A stretch of DNA of 61,172 nucleotides. Source: Acidobacteriota bacterium (GTDB lineage Bacteria > Acidobacteriota > UBA4820). The position numbers and the translations under genes are program-made. The DNA is taken from the NCBI GenBank assembly GCA_029559035.1, contig JAKQCT010000050.1:1-61172 (forward strand). The letters are read 5' to 3'. Of this stretch, positions 1 through 61,172 are shown in pieces (within the stretch, counting starts at the first letter, position 1; each line of letters starts with the position of its first letter). The notes beneath the pieces are model-generated. The model saw only the letters and a program-made list of their open reading frames with translations. It was not told where the DNA came from and did no database searches.

Positions 1-1
1 C

Positions 2-1822
2 ACACAGATGATCTATATTCCATCCAACGGTACAGGATATCAGCTTTATCAATGGCCGACAGGCAACTATGCCTATTGCGAGGACCAGTGGAAAATGACC
101 GCCGACTGTTCAGGAAGGGGATATGCCATCAATCCTGATCCCTGGTGCAACACCCCGACGATATACTCCCTGCCGGGCAATGTTCCTGTTGCCATGCTTC
201 CAGCCGGCCTGACGACTGACGGATTGGATTATATAACTCATGACGGTTACGGCAACCTTTTTGTCAGCACCAAACACACAGGCACGAATAATGATGTAAT
301 AAGGCGCATCACGCCGCAGGATATGCCGCAAGGTTACTACGACTGCTTTACCTGCTGTCCTGATGACCCCGATGAAACATGCAAGGACGGGGTGGGAGAC
401 ATTAACGAATGCGAAGAAGAAGGGCTTGCGATAGAAATGATATTAGATTCTGAAGAAATGACAGAGGATAATCCAATAATAATTTGCCTATTGCCCACAG
501 GAGGTGAATTTATCCAGGATGTCCTTTTAGGCAAGACGCCCGTCTTAAATTTCCGTTGGAAGGATTGCAAGGGAGGCCTTGAGACAGCGAATTGGTCGAT
601 TAGCGAAGAAACCGTATCCACCGAAGCGAATATTGACTTGCAAAAAAGTCTTTTCCCTGACAAACCTGAGGTTATATTCTCTTCAAACCAGAAACAAGGA
701 CAAGGAAATAACCTGCAATTTCAAACAGTGCACACGGGAAGTTTCAAGATCACTCTTACGCCAAATATCCATCAAGGCAATCAAGTTACGGTTGTTTTCA
801 ATATTACAAAACCGGCCAAGCTGGGAACAACCTACAATAAATACGACACGGAAATAATCGAATACGCCGATAAATACGGGATACCGCCGCAGTATCTGAA
901 AGGGCATGTTCATAAGGAGGCGAAAAAAGATGAGGGACAATACATGGCTGACTCTTTTAGATATGAACCTCTTACTTGGGATGTAAAAGGGATGAGAGTA
1001 TCCGGATGGAGTGAATCAAAATGGATCAATAAAGGGTCAAGGAAAGATACGTTTGGTTACCCTAATGGATCAGCTCTTGAAGGAGTTATAGATAAGGTGA
1101 ATTCTTTCTGTTATGGAACTATAAATATACCAGAACCAACATCCGCCCCCTTGTATAACTGCACTCCCTATACAGAATACTCAGAGGATAACGACGACAC
1201 TCTGTCTGATAATCCCAAACCTGTGAAAGTTATAGATGTATTCAATTTCAATAATGGGTGGGCCCAAGGCAGCTATCCGCAAGTCCTTTATGGCAGAGAC
1301 ACCTCATGCCCTGATCCCTGTGTGCCAAGGCAAAATTGGAGCATTTTAGCATTTCATGGGAATCAATATTTCTGTGGTTGTTCGAGCACGCCTGAAACAG
1401 CATGCCCTGAACAAGAAAGCATTGTTGAATGGCTGACAGATATTTCCAATGTTAGTAAATATGCACAAATCCCCGTTTGTTCCAGCTATGGGTTAATGCA
1501 AATAATGTATTTTACAGCGACTACCACATTGCAATGGATGAAGGACGATAGCAATCTTTCTCATCGAAGGCCGGAACTTCTTTTTGAGCCCGAAACAAAT
1601 CTTAATTTAGGTTGTTATCAAAATGCAATAAATATGAGATATTTTGCGATTGAAAATTCCACTTCTGAGGACGCTTATAATGAAGCTCTAAAAAATGGAT
1701 TTCAAGCATATAATGTCGGATTAGCCGGATTAATAGAAAAAATCGAAAGAGGAGAACAAGTTAATTATGGATATGCCACAGAAGTCCGAGATAACGCTAT
1801 TCTTTTTGAGCCAACCAAATAG
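2..1822 (+). CDS. Partial lytic-transglycosylase-like protein
   Basis: The frame is open to the left edge, and the first Met (base 8) has neither a signal peptide nor a ribosome binding site, so the N-terminus is probably outside the window. About 604 residues are visible. The C-terminal half has the pieces of a soluble lytic transglycosylase (lysozyme-like) fold: a candidate catalytic Glu at residue 304 (GHVHKEAK), GLMQI at 495-499, AYNVG at 567-571 and YATEV at 589-593, numbered from base 8. In ordinary family members the Glu and the GLMQ motif lie fewer than 25 residues apart. Here about 190 residues, including several Cys, separate them. The N-terminal half is Cys-rich and was not recognised. 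Peptidoglycan cleavage is inferred from the motifs only. The gene is AT-rich compared with genes to its right, and the next gene follows after 12 bases in the same direction. Confidence 0.6.
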   Translation, partial: TQMIYIPSNGTGYQLYQWPTGNYAYCEDQWKMTADCSGRGYAINPDPWCNTPTIYSLPGNVPVAMLPAGLTTDGLDYITHDGYGNLFVSTKHTGTNNDVIRRITPQDMPQGYYDCFTCCPDDPDETCKDGVGDINECEEEGLAIEMILDSEEMTEDNPIIICLLPTGGEFIQDVLLGKTPVLNFRWKDCKGGLETANWSISEETVSTEANIDLQKSLFPDKPEVIFSSNQKQGQGNNLQFQTVHTGSFKITLTPNIHQGNQVTVVFNITKPAKLGTTYNKYDTEIIEYADKYGIPPQYLKGHVHKEAKKDEGQYMADSFRYEPLTWDVKGMRVSGWSESKWINKGSRKDTFGYPNGSALEGVIDKVNSFCYGTINIPEPTSAPLYNCTPYTEYSEDNDDTLSDNPKPVKVIDVFNFNNGWAQGSYPQVLYGRDTSCPDPCVPRQNWSILAFHGNQYFCGCSSTPETACPEQESIVEWLTDISNVSKYAQIPVCSSYGLMQIMYFTATTTLQWMKDDSNLSHRRPELLFEPETNLNLGCYQNAINMRYFAIENSTSEDAYNEALKNGFQAYNVGLAGLIEKIERGEQVNYGYATEVRDNAILFEPTK

Positions 1823-1834
1823 ATGGAGGTCAAA

Positions 1835-3199
1835 ATGCAAAGGATGAAGATATATGTTTTCTTTTTCGTAATTTGTTTTTCAGTCAGCGTATTTTCTTTT
1901 TCAATGTCGGAAGATAAATTGGTGAATTTATTCCTTCAAAACAGCCCTGAATATTTAAGCCAATGTTGTGAAAAATATGGTGGAATAGGATCGCTTGTAT
2001 GTATGCAAGGGGACATTGTGGCCATATCTAACGCGTTGCAAGATAGAACAAAAACGAGCGCTTTTCAATATCTTCCCTTTTCTTTGCCTGGTGATTCAGC
2101 GGAATATCTTCTTCTTGCTTGGTTTGGATGCCCACTTGAAAGAGGATGGTGGAAGCTCCTTAAAACAATTGATGGGGGACAAACCTTCCAGCAAGTATGT
2201 GAAATAGAAAATGCCATAGGATCAGGTGCTTCTTGGAATTACCGATTAGTGGATTTGACAGCCGATGGTTTTCCTGAATTAATTGAACAGGGGGAGGGGT
2301 TTGGATCTACGGGAAAGCCTGGTGAAACAATTCATATATGGCAATGGAAATCGGGTCGGTTTAGTTCAATATTGCCTTGTCTTTTGCCAGATAAAGCATG
2401 TGGCGAATACACATCGACTTATATTGCAATAGATGATCTTGATGGCGATGGCTTTTCAGAAATAATAGTTGGGCCAGAATTGAGGATGGATAAAGACGAA
2501 GGAGGGAATATAACATGGATTCCATTGGAACATAGTTCCTATGTGCTTCATTACGACGGCTCCATGTATGTCAAATGGTACGAGATTGACCCCAATGACG
2601 CTATTCCGATCTATATCCCTTCCCTCGGCGCTTTCCATCCCTCGACGCTTCCTTTATCCGAGCTGTCAAACCCGGGAAACGGAAAAATAAAAGTTTTTAT
2701 CTCCGACCCAGCAGGGTCTTTGACCGCAGACAATTTTGTGACAAGCTCTTTTGAATTCGCTGGAACCTCTTTGTCTTTTAAGAAAATCTGGAAAAACAAC
2801 AAGCAGCCGGATGAATCTTCTGCAAATTTTGAATTTGTCGGATGCCCCGTGAAGCAGTTCGTAAGGAACAGCCAGGGCGAATGGCAGACAAACCCCTCCG
2901 ATCCGTTCATCCTGAGCCCCGACCAGAAGATGGAATACCATTTCGTCGGAAAGTATGTCGAGCTTGAGGTATCAAGGGGCATGATTTTTCCGGCGATCCT
3001 TGAAAAATCCCAAAAGTTTTTCAATGACAATCCTATGAAGGACGCTTATTTTACTACGATTCCTATTCGAGCAAAATTCACCAATAATAAGATATCCCAG
3101 GCTGCCGCCCTCATCTGCATCAAGAAAACAGGCAACGCCGAGGCTAATACGACAAAGGAAATGAAATCGATGGATAAATCCACCGAGGGGAGAAAGTAG
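1835..3199 (+). CDS. Secreted FG-GAP/VCBS-like hypothetical protein
   Basis: A 454-residue protein with an N-terminal signal peptide (MQRMKIYVFFFVICF, then a hydrophobic Ser/Phe-rich stretch). The start at 1835 is preferred over the ATG at 1823 because GGAGGT lies 4 bases upstream of 1835 and the signal peptide begins there. Two Asp-rich segments (DLTADGFPEL near residue 143 and DDLDGDGFSEI near residue 201) resemble the calcium-binding loops of FG-GAP/VCBS propeller repeats. The rest is not recognised. It follows the transglycosylase-like gene almost directly, so the two are probably co-transcribed. The first ~750 bases of the gene are clearly AT-richer than its last ~500 bases, which look like the host average. 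Function unknown. Confidence 0.6.
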   Translation: MQRMKIYVFFFVICFSVSVFSFSMSEDKLVNLFLQNSPEYLSQCCEKYGGIGSLVCMQGDIVAISNALQDRTKTSAFQYLPFSLPGDSAEYLLLAWFGCPLERGWWKLLKTIDGGQTFQQVCEIENAIGSGASWNYRLVDLTADGFPELIEQGEGFGSTGKPGETIHIWQWKSGRFSSILPCLLPDKACGEYTSTYIAIDDLDGDGFSEIIVGPELRMDKDEGGNITWIPLEHSSYVLHYDGSMYVKWYEIDPNDAIPIYIPSLGAFHPSTLPLSELSNPGNGKIKVFISDPAGSLTADNFVTSSFEFAGTSLSFKKIWKNNKQPDESSANFEFVGCPVKQFVRNSQGEWQTNPSDPFILSPDQKMEYHFVGKYVELEVSRGMIFPAILEKSQKFFNDNPMKDAYFTTIPIRAKFTNNKISQAAALICIKKTGNAEANTTKEMKSMDKSTEGRK

Positions 3200-3227
3200 A
3201 GAGCCTTATAAAAAGTATAAGAGAATA

Positions 3228-4400
3228 ATGACTCTGATGGACTCGAACAAGCCTTCGCTCCTCAAGCTCGCGCTCGCCTTCTTCAAGATCGGCCTCACTT
3301 CGTGGGGCGGGCCGGCGATCATCGCGCAGATAAAGAAAGAGACCGTCGATAAAAAGAAATGGGTCACCGAGGAGGAGTTCAAGGAATCGCTGGGCTTCTG
3401 CCAGATGCTCCCCGGCGCGATAGCCGTGCAGACATCGGCCCATGTCGGGTACAGGATCGCGGGCGCGGCAGGTTCCGTCGCGGCTTTCATCGCTTACACG
3501 ATCCCGACGGTCGTTTTCATGTTCATCCTCTCCTTCGTCTATTTCAGGTTCGAAGGAGTTCCGTCCTTTATCAACCTGTTCGACGGCCTCGGGCTGGTGG
3601 TGGTCGCGATCATCGCGGACGCCATCCTTTCGATGAGGAAAGTCGCCATAAGCAACATGCGCGGGCTCGTCCTCGCCTTCCTCGCCGCCGCGGCTCTCCT
3701 GATGAAGGCGCCTCCCGTCGCCGTGCTTCTATGCTCCTGCCTCATCGGGGTCGTCATCTTCGACAAGAGGGCGCAGAGGGACGAGCTGAACAGGATAAAG
3801 ACCTCCGTTTTTCTGAAAAGGCTATACGGCCCGCTTCTATGCGCCGCTGTTTTCTTCGCGGGGCTGTTTCTTGCGGGCGTTTATTCCCCCGGCCTCAGGG
3901 ACCTCGGCCTCAGCATGACGAAGGTGAACCTTCTCGCCTTCGGGGGCGGATACACCGCTGTCGCCGTAATGTACCAGGAGAGCGTCCTCAGGACAGGCTG
4001 GCTCACGATGAAGGAGTTCGTGAACGGCCTCGCCCTCGGCCAGGTTACTCCCGGGCCCGTGATAATCACTGCCACTTTCATCGGATACAAGGTGGGCGGC
4101 TTCCGGGGCGCTTCCGTGGCGACGGTCTTCGTCCTTCTGCCTTCGTACCTTATCCTTGTTTTTCTTTCGCCCTTCTTCAACGAGCTCAGGTCGCTCCCCT
4201 TCGTCGGCAGGATGACCCAGGGGCTTCTCTCAGCCTTCATGGGGATGCTTTTCCAGCTCCTCGTTCATCTTTCGCGGGAATCGCTAACGCAGTGGTGGAC
4301 GCTCCTGCTGCTCGCCGCGTATTTCATCCTTCTCAGGTTCAAGGTTTCGCCGATATTCCTGGTCGCGGCTTCGCTGGTCATATCCGCGATTATGAACTGA
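3228..4400 (+). CDS. chrA: ChrA-family (chromate/CHR) transporter
   Basis: A 390-residue polytopic membrane protein with the two-half layout of long-chain CHR transporters. The N-terminal half has the hallmark FFKIGLTSWGGPAI segment followed by the MLPGAIAVQ motif. The C-terminal half repeats the pattern with AFGGGYTAV and GQVTPGPVIITATFIGY. Characterised members export chromate by proton-driven transport, but most homologues in anaerobes are untested, so the substrate here is inferred. The start at 3228 has only a weak ribosome binding site; the ATG at 3237 is a possible alternative. It lies 28 bases after the previous gene, but its base composition differs and it is probably a separate unit. 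Confidence 0.85.
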   Translation: MTLMDSNKPSLLKLALAFFKIGLTSWGGPAIIAQIKKETVDKKKWVTEEEFKESLGFCQMLPGAIAVQTSAHVGYRIAGAAGSVAAFIAYTIPTVVFMFILSFVYFRFEGVPSFINLFDGLGLVVVAIIADAILSMRKVAISNMRGLVLAFLAAAALLMKAPPVAVLLCSCLIGVVIFDKRAQRDELNRIKTSVFLKRLYGPLLCAAVFFAGLFLAGVYSPGLRDLGLSMTKVNLLAFGGGYTAVAVMYQESVLRTGWLTMKEFVNGLALGQVTPGPVIITATFIGYKVGGFRGASVATVFVLLPSYLILVFLSPFFNELRSLPFVGRMTQGLLSAFMGMLFQLLVHLSRESLTQWWTLLLLAAYFILLRFKVSPIFLVAASLVISAIMN

Positions 4401-4483
4401 AAAGCCGGCGGGGAGATCTGAAACGGCTTGAATAAACGCATCCGTTCTGATAATCTCTAATCTAATTCATGTCAGGGGGGAAT

Positions 4484-7400
4484 ATGGGTCAATACGCCTG
4501 TGTGTTTGTTCTTGGGGTGGCAGGGTTCATCTATCTTCTGGTCCTTTGCCTGGGAAAAGCTTCGCAGACGGAAGTAAACAAGCTGAAAGGCTCCGTGGAT
4601 TTCCTTGAATCCAGGATGAAACAGCTAAGCGAGCGGCTCTCGAGGATCGAAAAGACGGGGGTCCAGCCGGCGGCGGACATTCCTGTTGCCGAGGAGAAAA
4701 AGGCGGAGGCGGTCAAGAAGACCGCCGCGGCCGAAAAGCAGGTCGAGAAGATGGCCGTGGACCTCGGACCTCCACCCGAAGCGGTAGCTGAAAAGAAGGA
4801 GGAAACGCCGGCGGAAAAGATCGTCGAACCCTCTCCCGCTCCGGTCGCTCCGCCGTCTCCGCCTGTCGTCCCGAAACCTGCTCCTCCTCCGCCCCCCAGG
4901 CCTCCCGCGCCGCCTTCAGGCGTGGCTCCCCCGAAGACGCCCGCGTCGTCTCCGTTCGCCCGTCAGCCCGTGCAGGCGCCGCCCCCCGTTCCTCTATCCG
5001 TCCGGCTCAAGGGGCTGGAAAAAAAGATCGGCATATACCTGGCGGTATGGATAGGCTCCATCACCATAGCGATCGCCGGGGGCTTCCTGGTCAAGTACTC
5101 GATCGAGAGGAACCTTATCTCCGACACGATGAAGATCGCGCTTGCGACCCTCCTGGGAACCGCCCTTCTCGTCGCGGGAGAGGCGCTCAGAAAGAAGACT
5201 TTCGCCACCGCCCAGGGAGCGAGCGCCGCGGGGGTGGCCGTCCTTTACGCGGCGTTTCTCGCGGGGACCGTGCTTTACAAGGACATATTCTCTCCAGCGA
5301 CGGGCTTCGCTCTCCTCTGCCTGGTCACGGCCGCCGCGATAGTCCTCTCCCTCAGGCAGGGGATCATCGTCGCAATAATAGGCCTCATCGGAGGGTTCTT
5401 CACTCCGTACCTGATAGGACAATACTCCGCGGAACCGTCGAGGCTTTTCCTTTACATGATCCTTCTGCAGGGCGCCCTCGCCTTCGTCACGCAGAAGAGG
5501 AACTGGAAGGGGCTGGCGTTCCTCACCTTCCTCCTGGGAATAGCGGCAGTCATCCAGAAGCTGTTCGTCCAGATGAACAGAACGGATTCTCTCTGGGTGG
5601 GTATCTTCATCCTCATATCGGCGGGGCTGTTCGTGCTGTTGTCGAGGCGGTTCCGCCGGGAAGGAGGCACGGAAGACTCTTCCTTCAGCCTTCCTTTCGA
5701 GCACATCCTTTCGAACATCAGCGTGGTGGCGGCGCTCGTTTCGGTGGCGGCGCTGGCGGTGAAAAGCAACTTTTCCCCCGAGCAGTGGCTGTTCCTCGGG
5801 ATCCTCGGCGCGGCCACGATCATGCTCGCCGTCTTCGACCAGAAATACGAAAAACTGCCGATCGTCTCTTTCGTCCTCATCACGGTCCTCATGACGGGCT
5901 GGATATTCGGCCAGCTGAGCAAGGAGAGGTCCACGACGGAGGTCTTCATGGTCTGCGCCGGGTTCCTTCTGCTCTACGGGCTCGTTCCATTCTTCATTCT
6001 TTTCCGCGGCAAGATGCCGACCTTGTGGGGCGTCCTGTCGTGCCTGGGCGGGATCGTGCCTTCCATCCTCGCCTGGATCGCCGACAGGAGGGGAGAGCAC
6101 CTCGTCCCGCACTGGGGGGTCGTCGCTATCGCCCTCGGGCTTCTCTACCTGATAATGGCTGTAGTGTGCCGCAAAATGGCGGAGAAGGACGGCGCTTTCA
6201 CGGAGGCGCTCGCGTCTTTCTGCGTCGCCACGACCGTGTTCGTCAGTTTCGCCATACCGCTGGAGCTCAAGAGGGAGTGGATATCCGTCGGCTGGGCGCT
6301 CGAGGCAATGGCCCTCGGATGGCTGCTCGACCGGTTCAGGATCAAGGTCATAGGCTATCTCGGGGTGCTGGTCTCTCTGCTCGCGGCGGGAAGGCTGCTG
6401 TTGAACCCGTCCGTCTTCAAGTACCCGATAGGCGAGGTCCCCGTCCTGAACTGGTTCCTTTACGGATACGGCATACCCGCGGGCGCATTCGCCCTTGCCG
6501 CGGTCTTCTACAGAAAGGCGCGGTGGTTCAGGCAGTCGCGGTATTTCGCGTGGCTCTCGGGCGCTTTCACCTTCGCGCTCCTTTCGCTTGAAACGAGACA
6601 TTATTTCCATCCGTCGAACTTTCCGCACGGAAGCACCGGTTCGATCGAATGGGCGACTTATTCGAACGTCTGGCTGATCGCGGCCCTGATCCTCCTAATC
6701 TTGTCGAGGAGGATAAAGAGCGACAACATGGCTGAGGTCGGAGCGGCCTTCATGTGGGTCAGCATGGCCAAGATAGTCGTTGTGGACGTCATCGCGCAGA
6801 ACCCCCTGATAACGAAGTTCGACACCGGCGAATTCCCCCTGTTCAACTGGCTCCTCTACATATACGCGGTGCCTCTGGCAGTAATGTTCCTCGCGAGGCG
6901 GCTCCACTTCAGGCAGGCCGGCTCTCCTTCGTCACTCATCAGCGCGAGCTACCTCCTGAATCACCTGCTCGCCTTCGTGCTCGTTTCGCTGGAGGTGAGG
7001 CATTTCTTCCATCCCGGGGTCATGACGGGTGGAAAGTTCACTCTCGTCGAGTGCGCGACCTACAGCCATTTCTGGATACTTCTCGCGGCTCTCCTGCTGG
7101 TTTTCAGATTCAAGTTCGAAACCCCGTTCTCGCTGCCGGCGGCCGTGATCATTCTCGTGTTCGCGATCGTAAAGATCTTCATGGGAGAGGTGACCAAGTT
7201 CAGCCCTGTCGTGGCTCACCACGATGTGGGCAACCTGCCCGTCCTGAACTGGCTGATCTATGTTTATCTCGTCCCGGCGGCCCTTCTCTACCTCGTTTAC
7301 AGGATCACGAAGCTTGGCAAGGAGGCCTTCGACACCCTCGGAAGGGGGTTGCCTCTCGTGTTTTTCTCCCTCGGGCTGGTCTTCCTCACTTTCGAGGTGC

Positions 7401-8110
7401 GCCAGTTCTTCCACGGGGCGTTCCTGGACGGGGGCAACATCTTTTTGAACGAATCCGCCACCTACAGCCACCTCTGGCTTGTCCTCGCGGCCCTGCTGAT
7501 CATCATCCACATGAAGTTCAGGACGCCTTTCGCCGCCGAAGCTGCTTACCTGCTGGTGCTGGTTTCCATGGCCAAGATAATCCTCAGGGACGTGCTCTGG
7601 GCGAGCCCTCTCTTCTATAACCACGACGTGGGATCGCTCCCGGTCCTGAACTGGCTGGTCTACGTCTATTTCCTGCCGATACTTCTTCTCTACGGCGTCT
7701 TCAGGATCTCGGAGGACAGCGGGGCGCTCAAGGGGATAAAACCCTTTCTTCTCTATTTCTCGATGTTCCTCAGCCTCTTCTTCCTCACTCTGGAAGTCAG
7801 GCAGTTCTTCCACGGCAATTTCATCGACGACCGGACCATCCTTCAAAGCGAGAACTACGCCTACTCTGTGGCGTGGATCGTCTATTCGTTCGCCCTGCTG
7901 ATCTTCGGGGTGATAAAAGACAATCGTTTCTCCAGGATGGCTTCCCTGGTGGTCATCTACCTTGCCGTCGCCAAGGTCTTCGTTTACGACCTGAGGCATC
8001 TCAAGGACCTTTACAGGGTGGCTTCTTTCCTCGGCCTCGGGATCAGCCTTCTGGCGATATCATACCTTTACCAGAGATTCGTCTTCGGATCGGGAGATAA
8101 AGATCAATGA
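4484..8110 (+). CDS. DUF2339 multi-pass membrane protein
   Basis: A 1208-residue inner-membrane protein of the DUF2339 family. It starts with one membrane anchor, then a short coiled coil (residues ~25-55), a Lys/Glu then Pro-rich linker (to ~170) and some thirty hydrophobic helices. The second half holds at least four imperfect tandem units of about 140-170 residues. Each contains a PVLNWLxYxY-like helix, then an LEVRHFFH-like motif, then an ATYSHxW-like helix. The ATG at 4484 has an AGGGGGG tract just upstream and is preferred to the ATG at 4469. The stop overlaps the start of the DUF3999 gene (ATGA), so the two are translationally coupled; this pairing is common in other genomes. The biochemical role of the family is not known. 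Confidence 0.8.
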   Translation: MGQYACVFVLGVAGFIYLLVLCLGKASQTEVNKLKGSVDFLESRMKQLSERLSRIEKTGVQPAADIPVAEEKKAEAVKKTAAAEKQVEKMAVDLGPPPEAVAEKKEETPAEKIVEPSPAPVAPPSPPVVPKPAPPPPPRPPAPPSGVAPPKTPASSPFARQPVQAPPPVPLSVRLKGLEKKIGIYLAVWIGSITIAIAGGFLVKYSIERNLISDTMKIALATLLGTALLVAGEALRKKTFATAQGASAAGVAVLYAAFLAGTVLYKDIFSPATGFALLCLVTAAAIVLSLRQGIIVAIIGLIGGFFTPYLIGQYSAEPSRLFLYMILLQGALAFVTQKRNWKGLAFLTFLLGIAAVIQKLFVQMNRTDSLWVGIFILISAGLFVLLSRRFRREGGTEDSSFSLPFEHILSNISVVAALVSVAALAVKSNFSPEQWLFLGILGAATIMLAVFDQKYEKLPIVSFVLITVLMTGWIFGQLSKERSTTEVFMVCAGFLLLYGLVPFFILFRGKMPTLWGVLSCLGGIVPSILAWIADRRGEHLVPHWGVVAIALGLLYLIMAVVCRKMAEKDGAFTEALASFCVATTVFVSFAIPLELKREWISVGWALEAMALGWLLDRFRIKVIGYLGVLVSLLAAGRLLLNPSVFKYPIGEVPVLNWFLYGYGIPAGAFALAAVFYRKARWFRQSRYFAWLSGAFTFALLSLETRHYFHPSNFPHGSTGSIEWATYSNVWLIAALILLILSRRIKSDNMAEVGAAFMWVSMAKIVVVDVIAQNPLITKFDTGEFPLFNWLLYIYAVPLAVMFLARRLHFRQAGSPSSLISASYLLNHLLAFVLVSLEVRHFFHPGVMTGGKFTLVECATYSHFWILLAALLLVFRFKFETPFSLPAAVIILVFAIVKIFMGEVTKFSPVVAHHDVGNLPVLNWLIYVYLVPAALLYLVYRITKLGKEAFDTLGRGLPLVFFSLGLVFLTFEVRQFFHGAFLDGGNIFLNESATYSHLWLVLAALLIIIHMKFRTPFAAEAAYLLVLVSMAKIILRDVLWASPLFYNHDVGSLPVLNWLVYVYFLPILLLYGVFRISEDSGALKGIKPFLLYFSMFLSLFFLTLEVRQFFHGNFIDDRTILQSENYAYSVAWIVYSFALLIFGVIKDNRFSRMASLVVIYLAVAKVFVYDLRHLKDLYRVASFLGLGISLLAISYLYQRFVFGSGDKDQ

Positions 8111-10062
8111 AGATCAGAACCCGTTTGTTCGCGCTTTTGACCGCCGCACTATCCCTGACTCTTTTTTCCGCGGAGCCCCTCTACGTCTACCACCGCGATG
8201 TCACCGTGGCCGAAGTGGGGTGGGTCAGGCTGAACGTCCCCATCGAGATACTCGGCAAGCTCTCTTCTTCAACCGAGGAGATCCTCGTCCTCGACCGTGA
8301 AGGCAGCGCCGTCCCGGTGTATTCCTACCAGAAGCCGCCGGGGAAGCCGAGCGTGACGAGGACCGTCAAGCTCTCCGACATTGAGCACAGGGGCGGAGGC
8401 TACTTCATCCAGGCGGACCTCGGCCCCGGGGAGTTCCGCCACAGGATGGTATACATAGACATTCCCGGAAAAGGGATCGCCGAGGGCGTCGTCCTCCAGG
8501 GGTCCGCGGACGGTCAATCCTGGCATGTCCTCCAGAAAGGCTCGATGTTCAGGCTCAACTACGAGGGCATGACAGAGAAGACCTCGCTCGAATACGCTCC
8601 CACGACGGACAGGTACCTGAAGATATTCTGGCCCGAAGCGGCGGGGTTTCCGAGCTGGCACAGCGTCTCGGTCGCGGACTGGACCGACAAGGAGGTAGAC
8701 CTCGTGGTCGAAGACCTCCCGTTCCGGAAAGCCTGGGGCGGCGACCACGAAAGGGCTTACTACCTTTCGCTGCCGCCTTTCCCGCTCGAAAGGGCTTCGC
8801 TGACGCTCTTCCCGCAGATGCCGTACCCCGTGCAGTGCAGGCTGGCCAGCTTTCACGGAGGGAGCTGGGACAGCGTTTCCGAGACGATCCTCCTGCCGGA
8901 CTCGTCGTCCGGCATGGTCCTTCCATCCCCGCTCTTTTCGGGGAGGAGCCTCGTCGTCCTCGAGGGTGGAGGATACGCCGTGAAGGAAACCGTTTCGATG
9001 CAGGTGCGCTATGTCCCCAGGCGCGTCGTGTTCAAGGCGGAGCGGGCGGGGATTTTCTCGCTGTACTACCGCGCACTGGGCGGAGCCCCTCCGCCTAAAC
9101 CTGTCGAGGAGCTGAAAACTCCGCCCGAAAGGTTCGTCGAAGCGTCATTGGGCCCGGAGCTTGAAACAAGCCTGCCGGAGATACCGCCGCTCAGCATCCT
9201 CCTCGGAGGCGCCATGCCGGCGACCGATTTCTCGGTCAAGCGCGAGGTCAGGATACCCGAGGGGGGGCCGAACCTGGTCTCGCTGGAACTTCCCGCCGAC
9301 ATTTACGGTTACAGCAAGGACGACCTTTCCGACATACGGCTGGACTGCGGCGGCAGGCAGCTCCCGTACATCCTTCATTCCCCGCCGGAAAGGAACAGGG
9401 TCTTCGAGGCCCGCGCCTGCTCGCCCGTCCCGCTAAAGAATGAAAAAAGGTCGGTCATAGAGATAAAGCTCCCCTCGGAAAGGATCCCCCTCGCCTACCT
9501 TGAACTGCAGACGCCGTCGCAGCCTTTTTCGAGAAGGGTGAGCCTGCAGTACAAAAGAGCAGGTTCGCTCGAGGACAGGGTGAAGGAAGGATGGTACGAC
9601 ATGGGCTCTGCTGTTTGGGAGTGCCCTGCCGCCTACGGAGTGATGACCCGTTTCGTGATGGGCTGCCGCCCTGTCGAAAGCCGCGAGCTCAGGATCGTGT
9701 TCGACGACATGGACAACGCGCCCCTGCAGTCCGTCAACGCGATACTCTGGTCCTCCAAGGATATACTGGTTTTCCCGAGGCCTGAAGGGGACAAGACTCT
9801 CCTCTGCGCCGGGGCGGGAACGCTGTCCAAACCCGTTTACGACTTCGAGCGCCTCAGGGACATCGCCCTCACGAGAAAGAGCGTGGCGGCGTCCCTCGGG
9901 AAAAATGATCCTTCGGGTCCGGGCCCGGAGAAGAAGATAAAGATCCTCGGGAAGGAGATCCCTCTCTCTAAATGGATCTTCCTTTTTTCGATACTTCTCG
10001 TTTCGGTGGTCATAATAGTGATCCTCATGAGGAACCTGAAGGAGATAAAGAGGCCGGACTGA
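8107..10062 (+). CDS. DUF3999 family envelope protein
   Basis: A 651-residue protein with an N-terminal signal peptide (ending near residue 21), a long extracytoplasmic beta-rich region, and one C-terminal membrane helix (about residues 621-642) followed by a short basic tail. This is the layout of DUF3999 proteins. The middle contains F5/8-type-C-like segments (for example DRYLKIFWP). It overlaps the upstream DUF2339 gene by four bases, so the two products are made together and probably act together in the cell envelope. No enzymatic motif was seen, and the function of the family is unknown. Confidence 0.75.
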   Translation: MKIRTRLFALLTAALSLTLFSAEPLYVYHRDVTVAEVGWVRLNVPIEILGKLSSSTEEILVLDREGSAVPVYSYQKPPGKPSVTRTVKLSDIEHRGGGYFIQADLGPGEFRHRMVYIDIPGKGIAEGVVLQGSADGQSWHVLQKGSMFRLNYEGMTEKTSLEYAPTTDRYLKIFWPEAAGFPSWHSVSVADWTDKEVDLVVEDLPFRKAWGGDHERAYYLSLPPFPLERASLTLFPQMPYPVQCRLASFHGGSWDSVSETILLPDSSSGMVLPSPLFSGRSLVVLEGGGYAVKETVSMQVRYVPRRVVFKAERAGIFSLYYRALGGAPPPKPVEELKTPPERFVEASLGPELETSLPEIPPLSILLGGAMPATDFSVKREVRIPEGGPNLVSLELPADIYGYSKDDLSDIRLDCGGRQLPYILHSPPERNRVFEARACSPVPLKNEKRSVIEIKLPSERIPLAYLELQTPSQPFSRRVSLQYKRAGSLEDRVKEGWYDMGSAVWECPAAYGVMTRFVMGCRPVESRELRIVFDDMDNAPLQSVNAILWSSKDILVFPRPEGDKTLLCAGAGTLSKPVYDFERLRDIALTRKSVAASLGKNDPSGPGPEKKIKILGKEIPLSKWIFLFSILLVSVVIIVILMRNLKEIKRPD

Positions 10063-10136
10063 GTCCATCCCGCCTGATGCAGAGAAAAACCTGACCGGAG
10101 TTGCGGTGCCAATTTGACACAACGCCCTCTGGCTGC

Positions 10137-10165
10137 TCAACAAAACCCCGCTTTCGTGGTAAATT
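10137..10165 (+). promoter_or_regulatory. Possible sigma70-type promoter
   Basis: TCAACA and TAAATT are separated by 17 bases, each matching the consensus at four of six positions, 23 bases before the start of the small TPR-like gene. It would drive that gene and the following Gld-like ABC cassette. A better isolated -35 (TTGACA, 10114-10119) has no -10 at a proper distance. Weak evidence. Confidence 0.25.
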
Positions 10166-10187
10166 ATCTCCTTTCGCGGAGGTTTCG

Positions 10188-10538
10188 ATGGCCGACAGAG
10201 TTGTCCCGCTTTCCGTCGCCGAAAGGCACAAGAGACTTTTCACCGAGGATACTCCCAAGGAAGAACTGACGGCGTGGGGGCTTTCCCACGAGAAGGAGGG
10301 CATGTACCACGACGCCCTCGAATATTTCGCCAGGGCGGCGTCGAAGGGAGACCTCGAGAGGCTCCTGAGCCTCGCGGTGGAGGAAGCGGACCTGGTGCTT
10401 TTCATCAACACGGTCAAGGCGCTCGGGGAGGAGCACCGCCTCGACGACCTGAGAAGGCTCAGGGACAAGGCTGAAAGGCTTGGCAAGCAGAGCGTCGCGG
10501 CGCAGGCGTCGAGCCTCCTGATGATCAAGGACAAATGA
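10188..10538 (+). CDS. Small helical TPR-like hypothetical protein
   Basis: A 116-residue, probably cytoplasmic and all-helical protein. The ATG at 10188 is chosen because GGAGG lies 5 bases upstream; a longer frame reaching back to a TTG at 10101 has no support. The segment around residues 30-50 (GLSHEKEGMYHDALEYFARA) resembles one tetratricopeptide-like helix pair. It is followed after one base by the ABC ATPase gene, which suggests it is part of the same operon and perhaps an accessory of the transporter. No firm family assignment. Confidence 0.6.
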   Translation: MADRVVPLSVAERHKRLFTEDTPKEELTAWGLSHEKEGMYHDALEYFARAASKGDLERLLSLAVEEADLVLFINTVKALGEEHRLDDLRRLRDKAERLGKQSVAAQASSLLMIKDK

Positions 10539-10539
10539 G

Positions 10540-11490
10540 ATGATCCAGGCGAGAGGACTTACAAAAACATACGGTTCATCGAGGGGCGTCTCCGACGTCA
10601 CATTCTCGGTGGGGAAGGGGGAGATCGTCGGGTTCCTCGGGCCGAACGGCGCGGGCAAGACCACGACGATGCGCCTGCTCACGGGCTACCTCTATCCGAA
10701 CGACGGCGACGCGGTGATCGAAGATATCTCCATCCTGGAAAGGCCGAAGGATGCGAGGAAACTGATCGGCTACCTGCCGGAGAACAACCCGCTCTACGAA
10801 GACCTGACGGTGGGAGAATACCTCGACTTCAGGGCGAGGGTGAAGGGGCTCAGGGGAAGGGAGATAAAGAAGAGGATCGAAGATGTCGCCGAAAGGTGCA
10901 GCATCGCGGATGTCCGGAAAAAGCTCATCGGGAGCTGTTCCAAGGGGTACAGGCAGAGGATCGGCATCGCCGACGCGCTGATCAACGACCCTCCGCTGCT
11001 GATACTGGACGAGCCGACGCAGGGCCTGGATCCGGCGCAGATCCACCACACGAGGGAGCTGATAAAGTCGCTCATCGCGGAACACACGATCATCCTTTCG
11101 ACCCACATCCTGAGCGAGATGGAGGCCATCTGCACGAGGGCCCTTCTCATCCACAAAGGAAGGCTCCAATTCGACGGCACGCTCGATTCGATGAGGGCCG
11201 AGCTCGCCTGCCAGGGCCGGGTGAAGGTCACCCTTCTCTGCGACGCGGAAAAAGGCGCGGGGCTGCTTTCGAAGATCGCCTCCGTCGAGAAGTTCGAAGC
11301 GGAGCCCGCTCCGCCCAGGGGCGCGGCGTTCTCCCTCACGCCGAAGGATTCGGGCGACATCAGGGAGGAGATCTTCTGGAAATGTTTCGACGAAAGGGTC
11401 CCGATCCTCGAGATGGGCCTCGAGAAGCAGAGCCTCGAGGAGGCGTTCCTGATGCTGACGCGCGAACAGGCGCTGGAGGAGAACTCATGA
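10540..11490 (+). CDS. ABC transporter ATPase, GldA-like
   Basis: A 316-residue ABC ATPase with all nucleotide-binding motifs: Walker A GPNGAGKTT at 34-42, a degenerate signature SKGYRQR at 134-140, Walker B LLILDEPT at 153-160 and the switch His at 189. The ~90-residue C-terminal extension after the nucleotide-binding domain is typical of the GldA/NatA-type exporters. It forms a cassette with the permease (11487) and the GldG-like protein (12224), each overlapping the next by a few bases. In Bacteroidetes this set is linked to gliding. In most other phyla it is of unknown function, so a motility role should not be assumed. Confidence 0.85.
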   Translation: MIQARGLTKTYGSSRGVSDVTFSVGKGEIVGFLGPNGAGKTTTMRLLTGYLYPNDGDAVIEDISILERPKDARKLIGYLPENNPLYEDLTVGEYLDFRARVKGLRGREIKKRIEDVAERCSIADVRKKLIGSCSKGYRQRIGIADALINDPPLLILDEPTQGLDPAQIHHTRELIKSLIAEHTIILSTHILSEMEAICTRALLIHKGRLQFDGTLDSMRAELACQGRVKVTLLCDAEKGAGLLSKIASVEKFEAEPAPPRGAAFSLTPKDSGDIREEIFWKCFDERVPILEMGLEKQSLEEAFLMLTREQALEENS

Positions 11491-12224
11491 ACGGCGTCCT
11501 CGCGATAATCAGGAAAGAGCTGAGCCATTATTTCTTCGCGCCCATGGCCTACATAGTGATGGGATCATTCCTCCTGATGAACGGCTTCGTCTTCTACGTG
11601 ATACTCGCCGCGGTCAGCAGGGCCGGCTCGGCCGGCGCCTCGCCGATGGCGATAATGTTCGGCGGGACCTTCTTCTTCTGGCTCATAACCATCATAATGA
11701 TACCGGTGATAACGATGAAGCTGGGGGCGGAGGAAAGGAAGCAGGGGACCATCGAGACACTGCTCACGGCGCCGCTTTCCGATCTCGAGATCGTCCTCGG
11801 GAAATTCTCGGCGGCCTTCGTCTTCTACTTCCTCTGCTGGCTCCTGACCTTCGTCTACGTCCTCGTGCTGAGAGCCTACGGGGAGATCGACTGGGGGCCG
11901 GTATTCTCAGGCTACCTCGGGACGCTCCTCCTGGGGATGTTCTTCATCTCGATCGGGATGTTCACCACTATGATCTCGAAGAACCAGATCGTCGCGGCGA
12001 TATTCGCCCTGGCGATACTGACCATGCTCATGGGCTCGACGCTTTTCACCTTCATCATGAGCGGCACCGGCAGGGAGATATTCGCCTACGCCGACCTTTT
12101 AGGCGTCATGGAGAATTTCGCGAGGGGGGTCATTGACACCAGGAACCTTGTTTACCTGCTGTCGGGAACCTGCCTTTTCGTCGCGCTCTCCGTCAAGGCC
12201 CTCGAAGCGAAGAGGTGGCAGTGA
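11487..12224 (+). CDS. ABC-2 type permease, GldF-like
   Basis: A 245-residue membrane protein with six hydrophobic helices. Its short motif EERKQGTIETLLTAPLSD after the second helix is diagnostic for ABC-2 permeases of the GldF group. The ATG at 11487 overlaps the stop of the ATPase gene (ATGA), so the much longer open frame upstream of it is ignored. It would form the membrane channel of the exporter together with the ATPase. The next gene starts inside its stop codon (TGATG). Confidence 0.85.
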   Translation: MNGVLAIIRKELSHYFFAPMAYIVMGSFLLMNGFVFYVILAAVSRAGSAGASPMAIMFGGTFFFWLITIIMIPVITMKLGAEERKQGTIETLLTAPLSDLEIVLGKFSAAFVFYFLCWLLTFVYVLVLRAYGEIDWGPVFSGYLGTLLLGMFFISIGMFTTMISKNQIVAAIFALAILTMLMGSTLFTFIMSGTGREIFAYADLLGVMENFARGVIDTRNLVYLLSGTCLFVALSVKALEAKRWQ

Positions 12225-13675
12225 TGAAAAGACAGAACATCCTCCGCAGCGCCAACTGGGGAGCCTTCGTTGCCGCGCTCCTCGGTCTTTTCGTCATAAT
12301 CAATTACCTTTCCTACCGCCACTTCGAGAGGTTCGACTGGACGGGGTCGGAAAGCTACTCGCTGTCGCCGCAGACCGAAAAGGTGCTCACGGGGCTCAAG
12401 GACGACATCGAAGTATCGGTACTGCTTCCTCCCGGAGACGAGGTCTTCGAGAACGTAGATCGGCTCCTGCAGAGCTTCAGGGCGGCATCTTCAAAGGTAA
12501 AAGTGGAACTGCTCGACCCCGAGAAGGACAGACAGCTTTACGAACTTACGGCCAAGAAGTACGGCGTGACGACCCCGCAGTCGGTCATATTCGCCTGCAG
12601 GGACAGCAGCAAGTGGGTCGAGAAGGACCAGATGGTCGAATACGATTTCTCCGGCGGGGACTACATGCAGCCGAAGGTGTCCACGTTCAAGGGAGAGAGC
12701 GTTTTCCTTAACGCCATCCTCGAGGTCACCGACCCGAGGCGGCCGAAGGTCTATTTCACCGTCGGCCACGGCGAAAGGCGCGACCAGGACCAGAACAACA
12801 CGGGAGTCTCCCTGTTCAAGGAAAGGATCAGGAAAGAGGGCGGCACGGTCGAGGAACTCCAGACGCTCGGCCTCCAGGAGATCCCGCGCGACGCTTCGCT
12901 CGTTGTCGTGGCCGGCATCCAGAAAGCGTTCTCCGCTGAGGAGTCAGGCCTGCTCGACAGCTACCTTTCGAAGGGGGGAAGGCTCCTCCTGCTCGCGGAC
13001 CCCGTGATAGAGCAGGGAAAGGAGCTCAAGTTCGGCGCAACCGGCCTGGAAGGCTTCTGCCGGAAATGGGGCATCGAGCTTCAGGACACGATCGTCGTCG
13101 ATCCAAAGGGAGCGCTTCCGCAAATGGGGGCGCAGACATTCTTCGCCGTCAACTATTCCCAGCACAAGACCGTCTTCGACCTTGCCAAAAACAAATACGC
13201 CCTGCTTTTCCTTTTATCGAGGAGCCTCGGGAAAACAGCCCCGCAGGACAAGGACTACAAGGCCGAAGAACTCGTCTCCACAAGCCCCGACGCGTGGGGA
13301 GAAACCGACCTCATGGACCTCAGGAACGTCAGCAGGGGGGCTTCGGACCCGCAGGGCCCCCTGCCTCTAGCCATCGCGGTAGGCTCCGAGGTCAAGGGGA
13401 AGGAAGCGAGGATGATCGTCGTTTCGGACAGCGACGCCTTCTCGGACATCGCCTTCTTCTCGCAGGCAGGCGCCAACTACATCTTCGCGATGAACGCGGT
13501 GCATTACCTCCTGTCCATGGAAGAGCGGATCGCCATCCCTCCCAAGGAAATCAAGGAGAAGCCTGTCGTCCTGACGTCGAATCAGCTCATAACCAATTTC
13601 ATCATCCTCGTGATCCTTTATCCTTTCCTCGTTGGGCTCGCGGGGATGTTCGTCTTTTTCTCGAGAAGGCGGTAG
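12224..13675 (+). CDS. GldG-like ABC-type auxiliary membrane protein
   Basis: A 483-residue protein with one N-terminal helix (about residues 13-30), a large extracytoplasmic domain and one C-terminal helix (about 457-480). This is the architecture of the GldG / ABC-type uncharacterised transport family. The N-terminal domain has the family's typical start (RHFERFDWTGSESYSLSPQT) and the later LLADPV segment. The start at 12224 overlaps the permease stop by one base and is preferred to codons just upstream. It presumably works with the ATPase and permease; the transported substrate is unknown. Confidence 0.8.
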   Translation: MKRQNILRSANWGAFVAALLGLFVIINYLSYRHFERFDWTGSESYSLSPQTEKVLTGLKDDIEVSVLLPPGDEVFENVDRLLQSFRAASSKVKVELLDPEKDRQLYELTAKKYGVTTPQSVIFACRDSSKWVEKDQMVEYDFSGGDYMQPKVSTFKGESVFLNAILEVTDPRRPKVYFTVGHGERRDQDQNNTGVSLFKERIRKEGGTVEELQTLGLQEIPRDASLVVVAGIQKAFSAEESGLLDSYLSKGGRLLLLADPVIEQGKELKFGATGLEGFCRKWGIELQDTIVVDPKGALPQMGAQTFFAVNYSQHKTVFDLAKNKYALLFLLSRSLGKTAPQDKDYKAEELVSTSPDAWGETDLMDLRNVSRGASDPQGPLPLAIAVGSEVKGKEARMIVVSDSDAFSDIAFFSQAGANYIFAMNAVHYLLSMEERIAIPPKEIKEKPVVLTSNQLITNFIILVILYPFLVGLAGMFVFFSRRR

Positions 13676-14971
13676 ATGAAAAGGTCTACCCTCGTTCTCT
13701 TGGGGATCGTCGTGGTTCTCGCTCTGGTGATCTTCCTCTGGGAGAAGAAGCAGCCTTCGACGGGCCAGATCGAAAAGGATGCCGACAAGCTGTTCGCCTC
13801 TTTTCCCGAAAAAGTGGACAAGATAGAGAGGACTGGAAGCGACCCTGTGGTCCTCCAGAAGGCGGGCGGCGACTGGCGGTTAAAGAGCCCTATCGAAGAC
13901 CCGGCCGACAACTCCTCCGTTGAAGGGTTCCTCGAGGTTCTCAAGGGCGCGCAGGCTTCAAGGATGATAGAGAAGGGAGCTTCACCAGCGTCTCTGGGCC
14001 TTGTTCCCGCAAAGACGCAGGTAACGATCAGGGGGGAAAAGGGAGAAAAGATCCTGCTTGGTCTGGGTGACAAGCCTCCGCTCGAAGACGGCCTCTATTT
14101 CGCCGCCGGAGAAAAGACGGGTATCGTCGGCGAGTACATCGTTGACACTATAAAGAAATGCGTCAACGACTTCCGGTCGCGGGAGCTTGCGGCGCCTTTA
14201 AAGCCCGAAGATATAAAGTCCGCCGCCTATGTCAAGAACGGCAGGACGGAGGTCTCAATCGAAAAAAGGAACGGCGCCTGGTTCGTTACCAAGCCTTACG
14301 AGGACGAGGCCGATACCAACAAGGCGTATCAGTTCGTCGAGGACATAATCCTCTGGCCCGTCATGACCTTCGAGGACGACATGGCCGACCTGTCGTTTGC
14401 GGGGCTGTTCGCTCCCGACGAAAAGATGGAAATGACGACCATGGACGGAGCAAAGGTGACCGTATCGATCGGCCACATGAAAGATGTGGAAAAGAACCTC
14501 TGCTACGTCTCGACGTCTAACAGGAAAGGCCTGTTCGCGGCCTCTAAGAACTCCGTGAGGATGCTGGGCAAGGACCCTGAAGAGCTCCGGTCGCTCTCGG
14601 TCTTCTCTCCCGGCCTCTACAACGCCGACAAGGTGGAGATAACCTCGAAAAGCAAAGTGGTCCTCGAGAACACGAAAGAGAAGGGATGGCAGGTCGCGGG
14701 ACAGAAGGGGCGGGAGGAAGATGCCAGGACGGCCATATACTCCCTCAGCGGCCTCCAGGCCGAAACCCTTCTGCCCGAAGGTCCGAAGGGTTCTCTCCTT
14801 GCCGAAATGACGGCCAATTCAAAAGACGAGAAAAGCGCCGTCAGATTCTACGAAGAATCCGGGACTATCTACGCCGCGAGGGAGGGAAGAAGATCCCTTG
14901 CCCGGCTCTCCAAGGATGACGGCGAGAGGTTGAAGGCCTCCATTCTCGCTCTGGAAGTAAAGAAAAAATGA
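13676..14971 (+). CDS. DUF4340 family envelope protein
   Basis: A 431-residue protein with an N-terminal membrane anchor (residues ~5-22) and a long extracytoplasmic region of repeated beta modules (for example KAGGDWRLKSPIEDPAD near residue 62). This matches DUF4340. It starts directly after the stop of the GldG-like gene, and its stop overlaps the next start (ATGA). DUF4340 proteins are frequent companions of GldAFG-type exporters, which supports a role in that complex. No catalytic motif was seen. Confidence 0.75.
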   Translation: MKRSTLVLLGIVVVLALVIFLWEKKQPSTGQIEKDADKLFASFPEKVDKIERTGSDPVVLQKAGGDWRLKSPIEDPADNSSVEGFLEVLKGAQASRMIEKGASPASLGLVPAKTQVTIRGEKGEKILLGLGDKPPLEDGLYFAAGEKTGIVGEYIVDTIKKCVNDFRSRELAAPLKPEDIKSAAYVKNGRTEVSIEKRNGAWFVTKPYEDEADTNKAYQFVEDIILWPVMTFEDDMADLSFAGLFAPDEKMEMTTMDGAKVTVSIGHMKDVEKNLCYVSTSNRKGLFAASKNSVRMLGKDPEELRSLSVFSPGLYNADKVEITSKSKVVLENTKEKGWQVAGQKGREEDARTAIYSLSGLQAETLLPEGPKGSLLAEMTANSKDEKSAVRFYEESGTIYAAREGRRSLARLSKDDGERLKASILALEVKKK

Positions 14972-15408
14972 ACATCCCCGTAGGGATCGGAAAGCTTGTC
15001 TTCATCGACAGGAAAAATGCGAGCCTCGGCGTTCCCGCCTGGCCCTTCCTGGCGCTTTCGCTCGCCATGCTGGGCGCGGGCGCGCTCGTCGTCAAGAAAT
15101 GGCTCTTGTTCCTCCTTCCCCCGTGCGGTATGCACGAGATGCTGGGGATACCGTGCCCCACCTGCGGGGTTTGCAGGATGTCCTTCGCCTTCATCGAGGG
15201 GGACCTCATCGGTTCTTTTTTCGTTCAGCCGTTCATGTTTTCTCTCCTTGTTTTCTTCATCTTGTGGATAATTGCGGGATTGATTGCCCTTCTTTTTGGT
15301 AAACTGATGTTTCTGGAAATATCGCCTTTCTGGAGGAAGCACCTCTGGGTGCCCCTCGTTCTCCTGTTCCTGCTGAACTGGGCGTACCTGATAAAGGAGG
15401 GGATCTAG
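14968..15408 (+). CDS. DUF2752 small membrane protein
   Basis: A 146-residue protein with three predicted membrane helices and a Cys-rich loop after the first one: Cys53, then CPTCGVC at 63-69. The GxPCPxCG pattern is the hallmark of the DUF2752 family, whose function is not established. It overlaps the DUF4340 gene by four bases and so belongs to the exporter operon. The next gene follows after one base and has a good AAAGGAGG site. Confidence 0.75.
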   Translation: MNIPVGIGKLVFIDRKNASLGVPAWPFLALSLAMLGAGALVVKKWLLFLLPPCGMHEMLGIPCPTCGVCRMSFAFIEGDLIGSFFVQPFMFSLLVFFILWIIAGLIALLFGKLMFLEISPFWRKHLWVPLVLLFLLNWAYLIKEGI

Positions 15409-15409
15409 G

Positions 15410-16369
15410 ATGAAGAAGAACGACTTGGGAAGCCTTTTCAGGAACTCGAAGGTCCTGGTGGTGGGGGACCTCATACTCGACAGGTTCATCACGGGAAGCG
15501 TCAGGAGGATATCGCCAGAGGCGCCTGTGCCCGTGGTCGAGGTGGCCGAGGAAAAATCCGCCCTGGGCGGCGCCGCCAACGTGGCGAACAACATAAAAGC
15601 GCTCGGAGGCACGGCTGTCCTTGTCGGCATCGTCGGCGATGATTCCTTCGGGAAAGAATTCGTCTCCGAAGCTAAAAAGGCGGGCCTGGAAACGGGCGGG
15701 ATCATTCCCGGCAGAGGCCGCACCACTATCGTCAAGACGAGGGTGATGGCGCACCACCAGCAGGTCGTCAGGGTGGACAGGGAGAAGACCGGGGCGGTTC
15801 CCGCCGCCCTGCAGGCGAAGATGAGAAGCCTCATCGAAAAAAAGATCGCCGGAGTGAAAGCCCTTGTCGTGTCTGATTACGCGAAGGGAACATTCTCCAG
15901 GGAAATGCTCAAGTGGATAGGCGACAAGACGCGAGAGAAAAAGATCCCTTACATCGTCGACCCGAAACCGGCGAATTTTCCCTACCCGGGAGCGACTATC
16001 GTCACTCCAAACAGGGGAGAGGCTCAGGGATTCCTGAACAAGCCCGTCCCCTCCGGCGACATCCTCCCCTTCGCGAAGGAGCTTCTGTCGAAGACCGACT
16101 GGAAGGCTGTCCTTCTGACCCTCGGCGACGAAGGAATGGCTCTTTACGAAAGGGGCTCTTCGAAGATCGAGAAGATCCCCGCCAGGGTCCGCGAGGTTTA
16201 CGACGTTACGGGCGCGGGGGACACGGTCGTCGCCGTGATGAGCCTCGCCCTCGGCGCGGGGCTTTCGTTCAGGGAGTCGGCGCTTCTCGCGAACTCGGCC
16301 GCTTCAGTGGTCGTCGGCAAGATCGGCACTGCCACCTGCTCGATAGAAGAACTCAAAAGATCCCTCTGA
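15410..16369 (+). CDS. hldA: D-glycero-beta-D-manno-heptose 7-phosphate kinase
   Basis: A 319-residue PfkB/ribokinase-fold kinase of the RfaE domain-I type, which phosphorylates heptose 7-phosphate at C1 on the way to ADP-heptose for lipopolysaccharide core. Family marks are VVGDLILDRFITG near the N-terminus, RISPEAPVPVVEV at 33-45, GGAANVANN at 53-61 and the catalytic GAGDT loop with Asp271. The second (nucleotidyltransferase) domain of bifunctional HldE is absent, so a separate RfaE2/HldC partner must be encoded elsewhere. AAAGGAGG precedes the start. It overlaps the next gene (TGATG). The gene supports a diderm envelope with heptose-containing glycan. Confidence 0.87.
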   Translation: MKKNDLGSLFRNSKVLVVGDLILDRFITGSVRRISPEAPVPVVEVAEEKSALGGAANVANNIKALGGTAVLVGIVGDDSFGKEFVSEAKKAGLETGGIIPGRGRTTIVKTRVMAHHQQVVRVDREKTGAVPAALQAKMRSLIEKKIAGVKALVVSDYAKGTFSREMLKWIGDKTREKKIPYIVDPKPANFPYPGATIVTPNRGEAQGFLNKPVPSGDILPFAKELLSKTDWKAVLLTLGDEGMALYERGSSKIEKIPARVREVYDVTGAGDTVVAVMSLALGAGLSFRESALLANSAASVVVGKIGTATCSIEELKRSL

Positions 16370-17082
16370 TGAAAACAAACGGCCCGGACCCGGGAACGAG
16401 GAGGGGCGGGGAAGTCCGCCTGATGTTCTCCGCCATCGCGCCCAGGTACGACCTTCTGAACCATCTCCTTTCTCTGAACATCGACAGATACTGGAGAAAA
16501 AAGGCGGCAAAGGCGCTCGCTCCCGAGGCCGGCAAACTCTACCTCGATTTATGCTGCGGGACGGGCGATTTCGCGCTGGAGCTTATGAAGCGCGAAGGGG
16601 TGAAGGTGGTCGGAGTCGATTTCTCGGAGGAGATGCTGAGGATCGCCGAAGGAAAGAGGAGCGGCCGCTCCGCGCTCAAGCTGGCGGCGGGCGACGCGCT
16701 CAGTCTGCCCTTCAAAGACGGATCGTTCGACGGCGGGACGGTCGCTTTCGGCATCCGCAACTTCGAAAAGCTTGAAGAGGGGATGAACGAGATTTGCAGA
16801 GTTATGAAGAAGGGGGCCGGGTTCGTCGTTCTCGAGTTCCCTCATAAAGTGGGCGGAGTTTTAGGCCCGCTATTCAATTTCTACTTCAGGAACATCCTGC
16901 CTCTCATCGGCAGGCTGATCTCGAAGGACAGCTTCGCCTACACCTACCTTCCCGAGAGCGTCGGCCATTTCCCCGCCGACGAAGAGCTGAAAGAGCTTTT
17001 CGCGCGGTGCGGCTTCGAACTGCTCTCGTTCAGGAAGCTCACCTTCGGCATCGTCTTCGAAGCGGCGATTAAAAAGCGCTGA
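16369..17082 (+). CDS. ubiE: Demethylmenaquinone/ubiquinone methyltransferase
   Basis: A 237-residue class-I SAM methyltransferase of the MenG/UbiE family, which performs the C-methylation that completes menaquinone (or ubiquinone). Diagnostic motifs are MFSAIAPRYDLLNHLLS at 19-35, the SAM loop LDLCCGTGDFA at 59-69, AFGIRNF near 125, and the C-terminal YTYLPESV segment. The start overlaps the heptose kinase stop by one base. In an anaerobe menaquinone is the likely product. No other quinone gene is in the window. Confidence 0.88.
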   Translation: MKTNGPDPGTRRGGEVRLMFSAIAPRYDLLNHLLSLNIDRYWRKKAAKALAPEAGKLYLDLCCGTGDFALELMKREGVKVVGVDFSEEMLRIAEGKRSGRSALKLAAGDALSLPFKDGSFDGGTVAFGIRNFEKLEEGMNEICRVMKKGAGFVVLEFPHKVGGVLGPLFNFYFRNILPLIGRLISKDSFAYTYLPESVGHFPADEELKELFARCGFELLSFRKLTFGIVFEAAIKKR

Positions 17083-17285
17083 AGGCGGAAGGCTTATGGC
17101 TGAAATTCAATAAGGAACGGAATGTTTTTCGCAGGGGCGAAAGCCCTTCACCCGAAGAAATCCACCACGCCTTCGCTTTCCCCCTTGCGAGGAGATAAAC
17201 GAGGGGAGTCCACAATTTTTCACTTTTCTATTTTCAACTTTCCATTTTCAATTAAGGCGCAGCCGCACGGATGACCCCAGAAACG
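17083..17285. other. Intergenic region between convergent genes
   Basis: Two hundred bases between converging genes. It holds a short GAAA-capped hairpin around 17130-17145 (GGGC-GAAA-GCCC), which has no T-tract and is a poor terminator. At about 17212-17255 there is an AT-rich stretch made of TTTTCA/TTTTCAA-type words, similar to those in the hypF-hypC gap. No gene was seen. Confidence 0.4.
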
Positions 17286-17546
17286 TCACTTCTTGATCTT
17301 CCCCCGCTCGATGGCGGCCTTTGTGAGATAGAAGAGCTTCTGCAGCTCCTCCTTCACCGCCACCTCGATGTGCTTGGGGTTCTCTAGCCCCATCGTCGCC
17401 GACTCGTAGTTGTGCAGCTTCTGAAAGATGATCCGCCCCTCGGCGTAGACCCTCACTTCCAGCTCCTTTTTCTTCTCGTGGTCCTCGATCTGGATGTGGT
17501 AGGTCTCCCCGCCCGATTCAAGATTGTGGTTGATCCCGAAAGTCAT
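17286..17546 (-). CDS. Small hypothetical protein (86 aa)
   Basis: An 86-residue soluble protein starting MTFGINHNLE. The start at 17546 is chosen because it overlaps the stop of the metallophosphoesterase gene (ATGA) and because an upstream extension would run through that gene. The first half is a predicted beta-sheet (for example KELEVRVYAEGRIIFQK) and the C-terminal third is an amphipathic helix. I do not recognise the family. The coupling suggests it is made together with the phosphoesterase. Confidence 0.6.
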   Translation of the reverse strand: MTFGINHNLESGGETYHIQIEDHEKKKELEVRVYAEGRIIFQKLHNYESATMGLENPKHIEVAVKEELQKLFYLTKAAIERGKIKK

Positions 17547-18292
17547 GTCCCCACCCTCAGCCTCGCCCCCAGGTTTTCCGGGAGTCCGGCCTTCATTATC
17601 TTCGCAGCCGACTTGTCGATGTCGTACGCCACCCTCCTGAATATGAACCGCCTCGTTTCCGGGTAGTACTCCGCGAAGGCCGAATAGGGGTTCCTGTCGC
17701 GGGGCTGGCCCACCGAACCGGGGTTGATCAGGTAGCGGGCGTCCTTTTCGAGCACTTCCTCGTGAAGCTCGCCTCTCAGGTAGCTGAAGGTTATCCCGTC
17801 CCGGTTCTGTTTGAAAATGCACGGGTAGTGCGTGTGACCGAAGAAGCAGACCTGGAAGGCGGCGTTCTCGAAGACCTGGTAAGCGTCGAACTCGGAGAAA
17901 AGGTAATAGTCCTCGTCCAGAGGCGATCCGTGGCAGATCATCAGGCCGTCCTGGATCTGAAGAGGCCCTTTAGGGAGCGAAGCAACATAATTGAGGTTGG
18001 CCTTGGTGAGGTGTTTCCTGGTCCACATCGCGGCGGTCTTTGCCGAATTGTTGAAGCTTTGCGTCGCGGCCGTGTCGGCGATCGCCTTGTCGTGGTTGCC
18101 CCTGACGATCCTCAGCTCTTTCATTCCCTTAATCTTGTGTACGACCGGGTTGGGGCTGGCGCCGTAACCCACGAGATCGCCGAGGCAGAGGACGCCGTCG
18201 TAGCGCCTCCTCGCCACGCACCTGAGGACGGCGCCGAGGGCTTCCTCATTCGAGTGGATGTCGGAAAGTATCAGGTATCTCTTCTTCGCCAA
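17543..18292 (-). CDS. Calcineurin-like metallophosphoesterase
   Basis: A 249-residue metallophosphoesterase with the complete two-metal motif set: DIHSN at 11-15, GDLVGYG at 38-44, GNHD at 65-68, an ICHGSP motif in the middle, and FGHTHYP towards the end, followed by NPGSVGQPRDRNP. This pattern matches the YfcE/diadenosine-tetraphosphatase-like branch (phosphodiester or phosphoprotein hydrolysis); the natural substrate is unknown. The start is a TTG with GGCGG just upstream. It lies 35 bases after aroK and overlaps the 86-residue gene. Confidence 0.85.
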   Translation of the reverse strand: MAKKRYLILSDIHSNEEALGAVLRCVARRRYDGVLCLGDLVGYGASPNPVVHKIKGMKELRIVRGNHDKAIADTAATQSFNNSAKTAAMWTRKHLTKANLNYVASLPKGPLQIQDGLMICHGSPLDEDYYLFSEFDAYQVFENAAFQVCFFGHTHYPCIFKQNRDGITFSYLRGELHEEVLEKDARYLINPGSVGQPRDRNPYSAFAEYYPETRRFIFRRVAYDIDKSAAKIMKAGLPENLGARLRVGT

Positions 18293-18327
18293 TTCCGCCC
18301 TCTGCGAAAAATTCTTGAAACTAAAGA

Positions 18328-18816
18328 CTATACCAACCGGAGGATGGCGTCAACAACCTCGTCGACGGTGAGCGATTCGACCCACACCCTGCTTGTCGCC
18401 CTTGCGTAGGTCGAGCGTCTCTTAATGAAGAGCCCGAAGAGATTCCCGTCCTCCGCCAGCGGCCTTTTCCCGCTCGTTCCGATCCTTCTCCTGCATTCGT
18501 CGAACGACAGGTCGAGGTGGATCACCGGGCCCATCTGTTTCAGAAAGCCGAGGGTCGCCTCGTTGAAGCCGCCGCCGCCGACCGCCATGACCCGTTCCCC
18601 CTCGTCGGGCGTGCTCAGGATAACGGACCTTTCAATTTCACGAAAATATTCCTCCCCTTTTTCCCTGAAAATGCGCGAGACGGGCATCCCCTCCTGCTCC
18701 TCGATCACCGCGTCCGTGTCCTTGAAGGGGAGATGAAGGCGGCGTGCCAGTATCCTGCCGACGGTGGTCTTGCCCGATCCCATGAAGCCCACGAGGGTTA
18801 TGGTCCTTCCGCTCAT
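18328..18816 (-). CDS. aroK: Shikimate kinase
   Basis: A 162-residue P-loop kinase of the shikimate kinase family, phosphorylating shikimate at the 3-hydroxyl in aromatic amino acid synthesis. Walker A is GFMGSGKTT (10-18), the shikimate-binding DTD is at 33-35, the GGGG loop is near residue 88, and the lid region contains GKRPLAED followed by RRSTYARA with the adenine-contacting Arg. Length is normal for AroK. It stands apart from other aro genes, in front of the metallophosphoesterase gene. Confidence 0.88.
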   Translation of the reverse strand: MSGRTITLVGFMGSGKTTVGRILARRLHLPFKDTDAVIEEQEGMPVSRIFREKGEEYFREIERSVILSTPDEGERVMAVGGGGFNEATLGFLKQMGPVIHLDLSFDECRRRIGTSGKRPLAEDGNLFGLFIKRRSTYARATSRVWVESLTVDEVVDAILRLV

Positions 18817-18859
18817 CGCGCTTCCCTCCGAGAAACCGGGCCGCCTTTGTCATAAGGGG

Positions 18860-18935
18860 TGGTGGGCGATACAGGATTCGAACCTGTGACTCCTACCGTG
18901 TGAAGGTAGTACTCTAGCCGCTGAGTTAATCGCCC
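18860..18935 (-). tRNA. tRNA-Val (anticodon CAC)
   Basis: On the minus strand the cloverleaf is complete. The acceptor GGGCGAT pairs with ATCGCCC. The D-arm stem is ACTC/GAGT. The anticodon stem CTACC/GGTAG encloses the loop TTCACAC, with CAC as anticodon (reads GUG, valine). The T-arm ACAGG-TTCGAAT-CCTGT follows. The discriminator A is followed by an encoded CCA. Confidence 0.95.
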
Positions 18936-18944
18936 AACTCGCAG

Positions 18945-18973
18945 AGTTTATTCTAAAAAGGCTTTTACTTCAA
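18945..18973 (-). promoter_or_regulatory. Promoter of tRNA-Val
   Basis: On the minus strand TTGAAG (18973-18968) and TAAACT (18950-18945) are 17 bases apart, and the -10 ends 9 bases before the mature tRNA. It fits a sigma70-type promoter at four or five of six positions per box. Confidence 0.5.
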
Positions 18974-18980
18974 CCCCGCT

Positions 18981-19271
18981 TCAGCCTTTTCTGAAAGAAT
19001 CCTTGAGCGTTTTCGCGCCCTTGAAGGCCGGATAGACTCTCTTGGGGACGGTCACCTGCTTGCCGTTCTTGGGGTTCCTGGCGTTCCTCGCGCTCCTCTC
19101 CCTGAGGAAAAAGGTCCCGAAACCCGCCATCGTAACCTTGCCTTCGTTCTTCAGGGTGACCGAGATAAGCCCTTTTCCGGGGCGGAACAGCGCCTCGATC
19201 ACCGCCTTGACATCTTTTCTCGACAGCCCCGTTTTCTCGGCTATCTTCTTAATGACTTCGGTCTTCGTCAT
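18981..19271 (-). CDS. hup: HU/IHF-family DNA-binding protein
   Basis: A 96-residue histone-like protein. It has the helical dimerisation half (MTKTEVIKKIAEKTGLSRKD) and the beta-arm region with GFGTFFLRERSARNARNPKN, where the conserved RNP tip appears as RNPKNGK, then KTLKDSF near the end. It binds and bends DNA as a dimer and organises the nucleoid. A few residues between the helices (RPGKGLISVTL) differ from the usual spacing. An AGGAG site precedes the start, and a -10 TATAAT lies 30 bases further upstream. Confidence 0.9.
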   Translation of the reverse strand: MTKTEVIKKIAEKTGLSRKDVKAVIEALFRPGKGLISVTLKNEGKVTMAGFGTFFLRERSARNARNPKNGKQVTVPKRVYPAFKGAKTLKDSFRKG

Positions 19272-19300
19272 CCCCTCTCTCTCCTTTCAACCAAGATACA

Positions 19301-19328
19301 ATTATAAAATTATTTGAAAAAAAAACAA
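19301..19328 (-). promoter_or_regulatory. hup: Promoter of the HU gene
   Basis: A perfect TATAAT (19306-19301, minus strand) lies 16 bases after TTGTTT (19328-19323). The start codon is 29 bases downstream of the -10. Confidence 0.5.
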
Positions 19329-19488
19329 CCTCCCCGCTCCTGTGAGCCTCGGTCGATAATTTCCGGACAGTCAATCGGCGGGTCAAAACGAGTCTTCCGC
19401 CCCCGTTCCAAAAGAACCGATCAGGACCATCCCGGCATGCTGTTTTTACGGTTATTTATGCTCGAACAAACATATCGCCAACTTAATG

Positions 19489-19517
19489 TTGACTTGGTTT
19501 TTCGGTTATGCTAGCCT
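19489..19517 (+). promoter_or_regulatory. Possible promoter of Sec formate dehydrogenase operon
   Basis: TTGACT and TAGCCT are 17 bases apart, with a TG dinucleotide one base before the -10 (extended -10). The -10 box matches the consensus at only three positions, so this is a candidate only. Confidence 0.3.
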
Positions 19518-19590
19518 CTTTTTTGAAAACGGCGCCCTTGCGGTTCCCGGGCGCCCGAAATCCGAACCGCTTAAAGATATGGAGGCCAGA

Positions 19591-22347
19591 ATGTCAAAAA
19601 GCCCTGATGCCACTCTCGTTCAGGCGCCCGGCGTCACGCTGACGATCGACGGAAGGACCGTCGTCGGGAGGAAAGGCCGGACGATACTCGAGGCGGCACT
19701 CGAGAACGGGATCAAAATCCCCTACCTCTGCTATCATCCCAGGATAAGCAGGACGGGAGCCTGCAGGATCTGCCTGGTCAAGGTGAACGACACGATGTTC
19801 AAGACCGCCTGCACCGAGCCTGTAGCCGAGAACATGAAGGTAGTCTCCGAAGACGCCGAGCTCGCCGCTATCCGCAAAGATATCCTCGAAATGCTTCTAT
19901 CCGAAGGGGACCACAACTGCCTCTACTGCGACGCCAACGGAGCCTGTGAGCTTCAGGATCTCGTCAAGCGCTACGACGCGCAGATGCCGACGGGAGAATT
20001 CCCCCGCAGGAAGCGCGAGATCGACGAAGCCTCAAGCAAGGGGCTCAAGCGCAACGAGGACCGCTGCGTCCTCTGCGGGCGATGCGTCAAGGCCTGCGGA
20101 GAGATCCAGATCAGCAACGTGTGGCAGTTCACGGGACGGGGAAGCAAGACCCACCTTACGTCCGGCCTCTTCGAGAAGATCGGGGACTCCCCCTGCGTGA
20201 ATTGCGGGACGTGCTCCCAGCTTTGCCCCACCGGCGCGATAATGCCCCAGCTCCCTCTCGGCAACGGATTCAACTGGGAACTTCAGAAAGAATCCAGCAT
20301 CTGCATATATTGCGGCGTAGGCTGCAAGATAGATTTCCACAAGAACAAGGAAGGAATGCTCGTGAAGGCTACCGGGAACGGGGATGGCCCGAATGAAGGC
20401 CACCTTTGCGTCAAGGGGCGCTTCGGTTTCGATTTCATGCAAAAACCGACCCGTCTCATATCACCCCTCATAAAGGAGAACGGCGAGTTCAGGGAAGCGG
20501 CATGGGAAGAAGCCCTGGACTTCGTGGCCGGGAAGCTGAAGAAGATCAAGGCAGATTCCGGCCCGGATTCCGTCGGGGCGCTGGCTTCAGCCAAATGCAG
20601 CAACGAGGACAACTACCTGATGCAGAAATTCGTGCGCGCGGTGGTGGGGACGAACAACATAGACCACTGTGCACGGCTTTGACACAGCTCCACAGTCGCC
20701 GGTCTGGCGACAACGCTTGGCTCCGGAGCGATGACCAACTCGATCAGGGAGATACCTGACAGCGCTGGTTTCTTCGTGATAGGTTCCAACACGACAGAGA
20801 ACCACCCGGTGATAGGCTCGATGATCAAGAACGAGGTCATCAACAAGGGCAAGAAACTTATCGTGGTCGACCCGAGGGAGATCGAACTTTCCAGGTACGC
20901 CGACTATTATTTCCAGATCAACCCAGGAACCAACATAGCGATCCTCAACGGCCTGATGCATGTCATCGTGAAAGAGGACCTTTACGACAAGGCCTATGTC
21001 GAGGAAAGGTGCGAGGGGTTCGAGGAACTGGCCAAGACCCTCGAGAAGTACACCCCCGAACACGTTGCGGACATCTGCGGCCTCAAAAAGCCCCAGGACA
21101 TAATCGACGCGGCGAGGTTCATAGCCGGCCTGAAACCCATGTCCCTATATTACGCCATGGGGATCACGCAGTTCGTTTCGGGAGTCAACGGAGTGAAATC
21201 GACCGCGAACCTTCAGATGCTCCTGGGCAACCTTGGCGTGGCGGGCGGCGGCGTGAACCCCCTCAGGGGACAGAACAACGTCCAGGGCGCCTGCGACATG
21301 GGCGGCCTGCCGAACGTCTACCCTGCATACCAGCCGGTCACATCCGAAGACAACAAGGCGAAGTTCGAGTCGGCCTGGGATGCGAAAAACCTCTCCACGA
21401 AACCTGGCCTCACCCTGATGGAGATGTTCAACGGCGCGATCGAAGGAAAGATTAAAGCGTTGTACGTCATGGGCGAGAACCCCGTCCTTTCCGACCCCAA
21501 CCAGCACCACGTACTCGAGGCGCTCCGCTCTCTCGAACTATTCGTCGTGCAGGACATCTTCCTTACCGAGACGGCCCGGGAGGCCCATGTAGTTTTTCCG
21601 TCTTTCGGTTTCCTTGAAAAGAGCGGCACCGTCTCGAACACCGAGCGGAGGGTCCAGCTCATGAACAAGGTCATAGACCCTCCCGGCCAGTCCAAAGACG
21701 ACTGGTGGATAATAATGCAGCTAGCGAACAGGCTCGGCGCGAAGTGGGATTACTCCTGCTCTGAAGACATCTTCAACGAGATGCGCAAGGTCACCCCTTC
21801 CTACGCGGGGATGACCTACCAGCGGGTGAAGAACGAACTTATCCAGTGGCCGTGCCCCACCCCCGAACATCCAGGGACCCAGTTCCTCCACAAAGGCAAG
21901 TTCTCCCGCGGAAAAGGACTGATGACCGCAATAGACTACACTCCTCCGGCGGAAGGTACCGACAAGGAATACCCGGTCGCCCTGACAACGGGCCGCGTCC
22001 TCGAGCAGTTCCACACCGGCACGATGAGCAGGAATTCAAGGATCCTGGAAGAACTCTCCCCCGAGCCGTTCATCGAAATGAGCGGGCATGACTCCAGGAG
22101 TTACGACATCGTTGACGGAGAATTGATATCCGTTTCGACACGAAGGGGAAGCCTCCGCATAAAGGTACGGGTGACGGATACGGCCAAACCGGGTGTCGTG
22201 TTCATCCCGTTCCACTTCAAGGAGGCTGCGGCGAACGTCCTGACGATAGACGCCCTCGACCCTGTCGCGAAGATCCCTGAGTACAAGGCCTGCGCGTGCA
22301 GGATAGAAAAGATACTTCCCCTTGACGAGAAGGGAGGTGGCCGATGA
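19591..22347 (+). CDS. fdhA: Selenocysteine formate dehydrogenase alpha subunit with NuoG-like N-terminus
   Basis: One continuous 918-residue gene read through an in-frame TGA (20680-20682) as selenocysteine at position 364. The TGA sits in the active-site motif DHCARL-U-HSSTVAG, where other formate dehydrogenases have Sec or Cys, and a SECIS-like hairpin follows it. The N-terminus is NuoG-like: a [2Fe-2S] domain (CRICLV near residue 59), a His/Cys cluster segment (EGDHNCLYC) and a two-cluster ferredoxin segment (CVLCGRCVKAC and CVNCGTCSQLC). A CIYCGVGC motif then opens the bis-MGD catalytic domain. The ATG at 19591 has GGAGG 5 bases upstream; the frame is open further upstream but without a start signal. 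It overlaps the NuoEF-like gene (ATGA). Expected reaction: reversible formate oxidation / CO2 reduction with NAD(P) and perhaps ferredoxin, as in acetogen FdhAB. Confidence 0.92.
20680..20682 (+). other. fdhA: UGA selenocysteine codon
   Basis: TGA in frame between two halves of an otherwise uninterrupted formate dehydrogenase. The flanking residues match the paralogue at 40302-42350, which has TGC-type Cys (Cys132) at the same place. Confidence 0.93.
20683..20711 (+). promoter_or_regulatory. Bacterial SECIS element of fdhA
   Basis: Starting 12 bases after the UGA, a perfect 6-bp stem GTCGCC (20695-20700) / GGCGAC (20706-20711) closes the pentaloop GGTCT. The GGUCU apical loop is the SelB-binding signature known from E. 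coli fdhF, and its distance from the UGA lies within the usual bacterial range. Confidence 0.85.
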
Positions 22348-24176
22348 CGATCACCAGAGACACCATCAGAAAGGTCGTCTTGGAAAGAGGAAAGGCGATG
22401 GAACACCTGATGCTGATCCTCAGGGACCTCGAAACCCTTTCGGGCAACAACCAGCTCACCACGAAGACCCTTGAAGAGGTAGCGGAGGAGATGAACCTTC
22501 CGACCAGCGCGGTGGCTGGGTTCGTGGGATTCTACACGATGTTCAGCTACAAGCCGCGGGCGCGTTACGTAATCAGGGTCTGCAAGTCGGGCCCCTGCAA
22601 CGTCATGGGCGCATGCACCATATTCGACGCGATCGAGAAACACCTCGGGATAAAGCCGGGAGAGGCGACTACCGACGGCGTATTTTTCCTCGAAAAGTGC
22701 GAGTGCCTCGGGATATGCTCGGTCGCCCCCGCGATGATGATCAATTACGACCTTCACGGCAACCTGACAGAGAAAAAGGTCGTCGACCTGATCGAAAGAT
22801 ACAGGAAGCAAAAACCCGCTGTGGCGGAAGCTTCCGGCCCTGAGGTCGAGGGCAGGGAATGCATCGTGAAGGCGGACGGCCAGACGAAGCGCCTGACCGG
22901 GGCGATAGGAGCCATCGACCCGCTGAAGATCGACAGCTACCTCGGGTTAAAAGGGTACGAGGCGCTGAAGAAGACCCTGAAAGAATTCACGCCGGAACAG
23001 GTTGTGCAGATCGTCAAGGATTCCGGGCTTCGCGGGCGCGGCGGCGCGGGTTTCCCCGCCGGCCTGAAATGGTCGTTCATGCCGAAGGGTGACATGCCGA
23101 AATACACCGTCTGCAACGCTGACGAAGGGGAACCCGGTACATACAAGGACCGTATCCTGATGGAAGAGAATCCCCACCAGCTGATCGAGGGAATGACGAT
23201 CGCCGGCTACGCTATGGGCTCCCAGACGGGCTACATCTACGTGCGGGGAGAGTTCCGGAGAGCCATAGACAGGCTCCAGCTGGCCATAGAGCAGGCACGG
23301 TCCAAGGGCTTCCTCGGCAGTAACATACTCGGTTCGGCTTTCAATTTCGACATATTCATCAAGGAAGGGGGCGGGGCTTACGTTTGCGGAGAAGAATCCT
23401 CGCTTATCAACTCGATGGAAGGCAAGCGCGGGTACCCCCGTTTCAGGCCGCCTTTCCCCGCAGGCTCGGGCTTCCAGAAGCGTCCGACCACGGTCAACAA
23501 CGTCGAGACCTACGCTTCCGCGCCGATGATCATCCTGAACGGGGCGGATTGGTACAAGTCGGTCGGGACACCCAAGTGCACGGGCACCAAGCTCTACTGC
23601 CTCTCTGGGAAGATGAACCGGACGGGCCTCGTTGAGCTTCCGATGGGAACTACACTCAGGGAGCTCATCGAAGTCTACGGCGGCGGGATGAAGGACGGAG
23701 GGAAATTCAAGTTCGCGCAGGTAGGCGGGACCGCCGGCGGGATCCTCGGCCCCGACCTTCTGGACCTTCCCCTCGACATTGACCAGACCATCCAGGCGGG
23801 AGTCACGCTCGGCTCCGGCGTGGTGCTCGCCTGCGACGAGAGCGTGTGCGCGGTGGATTTCCTTCTCAACGTCCTGGCGTTCTTCGAGCATGAATCCTGC
23901 GGCCAGTGCGCCCCGTGCAGGATCGGCACTTCCCAGCTCCACCGCCTGTCGAGAAGATTCGCGGAGAGGCGCGCCGACGAAGGGGACATCGACAGGATGA
24001 TCGGAAAGACAATGGTGATGAAGAAGGCGTCGCTCTGCGCGCTGGGCCAGTCGCCCGTGATGCCAGTCACCACCATCCTGAAGAACTTCAGGCGGGAGTT
24101 CGAGCGACATTGTGATTCGGGCCACAAGTGTCCAGCCTGCGACAAGACTCTGAGAAGGTTCTACGGGACCGCCTAA
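22344..24176 (+). CDS. fdhB: NuoE-NuoF fusion, diaphorase subunit of formate dehydrogenase
   Basis: A 610-residue flavo-iron-sulfur protein. Residues 1-155 are NuoE-like, with the thioredoxin-like [2Fe-2S] ligands in CKSGPC and CECLGIC. Residues ~190-600 are NuoF-like: the GRGGAGFPAGLKW FMN/NAD region, NADEGEPGTYKDR, GAYVCGEESSLINSMEG, then the [4Fe-4S] motif ESCGQCAPCRIG and a distal Cys. A short Cys pair (CPAC) closes the protein. It oxidises or reduces NAD(P)(H) and exchanges electrons with the NuoG-like part of FdhA, as in acetogen FdhAB and HydABC-type enzymes. GGGAGGTGG precedes the ATG, which overlaps the fdhA stop. Confidence 0.9.
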   Translation: MTITRDTIRKVVLERGKAMEHLMLILRDLETLSGNNQLTTKTLEEVAEEMNLPTSAVAGFVGFYTMFSYKPRARYVIRVCKSGPCNVMGACTIFDAIEKHLGIKPGEATTDGVFFLEKCECLGICSVAPAMMINYDLHGNLTEKKVVDLIERYRKQKPAVAEASGPEVEGRECIVKADGQTKRLTGAIGAIDPLKIDSYLGLKGYEALKKTLKEFTPEQVVQIVKDSGLRGRGGAGFPAGLKWSFMPKGDMPKYTVCNADEGEPGTYKDRILMEENPHQLIEGMTIAGYAMGSQTGYIYVRGEFRRAIDRLQLAIEQARSKGFLGSNILGSAFNFDIFIKEGGGAYVCGEESSLINSMEGKRGYPRFRPPFPAGSGFQKRPTTVNNVETYASAPMIILNGADWYKSVGTPKCTGTKLYCLSGKMNRTGLVELPMGTTLRELIEVYGGGMKDGGKFKFAQVGGTAGGILGPDLLDLPLDIDQTIQAGVTLGSGVVLACDESVCAVDFLLNVLAFFEHESCGQCAPCRIGTSQLHRLSRRFAERRADEGDIDRMIGKTMVMKKASLCALGQSPVMPVTTILKNFRREFERHCDSGHKCPACDKTLRRFYGTA

Positions 24177-24228
24177 GCTGAAATTGGCCCGGGCATGACC
24201 CGGAATTATCCTTAAGGGAGACGAGACG

Positions 24229-24684
24229 ATGAATCACGACCAGTTCAAAAAGATCATTTCAGATGCCATCAATTGCGAGATCGAGGCTTTCAACTTCTAC
24301 CGCTCCGTGTCGGAAAAAGTGAAGGACAAGGGGCTCAAGGAGCTTTTCGGCGAACTCGCGGGGGAAGAAGAGAAGCACAGGACGACTCTCGAAGGGCTGC
24401 TCAGGATAGCCCCGGAAAAATTCCACTTTTCGCCTTCCCAGGACTACAAGGTCGGAGACGCCCTTCCGACCCCTCCCCTGACCGCCGACATGAAGCCGCT
24501 CGAAGGACTCGTGATTGCCATAAAGAAGGAACTCGAAGCCATGCAGATGTATACTCAGCTGGCAAAGACCGCCGCGGACGAGAGCCAGAAGACTCTCTTT
24601 TCCGAGCTTGCATCCATGGAGCGCGGCCACAAGAGCAGGCTCGAGGATATCTACACCGACATGGCGTTCCCCGAAGTCTGGTAG
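24229..24684 (+). CDS. Rubrerythrin-like diiron protein (no rubredoxin domain)
   Basis: A 151-residue four-helix ferritin-like protein. The two helix pairs carry the diiron ligands: a Glu in NCEIEAFNFY and EEEKH in the first half, then KKELEAMQMY and MERGH in the second. The C-terminal rubredoxin domain of classical rubrerythrin is missing, as in the YciF/erythrin-like branch. Such proteins remove peroxide or handle iron under anaerobic stress, which would suit protection of the oxygen-sensitive formate dehydrogenase. AAGGGAG precedes the start; it lies 52 bases after the NuoEF gene and before a terminator. Confidence 0.8.
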   Translation: MNHDQFKKIISDAINCEIEAFNFYRSVSEKVKDKGLKELFGELAGEEEKHRTTLEGLLRIAPEKFHFSPSQDYKVGDALPTPPLTADMKPLEGLVIAIKKELEAMQMYTQLAKTAADESQKTLFSELASMERGHKSRLEDIYTDMAFPEVW

Positions 24685-24788
24685 CACAGTTCAGCATTCG
24701 AACGGACGATCGCGGGGATCAAACCCCGCCCAGAAGCGCCATGTTAACACGTTGTCCACTTTCTGAATTTTTCCTTTGACAAGAAGAA

Positions 24789-24813
24789 GCCCCCGGGATT
24801 TCTCCCCGGGGGC
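24789..24813. terminator. Bidirectional terminator hairpin
   Basis: A 9-bp GC stem GCCCCCGGG (24789-24797) / CCCGGGGGC (24805-24813) lies between the converging rubrerythrin-like gene and the CxxCH gene. The T-tracts are short: ATTT on the plus side, TTCTTCTT on the minus side. Confidence 0.6.
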
Positions 24814-24865
24814 ATTTAGAGCCTATCCTGCGGGCCTGCGGCTTCCCTGCTCGGGCTCCGCGCCC

Positions 24866-25888
24866 TTATTTCACGTTTATCACCTCTATCTTCTCGACGG
24901 CCTTGACGCACCTGTCGGCCGAAAGGTCGTCGGGAAACACTGCCGCGAACTTTCCGTCCTTCTTGAGCGGTGTCCCGTCAACACCGTCGGCGATGATGAT
25001 GTTCTTCCCCTGGGGGTTCAGGAACAGTTCCCCGCAGGAAACCGAGGAGCGGTAACCGTCGGGGGCAGATATCATGAGGACCGAACCGGGATCGGGAGCG
25101 ATGCCCGCGTCCTTGAGGATGTCCACGAGCGGGACGCCGTCGAATACTTTCCACCCGTGATACCCCCGGCCGTCTCCGACCTGCATGGAAAGCGTTTCGA
25201 AATGCCTGTAGGAAGCGAGTGTCGCGAACTCCCCGGGAGTCTTGACTGCCCCCGTCAGGGAGAACTTCTCGGAGAACAGCGGCTTTTTCTTGACGCACTT
25301 GATGTCGGGCCTGAGGTCCACGACCTCTATGTTGGAGACGTTCTCCAGGCACCTTCCGTCGAACCTGTCGCCGGTAACTACCAGCTTCGGAAGGCCTACC
25401 TTTCTCTTGAGCGGATTCAGCCACACCCCGTAAGTTTCAGGGTCGTGACAACCTTCGCAGGACTTGTGGGGGAAAATCGGATCGTAGTTGAACGCGAGGA
25501 TGACCTCCGACGGGTTCCTGTAGAATATCTCGCCCCAGGAAAGGAAGGCTTTCTTACCTTCGTTGTTCATCACGACTATGACGAGGTCGGAGAGCTTGTT
25601 GTAATTGGCTGTATCAGGTTTGTGGATCACGGCCAGGTCGAGAAGTGACCTCAGCGGAACTCCCGTGTAATTGAAAGCGCCGTGGTAATCCTTGTCCAGA
25701 GAGAATTCGTTCTGCCTCGCGGGGACGGACTGCATCTTCATGAGCTTGTCCATCGTGAGGGTCAGCGGCTGTTTGACCATCCCCTCAATCCTTATCTGGG
25801 GAATCTGCGGAGCAGGCTTGTCCGACGAGATAACGAGGACCCCCGCGGCAAAAACCGAGAACAATAAAATGGCGATCTTTTTTCGCAT
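24866..25888 (-). CDS. Periplasmic CxxCH protein with two sulfite-oxidase-like molybdopterin-type domains
   Basis: A 340-residue secreted protein: signal peptide (residues 1-21), then two related domains that resemble the sulfite-oxidase/YedY molybdopterin-binding fold. They are recognised by paired motifs: VKQPLTLTMDKLMKM with FNYTGVPLRSLLD in the first, and TPGEF with FDGVPLVDILKDAG in the second. Between them is a single CEGCH heme c attachment motif (near residue 144). A usual Moco-ligating Cys is not obvious, so cofactor content is uncertain. It follows the ResB gene by one base, and GGGAGGAG precedes its ATG. The operon also encodes the heme-attachment machinery and a TonB receptor. A redox or ligand-handling role in the periplasm is inferred. 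Confidence 0.55.
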   Translation of the reverse strand: MRKKIAILLFSVFAAGVLVISSDKPAPQIPQIRIEGMVKQPLTLTMDKLMKMQSVPARQNEFSLDKDYHGAFNYTGVPLRSLLDLAVIHKPDTANYNKLSDLVIVVMNNEGKKAFLSWGEIFYRNPSEVILAFNYDPIFPHKSCEGCHDPETYGVWLNPLKRKVGLPKLVVTGDRFDGRCLENVSNIEVVDLRPDIKCVKKKPLFSEKFSLTGAVKTPGEFATLASYRHFETLSMQVGDGRGYHGWKVFDGVPLVDILKDAGIAPDPGSVLMISAPDGYRSSVSCGELFLNPQGKNIIIADGVDGTPLKKDGKFAAVFPDDLSADRCVKAVEKIEVINVK

Positions 25889-25889
25889 G

Positions 25890-26666
25890 CTACTCCTCCC
25901 TTTCTATCTTTTTCAGCTGCGGGAAATACCACAGCATAAGAAGAATCATCATTATAAACCCCGCGACGATGAACGCCTTGCCCTCATCCCGCTTCACGAG
26001 AAGCTTCAGCTCGGGCGGCAGGCTGGTTTTCTTCAGCTTGCTGTCCGGAAGGAGGTGTATGCTGGCTCCGTCCCTTACAATTGGTTCAAAAAAGGAGATG
26101 CTCTCCTCCTGCACGCCGGTTCCGCCGCTGAACTCGAGGACAACGGTGCACTGTTCGACCCCGTCCTTCATCGGGCCGTCGAGACCGCAGTATTCGCATA
26201 TTCGTCCCACTATCTTCATCTGTGAACGGCCCAGGGCAACGGCCTCTCCAGGCTTGACCGCGATGACCTTGCCGGATCCGCCGCACAGGCTCATGAAATG
26301 GCCGGTCAGCATCACAATGAAACAGACATGCATCAGGGACGGGGCGAGTTTCAAGAAGAAGAGCCCCGCAGGAACCGTCCTCCACTGGCGCAACAAAGAC
26401 AAGATCCTGTCCGCGGCGCAGGCTGAAATGTTGAGCCCGAAAAGGAAGAGCGCCGAAAGAAGGGGAGGAATCCACCATGCCGCGGAAAAGTTCTTCGCCA
26501 GGTTGGCTTGAAGCCATTGAGACATCAGGGAATATTTCAGCGAACGGAAGATGTCGGGGCTGGCGCCGATATGAAGAACGCCCGCGACAATGCAGAAAAA
26601 GATGGCCATAAGAAGCCAGAATGACAGCCTGAGGTCTCCGCAGAAGCGCAGCAGTTTTCTCAACAT
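25890..26666 (-). CDS. resB: ResB-like cytochrome c biogenesis protein
   Basis: A 258-residue membrane protein resembling a compact ResB/CcsB. It has two helices near the N-terminus, a helix around residues 105-125, a periplasmic loop of about 100 residues and one C-terminal helix with a basic tail. The start LRLSFWLLMAIFFCIVAGVL is typical of ResB. With CcsA it forms the system II heme-export and attachment machine that loads CxxCH motifs. Normal ResB is longer (~450 residues), so this is a reduced form. It overlaps neither neighbour but is one base from both. Confidence 0.65.
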   Translation of the reverse strand: MLRKLLRFCGDLRLSFWLLMAIFFCIVAGVLHIGASPDIFRSLKYSLMSQWLQANLAKNFSAAWWIPPLLSALFLFGLNISACAADRILSLLRQWRTVPAGLFFLKLAPSLMHVCFIVMLTGHFMSLCGGSGKVIAVKPGEAVALGRSQMKIVGRICEYCGLDGPMKDGVEQCTVVLEFSGGTGVQEESISFFEPIVRDGASIHLLPDSKLKKTSLPPELKLLVKRDEGKAFIVAGFIMMILLMLWYFPQLKKIEREE

Positions 26667-26667
26667 T

Positions 26668-27417
26668 TCATAATCCCAGCGATCTAAAGCTCATTTCGCT
26701 GAAGTAACTTAAATAATGCATCAGGAAAAATACCGCGGCTCCGGCCACGGCGAAGACCGATCTCCTTGACGGGTTCCACCACGTCAGGAAGCGCAGATGG
26801 ATATACGCGGCGTAAAAGCACCATATGGCGGCGGAAGTGAGATGCCTGCCCGTCCAGCTGAAAAGGTTTCCCCAGCCAAGATAGCTCCAGTAAGCCCCGA
26901 AAACCTGCGCCGCGCTATACGAAACGAACCCCCAGACCACGAGCGAATGGCATGTCTTTTCGTCGCTTTTCCCCGCGAGGCTCAGCAGGGCGAACCATCC
27001 GCCCAGCAGGAAAAGAGCGTGGGCCATGACTTCCGCGAGGAAGAACATCTGTGAAAAGATTGTCCTTGTCATCAGATAGTGAGCCGGAACTTTCGGGTAG
27101 AACAGGGCGAAAACGGTGAACAGGCACAGCGGAGCCGCACCCCTAAAGACCATATCCGCCGGGTTCTTTCCCAGCCTCAATACCAGGAGTAGGAACGCCA
27201 TGCACCAGGGCAGGAAGAACATCTCCTGAAGCATGGCCCCGGGGGTGAACAGGCCGGCCATCCACCCCCTTGAGACCAGACTTACGGTATGAAACGAGAA
27301 CGCGGCAATGAAAACAGTCTCCGCAACCGCCTGTTTCCCCCGCGGAATAAGGATGCAGAGGAAGTACCCCAACGCCGCGAGATATAGGCATGACAGGAAA
27401 ATACTGTCCAGGGTCAA
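26668..27417 (-). CDS. ccsA: CcsA/ResC-like cytochrome c assembly protein
   Basis: A 249-residue protein with about seven to eight membrane helices and a degenerate WWD-type segment (WSYLGWGNLFSW near residue 183) followed by a His-containing helix, as in the CcsA/CcmC heme-handling family. The start codon is TTG with GAGG 7 bases upstream; no Met lies near the N-terminus. It lies one base downstream of the TonB receptor gene. Together with the ResB-like protein it would mature the single CxxCH protein of the operon. Confidence 0.65.
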   Translation of the reverse strand: MTLDSIFLSCLYLAALGYFLCILIPRGKQAVAETVFIAAFSFHTVSLVSRGWMAGLFTPGAMLQEMFFLPWCMAFLLLVLRLGKNPADMVFRGAAPLCLFTVFALFYPKVPAHYLMTRTIFSQMFFLAEVMAHALFLLGGWFALLSLAGKSDEKTCHSLVVWGFVSYSAAQVFGAYWSYLGWGNLFSWTGRHLTSAAIWCFYAAYIHLRFLTWWNPSRRSVFAVAGAAVFFLMHYLSYFSEMSFRSLGL

Positions 27418-27418
27418 A

Positions 27419-29509
27419 TCAATACCTCAGCGCGATCCCGACGAAAAAGTTCCTGCCCGGGCTGGGATACCATCGTTCCGACTCGTAGCACTTGTCGAAA
27501 AGATTGTTCACGGCTACGTAAGCTTCGACGTGGCTGTTGAAAGTTTTCGATAGTCGCAGGTTGGTGATGCAGTAGCCGTCGGTTATTTCCTCTTCGGCCT
27601 CGGGATCGTCCACCGCGGGCAGCTCGTTGAAATACCGCGAGACATAGGCGGTGTTGAAGTCTAGCCGCATTTTTACATAGGGGATCATGTACCTGATTCC
27701 GAAGTCGATCTTGTCTTCGGGGACATCGGCGACATTCTTCGTGACCCTGTTATGGCTCTTGTCGCGGGCTTGAGTGTAGCAGTAGGAGGCGTTGAATGCC
27801 AGCTCTTCGAGGGGCGAATACGTACCGCCTACTTCGAAGCCTCTCAGTACTATCTTTCCGACATTCTGAAGCTCGCCTCCGTCGTTGAAGGGCCTGGTCC
27901 AGTTTATGAAATCGTTTATCCTGTGTTCGTAAAGCGAAACATCGAAGCTTCCCTTGTTCCCGAAAATGCCGCTGAACCCCAGAGTGTAGTTGAGCGCTCT
28001 TTCGGGTTCCAGGTCCTTATTCCCGCCTTTCGAACCGAAAAGGTCGGAAAGAAGCGGGAAATGTATCTTCTGGGCTATCGAGCCGTAAAGCCTCGCGGAT
28101 TCGCCGATGTTGTAGGTGGCGCCGATCATGGGGTTAAGCTTGTGAACGGTGTCTCCCGTCTCAAGTTCGTTGAAGCGGATGAAATTGCCGTCCCTGTCGA
28201 TCTCGATCTCTTCCGCTTCGGTCACTTTGAACCAGTCATAGCTGGCGCCGAGAATTACCGAGAGGTTTTCTACACAGTTGTATTCGTTCTCGATCCCGAT
28301 CGAGCCTGTTTTGGACATGGAATCTTCATAAGGAAGGTATTCGTCGTCCCTTCCGCTGTGGGAATCCTTTTTCAGGTTATAGGAGAACCGCAGCGTGTAC
28401 CACTCCACCGGTCTGAAGTCCGCGATGACGGAACCGCCGAAGATGTAATCCTTGTATCTGCTTATCCCCAGCTCTTCGGAGAATGTCTCGTCGGAATACG
28501 AGGTCCAGTCGTCGATGTGGTCGTGGTAAAAAAGCTTGGCCTTCAGGGAGAATTTTTCCGTTAACTTGTGCTGGCCGCTCAGGTCTATCCCCCAGTCGTC
28601 GTACTTGGGCATCCTCGCGAAATGGGAGAACGCGGGACGGAAAGCGATAACTCTCACTTCGTCCGTGGCGGGCGGATATTCCTTTTCCCTGTCTATGTAA
28701 TGGAAATTGAGATAGAATTCCGAGCCTTCTTTCGGCGTAACGCCGAACTTCGCCCAAAAACTGTCCTTCTTAAATGCGGAATTCTCGCGGGTCCCTCCGT
28801 CCTCCAGCACGATATCGTAGGTGCTGCCGGGCCTTTGTATGACGGTGCCCGTGACTGGTTCGTAATCGTCGGCCATACGCCATCCGTCCGATTCGTGATG
28901 CGTGTAGTTGAGCCAGTAGTTGAACATTCCCTTCTTCATTCCGTGGGTGAGGGAAAGCCTCGCGGTATCGTCGTTCCCCAGCTCGGCCACGAGCGACGCT
29001 GTGGGGGTTTCAGCGGCATTCTTCGTGATTATGTTGATTATCCCGCCCACGGCGTTCGGCCCGTAAAGCACCGAAGCTCCGCCCTTGGTCACCTCGATCT
29101 TGGCGATGTTGTCGGTTGGGATCTGGTTGAGGTCGAGCTTGCCGTTGTAAGTCTCGTAATAGGGGACGCCGTCGATCAGGACGAGTATCTTGCTCTGGTT
29201 TATTCCGTGTATCTGGACGCTCGACTCGTTCTTCCTTCCGGTCGATACGCGCAGTCCCGGGACATAAAGCAGGGCTTCCGCGACCGTGTTGCTGTTCGTG
29301 GCCGCGATGTCCTCGGCGGTGATCTCCGCCTTTATCGCCACGTTCTCGGCGGCCGGGGGCTTTTCTCCCACCACATACATCTCGCCGAGCGTGAAAACCG
29401 TGTAATCAGGAGTAGGTTCCGCCGACGATTCCTGCGCCGCGGCGGGCATTCCGAGGCACGCGAGCAGGATGATGAGGACCGTTGAAACAAAGATGGCATT
29501 TGTTTTCAT
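27419..29509 (-). CDS. TonB-dependent outer-membrane receptor
   Basis: A 696-residue receptor: signal peptide, a TonB-box-like stretch (YTVFTLGEMYVVG near residue 40), an N-terminal plug domain (AEALLYVPGLRV, SKILVLIDGVPYYE, KIEVTKGGASVLYGPNAVGG) and a C-terminal beta-barrel ending in an aromatic residue (GIALRY). It takes up a scarce ligand across the outer membrane, powered by TonB. The ATG at 29509 is chosen for its AAAGGAG site. The receptor leads an operon with ccsA, resB and the CxxCH gene. A ModE-type inverted repeat lies in its promoter region and a ModE-like gene lies just upstream, so molybdate, tungstate or a chelated form is a plausible ligand (inference). Cobalamin, heme or a siderophore remain possible. 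Confidence 0.9.
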   Translation of the reverse strand: MKTNAIFVSTVLIILLACLGMPAAAQESSAEPTPDYTVFTLGEMYVVGEKPPAAENVAIKAEITAEDIAATNSNTVAEALLYVPGLRVSTGRKNESSVQIHGINQSKILVLIDGVPYYETYNGKLDLNQIPTDNIAKIEVTKGGASVLYGPNAVGGIINIITKNAAETPTASLVAELGNDDTARLSLTHGMKKGMFNYWLNYTHHESDGWRMADDYEPVTGTVIQRPGSTYDIVLEDGGTRENSAFKKDSFWAKFGVTPKEGSEFYLNFHYIDREKEYPPATDEVRVIAFRPAFSHFARMPKYDDWGIDLSGQHKLTEKFSLKAKLFYHDHIDDWTSYSDETFSEELGISRYKDYIFGGSVIADFRPVEWYTLRFSYNLKKDSHSGRDDEYLPYEDSMSKTGSIGIENEYNCVENLSVILGASYDWFKVTEAEEIEIDRDGNFIRFNELETGDTVHKLNPMIGATYNIGESARLYGSIAQKIHFPLLSDLFGSKGGNKDLEPERALNYTLGFSGIFGNKGSFDVSLYEHRINDFINWTRPFNDGGELQNVGKIVLRGFEVGGTYSPLEELAFNASYCYTQARDKSHNRVTKNVADVPEDKIDFGIRYMIPYVKMRLDFNTAYVSRYFNELPAVDDPEAEEEITDGYCITNLRLSKTFNSHVEAYVAVNNLFDKCYESERWYPSPGRNFFVGIALRY

Positions 29510-29599
29510 GGTATTTCTCCTTTCACTGGACATTGTGTTTTTTCTTCCGTCAGGGGGAATATCTCCTTGCTTTTCTTCAGAACGGCGCGTTTAAGGCAC

Positions 29600-29623
29600 C
29601 GTTATATAAAGTGAAGCATAACG
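29600..29623 (-). promoter_or_regulatory. ModE-type operator upstream of TonB receptor
   Basis: An inverted repeat CGTTAT-N12-ATAACG (29600-29605 and 29618-29623), with the same half-sites and spacing as the E. coli modA operator as I remember it. On the minus strand it overlaps a TATAAC hexamer (29606-29601) that could be the -10 of the receptor promoter, which suggests repression by occlusion. No good -35 was seen. Confidence 0.6.
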
Positions 29624-29639
29624 CAATGCGAAAAAAAAA

Positions 29640-30047
29640 TCAAACCCCCAGGTTCTTCATCTCTTTTTCCAGGAATTTCCTGAACTTCCGGTTCAGCTTC
29701 CAGAAAGCGGCGACGATCTTTTCCCCCTCGCCTGTCAGTCTGGTCCCTCCGCCTTTTCTCCCTCCCCTTCCGGTCGTGAACAGGGGCTTTTTCGCCTGGC
29801 GGCCGATCGAATCGAGAAGGTCCCACGCGTGCCTGTAGGACATGTTCATCGACCTCGCGGCAGCTATTAACGACCCGTGTTCCTTTATCCTTTCTAGAAG
29901 GACGATCCTCCCCACTCCCAAGAATGTGCCCTCGGGGCCGTCAACCCAGAGCCTTCCCTTGAGAGCGTAGCCTTTCTTTTCGGCCGCCCCGTCGGCGGGT
30001 TTGGAATCCTTTTCTCCGGGCTTGAATTTTGGTTTGGTTTCTCTCAT
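29640..30047 (-). CDS. modE: ModE-like winged-helix regulator (DNA-binding domain only)
   Basis: A 135-residue protein whose residues ~45-120 match the LysR-type winged helix of ModE: LLERIKEHGSLIAAARSMNMSYRHAWDLLDSI, then the GRGGRKGGGTRLT wing. The Mop/TOBE ligand-binding domains of E. coli ModE are absent, and the N-terminal ~40 residues are charged and probably disordered. The ATG at 30047 has no ribosome binding site but sits just where a strong promoter would start transcription, so the message is probably leaderless. It lies between the cofactor operon and the TonB receptor and is the obvious candidate to bind 29600-29623. Confidence 0.75.
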   Translation of the reverse strand: MRETKPKFKPGEKDSKPADGAAEKKGYALKGRLWVDGPEGTFLGVGRIVLLERIKEHGSLIAAARSMNMSYRHAWDLLDSIGRQAKKPLFTTGRGGRKGGGTRLTGEGEKIVAAFWKLNRKFRKFLEKEMKNLGV

Positions 30048-30054
30048 GGAAAAA

Positions 30055-30083
30055 ATTCTAGCACTCCTCCGGGCGCGATTCAA
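30055..30083 (-). promoter_or_regulatory. Promoter for the ModE-like gene (leaderless start)
   Basis: TTGAAT (30083-30078) and TAGAAT (30060-30055) on the minus strand are exactly 17 bases apart. The -10 ends 7 bases before the ATG at 30047, so the transcript should begin at or next to the start codon. Confidence 0.6.
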
Positions 30084-30109
30084 CCTCGCGGCGCGACCGT
30101 TCAAGACCC

Positions 30110-30715
30110 CTAGACCCGGAAGAGGTCCGGGTATTTATCGCGCATCCTCTCGTAATCTTCAGGACGGTTTATGTTGAACATCGCGTCCGGGTTGCCATGA
30201 AGGAACGGCAGGTCGTTCTCCCCCAGAAGTATCGCATCGACACGGGGAAGGATCTCCGTGAACCTGAAAATGCCTTTTTCCCTGCAAGAGACGAGTTCTT
30301 CGAGCGACGCCCTGGGAAACAGGCTGAACCCCGCGTTCGCCTTCCCGCCTACGAACGGAATTACGGGACAGCATGCCGAAGGATAGTCCCTGAGAAACCT
30401 GACGCCCTCCCCGGGAACAAGGGGCATGTCTACGCTGAGGAACAGGGCTTTTTCCTTCAGGGTGCGGGAAAGACCGGAGATGATACCGCAAAGAAGGGAG
30501 CTTTCCTGTTCTTCTTCCCCCAGGACGGACACTCCCGCTTCCGTAAAGAGGCTTTCTTCGCCTCTCTTGCACAGGATGGCGACCCGGGGAAAGAGCGGCT
30601 TCAGCTTGTCGATCTGATGGAGGTAAAGCGGCTTGCCTGCTATCGTTATGAAACGCTTGTCCCTTCCGAACCGCTTACCCCTTCCTCCGCAGAGAAGAAA
30701 AGCCTCCTCGACCAT
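30110..30715 (-). CDS. mobA: Molybdenum cofactor guanylyltransferase
   Basis: A 201-residue nucleotidyltransferase that joins GMP to molybdopterin to give the MGD cofactor used by both formate dehydrogenases of this window. Motifs: the N-terminal nucleotide loop LLCGGRGKRFGRDK (residues 7-20), SVDMPLV with the metal-binding Asp in the middle, and NINRPEDYE near the end. Length is normal. It is the last gene of the leftward cofactor operon, 13 bases after tupA. Confidence 0.88.
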   Translation of the reverse strand: MVEEAFLLCGGRGKRFGRDKRFITIAGKPLYLHQIDKLKPLFPRVAILCKRGEESLFTEAGVSVLGEEEQESSLLCGIISGLSRTLKEKALFLSVDMPLVPGEGVRFLRDYPSACCPVIPFVGGKANAGFSLFPRASLEELVSCREKGIFRFTEILPRVDAILLGENDLPFLHGNPDAMFNINRPEDYERMRDKYPDLFRV

Positions 30716-30728
30716 CGATCGGGGCTTT

Positions 30729-31541
30729 CTAATCCTGCAAGGGAAGGAAAAGGGGAGAGCCGTACTTCTCCCTGCCGTACCCCAGTATGATCTCCCTCCC
30801 CTTGCCTACGGTCACGAATTCGACGAATTTTTCCGCCAGGGACACATTCGCCGAAGGGGCCTTCGCGGGGTTAACGGGGATCACCGAGTATATATTCACC
30901 AGAGAAGGGTCTTCCCCGGAATAGGACCTCAAATTCAGTTCCTTTTGATGCGAAAGGAAAGTTGCGGTATCGCTGAGGGTAAAGCCGCCTTTCTCCGAAG
31001 CCAGGCGCAGCGTGGCGATCATCGACGACCCGGCTTCGAGGTACTGCCCGCGCGAACCTCCCGTGCCCGCAAGCTCCCAAAGCTTTTTCTCCCTGACGTG
31101 CGTTCCCGATTCGTCGCCGCGCGAGACGAAGATGCGCTTGTTGTCGTTTACCCATCGAAGAATCGAAAGAACGTCTTTTCGGTCAAGTTCTTTCTCCAGG
31201 CCGGGCGGGCCGACAAGCGCGAAATAGTTTCTCATGACCTCGCTCCGTTTCGTCCCGTAGCCTTCGTTGATGAACTTTTCCTCGGCCTCCCTGTCGTGGA
31301 CGAATACAAGGTCGGCGTTGCCTTCCCTGGCGATCCTGAGCGCCTGCCCCGTCCCGACAGCGACGAGGTTGACTTTTGCTCCCGCCTCCTTTTCGAACTC
31401 GGGGACGAGGACATCGGCCAGCCCGGTGTTCTCGACGCTCGTCGTCGTGGCTATCCTGAGCACCGCGGGCGCCTGTCTGGCGCAGGAAAACATGAAGCAA
31501 GAGAGGATACACGCAGCGGCGAACGAGATCATCTTCCGCAT
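30729..31541 (-). CDS. tupA: Tungstate ABC transporter, substrate-binding lipoprotein
   Basis: A 270-residue periplasmic binding protein with a lipoprotein signal (lipobox FMFSC, Cys20). TupA marks: ATTTSVENTGL at about 31-41, FVSRGDESGTH with the oxyanion-contacting residues in the middle, and YSVIPVNP near residue 220. These distinguish tungstate-type TupA from ModA. It delivers tungstate, possibly also molybdate, to TupBC. It is separated from tupB/tupC by five cofactor genes, and its start overlaps mogA by 13 bases. Confidence 0.87.
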   Translation of the reverse strand: MRKMISFAAACILSCFMFSCARQAPAVLRIATTTSVENTGLADVLVPEFEKEAGAKVNLVAVGTGQALRIAREGNADLVFVHDREAEEKFINEGYGTKRSEVMRNYFALVGPPGLEKELDRKDVLSILRWVNDNKRIFVSRGDESGTHVREKKLWELAGTGGSRGQYLEAGSSMIATLRLASEKGGFTLSDTATFLSHQKELNLRSYSGEDPSLVNIYSVIPVNPAKAPSANVSLAEKFVEFVTVGKGREIILGYGREKYGSPLFLPLQD

Positions 31542-32017
31542 TCGAGACTTCCTTTCTCTATCAGTTCCATGGCGTGGGGAAGAAGGGGAGACAGCGTTTC
31601 CAACCCCTCCTTCACGGCTTTTTCGCTTCCGGGAAGGTTGACAATCAGCGCCTGTCCGCGGATACCCGCGATACCCCGCGACAACACCGCGAAGGGTGTC
31701 TTCTTCAGCCCTTCCAGCCTGAGAAGCTCAGCCAGTCCGGGAGCTTCTTTCTCTATGGCGCTCCGGGTCGCTTCAGGCGTGACGTCCCTTCCCCCGAACC
31801 CTGTCCCTCCGGTAGTGATTATCAATCTGCACCCTTGATTGTCGGCAAGGTCCGCGAGAGCTTCATAGATCATCTCCTTCTCATCGGGAACGATCCTCGC
31901 CAAAATCGTCGAACGGGGGAACGTTTCCGCCATCCACGAAGCGATGGCCGGCCCGGACGAGTCCTTTCTCTCTCCCCGTGACCCCTTGTCGCTTACCGTG
32001 ACTATTCCCAGGTTCAC
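31529..32017 (-). CDS. mogA: Molybdopterin adenylyltransferase
   Basis: A 162-residue MogA/MoaB-family protein which adenylylates molybdopterin before metal insertion by MoeA. The motif IITTGGTGFGGRDVTPEAT, the signature for molybdopterin binding, lies in the middle, and the N-terminus reads LGIVTVSDKGSRGE. The start is a GTG at 32017 that overlaps the MOSC stop codon (GTGA) and has a GGTGATGGA site; a longer frame upstream has no support. It overlaps tupA by 13 bases. Confidence 0.85.
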   Translation of the reverse strand: MNLGIVTVSDKGSRGERKDSSGPAIASWMAETFPRSTILARIVPDEKEMIYEALADLADNQGCRLIITTGGTGFGGRDVTPEATRSAIEKEAPGLAELLRLEGLKKTPFAVLSRGIAGIRGQALIVNLPGSEKAVKEGLETLSPLLPHAMELIEKGSLECGR

Positions 32018-32469
32018 TCCATCACCTCGAGCGTGTCGCCCGGGAAAAGCTCGCCAGGCTCGACGACACGAGCGAATATCCCTTCGGTCGGCATCACGCA
32101 AAAACCAACATGCTGGAATATCGAGCACGGGGTAACGCAGGTCTTTCCCTTCTCGGTGATCTCGAGGACGGCGCTCCCGCCTGCCTTTACTCTCTGCCCC
32201 ACTTCGAGAGAAAGCAGTTCGATCCCCTCCGTCAGGATGTTCTCGCCGAACACTCCAGCGGGAAGCTTCAATCCGTCGCGCTCCATCTTCACGACCGATT
32301 CCCTCGCCAGCAGGCTCACCTGCTTGTGCCCAGGGCCGGCGTGGGAGTCTCCATCGAGACCGTGCTCTTTGAGCAGCAGACAGGATTGATGGGGTTCTTT
32401 TTTCACGTGCTTCTCACTGCTGGTGCAGACGGCAAGGATCCTGCCTTTATTTCCTTTTGTAATGGCCAC
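32014..32469 (-). CDS. MOSC domain protein
   Basis: A 151-residue stand-alone MOSC domain, related to the C-terminal domain of Moco sulfurases and to YiiM. Recognisable parts are HGLDGDSHAG with the Lys/Gln stretch GHKQVSLL, GVFGENILTEGI, and the Cys-containing CVTPCSIFQHVGFC segment. These proteins bind Moco or handle its sulfur. The start is taken as the GTG at 32469 because GGAGG lies 5 bases upstream; it overlaps moaC by 23 bases. A start at 32490 is possible but lies deeper inside moaC. Confidence 0.75.
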   Translation of the reverse strand: MAITKGNKGRILAVCTSSEKHVKKEPHQSCLLLKEHGLDGDSHAGPGHKQVSLLARESVVKMERDGLKLPAGVFGENILTEGIELLSLEVGQRVKAGGSAVLEITEKGKTCVTPCSIFQHVGFCVMPTEGIFARVVEPGELFPGDTLEVME

Positions 32470-32920
32470 TTTTTCCTCCGGTCTTTTCAACCAATTGGAT
32501 GTCTGTGATGGTCATCCCCTTGTCGATCGCCTTGCACATGTCGTAGATGGTCAGGCACGCGATAGCGGCGGCCGTCAGGGCTTCCATCTCAACGCCGGTC
32601 CTTCCGGTGCACGACGCTTCGGCCCGGACTATGAATTGCGAATCTCCCTCTGTCGAGATATCGATCTTAATATTGTCCAGCGGAAGAGGGTGGCACAGGG
32701 GGACCAGCGCTGACGCCATCTTTCCGCCCTGGATCCCGGCGATCTTAGCCGTCGTGAAGAGGTTTCCCTTCGGAAGGCCGTTCTTTTTTACGGCTTCCAT
32801 CACTTTCTTCGAAGCCAGCACCTTTCCCTCGGCGCGCGCGGTGCGTCTCGTTTCAGCCTTGCATCCGACGTCCACCATTTTCACTTCCCCGCGGTCATCC
32901 AGGTGTGACAGTTTTTTCAC
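32447..32920 (-). CDS. moaC: Cyclic pyranopterin monophosphate synthase
   Basis: A 157-residue MoaC, which converts the MoaA product into cyclic pyranopterin monophosphate. Strong motifs: MVDVGCKAETRRTARAEG at 15-32, LVPLCHPLPL near residue 73, GVEMEALTAAAIA near 109, and YDMCKAIDKGM. GTG start with AGGAGG 7 bases upstream. It lies two bases from moaA. Confidence 0.92.
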   Translation of the reverse strand: MKKLSHLDDRGEVKMVDVGCKAETRRTARAEGKVLASKKVMEAVKKNGLPKGNLFTTAKIAGIQGGKMASALVPLCHPLPLDNIKIDISTEGDSQFIVRAEASCTGRTGVEMEALTAAAIACLTIYDMCKAIDKGMTITDIQLVEKTGGKSGHYKRK

Positions 32921-32922
32921 GG

Positions 32923-33738
32923 TCAGCCTCCTATTCTCGACATGCTCTCGTGGGGGAAACTGTATCCTTTTTCGTCCTTGAGCCCGACCGCCTTTAAGAT
33001 TGCGTCACTGGCGGAAGGCTCTTCCCTCACCACGACCGCCCGAGGGGAAAAAAGACAGGGGAAGAGCTTGCCGTCGGCCGTCAGCCTGATCTTGTTGCAC
33101 GACGAGCAGAGGGGCGGCCGGTGCGCCCGCGGAGTTTTCTCGACGGGGCCCGATCCCTCTTCGAGGTTCATGTAGGCTATGAACTGAAGGTCAAGCCCGT
33201 TATCGCCGCAGAACCGTCTTATCTTTTCCCTTTCTTCTTCCGGGACGGAAGGCAGGATGATGCAGTTGATCTTCAAGGGTCCCAGCCCTGCGGCTTTCGC
33301 CGACTCTATCCCCTTCAGCACCGTCTTCACGTCCCCTCCCCCCGTTATCTCTCCGTAGAGGACGGGATCCAGGACGTCCAGGCTGATGTTGACCCTCTTG
33401 AGCCCTGCCGATGCCAGCTTCTCGGCGAACCTGTCGAGAAGCGTCCCGTTGGTCGTGAGGCCGAGGTCCTCGATACCTTCCATGGAGGCGATCCGCGCGA
33501 TAAGGCTCTCGACGTTTCGGCGGACCAGCGGTTCCCCGCCCGTGATCCTGACCTTCGTGATCCCCAGGGCAACAGCCTCTTTCACTATCTCCTCTATCTC
33601 CTCCAGGCTGAGTATCGATCCGTGAGCCAATTTAACGAAATCCCTCCTGGGGACGCAGTAGCTGCACTCCAGGTTGCACCTGTCCGTGACCGAGACTCTC
33701 AAATAATTTATTCTGCGTCCGAACCTGTCGATCAGCAA
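32923..33738 (-). CDS. moaA: GTP 3',8-cyclase, compact form
   Basis: A 271-residue radical SAM protein starting the molybdopterin pathway from GTP. The N-terminal cluster is CNLECSYC (residues ~22-29), the GGEP motif is present, and the C-terminal cluster motif is CSSCNKIRLTADGKLFPC, followed by a C-terminal GlyGly as in active MoaA. It is about 50-60 residues shorter than usual: the segment between FIAYM and the C-terminal cluster is mostly missing, and the usual Arg of the CNR motif is Lys. The start is a TTG with GGAG upstream, overlapping moeA by 7 bases; it is the only start that keeps the DRFGR N-terminus. Confidence 0.85.
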   Translation of the reverse strand: MLIDRFGRRINYLRVSVTDRCNLECSYCVPRRDFVKLAHGSILSLEEIEEIVKEAVALGITKVRITGGEPLVRRNVESLIARIASMEGIEDLGLTTNGTLLDRFAEKLASAGLKRVNISLDVLDPVLYGEITGGGDVKTVLKGIESAKAAGLGPLKINCIILPSVPEEEREKIRRFCGDNGLDLQFIAYMNLEEGSGPVEKTPRAHRPPLCSSCNKIRLTADGKLFPCLFSPRAVVVREEPSASDAILKAVGLKDEKGYSFPHESMSRIGG

Positions 33739-34949
33739 GAGGTTCTCCAGGAAAAAGGCCTTACGGCGACAACGGAACCCTTCGTTATCTCTTCCGAGCC
33801 TTCAGGCACCACCAGGATGCCGTCGGCCCGGCTCATTGAGGTCAAGATACCAGAACCCTGCGGCCCTGTCAAAAAAGCGGCGGTTTCTTTACCGCTTCTT
33901 TTCACAACAACCCTGAGGAAGTATGTCTTCCCTTTTTTTACCCGTATCGTTTCACCCATGACGCAGGACATCGTATCGTCCGACCCGCCGGGGTTTCCAA
34001 GGACGGCTTCGAGGAATCCTCTCACGTATATCTCGAAGCAGAGCGGCGCAGAAACGGGATTTCCCGGCAGGAGGAAAACGGGCTTTCTGCCGATGGTAGC
34101 GAACGTCATGGGGTTTCCCGGCCTCTGCCTCACCTTCACGAAATGGAAACGGGCGCCAAGCCCCTCCATGACCTCCCTGAGGTAATCCGCCTTGCCCATC
34201 GATATGCCGCCCGAGACGACCAGCGCGTCCTGCTTCAACCCTTCGAGCACGGCCTTTCTCAGCACTGCCGGATCGTCCGCGGCGGCCTTGAGTTTCACCG
34301 GTATACCTCCCGAAACCTCGACCTGCGCGCAGATTCCGAACGAGTTGGATTCGTATATCTTTCCCCGCCCGAGAGGCCTCCCGGGCTCGACCAGCTCGTT
34401 TCCCGTCGAGAGGACGGCGATCTTCGGCTTCCGGAACGCTTTCACCCCGCCCCGTCCCGCCGACGCCATGAGAGCGATGTGCGCCGGGGTCAATCTCGTT
34501 CCCCTGGACGCCAGCAGGTCGCCTTTTTCGTAGTCCTCGCCTTTCTTTCTTATATGCTGCCTTGGCTCCGGCTTTTTCAACACCATGACATCCGTTCCGC
34601 AACGCTCGGTTTCTTCGACGGGTATGACCGCGTCCACTCCCTCGGGGATGGGTGCTCCGGTCATGATCTCGATGGCTTCCCCCCTCCTGATCGGCTTCCC
34701 GGGAGCCTGGCCGGCAAAGACCGATCCCGCAACCTTCAGTGTTGCCGGAACCGCCTTAACATCCGATACCCTGACGCCGTACCCGTCCATCGCCGAATTG
34801 TCGGAGGGAGGATTCGGGTGGAGTGCCGCGACATCCCTCGCAAGATAACGTCCCAGGGCGTCCTCCAGTTTCACGAGCTCTTCTTTCGCAGGGCGGGCGT
34901 GGGAAAGGATTATCTTCAGCGCTTCTGCGACCGGGATATAGCTTTTCAT
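33732..34949 (-). CDS. moeA: Molybdopterin molybdenumtransferase
   Basis: A 405-residue MoeA, which inserts molybdate (or tungstate) into adenylylated molybdopterin. It has the MoeA N-terminal segment with NPPSDNSAMDGYGVR, EIMTGAPIPEGVDAVIPVE, the central MogA-like domain with VLSTGNELVEPG and VVSGGISMGKADY, RPGNPMTFA and LLPGNPVSA, and the small C-terminal domain IV. ATG at 34949 with AAGGAGC upstream, overlapping the tupC stop (ATGA). One of the best matches in the window. Confidence 0.92.
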   Translation of the reverse strand: MKSYIPVAEALKIILSHARPAKEELVKLEDALGRYLARDVAALHPNPPSDNSAMDGYGVRVSDVKAVPATLKVAGSVFAGQAPGKPIRRGEAIEIMTGAPIPEGVDAVIPVEETERCGTDVMVLKKPEPRQHIRKKGEDYEKGDLLASRGTRLTPAHIALMASAGRGGVKAFRKPKIAVLSTGNELVEPGRPLGRGKIYESNSFGICAQVEVSGGIPVKLKAAADDPAVLRKAVLEGLKQDALVVSGGISMGKADYLREVMEGLGARFHFVKVRQRPGNPMTFATIGRKPVFLLPGNPVSAPLCFEIYVRGFLEAVLGNPGGSDDTMSCVMGETIRVKKGKTYFLRVVVKRSGKETAAFLTGPQGSGILTSMSRADGILVVPEGSEEITKGSVVAVRPFSWRTSC

Positions 34950-35998
34950 CTTTTTTGCTCCTTGAATATGTGCAGGGAAGAGGCCTTGAATGTAAGGAAT
35001 ACTTCCCTGCACGGGCTGAGTTCCAGGCTCCTTAGCGATTCCGGCGTGATAATGGCGTCGACCGGGAACCCGACGTCTATGGTCACTATCGCGATCCCGT
35101 TCTCCTCGAGGGTTTCCACCACCCTTCCCCTGAGGACGTTTCTGGCGCTCGACTTGAACGGCATCGCCGAGAGGGTTATGTTGGTGGGAGGGATGAGCAG
35201 CATGGCTTCACCCCGAATATGCGTCATAACGGATATCCTGCTTCCGTTAGGCAGGATCGCTACCGTGCCGGAAGGGTCGTCCTTCACATCGACTCCGACC
35301 ATATTCCTTCCCGGACTCATCAGGGACTGCGACGGCAGGGAGAAAAGCTCTTCCCTGTTCGTCTCGCTTATCACCCTGCCTTCCTTGATCAAAAGTATCC
35401 TGTCTCCGAACAGCCTCGCCTTCGCTATGTCGTGGGTGGCGAGCACGATCGTCTTCTCCCCCCTGTTCTTGAAACCGACAAGGAAGTCGTCTATTATCCT
35501 CGAGCTTAACAGGTCGAGGTTCGCGAAAGGCTCGTCAAGGAGGATGATGTCGGGGTCGCACATGAGCGCCATGGCGATCATCACTCTCTTTTTTTCGCCT
35601 CCTGAAAGGACCCTGGCGGAACGCCCGGCAAAGCTTGCTATCCCAAGGGATTCGGCGAACGTCTCGAACTGTTCCTTCCTGACCCCGAGCTTTCTTTTCC
35701 TGGCGCCGTAAAGGATGTTTTCCCTCACGCTCCTGTCCAGAAGCACCGGGTTCTGAAAGACAAGTACCGATCTTCGTCTGGCTTCGGTCGGGCACCCGGT
35801 CACGTCCCGCCCGCCGTACCTTATCGTTCCCGATGTCGCTCTATCCAGCAATGCAAGTAGCCTGAGAAGGGTGGTCTTCCCGGCGCCGTTCGGTCCCATC
35901 ACCACGGTGATCTCACCCGGGACGGCGTTGAGCGTCACGCTGTCGACGATATTCCGCCCGTTCACGCTTCTGGTTAGTTCTTCACACCCAAGATGCAT
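34946..35998 (-). CDS. tupC: Tungstate ABC transporter ATPase with C-terminal TOBE domain
   Basis: A 350-residue ABC ATPase: Walker A GPNGAGKTT (about residue 36), signature LSGGEKKRV, Walker B IILLDEPFANLD, and H-loop LATHDI. Past residue ~270 it carries a TOBE/Mop-type domain (SSARNVLRGRVVETLEENG) that in ModC proteins binds oxyanion and regulates transport. The ATG at 35998 (CCGGA upstream) overlaps tupB by 17 bases; an ATG at 36013 is less likely. It powers tungstate import with TupA and TupB and might also sense intracellular oxyanion, which would offset the missing sensor domain of the local ModE-like protein (inference). Confidence 0.85.
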   Translation of the reverse strand: MHLGCEELTRSVNGRNIVDSVTLNAVPGEITVVMGPNGAGKTTLLRLLALLDRATSGTIRYGGRDVTGCPTEARRRSVLVFQNPVLLDRSVRENILYGARKRKLGVRKEQFETFAESLGIASFAGRSARVLSGGEKKRVMIAMALMCDPDIILLDEPFANLDLLSSRIIDDFLVGFKNRGEKTIVLATHDIAKARLFGDRILLIKEGRVISETNREELFSLPSQSLMSPGRNMVGVDVKDDPSGTVAILPNGSRISVMTHIRGEAMLLIPPTNITLSAMPFKSSARNVLRGRVVETLEENGIAIVTIDVGFPVDAIITPESLRSLELSPCREVFLTFKASSLHIFKEQKR

Positions 35999-36647
35999 TA
36001 TTCCGGCCCACATAGAGGTTCAGGATTATGTTTATTACGACAGCAACGCCGAGTAGTATGACTCCAAGGATCACCGCGAGCTCGAAATTGCCTTTCATCG
36101 TTTCCAGGGCGATGGTGGTCGTCATAACCCTTGTCTCCCCTTTGATGTTGCCTCCCACCATCAGGGTCATCCCCGTCTCGCCTATCACCCTCGAAAAGCC
36201 CATTATCGCCGCCGCGAAGAACTGACGGCGCCCCTCGAAAAGCAGCGACAGCAAGAACTGGAAACTGTTCGCGCCCATCGTCAGGATCGTGTCTCCCACA
36301 GGCTTCACGATCAACTTCATCCCCGACACGGTGAGGGAAAGGATTATCGGGAAGGCGAGGACAGCCTGGGCTAATACCATCGCCCACGGCGTATAGAGCA
36401 GCCTTAGAAGCCCCAGGGGCCCGTTCCTGGACATAAGGAGATAACAGCCCAGGCCTATCACCACCGCCGGAACGCTCAGGAAGCTGTTCGAGACGACTAT
36501 CACGGCCCTGGCGAGCCTGCTTTCGGACCTCAGGAGGGCGAGGCTGACCGGCAGAGCGAACGCCATTGCCGCCGCCGTGGCGCACCCGGAAACCGCCAGC
36601 GAGCGTGCGACGATCTCGACCACTTCCGGGGCCAGAACGCTGGTCAT
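35982..36647 (-). CDS. tupB: Tungstate ABC transporter permease
   Basis: A 221-residue permease with five to six membrane helices and the EAA-like cytoplasmic loop GFSRVIGETGMTLMVGGNIK, which is characteristic of TupB. The following TRVMTTTIALETMKGNFELA is likewise typical of tungstate permeases. Downstream of fdhD by 21 bases. Its ribosome site (GGGA) lies in the 3' arm of a small hairpin that also overlaps the fdhD stop codon. Confidence 0.87.
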   Translation of the reverse strand: MTSVLAPEVVEIVARSLAVSGCATAAAMAFALPVSLALLRSESRLARAVIVVSNSFLSVPAVVIGLGCYLLMSRNGPLGLLRLLYTPWAMVLAQAVLAFPIILSLTVSGMKLIVKPVGDTILTMGANSFQFLLSLLFEGRRQFFAAAIMGFSRVIGETGMTLMVGGNIKGETRVMTTTIALETMKGNFELAVILGVILLGVAVVINIILNLYVGRNNASWV

Positions 36648-36676
36648 AAAAAAATCCCGGGGAGGGAGTTACCCGG
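36648..36676 (-). promoter_or_regulatory. Hairpin plus T7 between fdhD and tupB
   Basis: On the minus strand CCGGG (36676-36672) can pair with CCCGG (36661-36657), followed two bases later by seven T that end at the tupB ATG. The tupB ribosome site GGGA lies in or next to the 3' arm. It could act as an attenuator or a translation switch, or be chance. Confidence 0.25.
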
Positions 36677-37481
36677 AGAGGCTCTCAATTTTCAATCTTT
36701 CCGGGAACGTGTAGCATGTCATCCTTCTCCCCCTCGCGAACCCTATCACCGTGACGCCTCTCTCCCGCGCCCGGTCCAGCGCGCTGGACATCGGGGCCGA
36801 TTTCGAAACTATGACGGGAATAGACAGTTCCGCGCAAGCGGTCACCATTTCCGAGGAGATCCGCCCCGTAGTGAAGAGAACTTTGTCCGAGGCGGGCACC
36901 TTGTCCACGAGCATCCTGCCCAAAACTTTCTGGACCGCGTTGTGCCGTCCCACGTCGGGGAAGTTGAAAAGCAGCACCCCGCCCCGCGCTATTCCCGCGG
37001 AGTGGGTCCCTCCCGTCTCGCCGTGCAGGACGTCGGTTTTCTGGAACTCGGCCATGGCCGAGAAAACATCTCCGGCAAGAAAACTCCCCGGAACCACCGG
37101 GATCTTTCCGGGACCATCATGATCCTTTTCTTCCGGCTGATTCTTCGCCCTGAGGGCTACTTCCTTCCCGCAGGAGGACAGTATCGAAGCGAGTTCGCCA
37201 TCCTTCGGCTCCCTGAGCTCGACGTTCAGGATATTACGGCCGAGCCTGAAGGTTTTGACTTCTTCCGCGGAGGATATCCACCCGCCGCTTACCAGAAACC
37301 CCCATCCCAGCAGTTCCGGTTCGGAGGGAAGATACGTGAGCCGCGCGGCAACCCTCCCGTCGATCTTGATCGTCAGCTCTTCGTCGGTTATGACTTTTTC
37401 GCTGATCGGAGAATTCCCTTCCCCGCTAACACGCAGGGCGTCGATCTCCTTGATAAGTCCGGGCTTGAGGCCATCTCGCAT
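36669..37481 (-). CDS. fdhD: Formate dehydrogenase accessory sulfurtransferase
   Basis: A 270-residue FdhD, which passes sulfur from a cysteine desulfurase to the Mo/W-bisMGD cofactor of formate dehydrogenases. Clear motifs: TGGTHSAGIA, DVGRHNAVQKV, TGRISSEMV, and SKSAPMSSALDRA with the C-terminal GFARGRRMTCYT. The usual CGxCG sulfur-transfer pair is reduced to a single Cys (SSCGKEVA near residue 103). No ribosome site precedes the ATG at 37481, but a good promoter ends 8 bases upstream, so the mRNA may be leaderless. It opens the Mo/W cofactor operon. Confidence 0.88.
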   Translation of the reverse strand: MRDGLKPGLIKEIDALRVSGEGNSPISEKVITDEELTIKIDGRVAARLTYLPSEPELLGWGFLVSGGWISSAEEVKTFRLGRNILNVELREPKDGELASILSSCGKEVALRAKNQPEEKDHDGPGKIPVVPGSFLAGDVFSAMAEFQKTDVLHGETGGTHSAGIARGGVLLFNFPDVGRHNAVQKVLGRMLVDKVPASDKVLFTTGRISSEMVTACAELSIPVIVSKSAPMSSALDRARERGVTVIGFARGRRMTCYTFPERLKIESLSG

Positions 37482-37489
37482 CAGGTCTG

Positions 37490-37518
37490 ATTATATATCA
37501 CGGCGGCGGATATTTCGA
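37490..37518 (-). promoter_or_regulatory. Promoter of the fdhD-tup-moa operon
   Basis: On the minus strand TCGAAA (37518-37513) and a perfect TATAAT (37495-37490) are 17 bases apart; the -10 ends 8 bases before the fdhD ATG. It would drive the roughly 7.4-kb cofactor operon down to mobA. Confidence 0.55.
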
Positions 37519-37521
37519 GTT

Positions 37522-38217
37522 TCATTTCAGATCGAACTTTACAGTCACTTCTCCCCTGGTGGTTCCCTTCAGGCTCTTCACGAAACCGCAGAACGTCTCC
37601 TTCAGGATCTCCGCCACGAAGGGGCTCAGGGGAACTTTCGCCCCGTTCACTTCAACCGTGGTCTTTTGAGACAAGGGAAGACAGTTAGCGAGGCTTTTCT
37701 TTTCCGAGAGAATTTCTTTCACGAGCCCGGCGCATCCGGGATGTCCGCACTCTCCGCAATCGAGCCCGGCCACCAGGAACCCTTTTTTGTCAGCGATCTC
37801 CGCCAGCTCGTCGAGCTTTTTCGGATCTCCCCCGTCTTCCTTTTTCCAGAATGCTATTTCGGTCCCGTCTGCCAGCTTCTCTTTTTCGCCGTCGTCGTTC
37901 AGGCAGACTATCCTCGGCATGTAGTTCTTTTCCTTGAAACCCTCCAGGATGACGAAATCCCCCTCGGATGAGGCCAGCAGCTGCAGCATCTTGTATTCCC
38001 GCGATACGTAAATGACCGTCAGGGACGACGAGGCCAGGATGTACCTGTCGCAGCTCTCGGACATCTCCCTGTCCTTGTCGTTCAGGGCCAACTGCTCGTG
38101 CGCGTTCTTGATGACCGTCACGACGCGCCCTTTCTCCCTGAGCCTTTCCGAAAGCTCCCTGATGAGGGTGCTCTTGCCGCTGTTCTTGAAACCGACGACC
38201 TGGACAGCTTTTGTCAT
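37522..38217 (-). CDS. mobB: MobB-like GTPase with C-terminal Fe-S-type domain
   Basis: A 231-residue protein. The first ~165 residues are the MobB P-loop fold: Walker A GFKNSGKSTL (9-18), a VIKNAH switch, and FVILEGFKEKNYMPRIV. After that comes a Cys cluster CGECGHPGCAGL with a distal Cys about 18 residues on, which resembles the [4Fe-4S] domain of PF04060-type proteins. MobB binds GTP and assists MobA in making MGD. The fused iron-sulfur module is not in E. coli MobB. GGAG lies 7 bases upstream of the start. It ends 40 bases before fdhD. Confidence 0.78.
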   Translation of the reverse strand: MTKAVQVVGFKNSGKSTLIRELSERLREKGRVVTVIKNAHEQLALNDKDREMSESCDRYILASSSLTVIYVSREYKMLQLLASSEGDFVILEGFKEKNYMPRIVCLNDDGEKEKLADGTEIAFWKKEDGGDPKKLDELAEIADKKGFLVAGLDCGECGHPGCAGLVKEILSEKKSLANCLPLSQKTTVEVNGAKVPLSPFVAEILKETFCGFVKSLKGTTRGEVTVKFDLK

Positions 38218-38260
38218 TTTTTACTCCGCATGGAAGATAAAAGGGAACTAAGAACAAGAA

Positions 38261-38290
38261 AGGCGGGAAGAGGCGCACCCCTTCCCGCCT
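38261..38290 (-). terminator. Terminator of the hdr-fdh operon
   Basis: A perfect 10-bp stem AGGCGGGAAG (38261-38270) / CTTCCCGCCT (38281-38290) with a 10-base loop lies 13 bases after the porin stop. On the minus strand it is followed by TTTCTTGTTCTT. Confidence 0.75.
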
Positions 38291-38303
38291 GAAAAAAACA
38301 GGA

Positions 38304-39428
38304 TCAGAACGCGTACTTCATGGAGAAGAGCACCTGGGTGGCGTGGGACTGTTCGGTCTCCTTGTAGTCCCCGATGAACTTGGTGATCTCGACTCCGTAG
38401 CTGACGCCCTTGCCGAGCTTGTGGACAAGCCCGAAGAAATAAGCGTCGTCGTCCTCGAGGCCGCCGTCGGGAATGTCTTCCTCGTCCGTGAGCCTTTCGG
38501 TAGCGTAGCCGAGATAGCAGTCGACCTTCGAGCCGGAGTAGAGAAGCTCCAGCCAGCCGGCCGTGACATCCATGCCCCTGTACTCCTGCTCAACCGCGTC
38601 GTAGTAGGAATATGACCTGCTGAGGAAAGTCTTCAGGTTCTGCCCCCTGGTCATTTCGCCGAGAACGAAGAAGTTGTCTGTCACGGGAACCTTTGCGTCG
38701 ATGGAAATGCCCCAGATGTCGACGCTGTCGTCGATCCTTCCTGGATAGTCGCCGAGCTTGAAGTCTTCCTGGCCGTAAGCGGCGGAAAGAGCCACGTGCC
38801 CCTTCTTGTCGCCGAACTTGAAGGCATACCTGGCGTTCAGGAGAGGCGTGCCGTTCTTTATGGCGTTATCGGTGGTGGGGTCGCCCGCGGAGATGGCAAA
38901 CTCGCCGTTGTCCCAGAACCTGGTGTAGCGGATCTGAGCCCTTCTGAACCCCATGTTGCCTGTTTCCCAGTAGAATCCGTTGGTGATGAGCGTGTTGGGG
39001 AGGCCGGCCGCGAAAAGGTCCCAATGCTGTCCGGCGATGACCGAGTAGCCGTCGCCCTTGAGCTCGAAGTAGGCCAGCCTGGTCCTGAACTTCATCTGGT
39101 TCCTCGAGGTCCCGTCGAAAAGGTCCCACTCCAGGCAGCCGTTCACTTTGGTGGAGCCGAAAACCGTCGGCCCCTGCCATTTGACGCCGAAACGGCTGCT
39201 CATAGCCGTGAAGTTGGTGGTCGCATCGTCATTGTTGATGGTGTTCGGCAGGGGGTATCTCGGGGCCGTGTAGGAGTTCATCATGAATGTCTGGTAAGCC
39301 GCGTCGAACTGGAAGAAACCGTAGAATGCGAACTTGTGGTCTTCTGTCTCGACGAGCTTGATCTCGCTTCTAAGCGGAAGGACCGCGAGAACGCACAGTA
39401 AGGTTAAAAAGAAAATTTTCTTGCTCAT
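38304..39428 (-). CDS. Outer-membrane porin of the formate dehydrogenase operon
   Basis: A 374-residue secreted protein: signal peptide MSKKIFFLTLLCVLAVLPL, then alternating beta-strands rich in aromatic residues and Gly (FYGFFQFDAAY, GQHWDLFAAGLP, FRRAQIRYTRFW) and a C-terminal Phe. This is the profile of a DcaP-like or general porin barrel. The ATG at 39428 is favoured over one at 39446 since the signal peptide begins there and GGAGG lies 11 bases upstream. It is the last gene of the hdr-fdh operon, 36 bases after the formate channel gene, so passage of formate or another small anion through the outer membrane is a reasonable inference. Confidence 0.75.
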   Translation of the reverse strand: MSKKIFFLTLLCVLAVLPLRSEIKLVETEDHKFAFYGFFQFDAAYQTFMMNSYTAPRYPLPNTINNDDATTNFTAMSSRFGVKWQGPTVFGSTKVNGCLEWDLFDGTSRNQMKFRTRLAYFELKGDGYSVIAGQHWDLFAAGLPNTLITNGFYWETGNMGFRRAQIRYTRFWDNGEFAISAGDPTTDNAIKNGTPLLNARYAFKFGDKKGHVALSAAYGQEDFKLGDYPGRIDDSVDIWGISIDAKVPVTDNFFVLGEMTRGQNLKTFLSRSYSYYDAVEQEYRGMDVTAGWLELLYSGSKVDCYLGYATERLTDEEDIPDGGLEDDDAYFFGLVHKLGKGVSYGVEITKFIGDYKETEQSHATQVLFSMKYAF

Positions 39429-39464
39429 TGGGAAAAAATCCTCCATTCCTCTTTTAAATCAGGT

Positions 39465-40283
39465 TCACGCTTCCTTGGGAAGCTCTTTCTTGAATGCCAG
39501 GTAGTAGACCACGCCGACGAACAGGAATCCGCCGATGATGTTGCCGATCGTCACGGGGATCAGGTTCCAGTTGATGAACTGGCCCCAAGTGACTTCCGCC
39601 CCGCAGAATATTCCCACCGGGATGAAATACATGTTGGCAACGCTGTGCTCGAAGCCCGACGAAACGAACGCCATGATGGGGAACCAGATGCCGAAGAACT
39701 TGCCGATCATGGTCTTGGAGCTGAAAGCAAGCAGGATCGCCACGTTGACCAGCAGGTTGCAGGCTATCCCCTTCATGAAGGCGGACCACCAGCCGGCCAT
39801 GCCGGCGTTCATGTAAGGTATTACTTTTGACTGGGCTATTCCCACGGCGTTTACCCCGAACACCGTCAGTTCGGCCGTTCCGCCCTTGCTGAGAGGACCG
39901 ACGGACATGAGGTAGGCCCAGAAAAGCGAGCCGATGAAGTTGCCGATATACACCCAGAGCCACACCTGCATGACCCTGCTCCAGGTGGATTTCTTTTCCA
40001 TTGCCGCGAGCGGGCAGAGCATCGCGTCACCCGTGAAAAGCTCCATTCCCGTGAGGACGATGGCGATGAGTCCGACCGGGAAGACCGCTCCCGCGATGAG
40101 GCTCTTTAAGCCCGGGGCGATCGTTTCGAGCCCGGTGCCGCAGACGGTGGCCAGCGCCGCGCCAACCGCGATGTAGAGCCCGGCCATGAACGACCTGAGC
40201 AGGTAGTTCGGGACCTCCAGCTTGCACTTGTAGCAGCCCGCGTTTATCGCCGCCTGGATAATTTCAACCGGTTTGTTTGCCAT
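39465..40283 (-). CDS. fdhC: Formate channel of the FNT family
   Basis: A 272-residue FNT-family channel with six membrane helices. It has the typical N-terminal helix (AAINAGCYKCK), the first half-helix region GTGLETIAPGLKSLIAGAVFPVGL, a LFTGD motif, the central pore region with NLLVNVAILLAFSS, and the second half GFEHSVANMYFIP with the conserved His. FNT proteins conduct formate or nitrite. Position 18 bases behind fdhA in the same operon argues for formate. Confidence 0.9.
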   Translation of the reverse strand: MANKPVEIIQAAINAGCYKCKLEVPNYLLRSFMAGLYIAVGAALATVCGTGLETIAPGLKSLIAGAVFPVGLIAIVLTGMELFTGDAMLCPLAAMEKKSTWSRVMQVWLWVYIGNFIGSLFWAYLMSVGPLSKGGTAELTVFGVNAVGIAQSKVIPYMNAGMAGWWSAFMKGIACNLLVNVAILLAFSSKTMIGKFFGIWFPIMAFVSSGFEHSVANMYFIPVGIFCGAEVTWGQFINWNLIPVTIGNIIGGFLFVGVVYYLAFKKELPKEA

Positions 40284-40301
40284 ACTTTCTATCTCCTTTC
40301 G

Positions 40302-42350
40302 TTATTGACAACAACTTCCAGAATTGGCTTTAACCACCTTGCACGCACAGGCCTTGAACTCGGGGATCTTCGCCTGAGGATCGATGGCGGTGTTCGTCAG
40401 CATGTTCGCGGCGCATTCGGCGAAATGGAACGGTACGAAAACGACGCCCTCCTTGACCCTTTCGGTCACCTTGGCGTCTATCTCGATCTCTCCCCTGCGG
40501 GTCGACACCACGACCTTCGATCCTTCGGAGATTCCCAGCCTGGCTGCGTCCGCCGGGTTTATCTCCAGGTATCCGGTGGGGACCTCCTTGTTGAGGATGT
40601 CCACCCTGCGGGACATCGTCCCCGTGTGGTAGTGGAATATGGTCCTTCCAGTGGTGAGTATGAACGGATATTCGGCGTCGGGAAGCTCGGCGGGCTCCTT
40701 GAACTCGATCGCCCAGAATTTTCCCTTTCCGCGGGAAAACTTCTCCTTGTGAAGGATGGGCGTCCCCGGGTGTTCCTTGGTCGGGCAGGGCCACTGCAGG
40801 CCGTTGACCTTCAGCCTGTCGTAAGAGATGCCTCCGTAAATGGGGGTAATCCTCGCCATCTCGTCCATGATATCCGCCGGCGAACCGTAATTGAACTCGT
40901 TCGAACCCATTTTCTTGGCAAGCAGGGAGATGATCTCCCAGTCAGGCTTCGATTCGCCGATGGGCTCGATAGCCTTGCGCGCCAGCTGGACCCGCCTGTC
41001 CGTCGTGGTGTACGTCCCGTCCTTCTCCGCGAAGGTCACGGCGGGCAGGACTACGTGGGCAAGCCTTGCGGTCTCTGTAAGGAATATGTCCTGGACGGCG
41101 AGAAAATCCAGTTTCTCGAGCGATTCCTTGACGTGTTTGATGTCCGGATCGGAGACCATCGGGTTCTCGCCCATTATGTAGAGGGCCTTGATCCCTCCTT
41201 TTGCCGCGGATCCCAGTATTTCGGTCACCGTGAGGCCGGGGTTCGCGGGCAGGCCGGTGGTATGCCACGCATCCTCGAACTTCTTTCGGTTCGCCTCATC
41301 TGTAACCGCCTGGTAGCCCGAGTAAACATTGGGAAGAGCCCCGCAGTCGCATGAACCCTGGACGTTGTTCTGGCCCCTCAGCGCGTTCACGCCGGCGCCC
41401 ACCTTGCCGATGTTGCCGGTAATCATCGCCAGGTTGGCGCAGGACACGACGTTGTCGACCCCCGTCGTGTGCTGGGTGATGCCCATCGAGTAGAAAATAG
41501 CGGCCACTTCCGACTTTGCGTACATCCTGGCGGCCTCGATAATCTGCTCCTTGGGTATTCCCGTTATCTTTTCCACTTGATCGGGAGGGTATTTGCCGAC
41601 CATTTCCTTGAGGGCGTCATAATCCTCCGTCCGTTCCTCGATGAATTTCTTGTCTTCGATCCCTTCGGAAATTATGACGTTCATCATGCCGTTCAGGAGA
41701 GCGACGTCAGTCCCGGGACGCTGCCTCATGTGTATGTCCGAGAAATGGGACCAAGGGATGCTCCTGGGGTCTGCCAGGATCAGTTTCGCTCCCTTCTCCT
41801 TCGCCATCATCATGTAGTGCGCGATCATGGGATGCTGTTCGGTGGTGTTGGACCCTATGACGAACATGCACTTGCAGTTCTCGAGCTCGGGGATCGAGTT
41901 GGTCATCGCCCCGCTGCCGAACGACTTGTTGAGGCCGACGACGGTCGAAGCGTGGCAGAGCCTCGCGCAGTGGTCGACGTTGTTCGTCCTGAGGACGAGC
42001 CTGGTGAACTTCTGCATGAGGTAGTTCTCCTCGTTGCTCACCTTCGCCGAGGACAGCGTCGCGACGGAATCGGGGGCGTGCTCCTTGAGTTTCGACGCGA
42101 TGATCGAGAGGGCTTCGTCCCAGGTGCTTTCGACCAGCTCGCCGTTTTTCCTGACGAGAGGCTTGGCAAGCCTCTCCTTGTGGGTGATGAAGTCGTTGGC
42201 GTGCCAGCCTTTGATGCAGAGCTGTCCCTTGCTTATCTCCTGGGACTTGTTCGGCAAGATGCCGACAAGCTCTCCGTCGAGAACCTGCAGGAAGAAACTG
42301 CACCCGCACCCACAATAAGGGCAGATACTGGGAACATTAGAATAGTTCAT
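40302..42350 (-). CDS. fdhA: Formate dehydrogenase catalytic subunit, cysteine type
   Basis: A 682-residue bis-MGD enzyme with a normal N-terminal [4Fe-4S] motif CPYCGCGC (10-17) and the active-site motif DHCARL-C-HASTV, with Cys132 where the paralogue at 19591-22347 has selenocysteine. The C-terminal MopB binding domain has the RGEIEIDAKVTERVKEGVVF stretch. It lacks the NuoG-like N-terminal clusters and so must pass electrons to a partner, here FdhB and the Hdr-MvhD proteins encoded upstream. GAGG lies 6 bases before the ATG; it overlaps fdhB by 14 bases. This architecture matches the FdhA of methanogen Hdr-linked enzymes. Confidence 0.9.
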   Translation of the reverse strand: MNYSNVPSICPYCGCGCSFFLQVLDGELVGILPNKSQEISKGQLCIKGWHANDFITHKERLAKPLVRKNGELVESTWDEALSIIASKLKEHAPDSVATLSSAKVSNEENYLMQKFTRLVLRTNNVDHCARLCHASTVVGLNKSFGSGAMTNSIPELENCKCMFVIGSNTTEQHPMIAHYMMMAKEKGAKLILADPRSIPWSHFSDIHMRQRPGTDVALLNGMMNVIISEGIEDKKFIEERTEDYDALKEMVGKYPPDQVEKITGIPKEQIIEAARMYAKSEVAAIFYSMGITQHTTGVDNVVSCANLAMITGNIGKVGAGVNALRGQNNVQGSCDCGALPNVYSGYQAVTDEANRKKFEDAWHTTGLPANPGLTVTEILGSAAKGGIKALYIMGENPMVSDPDIKHVKESLEKLDFLAVQDIFLTETARLAHVVLPAVTFAEKDGTYTTTDRRVQLARKAIEPIGESKPDWEIISLLAKKMGSNEFNYGSPADIMDEMARITPIYGGISYDRLKVNGLQWPCPTKEHPGTPILHKEKFSRGKGKFWAIEFKEPAELPDAEYPFILTTGRTIFHYHTGTMSRRVDILNKEVPTGYLEINPADAARLGISEGSKVVVSTRRGEIEIDAKVTERVKEGVVFVPFHFAECAANMLTNTAIDPQAKIPEFKACACKVVKANSGSCCQ

Positions 42351-43170
42351 CTGAAGCCTCCTCGGCCCGTTCCTGTTTTATGGTGAACAGAGGGCATTCC
42401 TGCTCCGGGTCCATTCCGGGGACATAGTCGTAAAGTTCCTTCGTCTGCCTGAGGAGGGGCTGGGACATCAGCCTCAGGGGGATGTCCATCGGGCAGGCCA
42501 GCTCGCACTCGCCGCACTCGATGCACTGCGCGGCGTGGTGGTAGCGCTGTACGAAGTGGAACGTCGGGTACTCGACGGGAAGCTCTCCCGGCTGAGTGTA
42601 GAAATGGGCCTCCATCAGGCAGGTCTTGCAGAAACAGACCGGGCACGCGTTCCTGCATCCGTAGCACTTTATGCACTTGCTGAACTGCTTATGCCAGAAC
42701 CTGCTTTTCTCCTCGAGGCTCATCTTGTCGAACTCGGCGGCCAGCTTGTGCTCCTTTACGCCTTCCGCCTTTTCCCCGAATTTCAGGTTCTTCGTCGGGT
42801 GGGGGGTCGGGCAGGTGCATGTCTCGGCCTGCCTCCTGTCGCAGGCGTAACCGATTATCTCGAGGTTCTCCAGCTTTACCTGGCCTCTCTTTACCAGCTC
42901 GAATATCGCCCTTTCGTCGCATCCCCTTGCCACGATGGCCAGCTTCATGCCGGGATGTTTGCGCTGGATGTAGGAAAGGATGTTCTCTTTCATAGGCTTG
43001 GACGTGGTCATCAGGGGATACTTCTTATCCACGAAAAGCTTGTCCAGCTGAGAGCTCTCCGTGAAAAGGAACGGCATCCACTGCCCTTCCTCCTCGGACA
43101 CCCCTATGATGGCGTCCACTTTCTTGCTGTCGAGCAACTCCCTGCAATATTTTTTTATCTCGCTTATCAT
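42337..43170 (-). CDS. fdhB: FdhB/FrhB-like iron-sulfur subunit
   Basis: A 277-residue protein. Residues 1-~125 resemble the flavin-binding beta subunit of F420-type hydrogenases and formate dehydrogenases (VDAIIGV, LAIVARGCDERAI, IIGYAC). Residues ~160-230 hold two ferredoxin-type clusters, CIKCYGCRNACPVC (166-179) and CIECGECELACP (216-227). Order and length differ from methanogen FdhB, so cofactor use is uncertain. It overlaps mvhD (ATGA) and fdhA, and most likely links formate dehydrogenase to MvhD/HdrA. Confidence 0.75.
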   Translation of the reverse strand: MISEIKKYCRELLDSKKVDAIIGVSEEEGQWMPFLFTESSQLDKLFVDKKYPLMTTSKPMKENILSYIQRKHPGMKLAIVARGCDERAIFELVKRGQVKLENLEIIGYACDRRQAETCTCPTPHPTKNLKFGEKAEGVKEHKLAAEFDKMSLEEKSRFWHKQFSKCIKCYGCRNACPVCFCKTCLMEAHFYTQPGELPVEYPTFHFVQRYHHAAQCIECGECELACPMDIPLRLMSQPLLRQTKELYDYVPGMDPEQECPLFTIKQERAEEASDELF

Positions 43171-43595
43171 TTGGCTGCTCCTTTTTTCAGGGGATTGGGG
43201 CCAAGTTCTTTTATCTGCCTGGTGAAATCCGTTATGACCTCCGCGTACTTCGGCCCTTCCGAGGCGGACACCCATTCGAGGCGGAACCTTCTCGGGTCTA
43301 TCCCGAGGCTCTCCAGCATGGTCTCGGTGATGGCTGCCCGTCTTCTTGCCGAATAGTTCCCCTTCTGGTAATGGCAGTCGCCAATGTGACAGCCGCCAAT
43401 GAGAACTCCGTCCGCGCCCTTCTGGAGGGCGGATATTATGAACAGGGGATCGATCCTTCCCGAGCACATGACTCTTATGGTCCGGACGTTGGCCGGATAT
43501 TTCAACCTCGATGTTCCCGCCAGATCTGCTCCGGTGTAGGAACACCAGTTGCAGAGGAAGGCCACTATTCTCGGTTCAAATCCTTTATCGCTCAT
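43167..43595 (-). CDS. mvhD: MvhD-like [2Fe-2S] electron-transfer protein
   Basis: A 142-residue protein of the methyl-viologen-reducing hydrogenase delta family (MvhD/FlpD). The cluster-binding Cys are at 15, 18, 44 and 69/74: FLCNWCSYTGADLAG, RVMCSGRIDP and GCHIGDCHY. MvhD carries electrons from a hydrogenase or formate dehydrogenase to HdrA. It lies between hdrA and fdhB, in the place expected for this job. Confidence 0.9.
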   Translation of the reverse strand: MSDKGFEPRIVAFLCNWCSYTGADLAGTSRLKYPANVRTIRVMCSGRIDPLFIISALQKGADGVLIGGCHIGDCHYQKGNYSARRRAAITETMLESLGIDPRRFRLEWVSASEGPKYAEVITDFTRQIKELGPNPLKKGAAK

Positions 43596-43608
43596 ATCCC
43601 GAACCCTC

Positions 43609-45582
43609 CTAAACTGCCAAAATGCCTTTTATTTCGGCGTATATCTGTTCGTCTCGGAAATTCCTCTGGTAAGCGGCTCCCGAAGGACACGCTCCCACGC
43701 AGGTCCCGCAGCCCTTGCAAAGCGCGCCGTTGATCTCGGATTTTTTCTTTTCCGCGTTGTAAGTGATAGCCGTGTAGGGGCAAAGCTCCACGCAGGTCCT
43801 GCAACCGGAGCAGAGATCCTCTTCTATGTCTGCGGTGACGACCTCGGCCTCGACCTCTCCCCGCTGGATGAGGTTCAACACTTCCGCGGCCGCCGCTCCC
43901 GCCTGGGCCACTGTATCCGGAATATCCTTGGGTCCCTGACATGCTCCGGCAATGAAGATCCCGTCGGAGGCGGTCGATACGGGGGCGAGCTTCGGATGTT
44001 TCTCCGTGAACCAGCCGTCCTTGCCCACGCTGCATGAAAAGATGTGTGAAAGTTCCTTCGCCTCGGGTTTGGCTACCATGGCGAGGCATAGTATCGCCAT
44101 GTCCACCGGGATCCTTCTGACCGTTCCTATCATCGTGTCTTCGGCCCTCATGATAAGCTTGCCCTCTTCGGAGGGTTCAAGCGCCGCGTCCGTTATCTCG
44201 GCGACCTTTCCCCTCACGAAGTTGACGCCTTCCTTCAGGAGCCTGTTGTAGAATTCCTCGTACCCCTTGCCGAAGCAGCGCATGTCTATGTAGAACTGGT
44301 AAACCTCGCAGTCGTGGTATTTTTCCTTTATTAGGTGGGAGAACTTGAGCGCGTACATGCAGCAGACGCGGGAACAATATTCGCAGTACTTCTTATCCCG
44401 GCTCCCGATGCAGTGGAGGATCCCGATGCTCTTGGGCTCCTTGCCTTCGCGGGTGACGATCTTGCCGCCGGTGGGGCCGGAAGAGTTGACAAGCCTTTCG
44501 AACTCGAAAGCGGTGAAGACGTTAGGATAGCGCCCGAAGCCGTATTCGGGGAGGGACTCCGCCGTCTTGAGATCGTATCCGGTCGCCAGGATGATTGAAC
44601 CCACCTCGATCTCCTCGATCCTGTCCTGCTCGTCGAAAAGGATCGCTCCGGGGCCGCAGAACTTCTCGCAAGCCTTGCACCTTCCGTTCTTGTAATAAGT
44701 GCATATCGTCTTGTCGATGACCGGCTTGTTGGGTACGGCCTGCGGGAAGGGGGTGTAGATCGCCTTTCTGGGAGCCATGTTCAACTCGAACTCGTTGGGA
44801 GCCTTCATAGGGCATTTCTGGGTGCACACCCCGCATCCGGTGCACTTCTCGTGGTCGACCGACTTGGCCTTGCGCAGGACCTTCACCTTGAAGTTGCCGA
44901 CATAGCCGTTGACCTCCTGGACCTCGGAATAGGTCATCAGGGTGATGTTGGGATGCTGGCCGACCGAGGTCATCTTCGGGGTGAGGATGCACGCGGAACA
45001 GTCCAGCGTGGGGAAGGTCTTGTCCAACTGGGCCATGTGCCCCCCGATGGACGGGGACTTTTCAACCAGGAACACTTTGTTCCCGGCATCCGCTATCTGG
45101 AGAGCCGCCGTGATCCCGGCGATGCCCCCCCCGACAATGAGGACCTGGGGGTTGATGTGGACCGTCCTTTTCTCCAGCGCTTCATGGTGCATGACACGGT
45201 GGATGGCGGCGATCAGGAGGGCTTTCGCCTTTTCGGTCGCCGCGTTCTCGTCCTCGGTGACCCAGGAGACGTGCTCCCTGATGTTGGCCATCTGGAAGAA
45301 GAAGGGGTTGATCCCGCCGTCTGCGGTCGCATTGCGGAAAGTCTTTTCATGCATCAGGGGAGAACAGGACGCGACGACTATCCTGTTGAGATTGAATTCC
45401 TTGATATCCTTCTTGATAAGGTCCTGCCCCGGGTCCGAACACATGTACTTGTATTCCCTCGATATGACCACCTCGTCGGGAGCGTAATCCTTGGCGTACC
45501 GGGCAACTTCGTCGACCCTCACCTTTCCGGCGATGTTCGACCCGCAGTGGCAGACATAAACTCCGATTCTACAATTGCTCAT
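43609..45582 (-). CDS. hdrA: HdrA-type flavoprotein, bifurcating subunit candidate
   Basis: A 657-residue HdrA. N-terminal domain with VYVCHCGSN; FAD-binding GGGIAG (151-156) followed by EKSPSIGGHMAQLDKTFPTLDCSACIL; a ferredoxin motif CTGCGVCTQKC (247-257); further Cys groups at 294-309 and 391-408; and a C-terminal two-cluster ferredoxin module (CSGCRTCVELC 591-601, CKGCGTCVGAC 622-632). In HdrABC complexes the HdrA flavin splits electron pairs between a heterodisulfide site and ferredoxin. It follows hdrB by 14 bases. Confidence 0.92.
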   Translation of the reverse strand: MSNCRIGVYVCHCGSNIAGKVRVDEVARYAKDYAPDEVVISREYKYMCSDPGQDLIKKDIKEFNLNRIVVASCSPLMHEKTFRNATADGGINPFFFQMANIREHVSWVTEDENAATEKAKALLIAAIHRVMHHEALEKRTVHINPQVLIVGGGIAGITAALQIADAGNKVFLVEKSPSIGGHMAQLDKTFPTLDCSACILTPKMTSVGQHPNITLMTYSEVQEVNGYVGNFKVKVLRKAKSVDHEKCTGCGVCTQKCPMKAPNEFELNMAPRKAIYTPFPQAVPNKPVIDKTICTYYKNGRCKACEKFCGPGAILFDEQDRIEEIEVGSIILATGYDLKTAESLPEYGFGRYPNVFTAFEFERLVNSSGPTGGKIVTREGKEPKSIGILHCIGSRDKKYCEYCSRVCCMYALKFSHLIKEKYHDCEVYQFYIDMRCFGKGYEEFYNRLLKEGVNFVRGKVAEITDAALEPSEEGKLIMRAEDTMIGTVRRIPVDMAILCLAMVAKPEAKELSHIFSCSVGKDGWFTEKHPKLAPVSTASDGIFIAGACQGPKDIPDTVAQAGAAAAEVLNLIQRGEVEAEVVTADIEEDLCSGCRTCVELCPYTAITYNAEKKKSEINGALCKGCGTCVGACPSGAAYQRNFRDEQIYAEIKGILAV

Positions 45583-45596
45583 AATGCCCTCCCTCC

Positions 45597-46487
45597 TTAC
45601 GACGCCGCGAGGAGCGATTTCGGTTCGACCATGATGTCGCCGAGCCCGAGTTCTTTGCTTTTATATCCGAACGCCCAACCCATAACCTGCGTGAAGTGGA
45701 GGATCGGAAGAGGCTTGTATTCTTTCCTGAAGGATTTTTTGTATTCCGCTCCGAACCTGCTTGCGACCTTACTCTGGAATGCGTCCAGGTTCATGTGGCA
45801 GAGCGGGCACATCGTAACCACGACCTGCGCGCCCCTCTTTTGCATCTCGGCCAGGAGGATGTAAACCAGCCTTAGTCCGACGTCCTCCACCGTCCCGGTG
45901 AGAGCGCCGCCGCAGCAGCGGGTCTTGTAGGGATACTCCACCGCTTCCGCTCCGCAGGCGGTCATTATCTCGTCGAGTATGACAGGGTGATAAGGGTCGT
46001 CGATGTCTCCGTAAGGCCTTACGAGCTGGCAGCCGTAGTAGCTTGCCACCTTCAAACCCTTCAGCGGCCTCTTGACGACCTTCGCGATGGCCTCGAGCCC
46101 TATGTCCTTGTGGATAATTTCCACCGGGTGTCTCAGAGCGACCTTTTCGCCCCCCTTGAGGCCCGCCCCGTTCATTGCCTTGTGCACGATCTCTCCCTGG
46201 TGCTCTTTCAAATAGTCCTGCGATTTTCTGAGTGTAAGATAACACCCGGTGCAGGGGATCACTATGTCGTCCATCTTCTGCTGTTCGGCGAGCGAGAGGT
46301 TCCTTCCTGCAATCGCCGTAGCCATCTTTTTATCGGTGCCGAAGTAAGCCGTAGCGCCGCAACAGTTCCAGTCGTCGATCTCCTTGAGCTGGGCGCCGAG
46401 CGATTTCAGGACGAGGAAGAGCGACTTTTCGTAAGCCTTCGAGCTTGACCTTACGGAACAGCCGGGGTAGTAGCCGTAGGTTTTCAT
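45597..46487 (-). CDS. hdrB: HdrB-type subunit with two CCG cluster motifs
   Basis: A 296-residue HdrB. Both CCG motifs are intact: Cys10, CC42-43, C79xxC82 and Cys153, CC191-192, C227xxC230. In methanogen HdrB these bind the two non-cubane [4Fe-4S] clusters that reduce the CoM-CoB heterodisulfide. A bacterium lacks those thiols, so the disulfide or other substrate here is unknown. It overlaps hdrC (ATGA). Confidence 0.9.
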   Translation of the reverse strand: MKTYGYYPGCSVRSSSKAYEKSLFLVLKSLGAQLKEIDDWNCCGATAYFGTDKKMATAIAGRNLSLAEQQKMDDIVIPCTGCYLTLRKSQDYLKEHQGEIVHKAMNGAGLKGGEKVALRHPVEIIHKDIGLEAIAKVVKRPLKGLKVASYYGCQLVRPYGDIDDPYHPVILDEIMTACGAEAVEYPYKTRCCGGALTGTVEDVGLRLVYILLAEMQKRGAQVVVTMCPLCHMNLDAFQSKVASRFGAEYKKSFRKEYKPLPILHFTQVMGWAFGYKSKELGLGDIMVEPKSLLAAS

Positions 46488-47059
46488 TTTGCCTCCTTAA
46501 GCCCCTTGAGAAGCTTTCTCATCTGGGGAAGGTTCTTAATCTTTTCTCCGAAGATCTCCATCCTGCCCTTGAAGAAGAGCGACATGCCCATGGGGGCCAT
46601 CTTCAGCATGCCGAAGGGGTTCGTCCTCAGCATCATCCTGGTGACGACCTCCATTTCGGAGTTCCTGCCCTTGCGGGAAATGATGTTCGACATCTCCTGG
46701 GCGAGGACCGGCGTCGGAATGCCCTTGGAATAGACGCCCTTTTCGATAGCCATCCTCTTCAAAGCGTACATGACGTCTGTTATCTTGATCTGCGCGGGAC
46801 ACATCACCGTGCAGGAATAGCACGACGAGCAGATCCAGACCGTCTTGCTCTTGAGGGCGTCGTCCTTGAAGCCGCCCTTGATCATCGCCATCAGCTTTCT
46901 CGGCGTGTAATCCATGTAGAGCGATACCGGGCACGTAGAGGAGCACGTGCCGCACTGGATGCATTCGAGGATCTTGTCGCATTCCGAGTGCTTCACGACC
47001 TCTTTTAAAAACTTCTTGTCGAGTTCCGATTCATATTTGACTGTGCGGAGATATTCCAT
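46484..47059 (-). CDS. hdrC: HdrC-type iron-sulfur subunit
   Basis: A 191-residue HdrC with two ferredoxin-type motifs, CIQCGTCSSTCP (33-44) and CSSCYSCTVMCP (77-88), connecting HdrA to HdrB. First gene of the eight-gene leftward operon. AGGAGG (47070-47065) lies 5 bases before its ATG, and the promoter at 47082-47110 leaves a short leader of roughly 15 bases. Confidence 0.9.
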   Translation of the reverse strand: MEYLRTVKYESELDKKFLKEVVKHSECDKILECIQCGTCSSTCPVSLYMDYTPRKLMAMIKGGFKDDALKSKTVWICSSCYSCTVMCPAQIKITDVMYALKRMAIEKGVYSKGIPTPVLAQEMSNIISRKGRNSEMEVVTRMMLRTNPFGMLKMAPMGMSLFFKGRMEIFGEKIKNLPQMRKLLKGLKEAK

Positions 47060-47081
47060 GAGACCCTCCTAAAGAGCGAAT

Positions 47082-47110
47082 AGGATAGTGAGAAATTGAT
47101 TTCTTGTCAA
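47082..47110 (-). promoter_or_regulatory. Promoter of the hdr-fdh operon
   Basis: On the minus strand a perfect -35 TTGACA (47110-47105) and -10 TATCCT (47087-47082) are exactly 17 bases apart, giving a start site about 15 bases before the hdrC ATG. It is one of the best promoters in the window. Confidence 0.7.
47091..47104. promoter_or_regulatory. Operator-like palindrome within the hdr promoter spacer
   Basis: A perfect inverted repeat of 6-bp arms AGAAAT and ATTTCT with two bases between them fills the space between the -35 and -10 boxes. A dimeric repressor bound here would block RNA polymerase; the regulator is unknown. The half-sites differ from the ModE-type repeat at 29600. Confidence 0.5.
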
Positions 47111-47206
47111 GTAAAACCCCTGTGGAAATATCCGGTCTTCGGATAGCGTTTCCGCTAGCCTTGTAAGGACTTTTGGAGCATAATAGCTTTTTTGTCGGGG
47201 AGCCCG

Positions 47207-49549
47207 GTGAAGAGCGGTAAAGCTGCTGAAACGACAAAAGAAAGGAGGTTCCGACTGGTCTGCGGAGGCGCCGTCCAGGGCGTCGGGTTCCGCCCGACGG
47301 TCTTCAGGTTGGCGGCCGGCCTCTCTCTCGGCGGCTTCGTCAGGAACTCTCCCGAGGGGGTCATCATTGAGATCGAAGGCCGGTCCGAAAAAACCGAAAC
47401 ATTTATTAAGGAACTCCCCGCCTCCCTTCCGCCGCTGGCAAAACTATCGTCATACTCGCACTCGGAGATCGCCTCCCAGGGGAGTATCTCCTTTGAGATC
47501 ATCGATTCGGAAGCGGGAAAGAGATCCAGGGCGCTCTCCTCCCCCGACTCGGCCATCTGTCCCGACTGCGCGAGGGAGATGAACTCTCCGGGGAACAGGA
47601 GAATGAACTACCCCTTCACGAACTGCACTAACTGCGGCCCCCGCTACACAATTATCTCCTCCTTTCCCTACGACAGGGAGAGGACGAGCATGGCCTGCTT
47701 CCCGATGTGCCCGGAATGTTTGAAGGAATACAGAGACCCTGCGGACAGGAGATACCACGCCGAGGCTACCTGCTGCCCGAAGTGCGGGCCGAAGCTTTTC
47801 ATGATGGATAGGAACGGCGCAATGATCGGTGAGAACGGTAAGGCCGTTGAAAAGACGAAAGAGCTTCTCGCGGAAGGGAAGATCGCGGCGATCAAGGGGC
47901 TCGGCGGGTTCCAACTCGCGGCAAGAGCGGACATCAGGGAAACGGTCGTCGAGCTCAGAAAAAGAAAAAATCGGGAATCGAAGCCTTTCGCCGTCATGGT
48001 AAAGGACTTATCGACCGCTAAAGAATGGGCCACCTTGAGTGAAGCGGACACCCACGCCCTGCTTTCTCCGAAGGGGCCGATCATCCTCGCCCCGAAAAAA
48101 AAGCGGGATATTATGGAGGTATTGGCGCCAGGCCTCATCGACATCGGAGTTTTCCTCCCCACGACGCCCCTTCATATCGAACTTTTCAGGAACGCCCCCT
48201 ACGACGCGCTCATAATGACATCGGGAAACGCGAGTGACGAACCGATCGCCATGGGAAACAGGGAGGCCCTGGAGAGATTGTCATCGATCCCTGATTTCTT
48301 CCTCACGCACGACAGGGACATCATCAGGAGGCTTGACGATTCGGTTATGCGAAGCTCCTCCAGCGGGCCGTTCGCGGTGAGGCGGTCGCGGGGGTTCGTT
48401 CCCGATCCGGTCGGGACAGGTTGGGAATCGCCCGGAACAGTCCTTTCGACGGGTGCTCACCTTCAGAACACGGGATGCATCATAGCGGGCAACGAGGCTT
48501 TTTTCACGCCGCACATAGGAGACCTCGATACCGCGAAGGCGAGGGATTTTCTGGAGGAATCCCTTCTATCCCTTGAAAGATTCCTCGAATCCGAGCCGGC
48601 CGCGGTCGCGGTTGACCTTCACCCCGACTACCCGAGCAGGTGGCTCGGGGATAAGCTGGCGAAAGAAAGAGGCCTTATGCTTTTCGAGGTCCAGCACCAC
48701 CTCGCGCATCTCGCCTCCGTCCTCGGAGAGCACGGCAGGTTCCCGCCCACAGGAGAAACCTCTTACGGAATGATCCTTGACGGGACGGGGTACGGAACTG
48801 ATGGAACCGCCTGGGGCGGCGAGATCCTGAAACTGGACGGGAACCTGAGGTGGGAGCGCCTTTCTCATCTCGAAACCTTCCCCCTGATCGGGAACGAGAA
48901 AGCGGTAAGGGAGCCGTGGCGCGTCGCACTCGCTCTCCTGTCCGCGGGGAAAAGCGGCTTGAAGGCGGAAATGTTCTTCCCCGGCCTCTTCACCGAGGAG
49001 GAATTCGAAGCTCTTTCGTCAACTACCGGCTGGGAGCTATCTTCGGGAGCCGGAAGGCTTTTCGAAGCGGCGGGCGCCCTCTGCGGGCTGACCACGGTCA
49101 ACCGGCACGAGGGAGAAGCAGCGATACTGTTCGAATCTCTCGCCGAGACCTTCACCGGCACTCCTGAAAAATGGGGCGAGTTGGCCATGGAAGTCGACAA
49201 CCTTTTCCCGACAGCAATGTTCTTCAACGCTTTCGCGAAAAGGCTTTCTTCAGGTGATGATAAGGCGAAGCTGGCGATGGAATTCCACTCGAATTTCTCT
49301 TCACAGATAGTAGAGACAGCGGCCCGGATAATCCCCGAAAACGCCGTCATTGGGCTATCGGGCGGCTGTTTCATCAACAGGATCCTCAGGAAAGAGATCC
49401 ACGAGAAACTCAAGGAAAGAGGTTTTTATCCCCTTTTGCCTTATAATATCCCTCCCGGAGACGGGGGCGTCTCTTTCGGCCAGGCTTTACTGGCATCGAG
49501 GTCGCTCTTTACCGGTAGAAAAATAGAAGAGGCGCAACGATGGGCTTGA
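47207..49549 (+). CDS. hypF: Hydrogenase maturation carbamoyltransferase
   Basis: A 780-residue HypF with its domains in order: acylphosphatase (GAVQGVGFRPTVFRLA), Zn fingers with paired Cys (CPDC, CTNC, CPEC, CCPKC), the YrdC-like domain (LGGFQLAARA, later RKRKNRESKPFAVM), and the Kae1-like carbamoyl-transfer domain with HHLAHLASV. It makes the carbamoyl group for the CN ligands of NiFe hydrogenase. The GTG at 47207 has GGGGAG upstream; a TTG at 47192 is an alternative. It is divergent from the hdr operon. The ~300-base gap to hypC is unusual for hyp operons. Confidence 0.9.
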   Translation: MKSGKAAETTKERRFRLVCGGAVQGVGFRPTVFRLAAGLSLGGFVRNSPEGVIIEIEGRSEKTETFIKELPASLPPLAKLSSYSHSEIASQGSISFEIIDSEAGKRSRALSSPDSAICPDCAREMNSPGNRRMNYPFTNCTNCGPRYTIISSFPYDRERTSMACFPMCPECLKEYRDPADRRYHAEATCCPKCGPKLFMMDRNGAMIGENGKAVEKTKELLAEGKIAAIKGLGGFQLAARADIRETVVELRKRKNRESKPFAVMVKDLSTAKEWATLSEADTHALLSPKGPIILAPKKKRDIMEVLAPGLIDIGVFLPTTPLHIELFRNAPYDALIMTSGNASDEPIAMGNREALERLSSIPDFFLTHDRDIIRRLDDSVMRSSSSGPFAVRRSRGFVPDPVGTGWESPGTVLSTGAHLQNTGCIIAGNEAFFTPHIGDLDTAKARDFLEESLLSLERFLESEPAAVAVDLHPDYPSRWLGDKLAKERGLMLFEVQHHLAHLASVLGEHGRFPPTGETSYGMILDGTGYGTDGTAWGGEILKLDGNLRWERLSHLETFPLIGNEKAVREPWRVALALLSAGKSGLKAEMFFPGLFTEEEFEALSSTTGWELSSGAGRLFEAAGALCGLTTVNRHEGEAAILFESLAETFTGTPEKWGELAMEVDNLFPTAMFFNAFAKRLSSGDDKAKLAMEFHSNFSSQIVETAARIIPENAVIGLSGGCFINRILRKEIHEKLKERGFYPLLPYNIPPGDGGVSFGQALLASRSLFTGRKIEEAQRWA

Positions 49550-49587
49550 ACATTTTTTCAAAGCCATCATATATAAGGAAAAATTCG

Positions 49588-49698
49588 GCGGCCGTAAGGC
49601 CGGCATACATCCATTTTTCATTTTTCAATTTAATATTTTTAAATCATCACCCTGCCTCTTTTTCACTCTTTTCTTTCAACGCAGAATGATGCACGGAG
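49588..49698 (+). repeat. Degenerate direct repeat, copy 1
   Basis: Starts GCGGCCGTAAGG, continues with CATACATC, then a TTTTTCAATTTAATATTT core, AAATCATCACCCTGCCTCTTT and a CAGAATGATG-CACGGAG end. The same words occur in the same order in copy 2. Confidence 0.6.
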
Positions 49699-49734
49699 TT
49701 TTATATGATTTTTGCATCTAAAATAATTACCCCC

Positions 49735-49851
49735 GCGGCCGTACGGGCGCCATACATCAAATTTGCAATTTTCAATTTTCAATTTAATATTTTAAATCAT
49801 CATCCTGCCTCTTTCCCGCAACTTTCTTTTTTCGCAGGATGATGTAAGGAG
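49735..49851 (+). repeat. Degenerate direct repeat, copy 2
   Basis: Starts GCGGCCGTACGG, continues with CATACATC, then a TTTTCAATTTAATATTT core, AAATCATCATCCTGCCTCTTT and ends CAGGATGATG-TAAGGAG, where AAGGAG is the ribosome site of hypC. Confidence 0.6.
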
Positions 49852-49857
49852 ACCCCA

Positions 49858-50091
49858 ATGTGTTTGGCCGTTCCGATGAAACTGATGACGATAGAAGACT
49901 CCACGGGCGTCGTGGAGGTGAGCGGGATAGAACGGGAGGTGAGCCTCACTCTGGTCCCGGAAGCGAAGGTCGGCGACCATCTCCTCATACACGCCGGCTT
50001 CGCCATCGCGGTGATAGATGAGGAAGAGGCGCAGGAAACGCTGAAGCTCATCAGGGAATACCTGTCGGAGAACCCGCCCGATGGAAATTGA
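49858..50091 (+). CDS. hypC: Hydrogenase maturation chaperone HypC
   Basis: A 77-residue HypC with the invariant N-terminus MCLAVP (Cys2 binds iron) and the small beta-barrel typical of the family. It holds the Fe(CN)2CO unit together with HypD during NiFe hydrogenase assembly. AAGGAG lies 7 bases upstream; the gene overlaps hypD by 11 bases. Confidence 0.93.
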   Translation: MCLAVPMKLMTIEDSTGVVEVSGIEREVSLTLVPEAKVGDHLLIHAGFAIAVIDEEEAQETLKLIREYLSENPPDGN

Positions 50092-51178
50092 GAACATCCT
50101 CGAAAACCCCGAGATCGTCAGGAAGATAGCAGGCGAGATAACAGAGCTCGCGTCGAAGCTGAAGGCCCCCATGAAGATCATGGAGGTTTGCGGCACGCAC
50201 ACCCAGGCGGTCGCCGAGTTCGGCATCAGGAGGCTTCTTCCCTCCAATGTCATCCTCATTTCTGGACCCGGATGCCCCGTCTGCGTGACGCCTTCCTCCT
50301 ATATCGAACAGGCTATAGCCCTCGCGAGAAAGGGCCACACGATAACCACCTTCGGCGACCTCATAAAGGTGCCCTCGCAGGGCAACAGCCTCGAAAGGGA
50401 GATGGCCGCCGGCGCGAAGGTGACGGTCGTATATTCCCCCATGGACGCACTCAAGCTGGCGAAGGAAAACCCGCAAAGCGGCGTTGTTTTCATGGCTGTC
50501 GGTTTCGAGACGACGACACCTTCCATCTGCGCGACCCTGCTCGAAGCCAAGAACAAGAATGTTCATAACTTCAAGATACTCTGCGCCCACAAGGTGATAC
50601 CGCCACCGCTGAAGGTCCTCGCGTCGGACCCGGAGCTGAAGATCGACGGGTTCATCTGCCCGGGAAATGTTTCGGTGATAATCGGTGCCAGGACGTACGA
50701 TTTTCTTCCCCGTGAATATAAGAGGGGCGCGGTCGTAACCGGGTTCGAGCCCGCCGAGATCCTCGCCGCGATCAAGGAACTTGTATCCCAGAAGGTGTTC
50801 TCCTCGCCGGAGAACCTCAATCTTTATAAAAGAGTCGTGAAAGAGGGCGGCAACCCCGTCGCACTCGAACTTATAAACCGCTTCTTCGAAGCCGAGGACA
50901 CTGAGTGGCGCGGATTCGGCGTGATCCCGAAATCCGGGTTGAAGCTTAAAGAGGAATGGAAGGAATTCGACGCCGGGCTCATCCCCGTCGAATTCGAAAA
51001 GCCGGAGGAACCGGCGGGATGCAAGTGCGGCGAAGTGCTGAAGGGCATCGTCTCCCCGAAGGAATGCCCTCTCATGGGGAAGATGTGCACTCCCATGAAC
51101 CCCGTCGGAGCCTGCATGGTCTCGAACGAGGGAAGCTGCGCGGCCTACTACCGCTACGAAAGAAGGCAGTATGAGTAA
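50081..51178 (+). CDS. hypD: Hydrogenase maturation scaffold HypD
   Basis: A 365-residue HypD. Conserved pieces are EVCGTHTQAV, SGPGCPVCVTP with the catalytic Cys pair, GFETTTPS, ICPGNVSVIIG, and a C-terminal [4Fe-4S] region with CKCGEVLKG, CPLMGKMCTP and the GACMVSNEGSCAAYYRY end. It builds the Fe(CN)2CO cofactor with HypC and HypE. It overlaps hypE by 8 bases. Confidence 0.93.
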   Translation: MEIENILENPEIVRKIAGEITELASKLKAPMKIMEVCGTHTQAVAEFGIRRLLPSNVILISGPGCPVCVTPSSYIEQAIALARKGHTITTFGDLIKVPSQGNSLEREMAAGAKVTVVYSPMDALKLAKENPQSGVVFMAVGFETTTPSICATLLEAKNKNVHNFKILCAHKVIPPPLKVLASDPELKIDGFICPGNVSVIIGARTYDFLPREYKRGAVVTGFEPAEILAAIKELVSQKVFSSPENLNLYKRVVKEGGNPVALELINRFFEAEDTEWRGFGVIPKSGLKLKEEWKEFDAGLIPVEFEKPEEPAGCKCGEVLKGIVSPKECPLMGKMCTPMNPVGACMVSNEGSCAAYYRYERRQYE

Positions 51179-52181
51179 GATAATCCTCGCCCACGGCGAA
51201 GGCGGCAAGCTGACGAGGGAGCTTCTCGAATCGAAGATAGTCCCGTTCATAGACAACTCGGTCCTTCAGACTCTCACCGATTCCGCGAACCTCGGCGAAG
51301 TACCTGAAGGCGAGATCGCCCTGACGACCGACGCCTACATCGTCTCTCCGATCTTCTTCCCCGGCGGCGACATCGGTTCCCTTTCGATCTCGGGGACGGT
51401 AAACGACCTGACCATGGTCGGCGCGAAGCCTCTCGCCATTTCGAGCGCGCTCATAATCGAGGAAGGTTTCAAAACCTCCGATCTCGAAAAGATAATGACG
51501 AGCGCGTCATCCGCCGCGAAGGAGGTGGGAGTGAGGATCGTCGCGGGCGACACGAAGGTGCTTCCGAAGGGAAAGGGCGACCAGATCTTCATAGTCACCT
51601 CCGGCGTCGGAGTAATTGAAAAAAACAGAAAGCTCGACGACAGGTTCATCGAAGAGGGCGACGCGATCGTCGTTTCCGGCCCCATCGCCATGCACGGGGC
51701 GACGATAGCGGCGATAAGGCACAACCTGAAAGGCAAGAAACTCTCTTCCGACTGCGCGCCGCTTTGGGGTCTCGTGAACCATCTTGTCGAAAGCGGAATC
51801 AAGCCCCGCTCGATGCACGACCCGACGAGGGGCGGCGTCGCGACGCTCCTTAACGAGGTCGCGAAGAGAACGAAAATGGCCGTCAGAATCGAGGAGGCGC
51901 GGATCCCCGTCTCGCCCGAGGTCAGGGGAGTCACCGAACTTCTCGGCCTCGACCCGCTCTACCTCGCCTGCGAAGGGAGGTTCGTCGGGTTCTTCAGGAA
52001 GGAGGACGCCGAAAAGGCCGTCTCCGTCCTGAACGCCCATCCCCGCGGGAAGGACGCGGCAATCATCGGAGAGATAGGTAAGAGGGAGAATGGTTCCGCC
52101 CCGGTGACGCTGATCACGAAGTTCGGCTCCGACCGCCCCATCGACGAGCTGAGCGGACTGCAGCTGCCGAGGATCTGCTAG
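51171..52181 (+). CDS. hypE: Hydrogenase maturation dehydratase HypE
   Basis: A 336-residue HypE, ATP-dependent dehydratase which turns the S-carbamoyl group on its C-terminal Cys into thiocyanate. N-terminal HGEGGKLTRELL, TTDAYIVSP and GTVNDLTMVGAKP motifs, and the intact C-terminus PRIC. Last gene of the hyp block; no hypA, hypB or hydrogenase structural gene is in the window. Confidence 0.93.
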   Translation: MSKIILAHGEGGKLTRELLESKIVPFIDNSVLQTLTDSANLGEVPEGEIALTTDAYIVSPIFFPGGDIGSLSISGTVNDLTMVGAKPLAISSALIIEEGFKTSDLEKIMTSASSAAKEVGVRIVAGDTKVLPKGKGDQIFIVTSGVGVIEKNRKLDDRFIEEGDAIVVSGPIAMHGATIAAIRHNLKGKKLSSDCAPLWGLVNHLVESGIKPRSMHDPTRGGVATLLNEVAKRTKMAVRIEEARIPVSPEVRGVTELLGLDPLYLACEGRFVGFFRKEDAEKAVSVLNAHPRGKDAAIIGEIGKRENGSAPVTLITKFGSDRPIDELSGLQLPRIC

Positions 52182-52208
52182 GACAACATTTTTGTGAATC
52201 AAAAAGAA

Positions 52209-52229
52209 GGGCGGGTTTTGAACCCGCCC
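52209..52229 (-). terminator. Terminator between hypE and the S9 peptidase gene
   Basis: A perfect 9-bp stem GGGCGGGTT / AACCCGCCC with a 3-base loop. On the minus strand it is followed by TTCTTTTTGATT, so it best serves the S9 peptidase gene; on the plus strand there is no T-tract. Confidence 0.65.
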
Positions 52230-52261
52230 CTACATTCTGAGCTTCAGCCTTCAGACCTTTT

Positions 52262-54217
52262 TCACCTGACTTCCGCGCTCGATCCTTCGACGGCCTTCCA
52301 CTGCTCGCTCCTGCCGCCGAGCTGTTTCGCGAGGAACTCGTCGACCCTGCCGTAGAAGTCGAGCCTGTTCGCCGGCCTCGCGAAGCCGTGCCCCTCGTCG
52401 GTGTAGACGATGTAATCGACGGGGATCTTCCTGGCGCGCATCGCTTCGACCATCTGGTCCGACTCCTTGATGTTGACCCTCGGGTCGTTCTTTCCCTGCG
52501 CGATGATCAGCGGGGCCTTTATGTTGGCGGCGTGGAAGAGCGGCGAGATCTTCTTGTTGAAAGCTTCGTCCGTCTCTACATCGCCAACTCTCAGCTTGAT
52601 CTGTTTCATCATGGGCGCCCAGTAGGCGGGGAAGGAGGCGAGCATCGTCTTCAGGTTTGAAGGGCCGACGATGTCCACTCCGCACTTGTACAGTTCGGGA
52701 GTGAAGACCAGCCCGGCGAGAGTGGCGTAGCCGCCGTAAGACCCGCCGTAGATCGCGACCTTCTTCGGGTCCGCGTATCCCCTGGAGATCGCCCACTTCA
52801 CCGCGTCGGTGAGGTCGTCCTGCATCTTGCCGGTGCCCCACTGGCCGTTGCCGATGTTGAGGAAGTTCTTTCCGAAGCCGGTCGAAGCCCTGAAGTTGAC
52901 CTGAAGGACTGCGTATCCGCGGTTGGCGAACCACTGTGCCTCGGGATCGAAGCCCCAGGAATCCCTCGCCCACGGACCGCCGTGCACGTTCAGCACCAGA
53001 GGGAGGTTCTTGGGTTCGAGGCCGGGGGGTAGGGTGAGGTAGGAGACGAGGTCCAGGCCGTCGCGGGACTTGATGACGACCGGCTCGCACTTGGCGAGCG
53101 TGTATTTCTCCAGTTCGGGGCGGGTGACGAAAAGCAGGCTGCTCTTTTTCGTCTCCCTGTCGTAAAGGTAGAAGGAGACCGGGGCGTCGTCGGAATAGTA
53201 GACAACGATCCAGAGCTTGTCCTCTCTGTCCCTGTCCATGAGCGAGAACGAGCCCCTGCGGGTTTTCGCGAGCAACTCGAAATCGGCCTTGATGGAAGGA
53301 TCGAGCACCTTCCATTCGGGCTTGAGATATTCGTAGCTGACTGCCTGGATTACATGGGTATCTGGATGGACGACCGCGTCGCCGAGGTCGCACCTGGGAT
53401 CCACGGAGATGGTCTCCAGCTCCTTGCCGGTCCTGGCGCAAACTTTCACGAGCCTGGACGTGTCCCCGCCCATCGTAGTGATGATGTAAAGCGCCTTGCC
53501 GTCGGCCGTGAAATCGAGCGGGCCGCCTTCTTCGCCGAAGGGCCACTTCAGGAGGTCGCGCCACGGAGCGTCCTTCGAATCCCTGACCCTGAGGACCGTG
53601 CTCGCATCCTGAGGGTTGCTTGCGATCGCGGCGCGGATGACGAATTCGGGGTCGTTCTGCCAGCCGACGATATCGCCGGGGTTCTCGGTCTCAAGGACGA
53701 TCGCGCCGGTCGTGAGGTCTATCTTGTAAAGGTCGAAGAGGGTCCTGTCCCTGAGGTTGAGGCCGACCATTATCTCGTTCGGGTGTTTCTTGTCTCCGAT
53801 GATTCCTTGGGCGCGGATCCCCTGGAAAGGGGTTAGGTCCCTGACGACATCGGCAGCGATGTCGACGGAATAGAGGTGCCAGTTCTCGTCGCCGCCCACA
53901 TCCTGCAGGTAAAGCAGGTGCTTGCCGTCCTCCGCCCAGAAATGGATGCGGACGCCCCTGTGGGTATCGTTGGTGACCATCCTGTCGTCGTCCTTGCCTA
54001 TCGTTTTCAGCCAGACGTTGAGAACGCCGTCCTTCGAAGGGGCTATGTAGGAGAGCATCTTCCCGCAGGGCGAAATGTGGGGAGAGGTTTTCGTGGGGTT
54101 GCCGAAGAGAGTCTCCCTGGGTATGAGCTGGGGAAGCTCCGCCGAAACGGGAACCGCCGCCATGAAAGCCATGACAAAGGCTGTGACCAACATCGTAATA
54201 ATTCCTGTTGTTTTCAT
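52262..54217 (-). CDS. Secreted S9-family (prolyl oligopeptidase-type) peptidase
   Basis: A 651-residue peptidase with a signal peptide, an N-terminal beta-propeller (~residues 30-370, with WAEDGKHLLY and DFTADGKALY blades) and a C-terminal alpha/beta-hydrolase domain. The triad is Ser493 (GGSYGGY), Asp578 (KNDPRVN) and His610 (DEGHGF). HGGPW before the domain forms the oxyanion region. It hydrolyses short peptides or acylated N-termini, probably in the periplasm, and would serve protein or peptide utilisation. The ATG at 54217 has AAAGGAGGAG just upstream. Confidence 0.88.
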   Translation of the reverse strand: MKTTGIITMLVTAFVMAFMAAVPVSAELPQLIPRETLFGNPTKTSPHISPCGKMLSYIAPSKDGVLNVWLKTIGKDDDRMVTNDTHRGVRIHFWAEDGKHLLYLQDVGGDENWHLYSVDIAADVVRDLTPFQGIRAQGIIGDKKHPNEIMVGLNLRDRTLFDLYKIDLTTGAIVLETENPGDIVGWQNDPEFVIRAAIASNPQDASTVLRVRDSKDAPWRDLLKWPFGEEGGPLDFTADGKALYIITTMGGDTSRLVKVCARTGKELETISVDPRCDLGDAVVHPDTHVIQAVSYEYLKPEWKVLDPSIKADFELLAKTRRGSFSLMDRDREDKLWIVVYYSDDAPVSFYLYDRETKKSSLLFVTRPELEKYTLAKCEPVVIKSRDGLDLVSYLTLPPGLEPKNLPLVLNVHGGPWARDSWGFDPEAQWFANRGYAVLQVNFRASTGFGKNFLNIGNGQWGTGKMQDDLTDAVKWAISRGYADPKKVAIYGGSYGGYATLAGLVFTPELYKCGVDIVGPSNLKTMLASFPAYWAPMMKQIKLRVGDVETDEAFNKKISPLFHAANIKAPLIIAQGKNDPRVNIKESDQMVEAMRARKIPVDYIVYTDEGHGFARPANRLDFYGRVDEFLAKQLGGRSEQWKAVEGSSAEVR

Positions 54218-54481
54218 TCGCTCCTCCTTTCGCAAAAGACACACTTTTTATTCGCAATGTCACGCCCGGACGGTTTCAGTCGACGTCGCCGCCGGGGGCA
54301 CAAAAGCATATACGGCAAGAAAGAGGGAAAGTTGTTCTTTCCGGGCCTTACCGATCCCGGAGATGCATGTATCGGCCGGCAGGATTCAGAGCCGACCGGC
54401 ACCCCCCCGCGCTCCGTCTTTCGACAATTTCTGAAGGAATAAAATCATCTCGGACCTGATTAACGCAATAAGGAGGCACAG

Positions 54482-54967
54482 ATGTCAGCCGATATTAAAT
54501 TCGCTCCCGATTTCACGTTACAGGGTCTGGACAAGAACGGAGAAACCACGATTTTCAGGCTGGACGATCTCCTTGCGGAGAAGAAACCGCTCGTCCTCTA
54601 TTTCTACCCCAAGGACGATACCCCAGGATGCGTGGCCGAAGCTTCCGATTTCAGGGATAACATGGAAGAGATCGACAAGATCGCGGTTGTGGCAGGGATA
54701 AGCCCGGATACCATCGAAAGCCACAGCAGGTTCAGGGAAAAATACGGCCTTACCTTCGCGCTCCTGTCTGATCCGGACAGGAAAGTCATCAGGGCATACA
54801 GCGCGCTCAGCCAGACAAGCGTCCTCGACAAGGTTGTCTGGGGTACCGTCAGATCAACTTTCATAATCTCCCCCGACAAAAAGATAGCCGCGTCCTGGCG
54901 TGAGGTACGCGTCCTCGGGCATGTTTCCGAAGTGTTGTCCGAACTGAAAAAAATGCAGCAAGGCTGA
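54482..54967 (+). CDS. bcp: Peroxiredoxin, BCP/PrxQ type with one cysteine
   Basis: A 161-residue thioredoxin-fold peroxidase. The active-site motif is YPKDDTPGC with peroxidatic Cys50. The second Cys found five residues on in E. coli Bcp is Ser here, and there is no other Cys, so it would act as a 1-Cys enzyme. It reduces peroxides with an external thiol. GGAGG lies 8 bases upstream of the start. It is divergent from the peptidase gene, with 264 bases between them in which I see no further gene. Confidence 0.87.
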   Translation: MSADIKFAPDFTLQGLDKNGETTIFRLDDLLAEKKPLVLYFYPKDDTPGCVAEASDFRDNMEEIDKIAVVAGISPDTIESHSRFREKYGLTFALLSDPDRKVIRAYSALSQTSVLDKVVWGTVRSTFIISPDKKIAASWREVRVLGHVSEVLSELKKMQQG

Positions 54968-55373
54968 GACCCATGCCGTCCGCGCGGCGTAATTCAAAGA
55001 TCGGCCAGGTAACTGATCAACAAGGATAATCCTTTTTCATTTCAGTACGCAGTTAGATCCGACATCTTCACTTTTTCGGATAATTTCTTGAAAACTCCCT
55101 TCTCCTCAATCCTTTCCGAAGTCATAAAACTTGATCCTTGTGGCGATTTCGGCACTTCGAGGGCTGATCCACGCATTTGATCATCGCGGGTCTTTTTTTG
55201 CCTCAATACCGGGAATGCCAGTTGCCGATAAATGCCGGTACGAGATAAAAAAATCCATCGACGCGTCTTTTTCGGTTGGGGCCGATCGCGTTATGTTGAC
55301 AAATCTGGCGGAAAGCACAATAATTCGAATCGATGTCGTCGATTTTTTAAGGGCAAGTGAAGGGAGGATAAAA
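54968..55373. other. Intergenic region upstream of the first large secreted protein gene
   Basis: About 400 bases between the peroxiredoxin gene and the next gene. It contains a good promoter at 55296-55324 and a long open frame continuous with the downstream gene (from 55131) that lacks a start signal. The real start at 55374 has its own ribosome site and signal peptide. Otherwise AT-rich with nothing recognisable. Confidence 0.5.
55296..55324 (+). promoter_or_regulatory. Promoter of the first large secreted protein gene
   Basis: A perfect TTGACA and AATAAT are 17 bases apart; the start codon at 55374 lies about 50 bases downstream of the -10. Confidence 0.6.
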
Positions 55374-57851
55374 ATGGCACGAAAGAAGGTTTCAAAGAGT
55401 ATTCCGTTCATGCTTGTTTTACTGACAATCGCCTTATCCGCTTCAACTTACGCGGCTCCGATCGTGGGAGTCTGCGGCGAAACGGTTTCCCGGCCCGCCC
55501 AGGACCGGGCGCGCGACAACGCGGATCCCGCGGCATCCACACCAGAAAACATCGGCACTTCCACCGTCAACGGTGTCGTCCCGACATCCATCCCGGATGG
55601 CGTCGCTTCAGACATCTGTTTCAGCGTGACTGTCAACTCGCCGGATGTCGAATACCTTGACCACATATCTTTCGACCTGCCCGACGGCTGGACGGTGAAT
55701 TCGGTAGGGGACGTCGCCGGCACGGGTTGCGGTTACGGGCACACTTACGGAGTGAACGCGGGTAATGTCGTATATTGGCAGACAAACGGATATCCTCCGC
55801 AGACAGGCTGCGGGGATTGGAACAACGGATCATACAGCTTCTGCTGCAACGTGACCGTCCCGGACTGCACGGGAGCTCCATGGAGCATCCCTTGGAACTA
55901 TGTCGGCGACGGATGGGGCGGGACTCCCCACTCCATAACCGGAACAGTCTCTCTTGACTGCGGAACTGTCAGCGGACAACAGGTTCTTCTCATCACTCCC
56001 GATTCAACCGCCGGCGGTACAGGACTCCCGGCGGCGCGCAACTCTTCGGGAACTCCCTCTTCACCCCGGGCGGACATATCGGGGATAGTCAACGCGATCT
56101 ACGCCTATCCGGGATATATCCCGGTCGTGTGGAACAACGGCCTCGGGAACCCGACCGCCGCCGACATGGCTCCCTACTGCGTGGTGATCATAGGGAACGA
56201 CTTCCTCTGGAGCGCGGGCGGCCTGGATCAGACTGCGATCGGGAACGCCCTGGCGGACTACATCGACGGGGGAGGCAAAGTTATCGAGACCGAGTACGTC
56301 CAGAGTTATGACAGCTGGGGGTTTGCGGGAAGATACATGACCGACGGATACAGCCCGTTCACGGTATCGACGCTGGACAATTGGTCCGGGGACACTATGA
56401 ACATCGTGGACCCCACCCACCCCGTCATGACAGGCGTCACATACATAACCGACTATTTCGGTCAGCAGAATCCCGGACTCAGGGCCGGCGCGACGCTGCT
56501 CGCCCTCTGGACGGGGATCGGCCACAACGCCGTTGCCGTCAACGACGACGTTGTCGCCCTCAACATGCTTCTTTTCGCGCAGTCATCCTGGAGCGGTGAC
56601 GTTCCCCTGCTTCTCAACAACGCCTTGAACTGGCTGTGCCCTTCGGCGCCTCCGGGAGGCTGCACAGAAATCTACGACAACGGCTCCATGGTTACATTGC
56701 CCGGCGGAGGACCGGGAGGATCCGATGTAAGCCGCCTCCAGACCGGCCTGTCAATGAATACGCTCGGTTTCGGCCACGCCTTGTCGACAGGCTACCGCAT
56801 AGCTGACGATTTCACTGTGACGGATCCAGGAGGATGGCGGGTGGACGAGATCGATTTCTACGCCTATCAGACCGGCTCCACGACCACTTCGACGATAGAC
56901 CACGTCAATTACAGGATATGGGACGGCCCCCCTAACGACAGCGGAAGCGCCATCATATTCGGAGATACGACCACAAACAGACTCTCTTCCACGGAGTGGT
57001 CGAACATATACCGCGACGCAGAGACATCGCCGGGGGACACTACGAGGCCTGTCATGACCAACACCTGCAGCGCGGGGATCCTGCTTCCGGCCGGCACCTA
57101 TTGGCTCGATTGGCAGACTGGTGGAACGCTGGCCTCCGGTCCCTGGGCTCCCCCCATAACTGTTACAGGACAGACAACCACGGGGAACGCCATCCAGTAC
57201 AACGGGAGCGCCTGGTCCCAGGCTTTGGATTCAGGCTCACTCACACAACAGGGCATTCCTTTCACGCTTTACGACTGTTCAGCCAGCTGCCCGACGATCA
57301 CTATCGATCCCGCAACCCTTCCCGCCGCGACGGTCGGCGTCGCCTACAGCCAGACGGTAACCGCTTCTGGAGGAACGGCGCCGTACACCTACGAGGTCAC
57401 GACCGGAACGCTCCCCGCAGGTTTGACGCTCAATCCTGACACCGGCGTTATTTCAGGAACGCCCACGGCGAGCGGCGCATTCACTTTCACGATAACAGCC
57501 ACCGATTCGGAAGCATGCAACGGAACGATAACATATACCATCGATCTCGGTTACGGCTGGAACATGTCGGTATATGACGACGCGGGCCGCGCGAGCGCCT
57601 GCCTCAACACCGACACCGGCTACTACGCGTGGACCGCGCTCGCCGGTTACGGCGCGGGAACATACGTGGGGCGCTCCAACGTAACCTTCGCCAACAACTC
57701 GTACTTTTTCCAGAGCCCCACTCCCAGCGGAATGAACATGAAGATAAACATGAGCACGAACAAGGCTTCGGGATCATTCATGACTCCTCCTCTCAGGGAG
57801 AAGTCGATCGCCATCGACGTCGACATCACGGATAATCCAGCCTGCCCATGA
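55374..57851 (+). CDS. Large secreted protein with putative Ig domain and shared C-terminal module
   Basis: An 825-residue exported protein. GGGAGG precedes the ATG at 55374, which starts a signal peptide ending near residue 30 (ASTYAAP). The middle includes a segment that looks like a class-I glutamine-amidotransferase-like fold without clear catalytic residues (VIIGNDFLWSAGGLDQ, then a region with HNAVAVNDDVVALN). The C-terminus holds a He_PIG-type putative immunoglobulin domain (TLPAATVGVAYSQTV, GTLPAGLTLNPDTG; residues ~640-725), then a ~100-residue Trp/Asn-rich tail starting GWNMSVYDDAGRASACLNTD and ending NPACP. The last 187 residues are repeated in the next gene. Cell-surface or extracellular role inferred; function unknown. 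Confidence 0.7.
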   Translation: MARKKVSKSIPFMLVLLTIALSASTYAAPIVGVCGETVSRPAQDRARDNADPAASTPENIGTSTVNGVVPTSIPDGVASDICFSVTVNSPDVEYLDHISFDLPDGWTVNSVGDVAGTGCGYGHTYGVNAGNVVYWQTNGYPPQTGCGDWNNGSYSFCCNVTVPDCTGAPWSIPWNYVGDGWGGTPHSITGTVSLDCGTVSGQQVLLITPDSTAGGTGLPAARNSSGTPSSPRADISGIVNAIYAYPGYIPVVWNNGLGNPTAADMAPYCVVIIGNDFLWSAGGLDQTAIGNALADYIDGGGKVIETEYVQSYDSWGFAGRYMTDGYSPFTVSTLDNWSGDTMNIVDPTHPVMTGVTYITDYFGQQNPGLRAGATLLALWTGIGHNAVAVNDDVVALNMLLFAQSSWSGDVPLLLNNALNWLCPSAPPGGCTEIYDNGSMVTLPGGGPGGSDVSRLQTGLSMNTLGFGHALSTGYRIADDFTVTDPGGWRVDEIDFYAYQTGSTTTSTIDHVNYRIWDGPPNDSGSAIIFGDTTTNRLSSTEWSNIYRDAETSPGDTTRPVMTNTCSAGILLPAGTYWLDWQTGGTLASGPWAPPITVTGQTTTGNAIQYNGSAWSQALDSGSLTQQGIPFTLYDCSASCPTITIDPATLPAATVGVAYSQTVTASGGTAPYTYEVTTGTLPAGLTLNPDTGVISGTPTASGAFTFTITATDSEACNGTITYTIDLGYGWNMSVYDDAGRASACLNTDTGYYAWTALAGYGAGTYVGRSNVTFANNSYFFQSPTPSGMNMKINMSTNKASGSFMTPPLREKSIAIDVDITDNPACP
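57286..57851 (+). repeat. C-terminal module repeat, copy 1
   Basis: A 566-base stretch matching 60543-61108 at a constant offset of 3257 bases without gaps. By eye the two 187-residue products differ at about 26 positions. It codes for the He_PIG domain and the C-terminal tail of the first large secreted protein. Confidence 0.8.
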
Positions 57852-57887
57852 TGACGGGTGATAGCCCTTCAAGGGCTTAAGAACGAG

Positions 57888-57918
57888 CGGCGGAGGCCAA
57901 CAACCTCCGCCGTTTTTT
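57888..57918 (+). terminator. Intrinsic terminator after the first large secreted protein gene
   Basis: A perfect 9-bp stem CGGCGGAGG (57888-57896) / CCTCCGCCG (57904-57912) with a 7-base loop, followed by six T (57913-57918). Confidence 0.85.
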
Positions 57919-57949
57919 GTGACATTAATCACATATGGGGAATAATCTC

Positions 57950-57979
57950 TTGACTTGTCTGCATCCCTTTTGATAGAGT
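57950..57979 (+). promoter_or_regulatory. Promoter of the second large secreted protein gene
   Basis: TTGACT and TAGAGT are 18 bases apart, with a TG one base before the -10 (extended -10). The ATG is 60 bases downstream. Confidence 0.5.
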
Positions 57980-58039
57980 CCAAATCTAATCGAGAACTTC
58001 TACAATGCAAGCGGGTGCTTTTTTTAAAAGGAGAAGAGA

Positions 58040-61000
58040 ATGACCAAAAAACCTTTTTCGAGTTGCAGGCTCATCTGTTTAGTTTCTTTGATCACGCTTT
58101 TCTGCGTGACCTCAATCAATGTTATCGGCTCAAATCCCGGAAACGACCAGGCCTCTAAATGGAACATGGCTTCAGCGGCGATGGATCCGCTGAAAGGCGA
58201 TAGCGAAGAAAAAACCGGATGGAGCGAAGACAAAGGCGCCGGGCCGATGCGCGCGGCTCCTACGCAGGTACTTTCCACGGACGCGCAGCTGCTTGGCGTG
58301 ACACACGAATACACGAACACCACGCCACTCGCCATTCCGGACGCTCAATGCCCGACGGCGGTCACATCCACTATAACCGTGCCCGACAGTTTCCTCGTGG
58401 CGGACCTCAATGTGGGGCTCTGGATAAGCCACACTTACAGGGGCGACCTTGAAGCCACTCTCACCTCACCTGCGGGAACCACGGTCCAATTGATACAGGA
58501 TCCCGATGCAGGAGCGGACAACATCAACGTCCTTCTCGACGACGGTTCTGCCAACGCTCCTGATTCCACGAATCATAATGTCCCTCCACCCTATTATTAT
58601 GTTACCTGGCACCCAACGGGAAATCTTTCCGATTTCAACTTTCAGCAGGCCGCCGGAACCTGGACCCTTTCAGTATGTGACGACGCCGGCGGAGACACCG
58701 GCTCTTTGAACCAGTGGACGCTTTATTTCACTACGGGCCTTGTCATAACCCCCTCCCAGGAAGCATCAGCATGCGAGGGAAATACGATCGACTACATCTT
58801 CTCAGTGATAAACACGACCGGAACTGCACAGGCTTTCGGCCTCTCCTATTCGTCTGTGTGGCCTTACACGGGACCGGCCGCCACCGGCACGATAGCCGAC
58901 GGGGCTTCGGAGAACATCACTGTCAGCGTGACCGTCCCGGGCAGTTCAAACCCCATGGACCAGGACGTGCTCACTGTCACGGCTTCAGGCGGCGGGGACA
59001 CCTCTCAGGCGACTGCGACGACGACCGCGGACCTCGCTTCCGGCTGGACGGATGTTGCCAGCGTGACCGCAGGGCGGGGCGTCAGGGACCATTCCGTGGT
59101 CTATTACAACGGAAAGCTCTATAAAATAGGCGGTTACAACGGCGCCGCAACCGCCTTCCTGGACATTTACGACATCGCGACCGACACATGGTCGGCAGGA
59201 GCCGACATGCCGGGCGCCAGGTACTGGATCGACGCGGTCGCGATCGACGGAAAGATATATGTCGCGGGAGGTTACACGACCTCCGCACAATCGACGCTAT
59301 ATATATACGACATAGCGACGAACGCCTGGGTGACCGGAGCTTCCCTGCCCGCGGCGCGTTATGCATATTCCGGCGCCGCCTACAACGGTATTTACTATGT
59401 CATCGGCGGATACACGACCACTTACACCAACACCATCGTCGCCTATAACCCTGCGACTAACACGTGGGACTCCACTCTTCCCGCCATGACCTACAACCGC
59501 CGTTACCCCTTCTCGGGAGTCATCGGCGGAAGGATATATGTGACCGGAGGCTTGACAGGCTCATCCACCTACACGAACACGACCGAGGTGTTCAACCCCG
59601 CCACCAGCACATGGTCGACCGCGGCGTCTCTTCCCGCGACCGGCTGGGTCCGTTCGGCCGATGCGGTTATCAATGACCGGTACCTGCTGATCGCCGGAGG
59701 TTACAGCTCCGATGCTACTGCGTCGATTTACGCCTTCGTCTATGACGCCGTCCTGGACCAGTGGGCTTATCTTCCTGACATGTCACATACCCTTTACGCG
59801 GCGGAAGCAGACGGCGACGGAACGACGATGTGGATAGCTTCCGGCCGCCTCTATGAAGGAGGAACCTTCAGCTACGGCCTTTACACAACCCGCCTTGAAT
59901 TCTGCCCCAGCATCGCCCCGGAGAATACCGCCTACTACGCCTCCACCTGGGGAGACAACGCCATTCACTTCCTTGACGAGAACATGAACGACCTCGGCAG
60001 CTTCCCCACCTGCACAAACCCCAACGGCCTCGCCAACGACGGAACCTACATATACTCGGGATGCTATACCAGCAGGCAAGTAATAGGTTACGACCTTAAC
60101 GGGGTCCAGCAGTTCTCCTGGACAGATTCGACATATCTGGACGGTCTGCAGGGCTTGGAGATGGTGGGCGCCGAGCTTGCGGTTTACGATAACAACACGA
60201 TTCATTTCCTTGATCCCCTGACCGGCGCGTTTATCCGTGATATTCCCGCCGCAAGCTCTGTTGAAGGCTTGGCTTACGACGGGCAATATCTCTGGGAGCT
60301 CAACGACAGTACAATCATAGCTCTGAACCCTGCCACAGGCGTCCAGATGGCCACCATTCCGAACGCAGCCTCAGGATGCCTTTATCAAGGTACAGGCTTG
60401 ACGACCGGCGCTTCGGGCGAGCTTATCATAGGCTGCACGACCGGCGCGTGGTACCGGGTTTCCACAGCTGACGGATCCGTGCTCGCCTCCGGAAACAACG
60501 GCCTTCAGATCTACGGCCTGGGATCGGCGCCCGGCACAGGCGGCTGCCCAACCATAACGATCGCCCCCGCCACTCTTCCCGCCGCGACGGTCGGCGTAGC
60601 CTACAGCCAGACCCTTACGGCTTCTGGCGGTACGGCGCCATACACCTTCGAGGTCACCTCGGGAGTCCTCCCTGCGGGCTTGACCCTCAACCCGACAACA
60701 GGAGTGATATCAGGAACACCCACCTCGGGAGGATCATATACCTTTACCATTACTGCCACTGATTCTGCGGCCTGCACCGGGACGATAACATACACTATGG
60801 ACTTCTCTTACGGATGGAACATGTCGGTGGTCGACGACGCGGGCCGCGCGAGCGCCTGCCTGAACACAGACACAGGGTATTACGCCTGGACCGCCCTCAC
60901 CGGATTCGGCGCGGGAACGTACGTGGGCCGCTCAAATGTCACCTTCGCATACAACTGTTACTATTTCCAGAGCCCCACTCCCAGCGGAATGAACATGAAG

Positions 61001-61108
61001 ATCAACATGACCACGAACAAGGCTTCGGGGGCATTCATGACCCCTCCTCTCCGCGAGAGGTCCATCTGCATCGATGCAGACATAACAGACAACCCTGCCT
61101 GCCCTTAG
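58040..61108 (+). CDS. Kelch-repeat secreted protein with P-domain and shared C-terminal module
   Basis: A 1022-residue exported protein. N-terminal signal peptide (to about residue 35). A proprotein-convertase P-domain follows at ~100-235 (ISHTYRGDLEATLTSPAGT, AAGTWTLSVCDDAGGDTG). Residues ~250-330 are a CARDB/DUF-like beta domain. Five kelch repeats (~335-610) carry motifs such as GKIYVAGGYTTSA and ARYAYSGAAYNG. A second propeller-like region spans ~625-830 (NGLANDGTYIY, LDGLQGLEMV). The protein ends in the same He_PIG domain and ~100-residue tail as its neighbour (last 187 residues). No protease catalytic motif was seen, so it is not itself a convertase. AAGGAGA precedes the ATG. Extracellular or surface-attached role inferred. 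Confidence 0.78.
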   Translation: MTKKPFSSCRLICLVSLITLFCVTSINVIGSNPGNDQASKWNMASAAMDPLKGDSEEKTGWSEDKGAGPMRAAPTQVLSTDAQLLGVTHEYTNTTPLAIPDAQCPTAVTSTITVPDSFLVADLNVGLWISHTYRGDLEATLTSPAGTTVQLIQDPDAGADNINVLLDDGSANAPDSTNHNVPPPYYYVTWHPTGNLSDFNFQQAAGTWTLSVCDDAGGDTGSLNQWTLYFTTGLVITPSQEASACEGNTIDYIFSVINTTGTAQAFGLSYSSVWPYTGPAATGTIADGASENITVSVTVPGSSNPMDQDVLTVTASGGGDTSQATATTTADLASGWTDVASVTAGRGVRDHSVVYYNGKLYKIGGYNGAATAFLDIYDIATDTWSAGADMPGARYWIDAVAIDGKIYVAGGYTTSAQSTLYIYDIATNAWVTGASLPAARYAYSGAAYNGIYYVIGGYTTTYTNTIVAYNPATNTWDSTLPAMTYNRRYPFSGVIGGRIYVTGGLTGSSTYTNTTEVFNPATSTWSTAASLPATGWVRSADAVINDRYLLIAGGYSSDATASIYAFVYDAVLDQWAYLPDMSHTLYAAEADGDGTTMWIASGRLYEGGTFSYGLYTTRLEFCPSIAPENTAYYASTWGDNAIHFLDENMNDLGSFPTCTNPNGLANDGTYIYSGCYTSRQVIGYDLNGVQQFSWTDSTYLDGLQGLEMVGAELAVYDNNTIHFLDPLTGAFIRDIPAASSVEGLAYDGQYLWELNDSTIIALNPATGVQMATIPNAASGCLYQGTGLTTGASGELIIGCTTGAWYRVSTADGSVLASGNNGLQIYGLGSAPGTGGCPTITIAPATLPAATVGVAYSQTLTASGGTAPYTFEVTSGVLPAGLTLNPTTGVISGTPTSGGSYTFTITATDSAACTGTITYTMDFSYGWNMSVVDDAGRASACLNTDTGYYAWTALTGFGAGTYVGRSNVTFAYNCYYFQSPTPSGMNMKINMTTNKASGAFMTPPLRERSICIDADITDNPACP
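60543..61108 (+). repeat. C-terminal module repeat, copy 2
   Basis: Second copy of the 566-base module; see 57286-57851. Base differences are spread along its length, including many at third codon positions. Confidence 0.8.
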
Positions 61109-61148
61109 ACTCTCACAGTCATAGTCCTCACAAGGGCTGACGAACGAG

Positions 61149-61172
61149 CGGCGGAGGCCAACAACCTCCGCC
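61149..61172 (+). terminator. Terminator of the kelch gene, cut by the window end
   Basis: The stem CGGCGGAGG, the 7-base loop and eight bases of the 3' arm are identical to the terminator at 57888-57912; the T-tract would lie just outside the window. Confidence 0.6.

Follow-up and report, generated by a model that had tools for sequence, protein, structure and literature searches.

A candidate ModE operator of the E. coli type upstream of a TonB-dependent receptor operon in an uncultured Acidobacteriota bacterium

Introduction

Could a bacterium control the entry of molybdate or tungstate at its outer membrane? These anions are usually thought to cross the outer membrane by diffusion through porins, with control exerted only at the inner-membrane ABC transporter. 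In E. coli that control is established: ModE represses modABC when metal suffices (summarised in PMC4139814). The question is raised by a 61,172-nucleotide contig of an uncultured Acidobacteriota bacterium (JAKQCT010000050.1 of assembly GCA_029559035.1; this whole stretch is called the window below), in which a palindrome resembling the E. coli operator lies between a ModE-like gene and the gene for a TonB-dependent receptor.

Results

The palindrome and the E. coli modA operator

The sequence at positions 29600–29623 of the window is CGTTATATAAAGTGAAGCATAACG, a perfect inverted repeat (CGTTAT-N12-ATAACG, given without strand) that fits the E. coli-type operator pattern of CGnTAT/ATAnCG inverted half-sites at 12-bp spacing. 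The first-pass annotation had likened it to the E. coli modA operator, and rightly: the E. coli K-12 modA leader, read directly, has CGTTATATTGTCGCCTACATAACG, with the same half-sites and the same 12-bp spacing. When compared by eye with the published consensus ATCGNTATATA-N6-TATATANCGAT, the core half-sites are perfect and the left and right arms agree at 9/10 and 5/10 specified bases, respectively, which makes 6/20 mismatches to the full E. coli-type consensus, from which natural sites deviate too. The presence of the operator-like palindrome is confirmed, and its interpretation as a site of ModE control is supported by the sequence comparisons that follow.

The box lies 16 bp 3′ of the modE stop codon and 90 bp 5′ of the receptor ATG, inside the 130-bp gap between these two genes, and so occupies the expected promoter region of the receptor operon. 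It had also been said to overlap the likely −10 element of the receptor gene; this is plausible, since by eye a TATAAC falls within the right half-site (a TTGATT-N17-TATGCT is also visible at the site), but the promoter scan called no consensus promoter at the box.

Uniqueness of the site and its matrix score

The genome searched is 2.86 Mb long and 95% complete. By chance ~0.2 exact sites are expected in it (2.86 Mb/4^12), and CGTTAT-N12-ATAACG occurs there once, at the window site, beside the genome's only ModE-like gene. With mismatches allowed there is one site at one mismatch and there are ~46 at two, a total of 48 compared with 42 for a reversed-pattern control, and freeing the third base gives 3 perfect and 29 one-mismatch sites compared with 36 for the control. 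Genome-wide, the relaxed pattern is therefore not enriched over its control, and the case rests on this one site, its place, and comparison with other genomes.

The annotation had proposed a ModE-site matrix as a check and had reasoned that numerous matches of equal quality within coding sequence would speak against the site. Such a matrix was trained on 22 ModE boxes of other genomes, with the window left out (training range 17.7–32.8 bits), and was applied to the window and to both remaining perfect hits of the relaxed pattern in the genome, C99:66881, which is within an ORF, and C2:22159, which is intergenic and next to glycoside hydrolase genes. The window site scores 28.1 bits, above the next best in the window (16.3 bits) and above C99:66881 (11.0 bits) and C2:22159 (13.7 bits), and neither the genome-wide pattern counts nor the matrix on these sequences showed such a crowd of equal matches. 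The training boxes were picked by pattern, so these scores are an independent test only at the free positions; at the 18 positions outside the pattern the window site scores +8.4, a value attained by 2 in 10,000 random sequences (P about 2e-4).

A second regulated site before the tup or fdh genes was also sought in the window by pattern and matrix, and no good site heads the tup cluster. The best intergenic candidate for a second target is ATTTAT-N12-ATATCG at 19454–19477 (+), ~115 bp 5′ of fdhA; with 2 mismatches and 11.2 bits it is too weak, and we dropped it as a second operator. Rfam returned no Moco riboswitch in the window.

The ModE-like regulator

The gene directly upstream of the site (29640–30047, minus strand) encodes a protein of 135 aa from the ATG at 30047 and is the likely regulator. 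The annotation's reading of it as ModE-like is borne out by matches to TIGR00637 (E=1.5e-21) and, in the PDB, to 2ijl (“molybdenum-binding transcriptional repressor”, E=2.8e-18) and E. coli ModE (1b9m, E=5e-7; also 1o7l), and TIGR00637, 2ijl and HTH_1 agree on an N-terminal winged HTH of the ModE type, the single one in the genome. Its TIGR00637 score of 76.3 bits is below the curated NCBIfam cut-off of 98.5, which is reached in only 4/50 genomes that carry related receptors (below) and in 2/396 genomes of the phylum. The protein ends after the HTH, with no TOBE or molbindin domain found in it; since the two C-terminal TOBE domains are missing, we name it an HTH-only ModE-like protein and not a full ModE, and the signal that the annotation had proposed, molybdate or tungstate status, is here taken from genome context. 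HTH-only ModE proteins whose sensing route is open were already remarked in Desulfovibrio (Rodionov 2004, PMC545781). Of the proteins of this genome only TupC was found to carry a TOBE domain, and as a guess this domain might be the sensing partner of the HTH-only protein.

Molybdenum and tungsten genes around the site

On the minus strand the genes run in the order mobB, fdhD, tupB, tupC, moeA, moaA, moaC, a MOSC gene, mogA, tupA, mobA and modE. Their gaps span −32 to +62 bp overall; those within the moeA–mobA part are −29 to +13 bp, and modE follows mobA after 62 bp. The fdhD and mobB genes occupy 36669–38217 (−), upstream and in the same direction as the others (from ORF reading and gaps), and the Moco/Wco genes moeA, moaA, moaC, MOSC, mogA and mobA, with tupA among them, occupy 30110–34961 (−; ORFs named by sequence reading, mobA by Pfam). 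Homologues of TupA, TupB and TupC are thus all together in the window: a tungstate-binding protein (30729–31541, −; NF041772 E=9.7e-58, under its equivalog cut-off), a TupB-type permease (35982–36647, −; over the cut-off of NF038017, NF041773 E=7.8e-36) and a TupC-type ATPase that holds the TOBE domain (34946–36013, −; profile searches), and as each is under the strict equivalog cut-off their selectivity for tungstate is putative. Two further genes stand 5′ of the mobB-fdhD-tup cluster, one for a Porin_4 protein (38304–39446, −; Pfam) and one for a protein read from its sequence as a formate/nitrite-type channel (39465–40283, −).

A formate dehydrogenase alpha subunit and a NuoE/F-like subunit are encoded at 19591–24176 on the plus strand (TIGR01591 matches the portion beyond the UGA at E=1e-187). 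In table 11 the alpha gene (19591–22347, +) is split by an in-frame TGA at ~20680, where a standard gene caller would truncate it; when this TGA is read as U the protein contains DHCARLUHSS, and it is therefore very likely a selenocysteine enzyme, the likely user of the metal. No ModB over the cut-off was found in the genome, in which the best ModB/TupB-like permease is the window's own TupB. With TupABC present and ModABC unrecognised, tungstate is a likelier signal than molybdate, and we regard it as probably the signal, given that TupABC is the sole recognised Mo/W transporter, that the formate dehydrogenase appears to be a selenocysteine enzyme, and that there is a parallel in C. jejuni, which couples TupABC to a selenocysteine formate dehydrogenase (PMC4178425). 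No characterised TupABC transports much molybdate (PMC11980592).

The receptor operon

Under the box is a minus-strand operon of four genes separated by 1-bp gaps. The product of its first gene (27419–29509, −) had been annotated as a TonB-dependent receptor, and this identity is genuine: plug (E=1.8e-26) and beta-barrel (E=2.4e-39) are both above their Pfam cut-offs. Its AlphaFold model (pLDDT 90.6) has BtuB and OprC as nearest folds, and the genome has 5 Plug and 3 ExbD matches, the latter making energisation of the TonB type plausible. The second gene (26668–27417, −), 1 bp after the receptor gene, encodes a CcsB/CcmC-like cytochrome c assembly protein (PF01578 E=8e-7, just under the cut-off; TIGR03144 E=2.8e-9, far under it). 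The third (25890–26666, −) encodes a membrane protein without a Pfam match, called ResB-like from sequence reading and from its pairing with the CcsB-like gene, a pairing seen here and at five related loci (L112, L116, L125, L155 and L173). The fourth (24866–25888, −) encodes an exported two-domain protein with a sulfite-oxidase-like fold (PF00174 E=6e-13, in two stretches) and a CXXCH motif, whose model (pLDDT 88.2) partially matches the structures of sulfite dehydrogenases and PruR. For this protein, as for the receptor, the fold searches gave family-level matches only.

The CXXCH motif is kept in most of 28 homologues and is absent in L125, L126, L131, L147, L151 and L160, so that haem is uncertain. 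Together with its operon partners, the CXXCH protein suggests that a haem-linked redox reaction takes place in the periplasm and perhaps frees the metal from a complex. Across many Acidobacteriota and Desulfobacterota, relatives of the CXXCH protein accompany TonB-dependent receptors, including at places away from Mo/W genes.

Boxes at related receptors and ModE genes

A scan for close protein relatives of the receptor in genome contigs returned nothing, and an alignment query with the receptor found 67 loci; the counts of flanking genes and boxes cover 58 related receptors. The relatives are 40–60% identical and occur in Desulfobacterota, Nitrospirae and Acidobacteriota (a family alignment holds 44 members, 40–54% identical). 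A Mo/W marker gene is present in the fetched flank of 24 of the 58 (tupA 8, ModE 7 with L136 counted, FmdE 6, DUF364 6 and ModA-like 5), and some related loci have the redox genes alone, with no Mo/W gene within reach. A ModE HTH match was found in 37/50 receptor genomes (2 of them weak and LysR-like) compared with 72/396 in a sample of the phylum (many of them weak).

Perfect CGnTAT-N12-ATAnCG boxes number 10 over the 58 receptor loci compared with 0–2 at twelve other spacings, 11 at 30 ModE-gene loci of the receptor genomes compared with 0–1 at spacings 8–11 and 13–16, and 4 at 29 Acidobacteriota ModE-gene loci compared with 0 at other spacings; these sets of loci overlap in part, and the counts are thus not independent. 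Within 450 bp upstream of the 58 receptors, 4 loci have a box with 0–1 mismatch, 2 of them perfect (0.41 and 0.01 in shuffles, respectively), and the remaining 54 have none. Several boxes at the ModE loci stand directly 3′ of modE, as in the window; at L138, L160 and L161, whose ModE is 45% identical to the window's, CGTTAT-N12-ATAACG itself is found 22–26 bp 3′ of the modE stop. At these same three loci a second conserved element with a CGTTAT half-site (AGCGTTATATTT..AAAGCA), not a full box, follows ~90 bp after the first and precedes the next genes.

A box is directly upstream of a related receptor at L136, L137, L142 and L173. L137, from the cultured Desulfocarbo indianensis, has two directly before the receptor, one of them on a TTGACA-N17-TATAAC whose TATAAC is in the right half-site, and by eye the box-overlapping promoters of L137 and L142 are clearer than that of the window. 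Two perfect boxes head the CcsB-like/ResB-like/receptor row of L135. Judged from this recurrence in other genomes, the window site is more than a chance match. The link between box and receptor is not universal, since eight loci with Tup or ModE neighbours (L069, L112, L116, L117, L148, L153, L154 and L155) have no box with 0–1 mismatch near their receptors. In L153 and L154, both from Acidobacteriota MAGs, modE is divergent from the adjoining receptor gene with no E. coli-type box, and the local ModE may read another motif.

In L085 and L086, of the same phylum, a full-length ModE (its two TOBE domains were checked in L086), a more distant receptor, FmdE and modABC stand together with canonical boxes; L086 also has DUF364. 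The boxes precede the FmdE-receptor and modABC genes, at 7494, 9067 and 9203 in L085 and at 8755 and 13930 in L086. These loci look like a second, independent case in which a TonB-dependent receptor would come under ModE control.

Discussion

We infer binding, repression, the metal signal and the receptor ligand from the site, its uniqueness, its matrix fit, the recurrence of the box, gene linkage and the layout of the operon. On these grounds we think it quite probable that the palindrome is an operator of the adjoining HTH-only ModE-like protein, that it controls the receptor operon by metal status, and that the receptor imports a tungsten or molybdenum compound. When metal is sufficient, the ModE-like protein, at adequate intracellular tungstate (or molybdate), would occupy the box and block the promoter, and the four-gene operon would be repressed. 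When metal is scarce the operon would be expressed and supply the outer-membrane receptor and a periplasmic redox-like module; the receptor would carry a compound of tungsten or molybdenum, be it the free oxyanion, a thio-anion or a chelate, across the outer membrane. From the periplasm TupABC would import the anion to supply Moco/Wco and, with it, the selenocysteine formate dehydrogenase.

Several observations fit this reading poorly: the regulator is without the anion-binding TOBE domains of E. coli ModE and its HTH scores under the NCBIfam cut-off, most related receptors are boxless upstream and the divergent modE of L153 and L154 is without a box, some loci have redox genes only, no clear consensus promoter is seen at the site, and in fold the receptor comes nearest to transporters of cobalamin and copper, a resemblance that gives no hint of an oxyanion. 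Some of them are what would be seen if operator and ModE were real and the operon served another need, the receptor importing a compound such as haem, cobalamin or a siderophore and ModE coupling the module to metal, activating it, or acting without a metal signal. The CcsB-like and ResB-like partners and the CXXCH protein that share the operon, the closeness of the receptor fold to BtuB and OprC, a regulator without a sensor domain, and the many homologous redox modules without nearby Mo/W genes all agree with this alternative. We nonetheless consider it unlikely, as related receptors are linked with tupABC, modABC, FmdE or DUF364 in several phyla, and as Acidobacteriota receptors that are more distant but share this redox protein are without strong tup/modE neighbours, which ties the metal link to the present receptor group.

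That the palindrome is a chance match is very improbable; ~0.2 exact copies are expected in the genome and the relaxed pattern does not exceed its control genome-wide, but the site adjoins modE, its free positions score as few background sequences do, and the same box recurs 3′ of related modE genes. We give slightly less credence still to the site of another regulator or a part of the modE terminator region. The box does come downstream of the modE stop and of nine consecutive T, but these T stand ahead of it, and scanning the modE strand for terminators showed no hairpin there. In E. coli this box is known as the operator of ModE, and in other genomes it is a mark of ModE loci.

An exact E. 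coli-type switch before an outer-membrane receptor operon suggests active control, in some bacteria, of how tungsten or molybdenum gets through the outer membrane. If our reading of a ModE-controlled importer is true, passage through the outer membrane would be active and regulated, with related receptors in several anaerobic phyla and with a candidate receptor now named. The window locus also offers a simple setting in which to ask how metal is sensed by HTH-only ModE proteins. More tentatively, and with somewhat less than even confidence, we propose a conserved anaerobe system of outer-membrane W/Mo uptake in which the receptor works with a dedicated CcsB-like/ResB-like/CXXCH redox module that would free the metal for TupABC, under ModE boxes and an HTH-only ModE that possibly senses via the TOBE domain of TupC. 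We found no report of a link between ModE and TonB, tungstate and TonB, or molybdate and an outer-membrane receptor in the open-access library searched, and regulon databases or supplements may already list the receptor.

Among known systems, other TonB-dependent receptors such as BtuB and OprC share the plug and barrel fold, and at 15–19% identity in structural alignments their ligands are not transferable to this receptor. The single DNA-binding domain without molbindin is like the HTH-only ModE of delta-proteobacteria (Rodionov 2004, PMC545781); the motif predicted there for Desulfovibrio is CGGTCACG-N14-CGTGACCG, whereas the E. coli-type box is kept here. The ModE regulon of Geobacter sulfurreducens, as given in the main text of PMC545781 and PMC2700814, similarly has E. 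coli-type boxes with modABC, Moco and tup genes together, but its ModE is full-length and that main text names no TonB-dependent receptor as a target. C. jejuni shares TupABC, the selenocysteine formate dehydrogenase and FdhD (PMC4178425) and, by the title of Taveirne 2009 (cited in PMC7759655), has one ModE-like protein that regulates both molybdenum and tungsten transporters; unlike here, the parts of PMC4178425 and PMC7759655 consulted report no outer-membrane receptor. The closest parallel to the site is the E. coli modABC operator, with identical half-sites, the same 12-bp spacing, a ModE-type gene nearby and a transport function downstream; unlike E. coli, the genome of the window gave no second good site, the regulator is HTH-only, and the target is an outer-membrane receptor operon in place of an ABC transporter.
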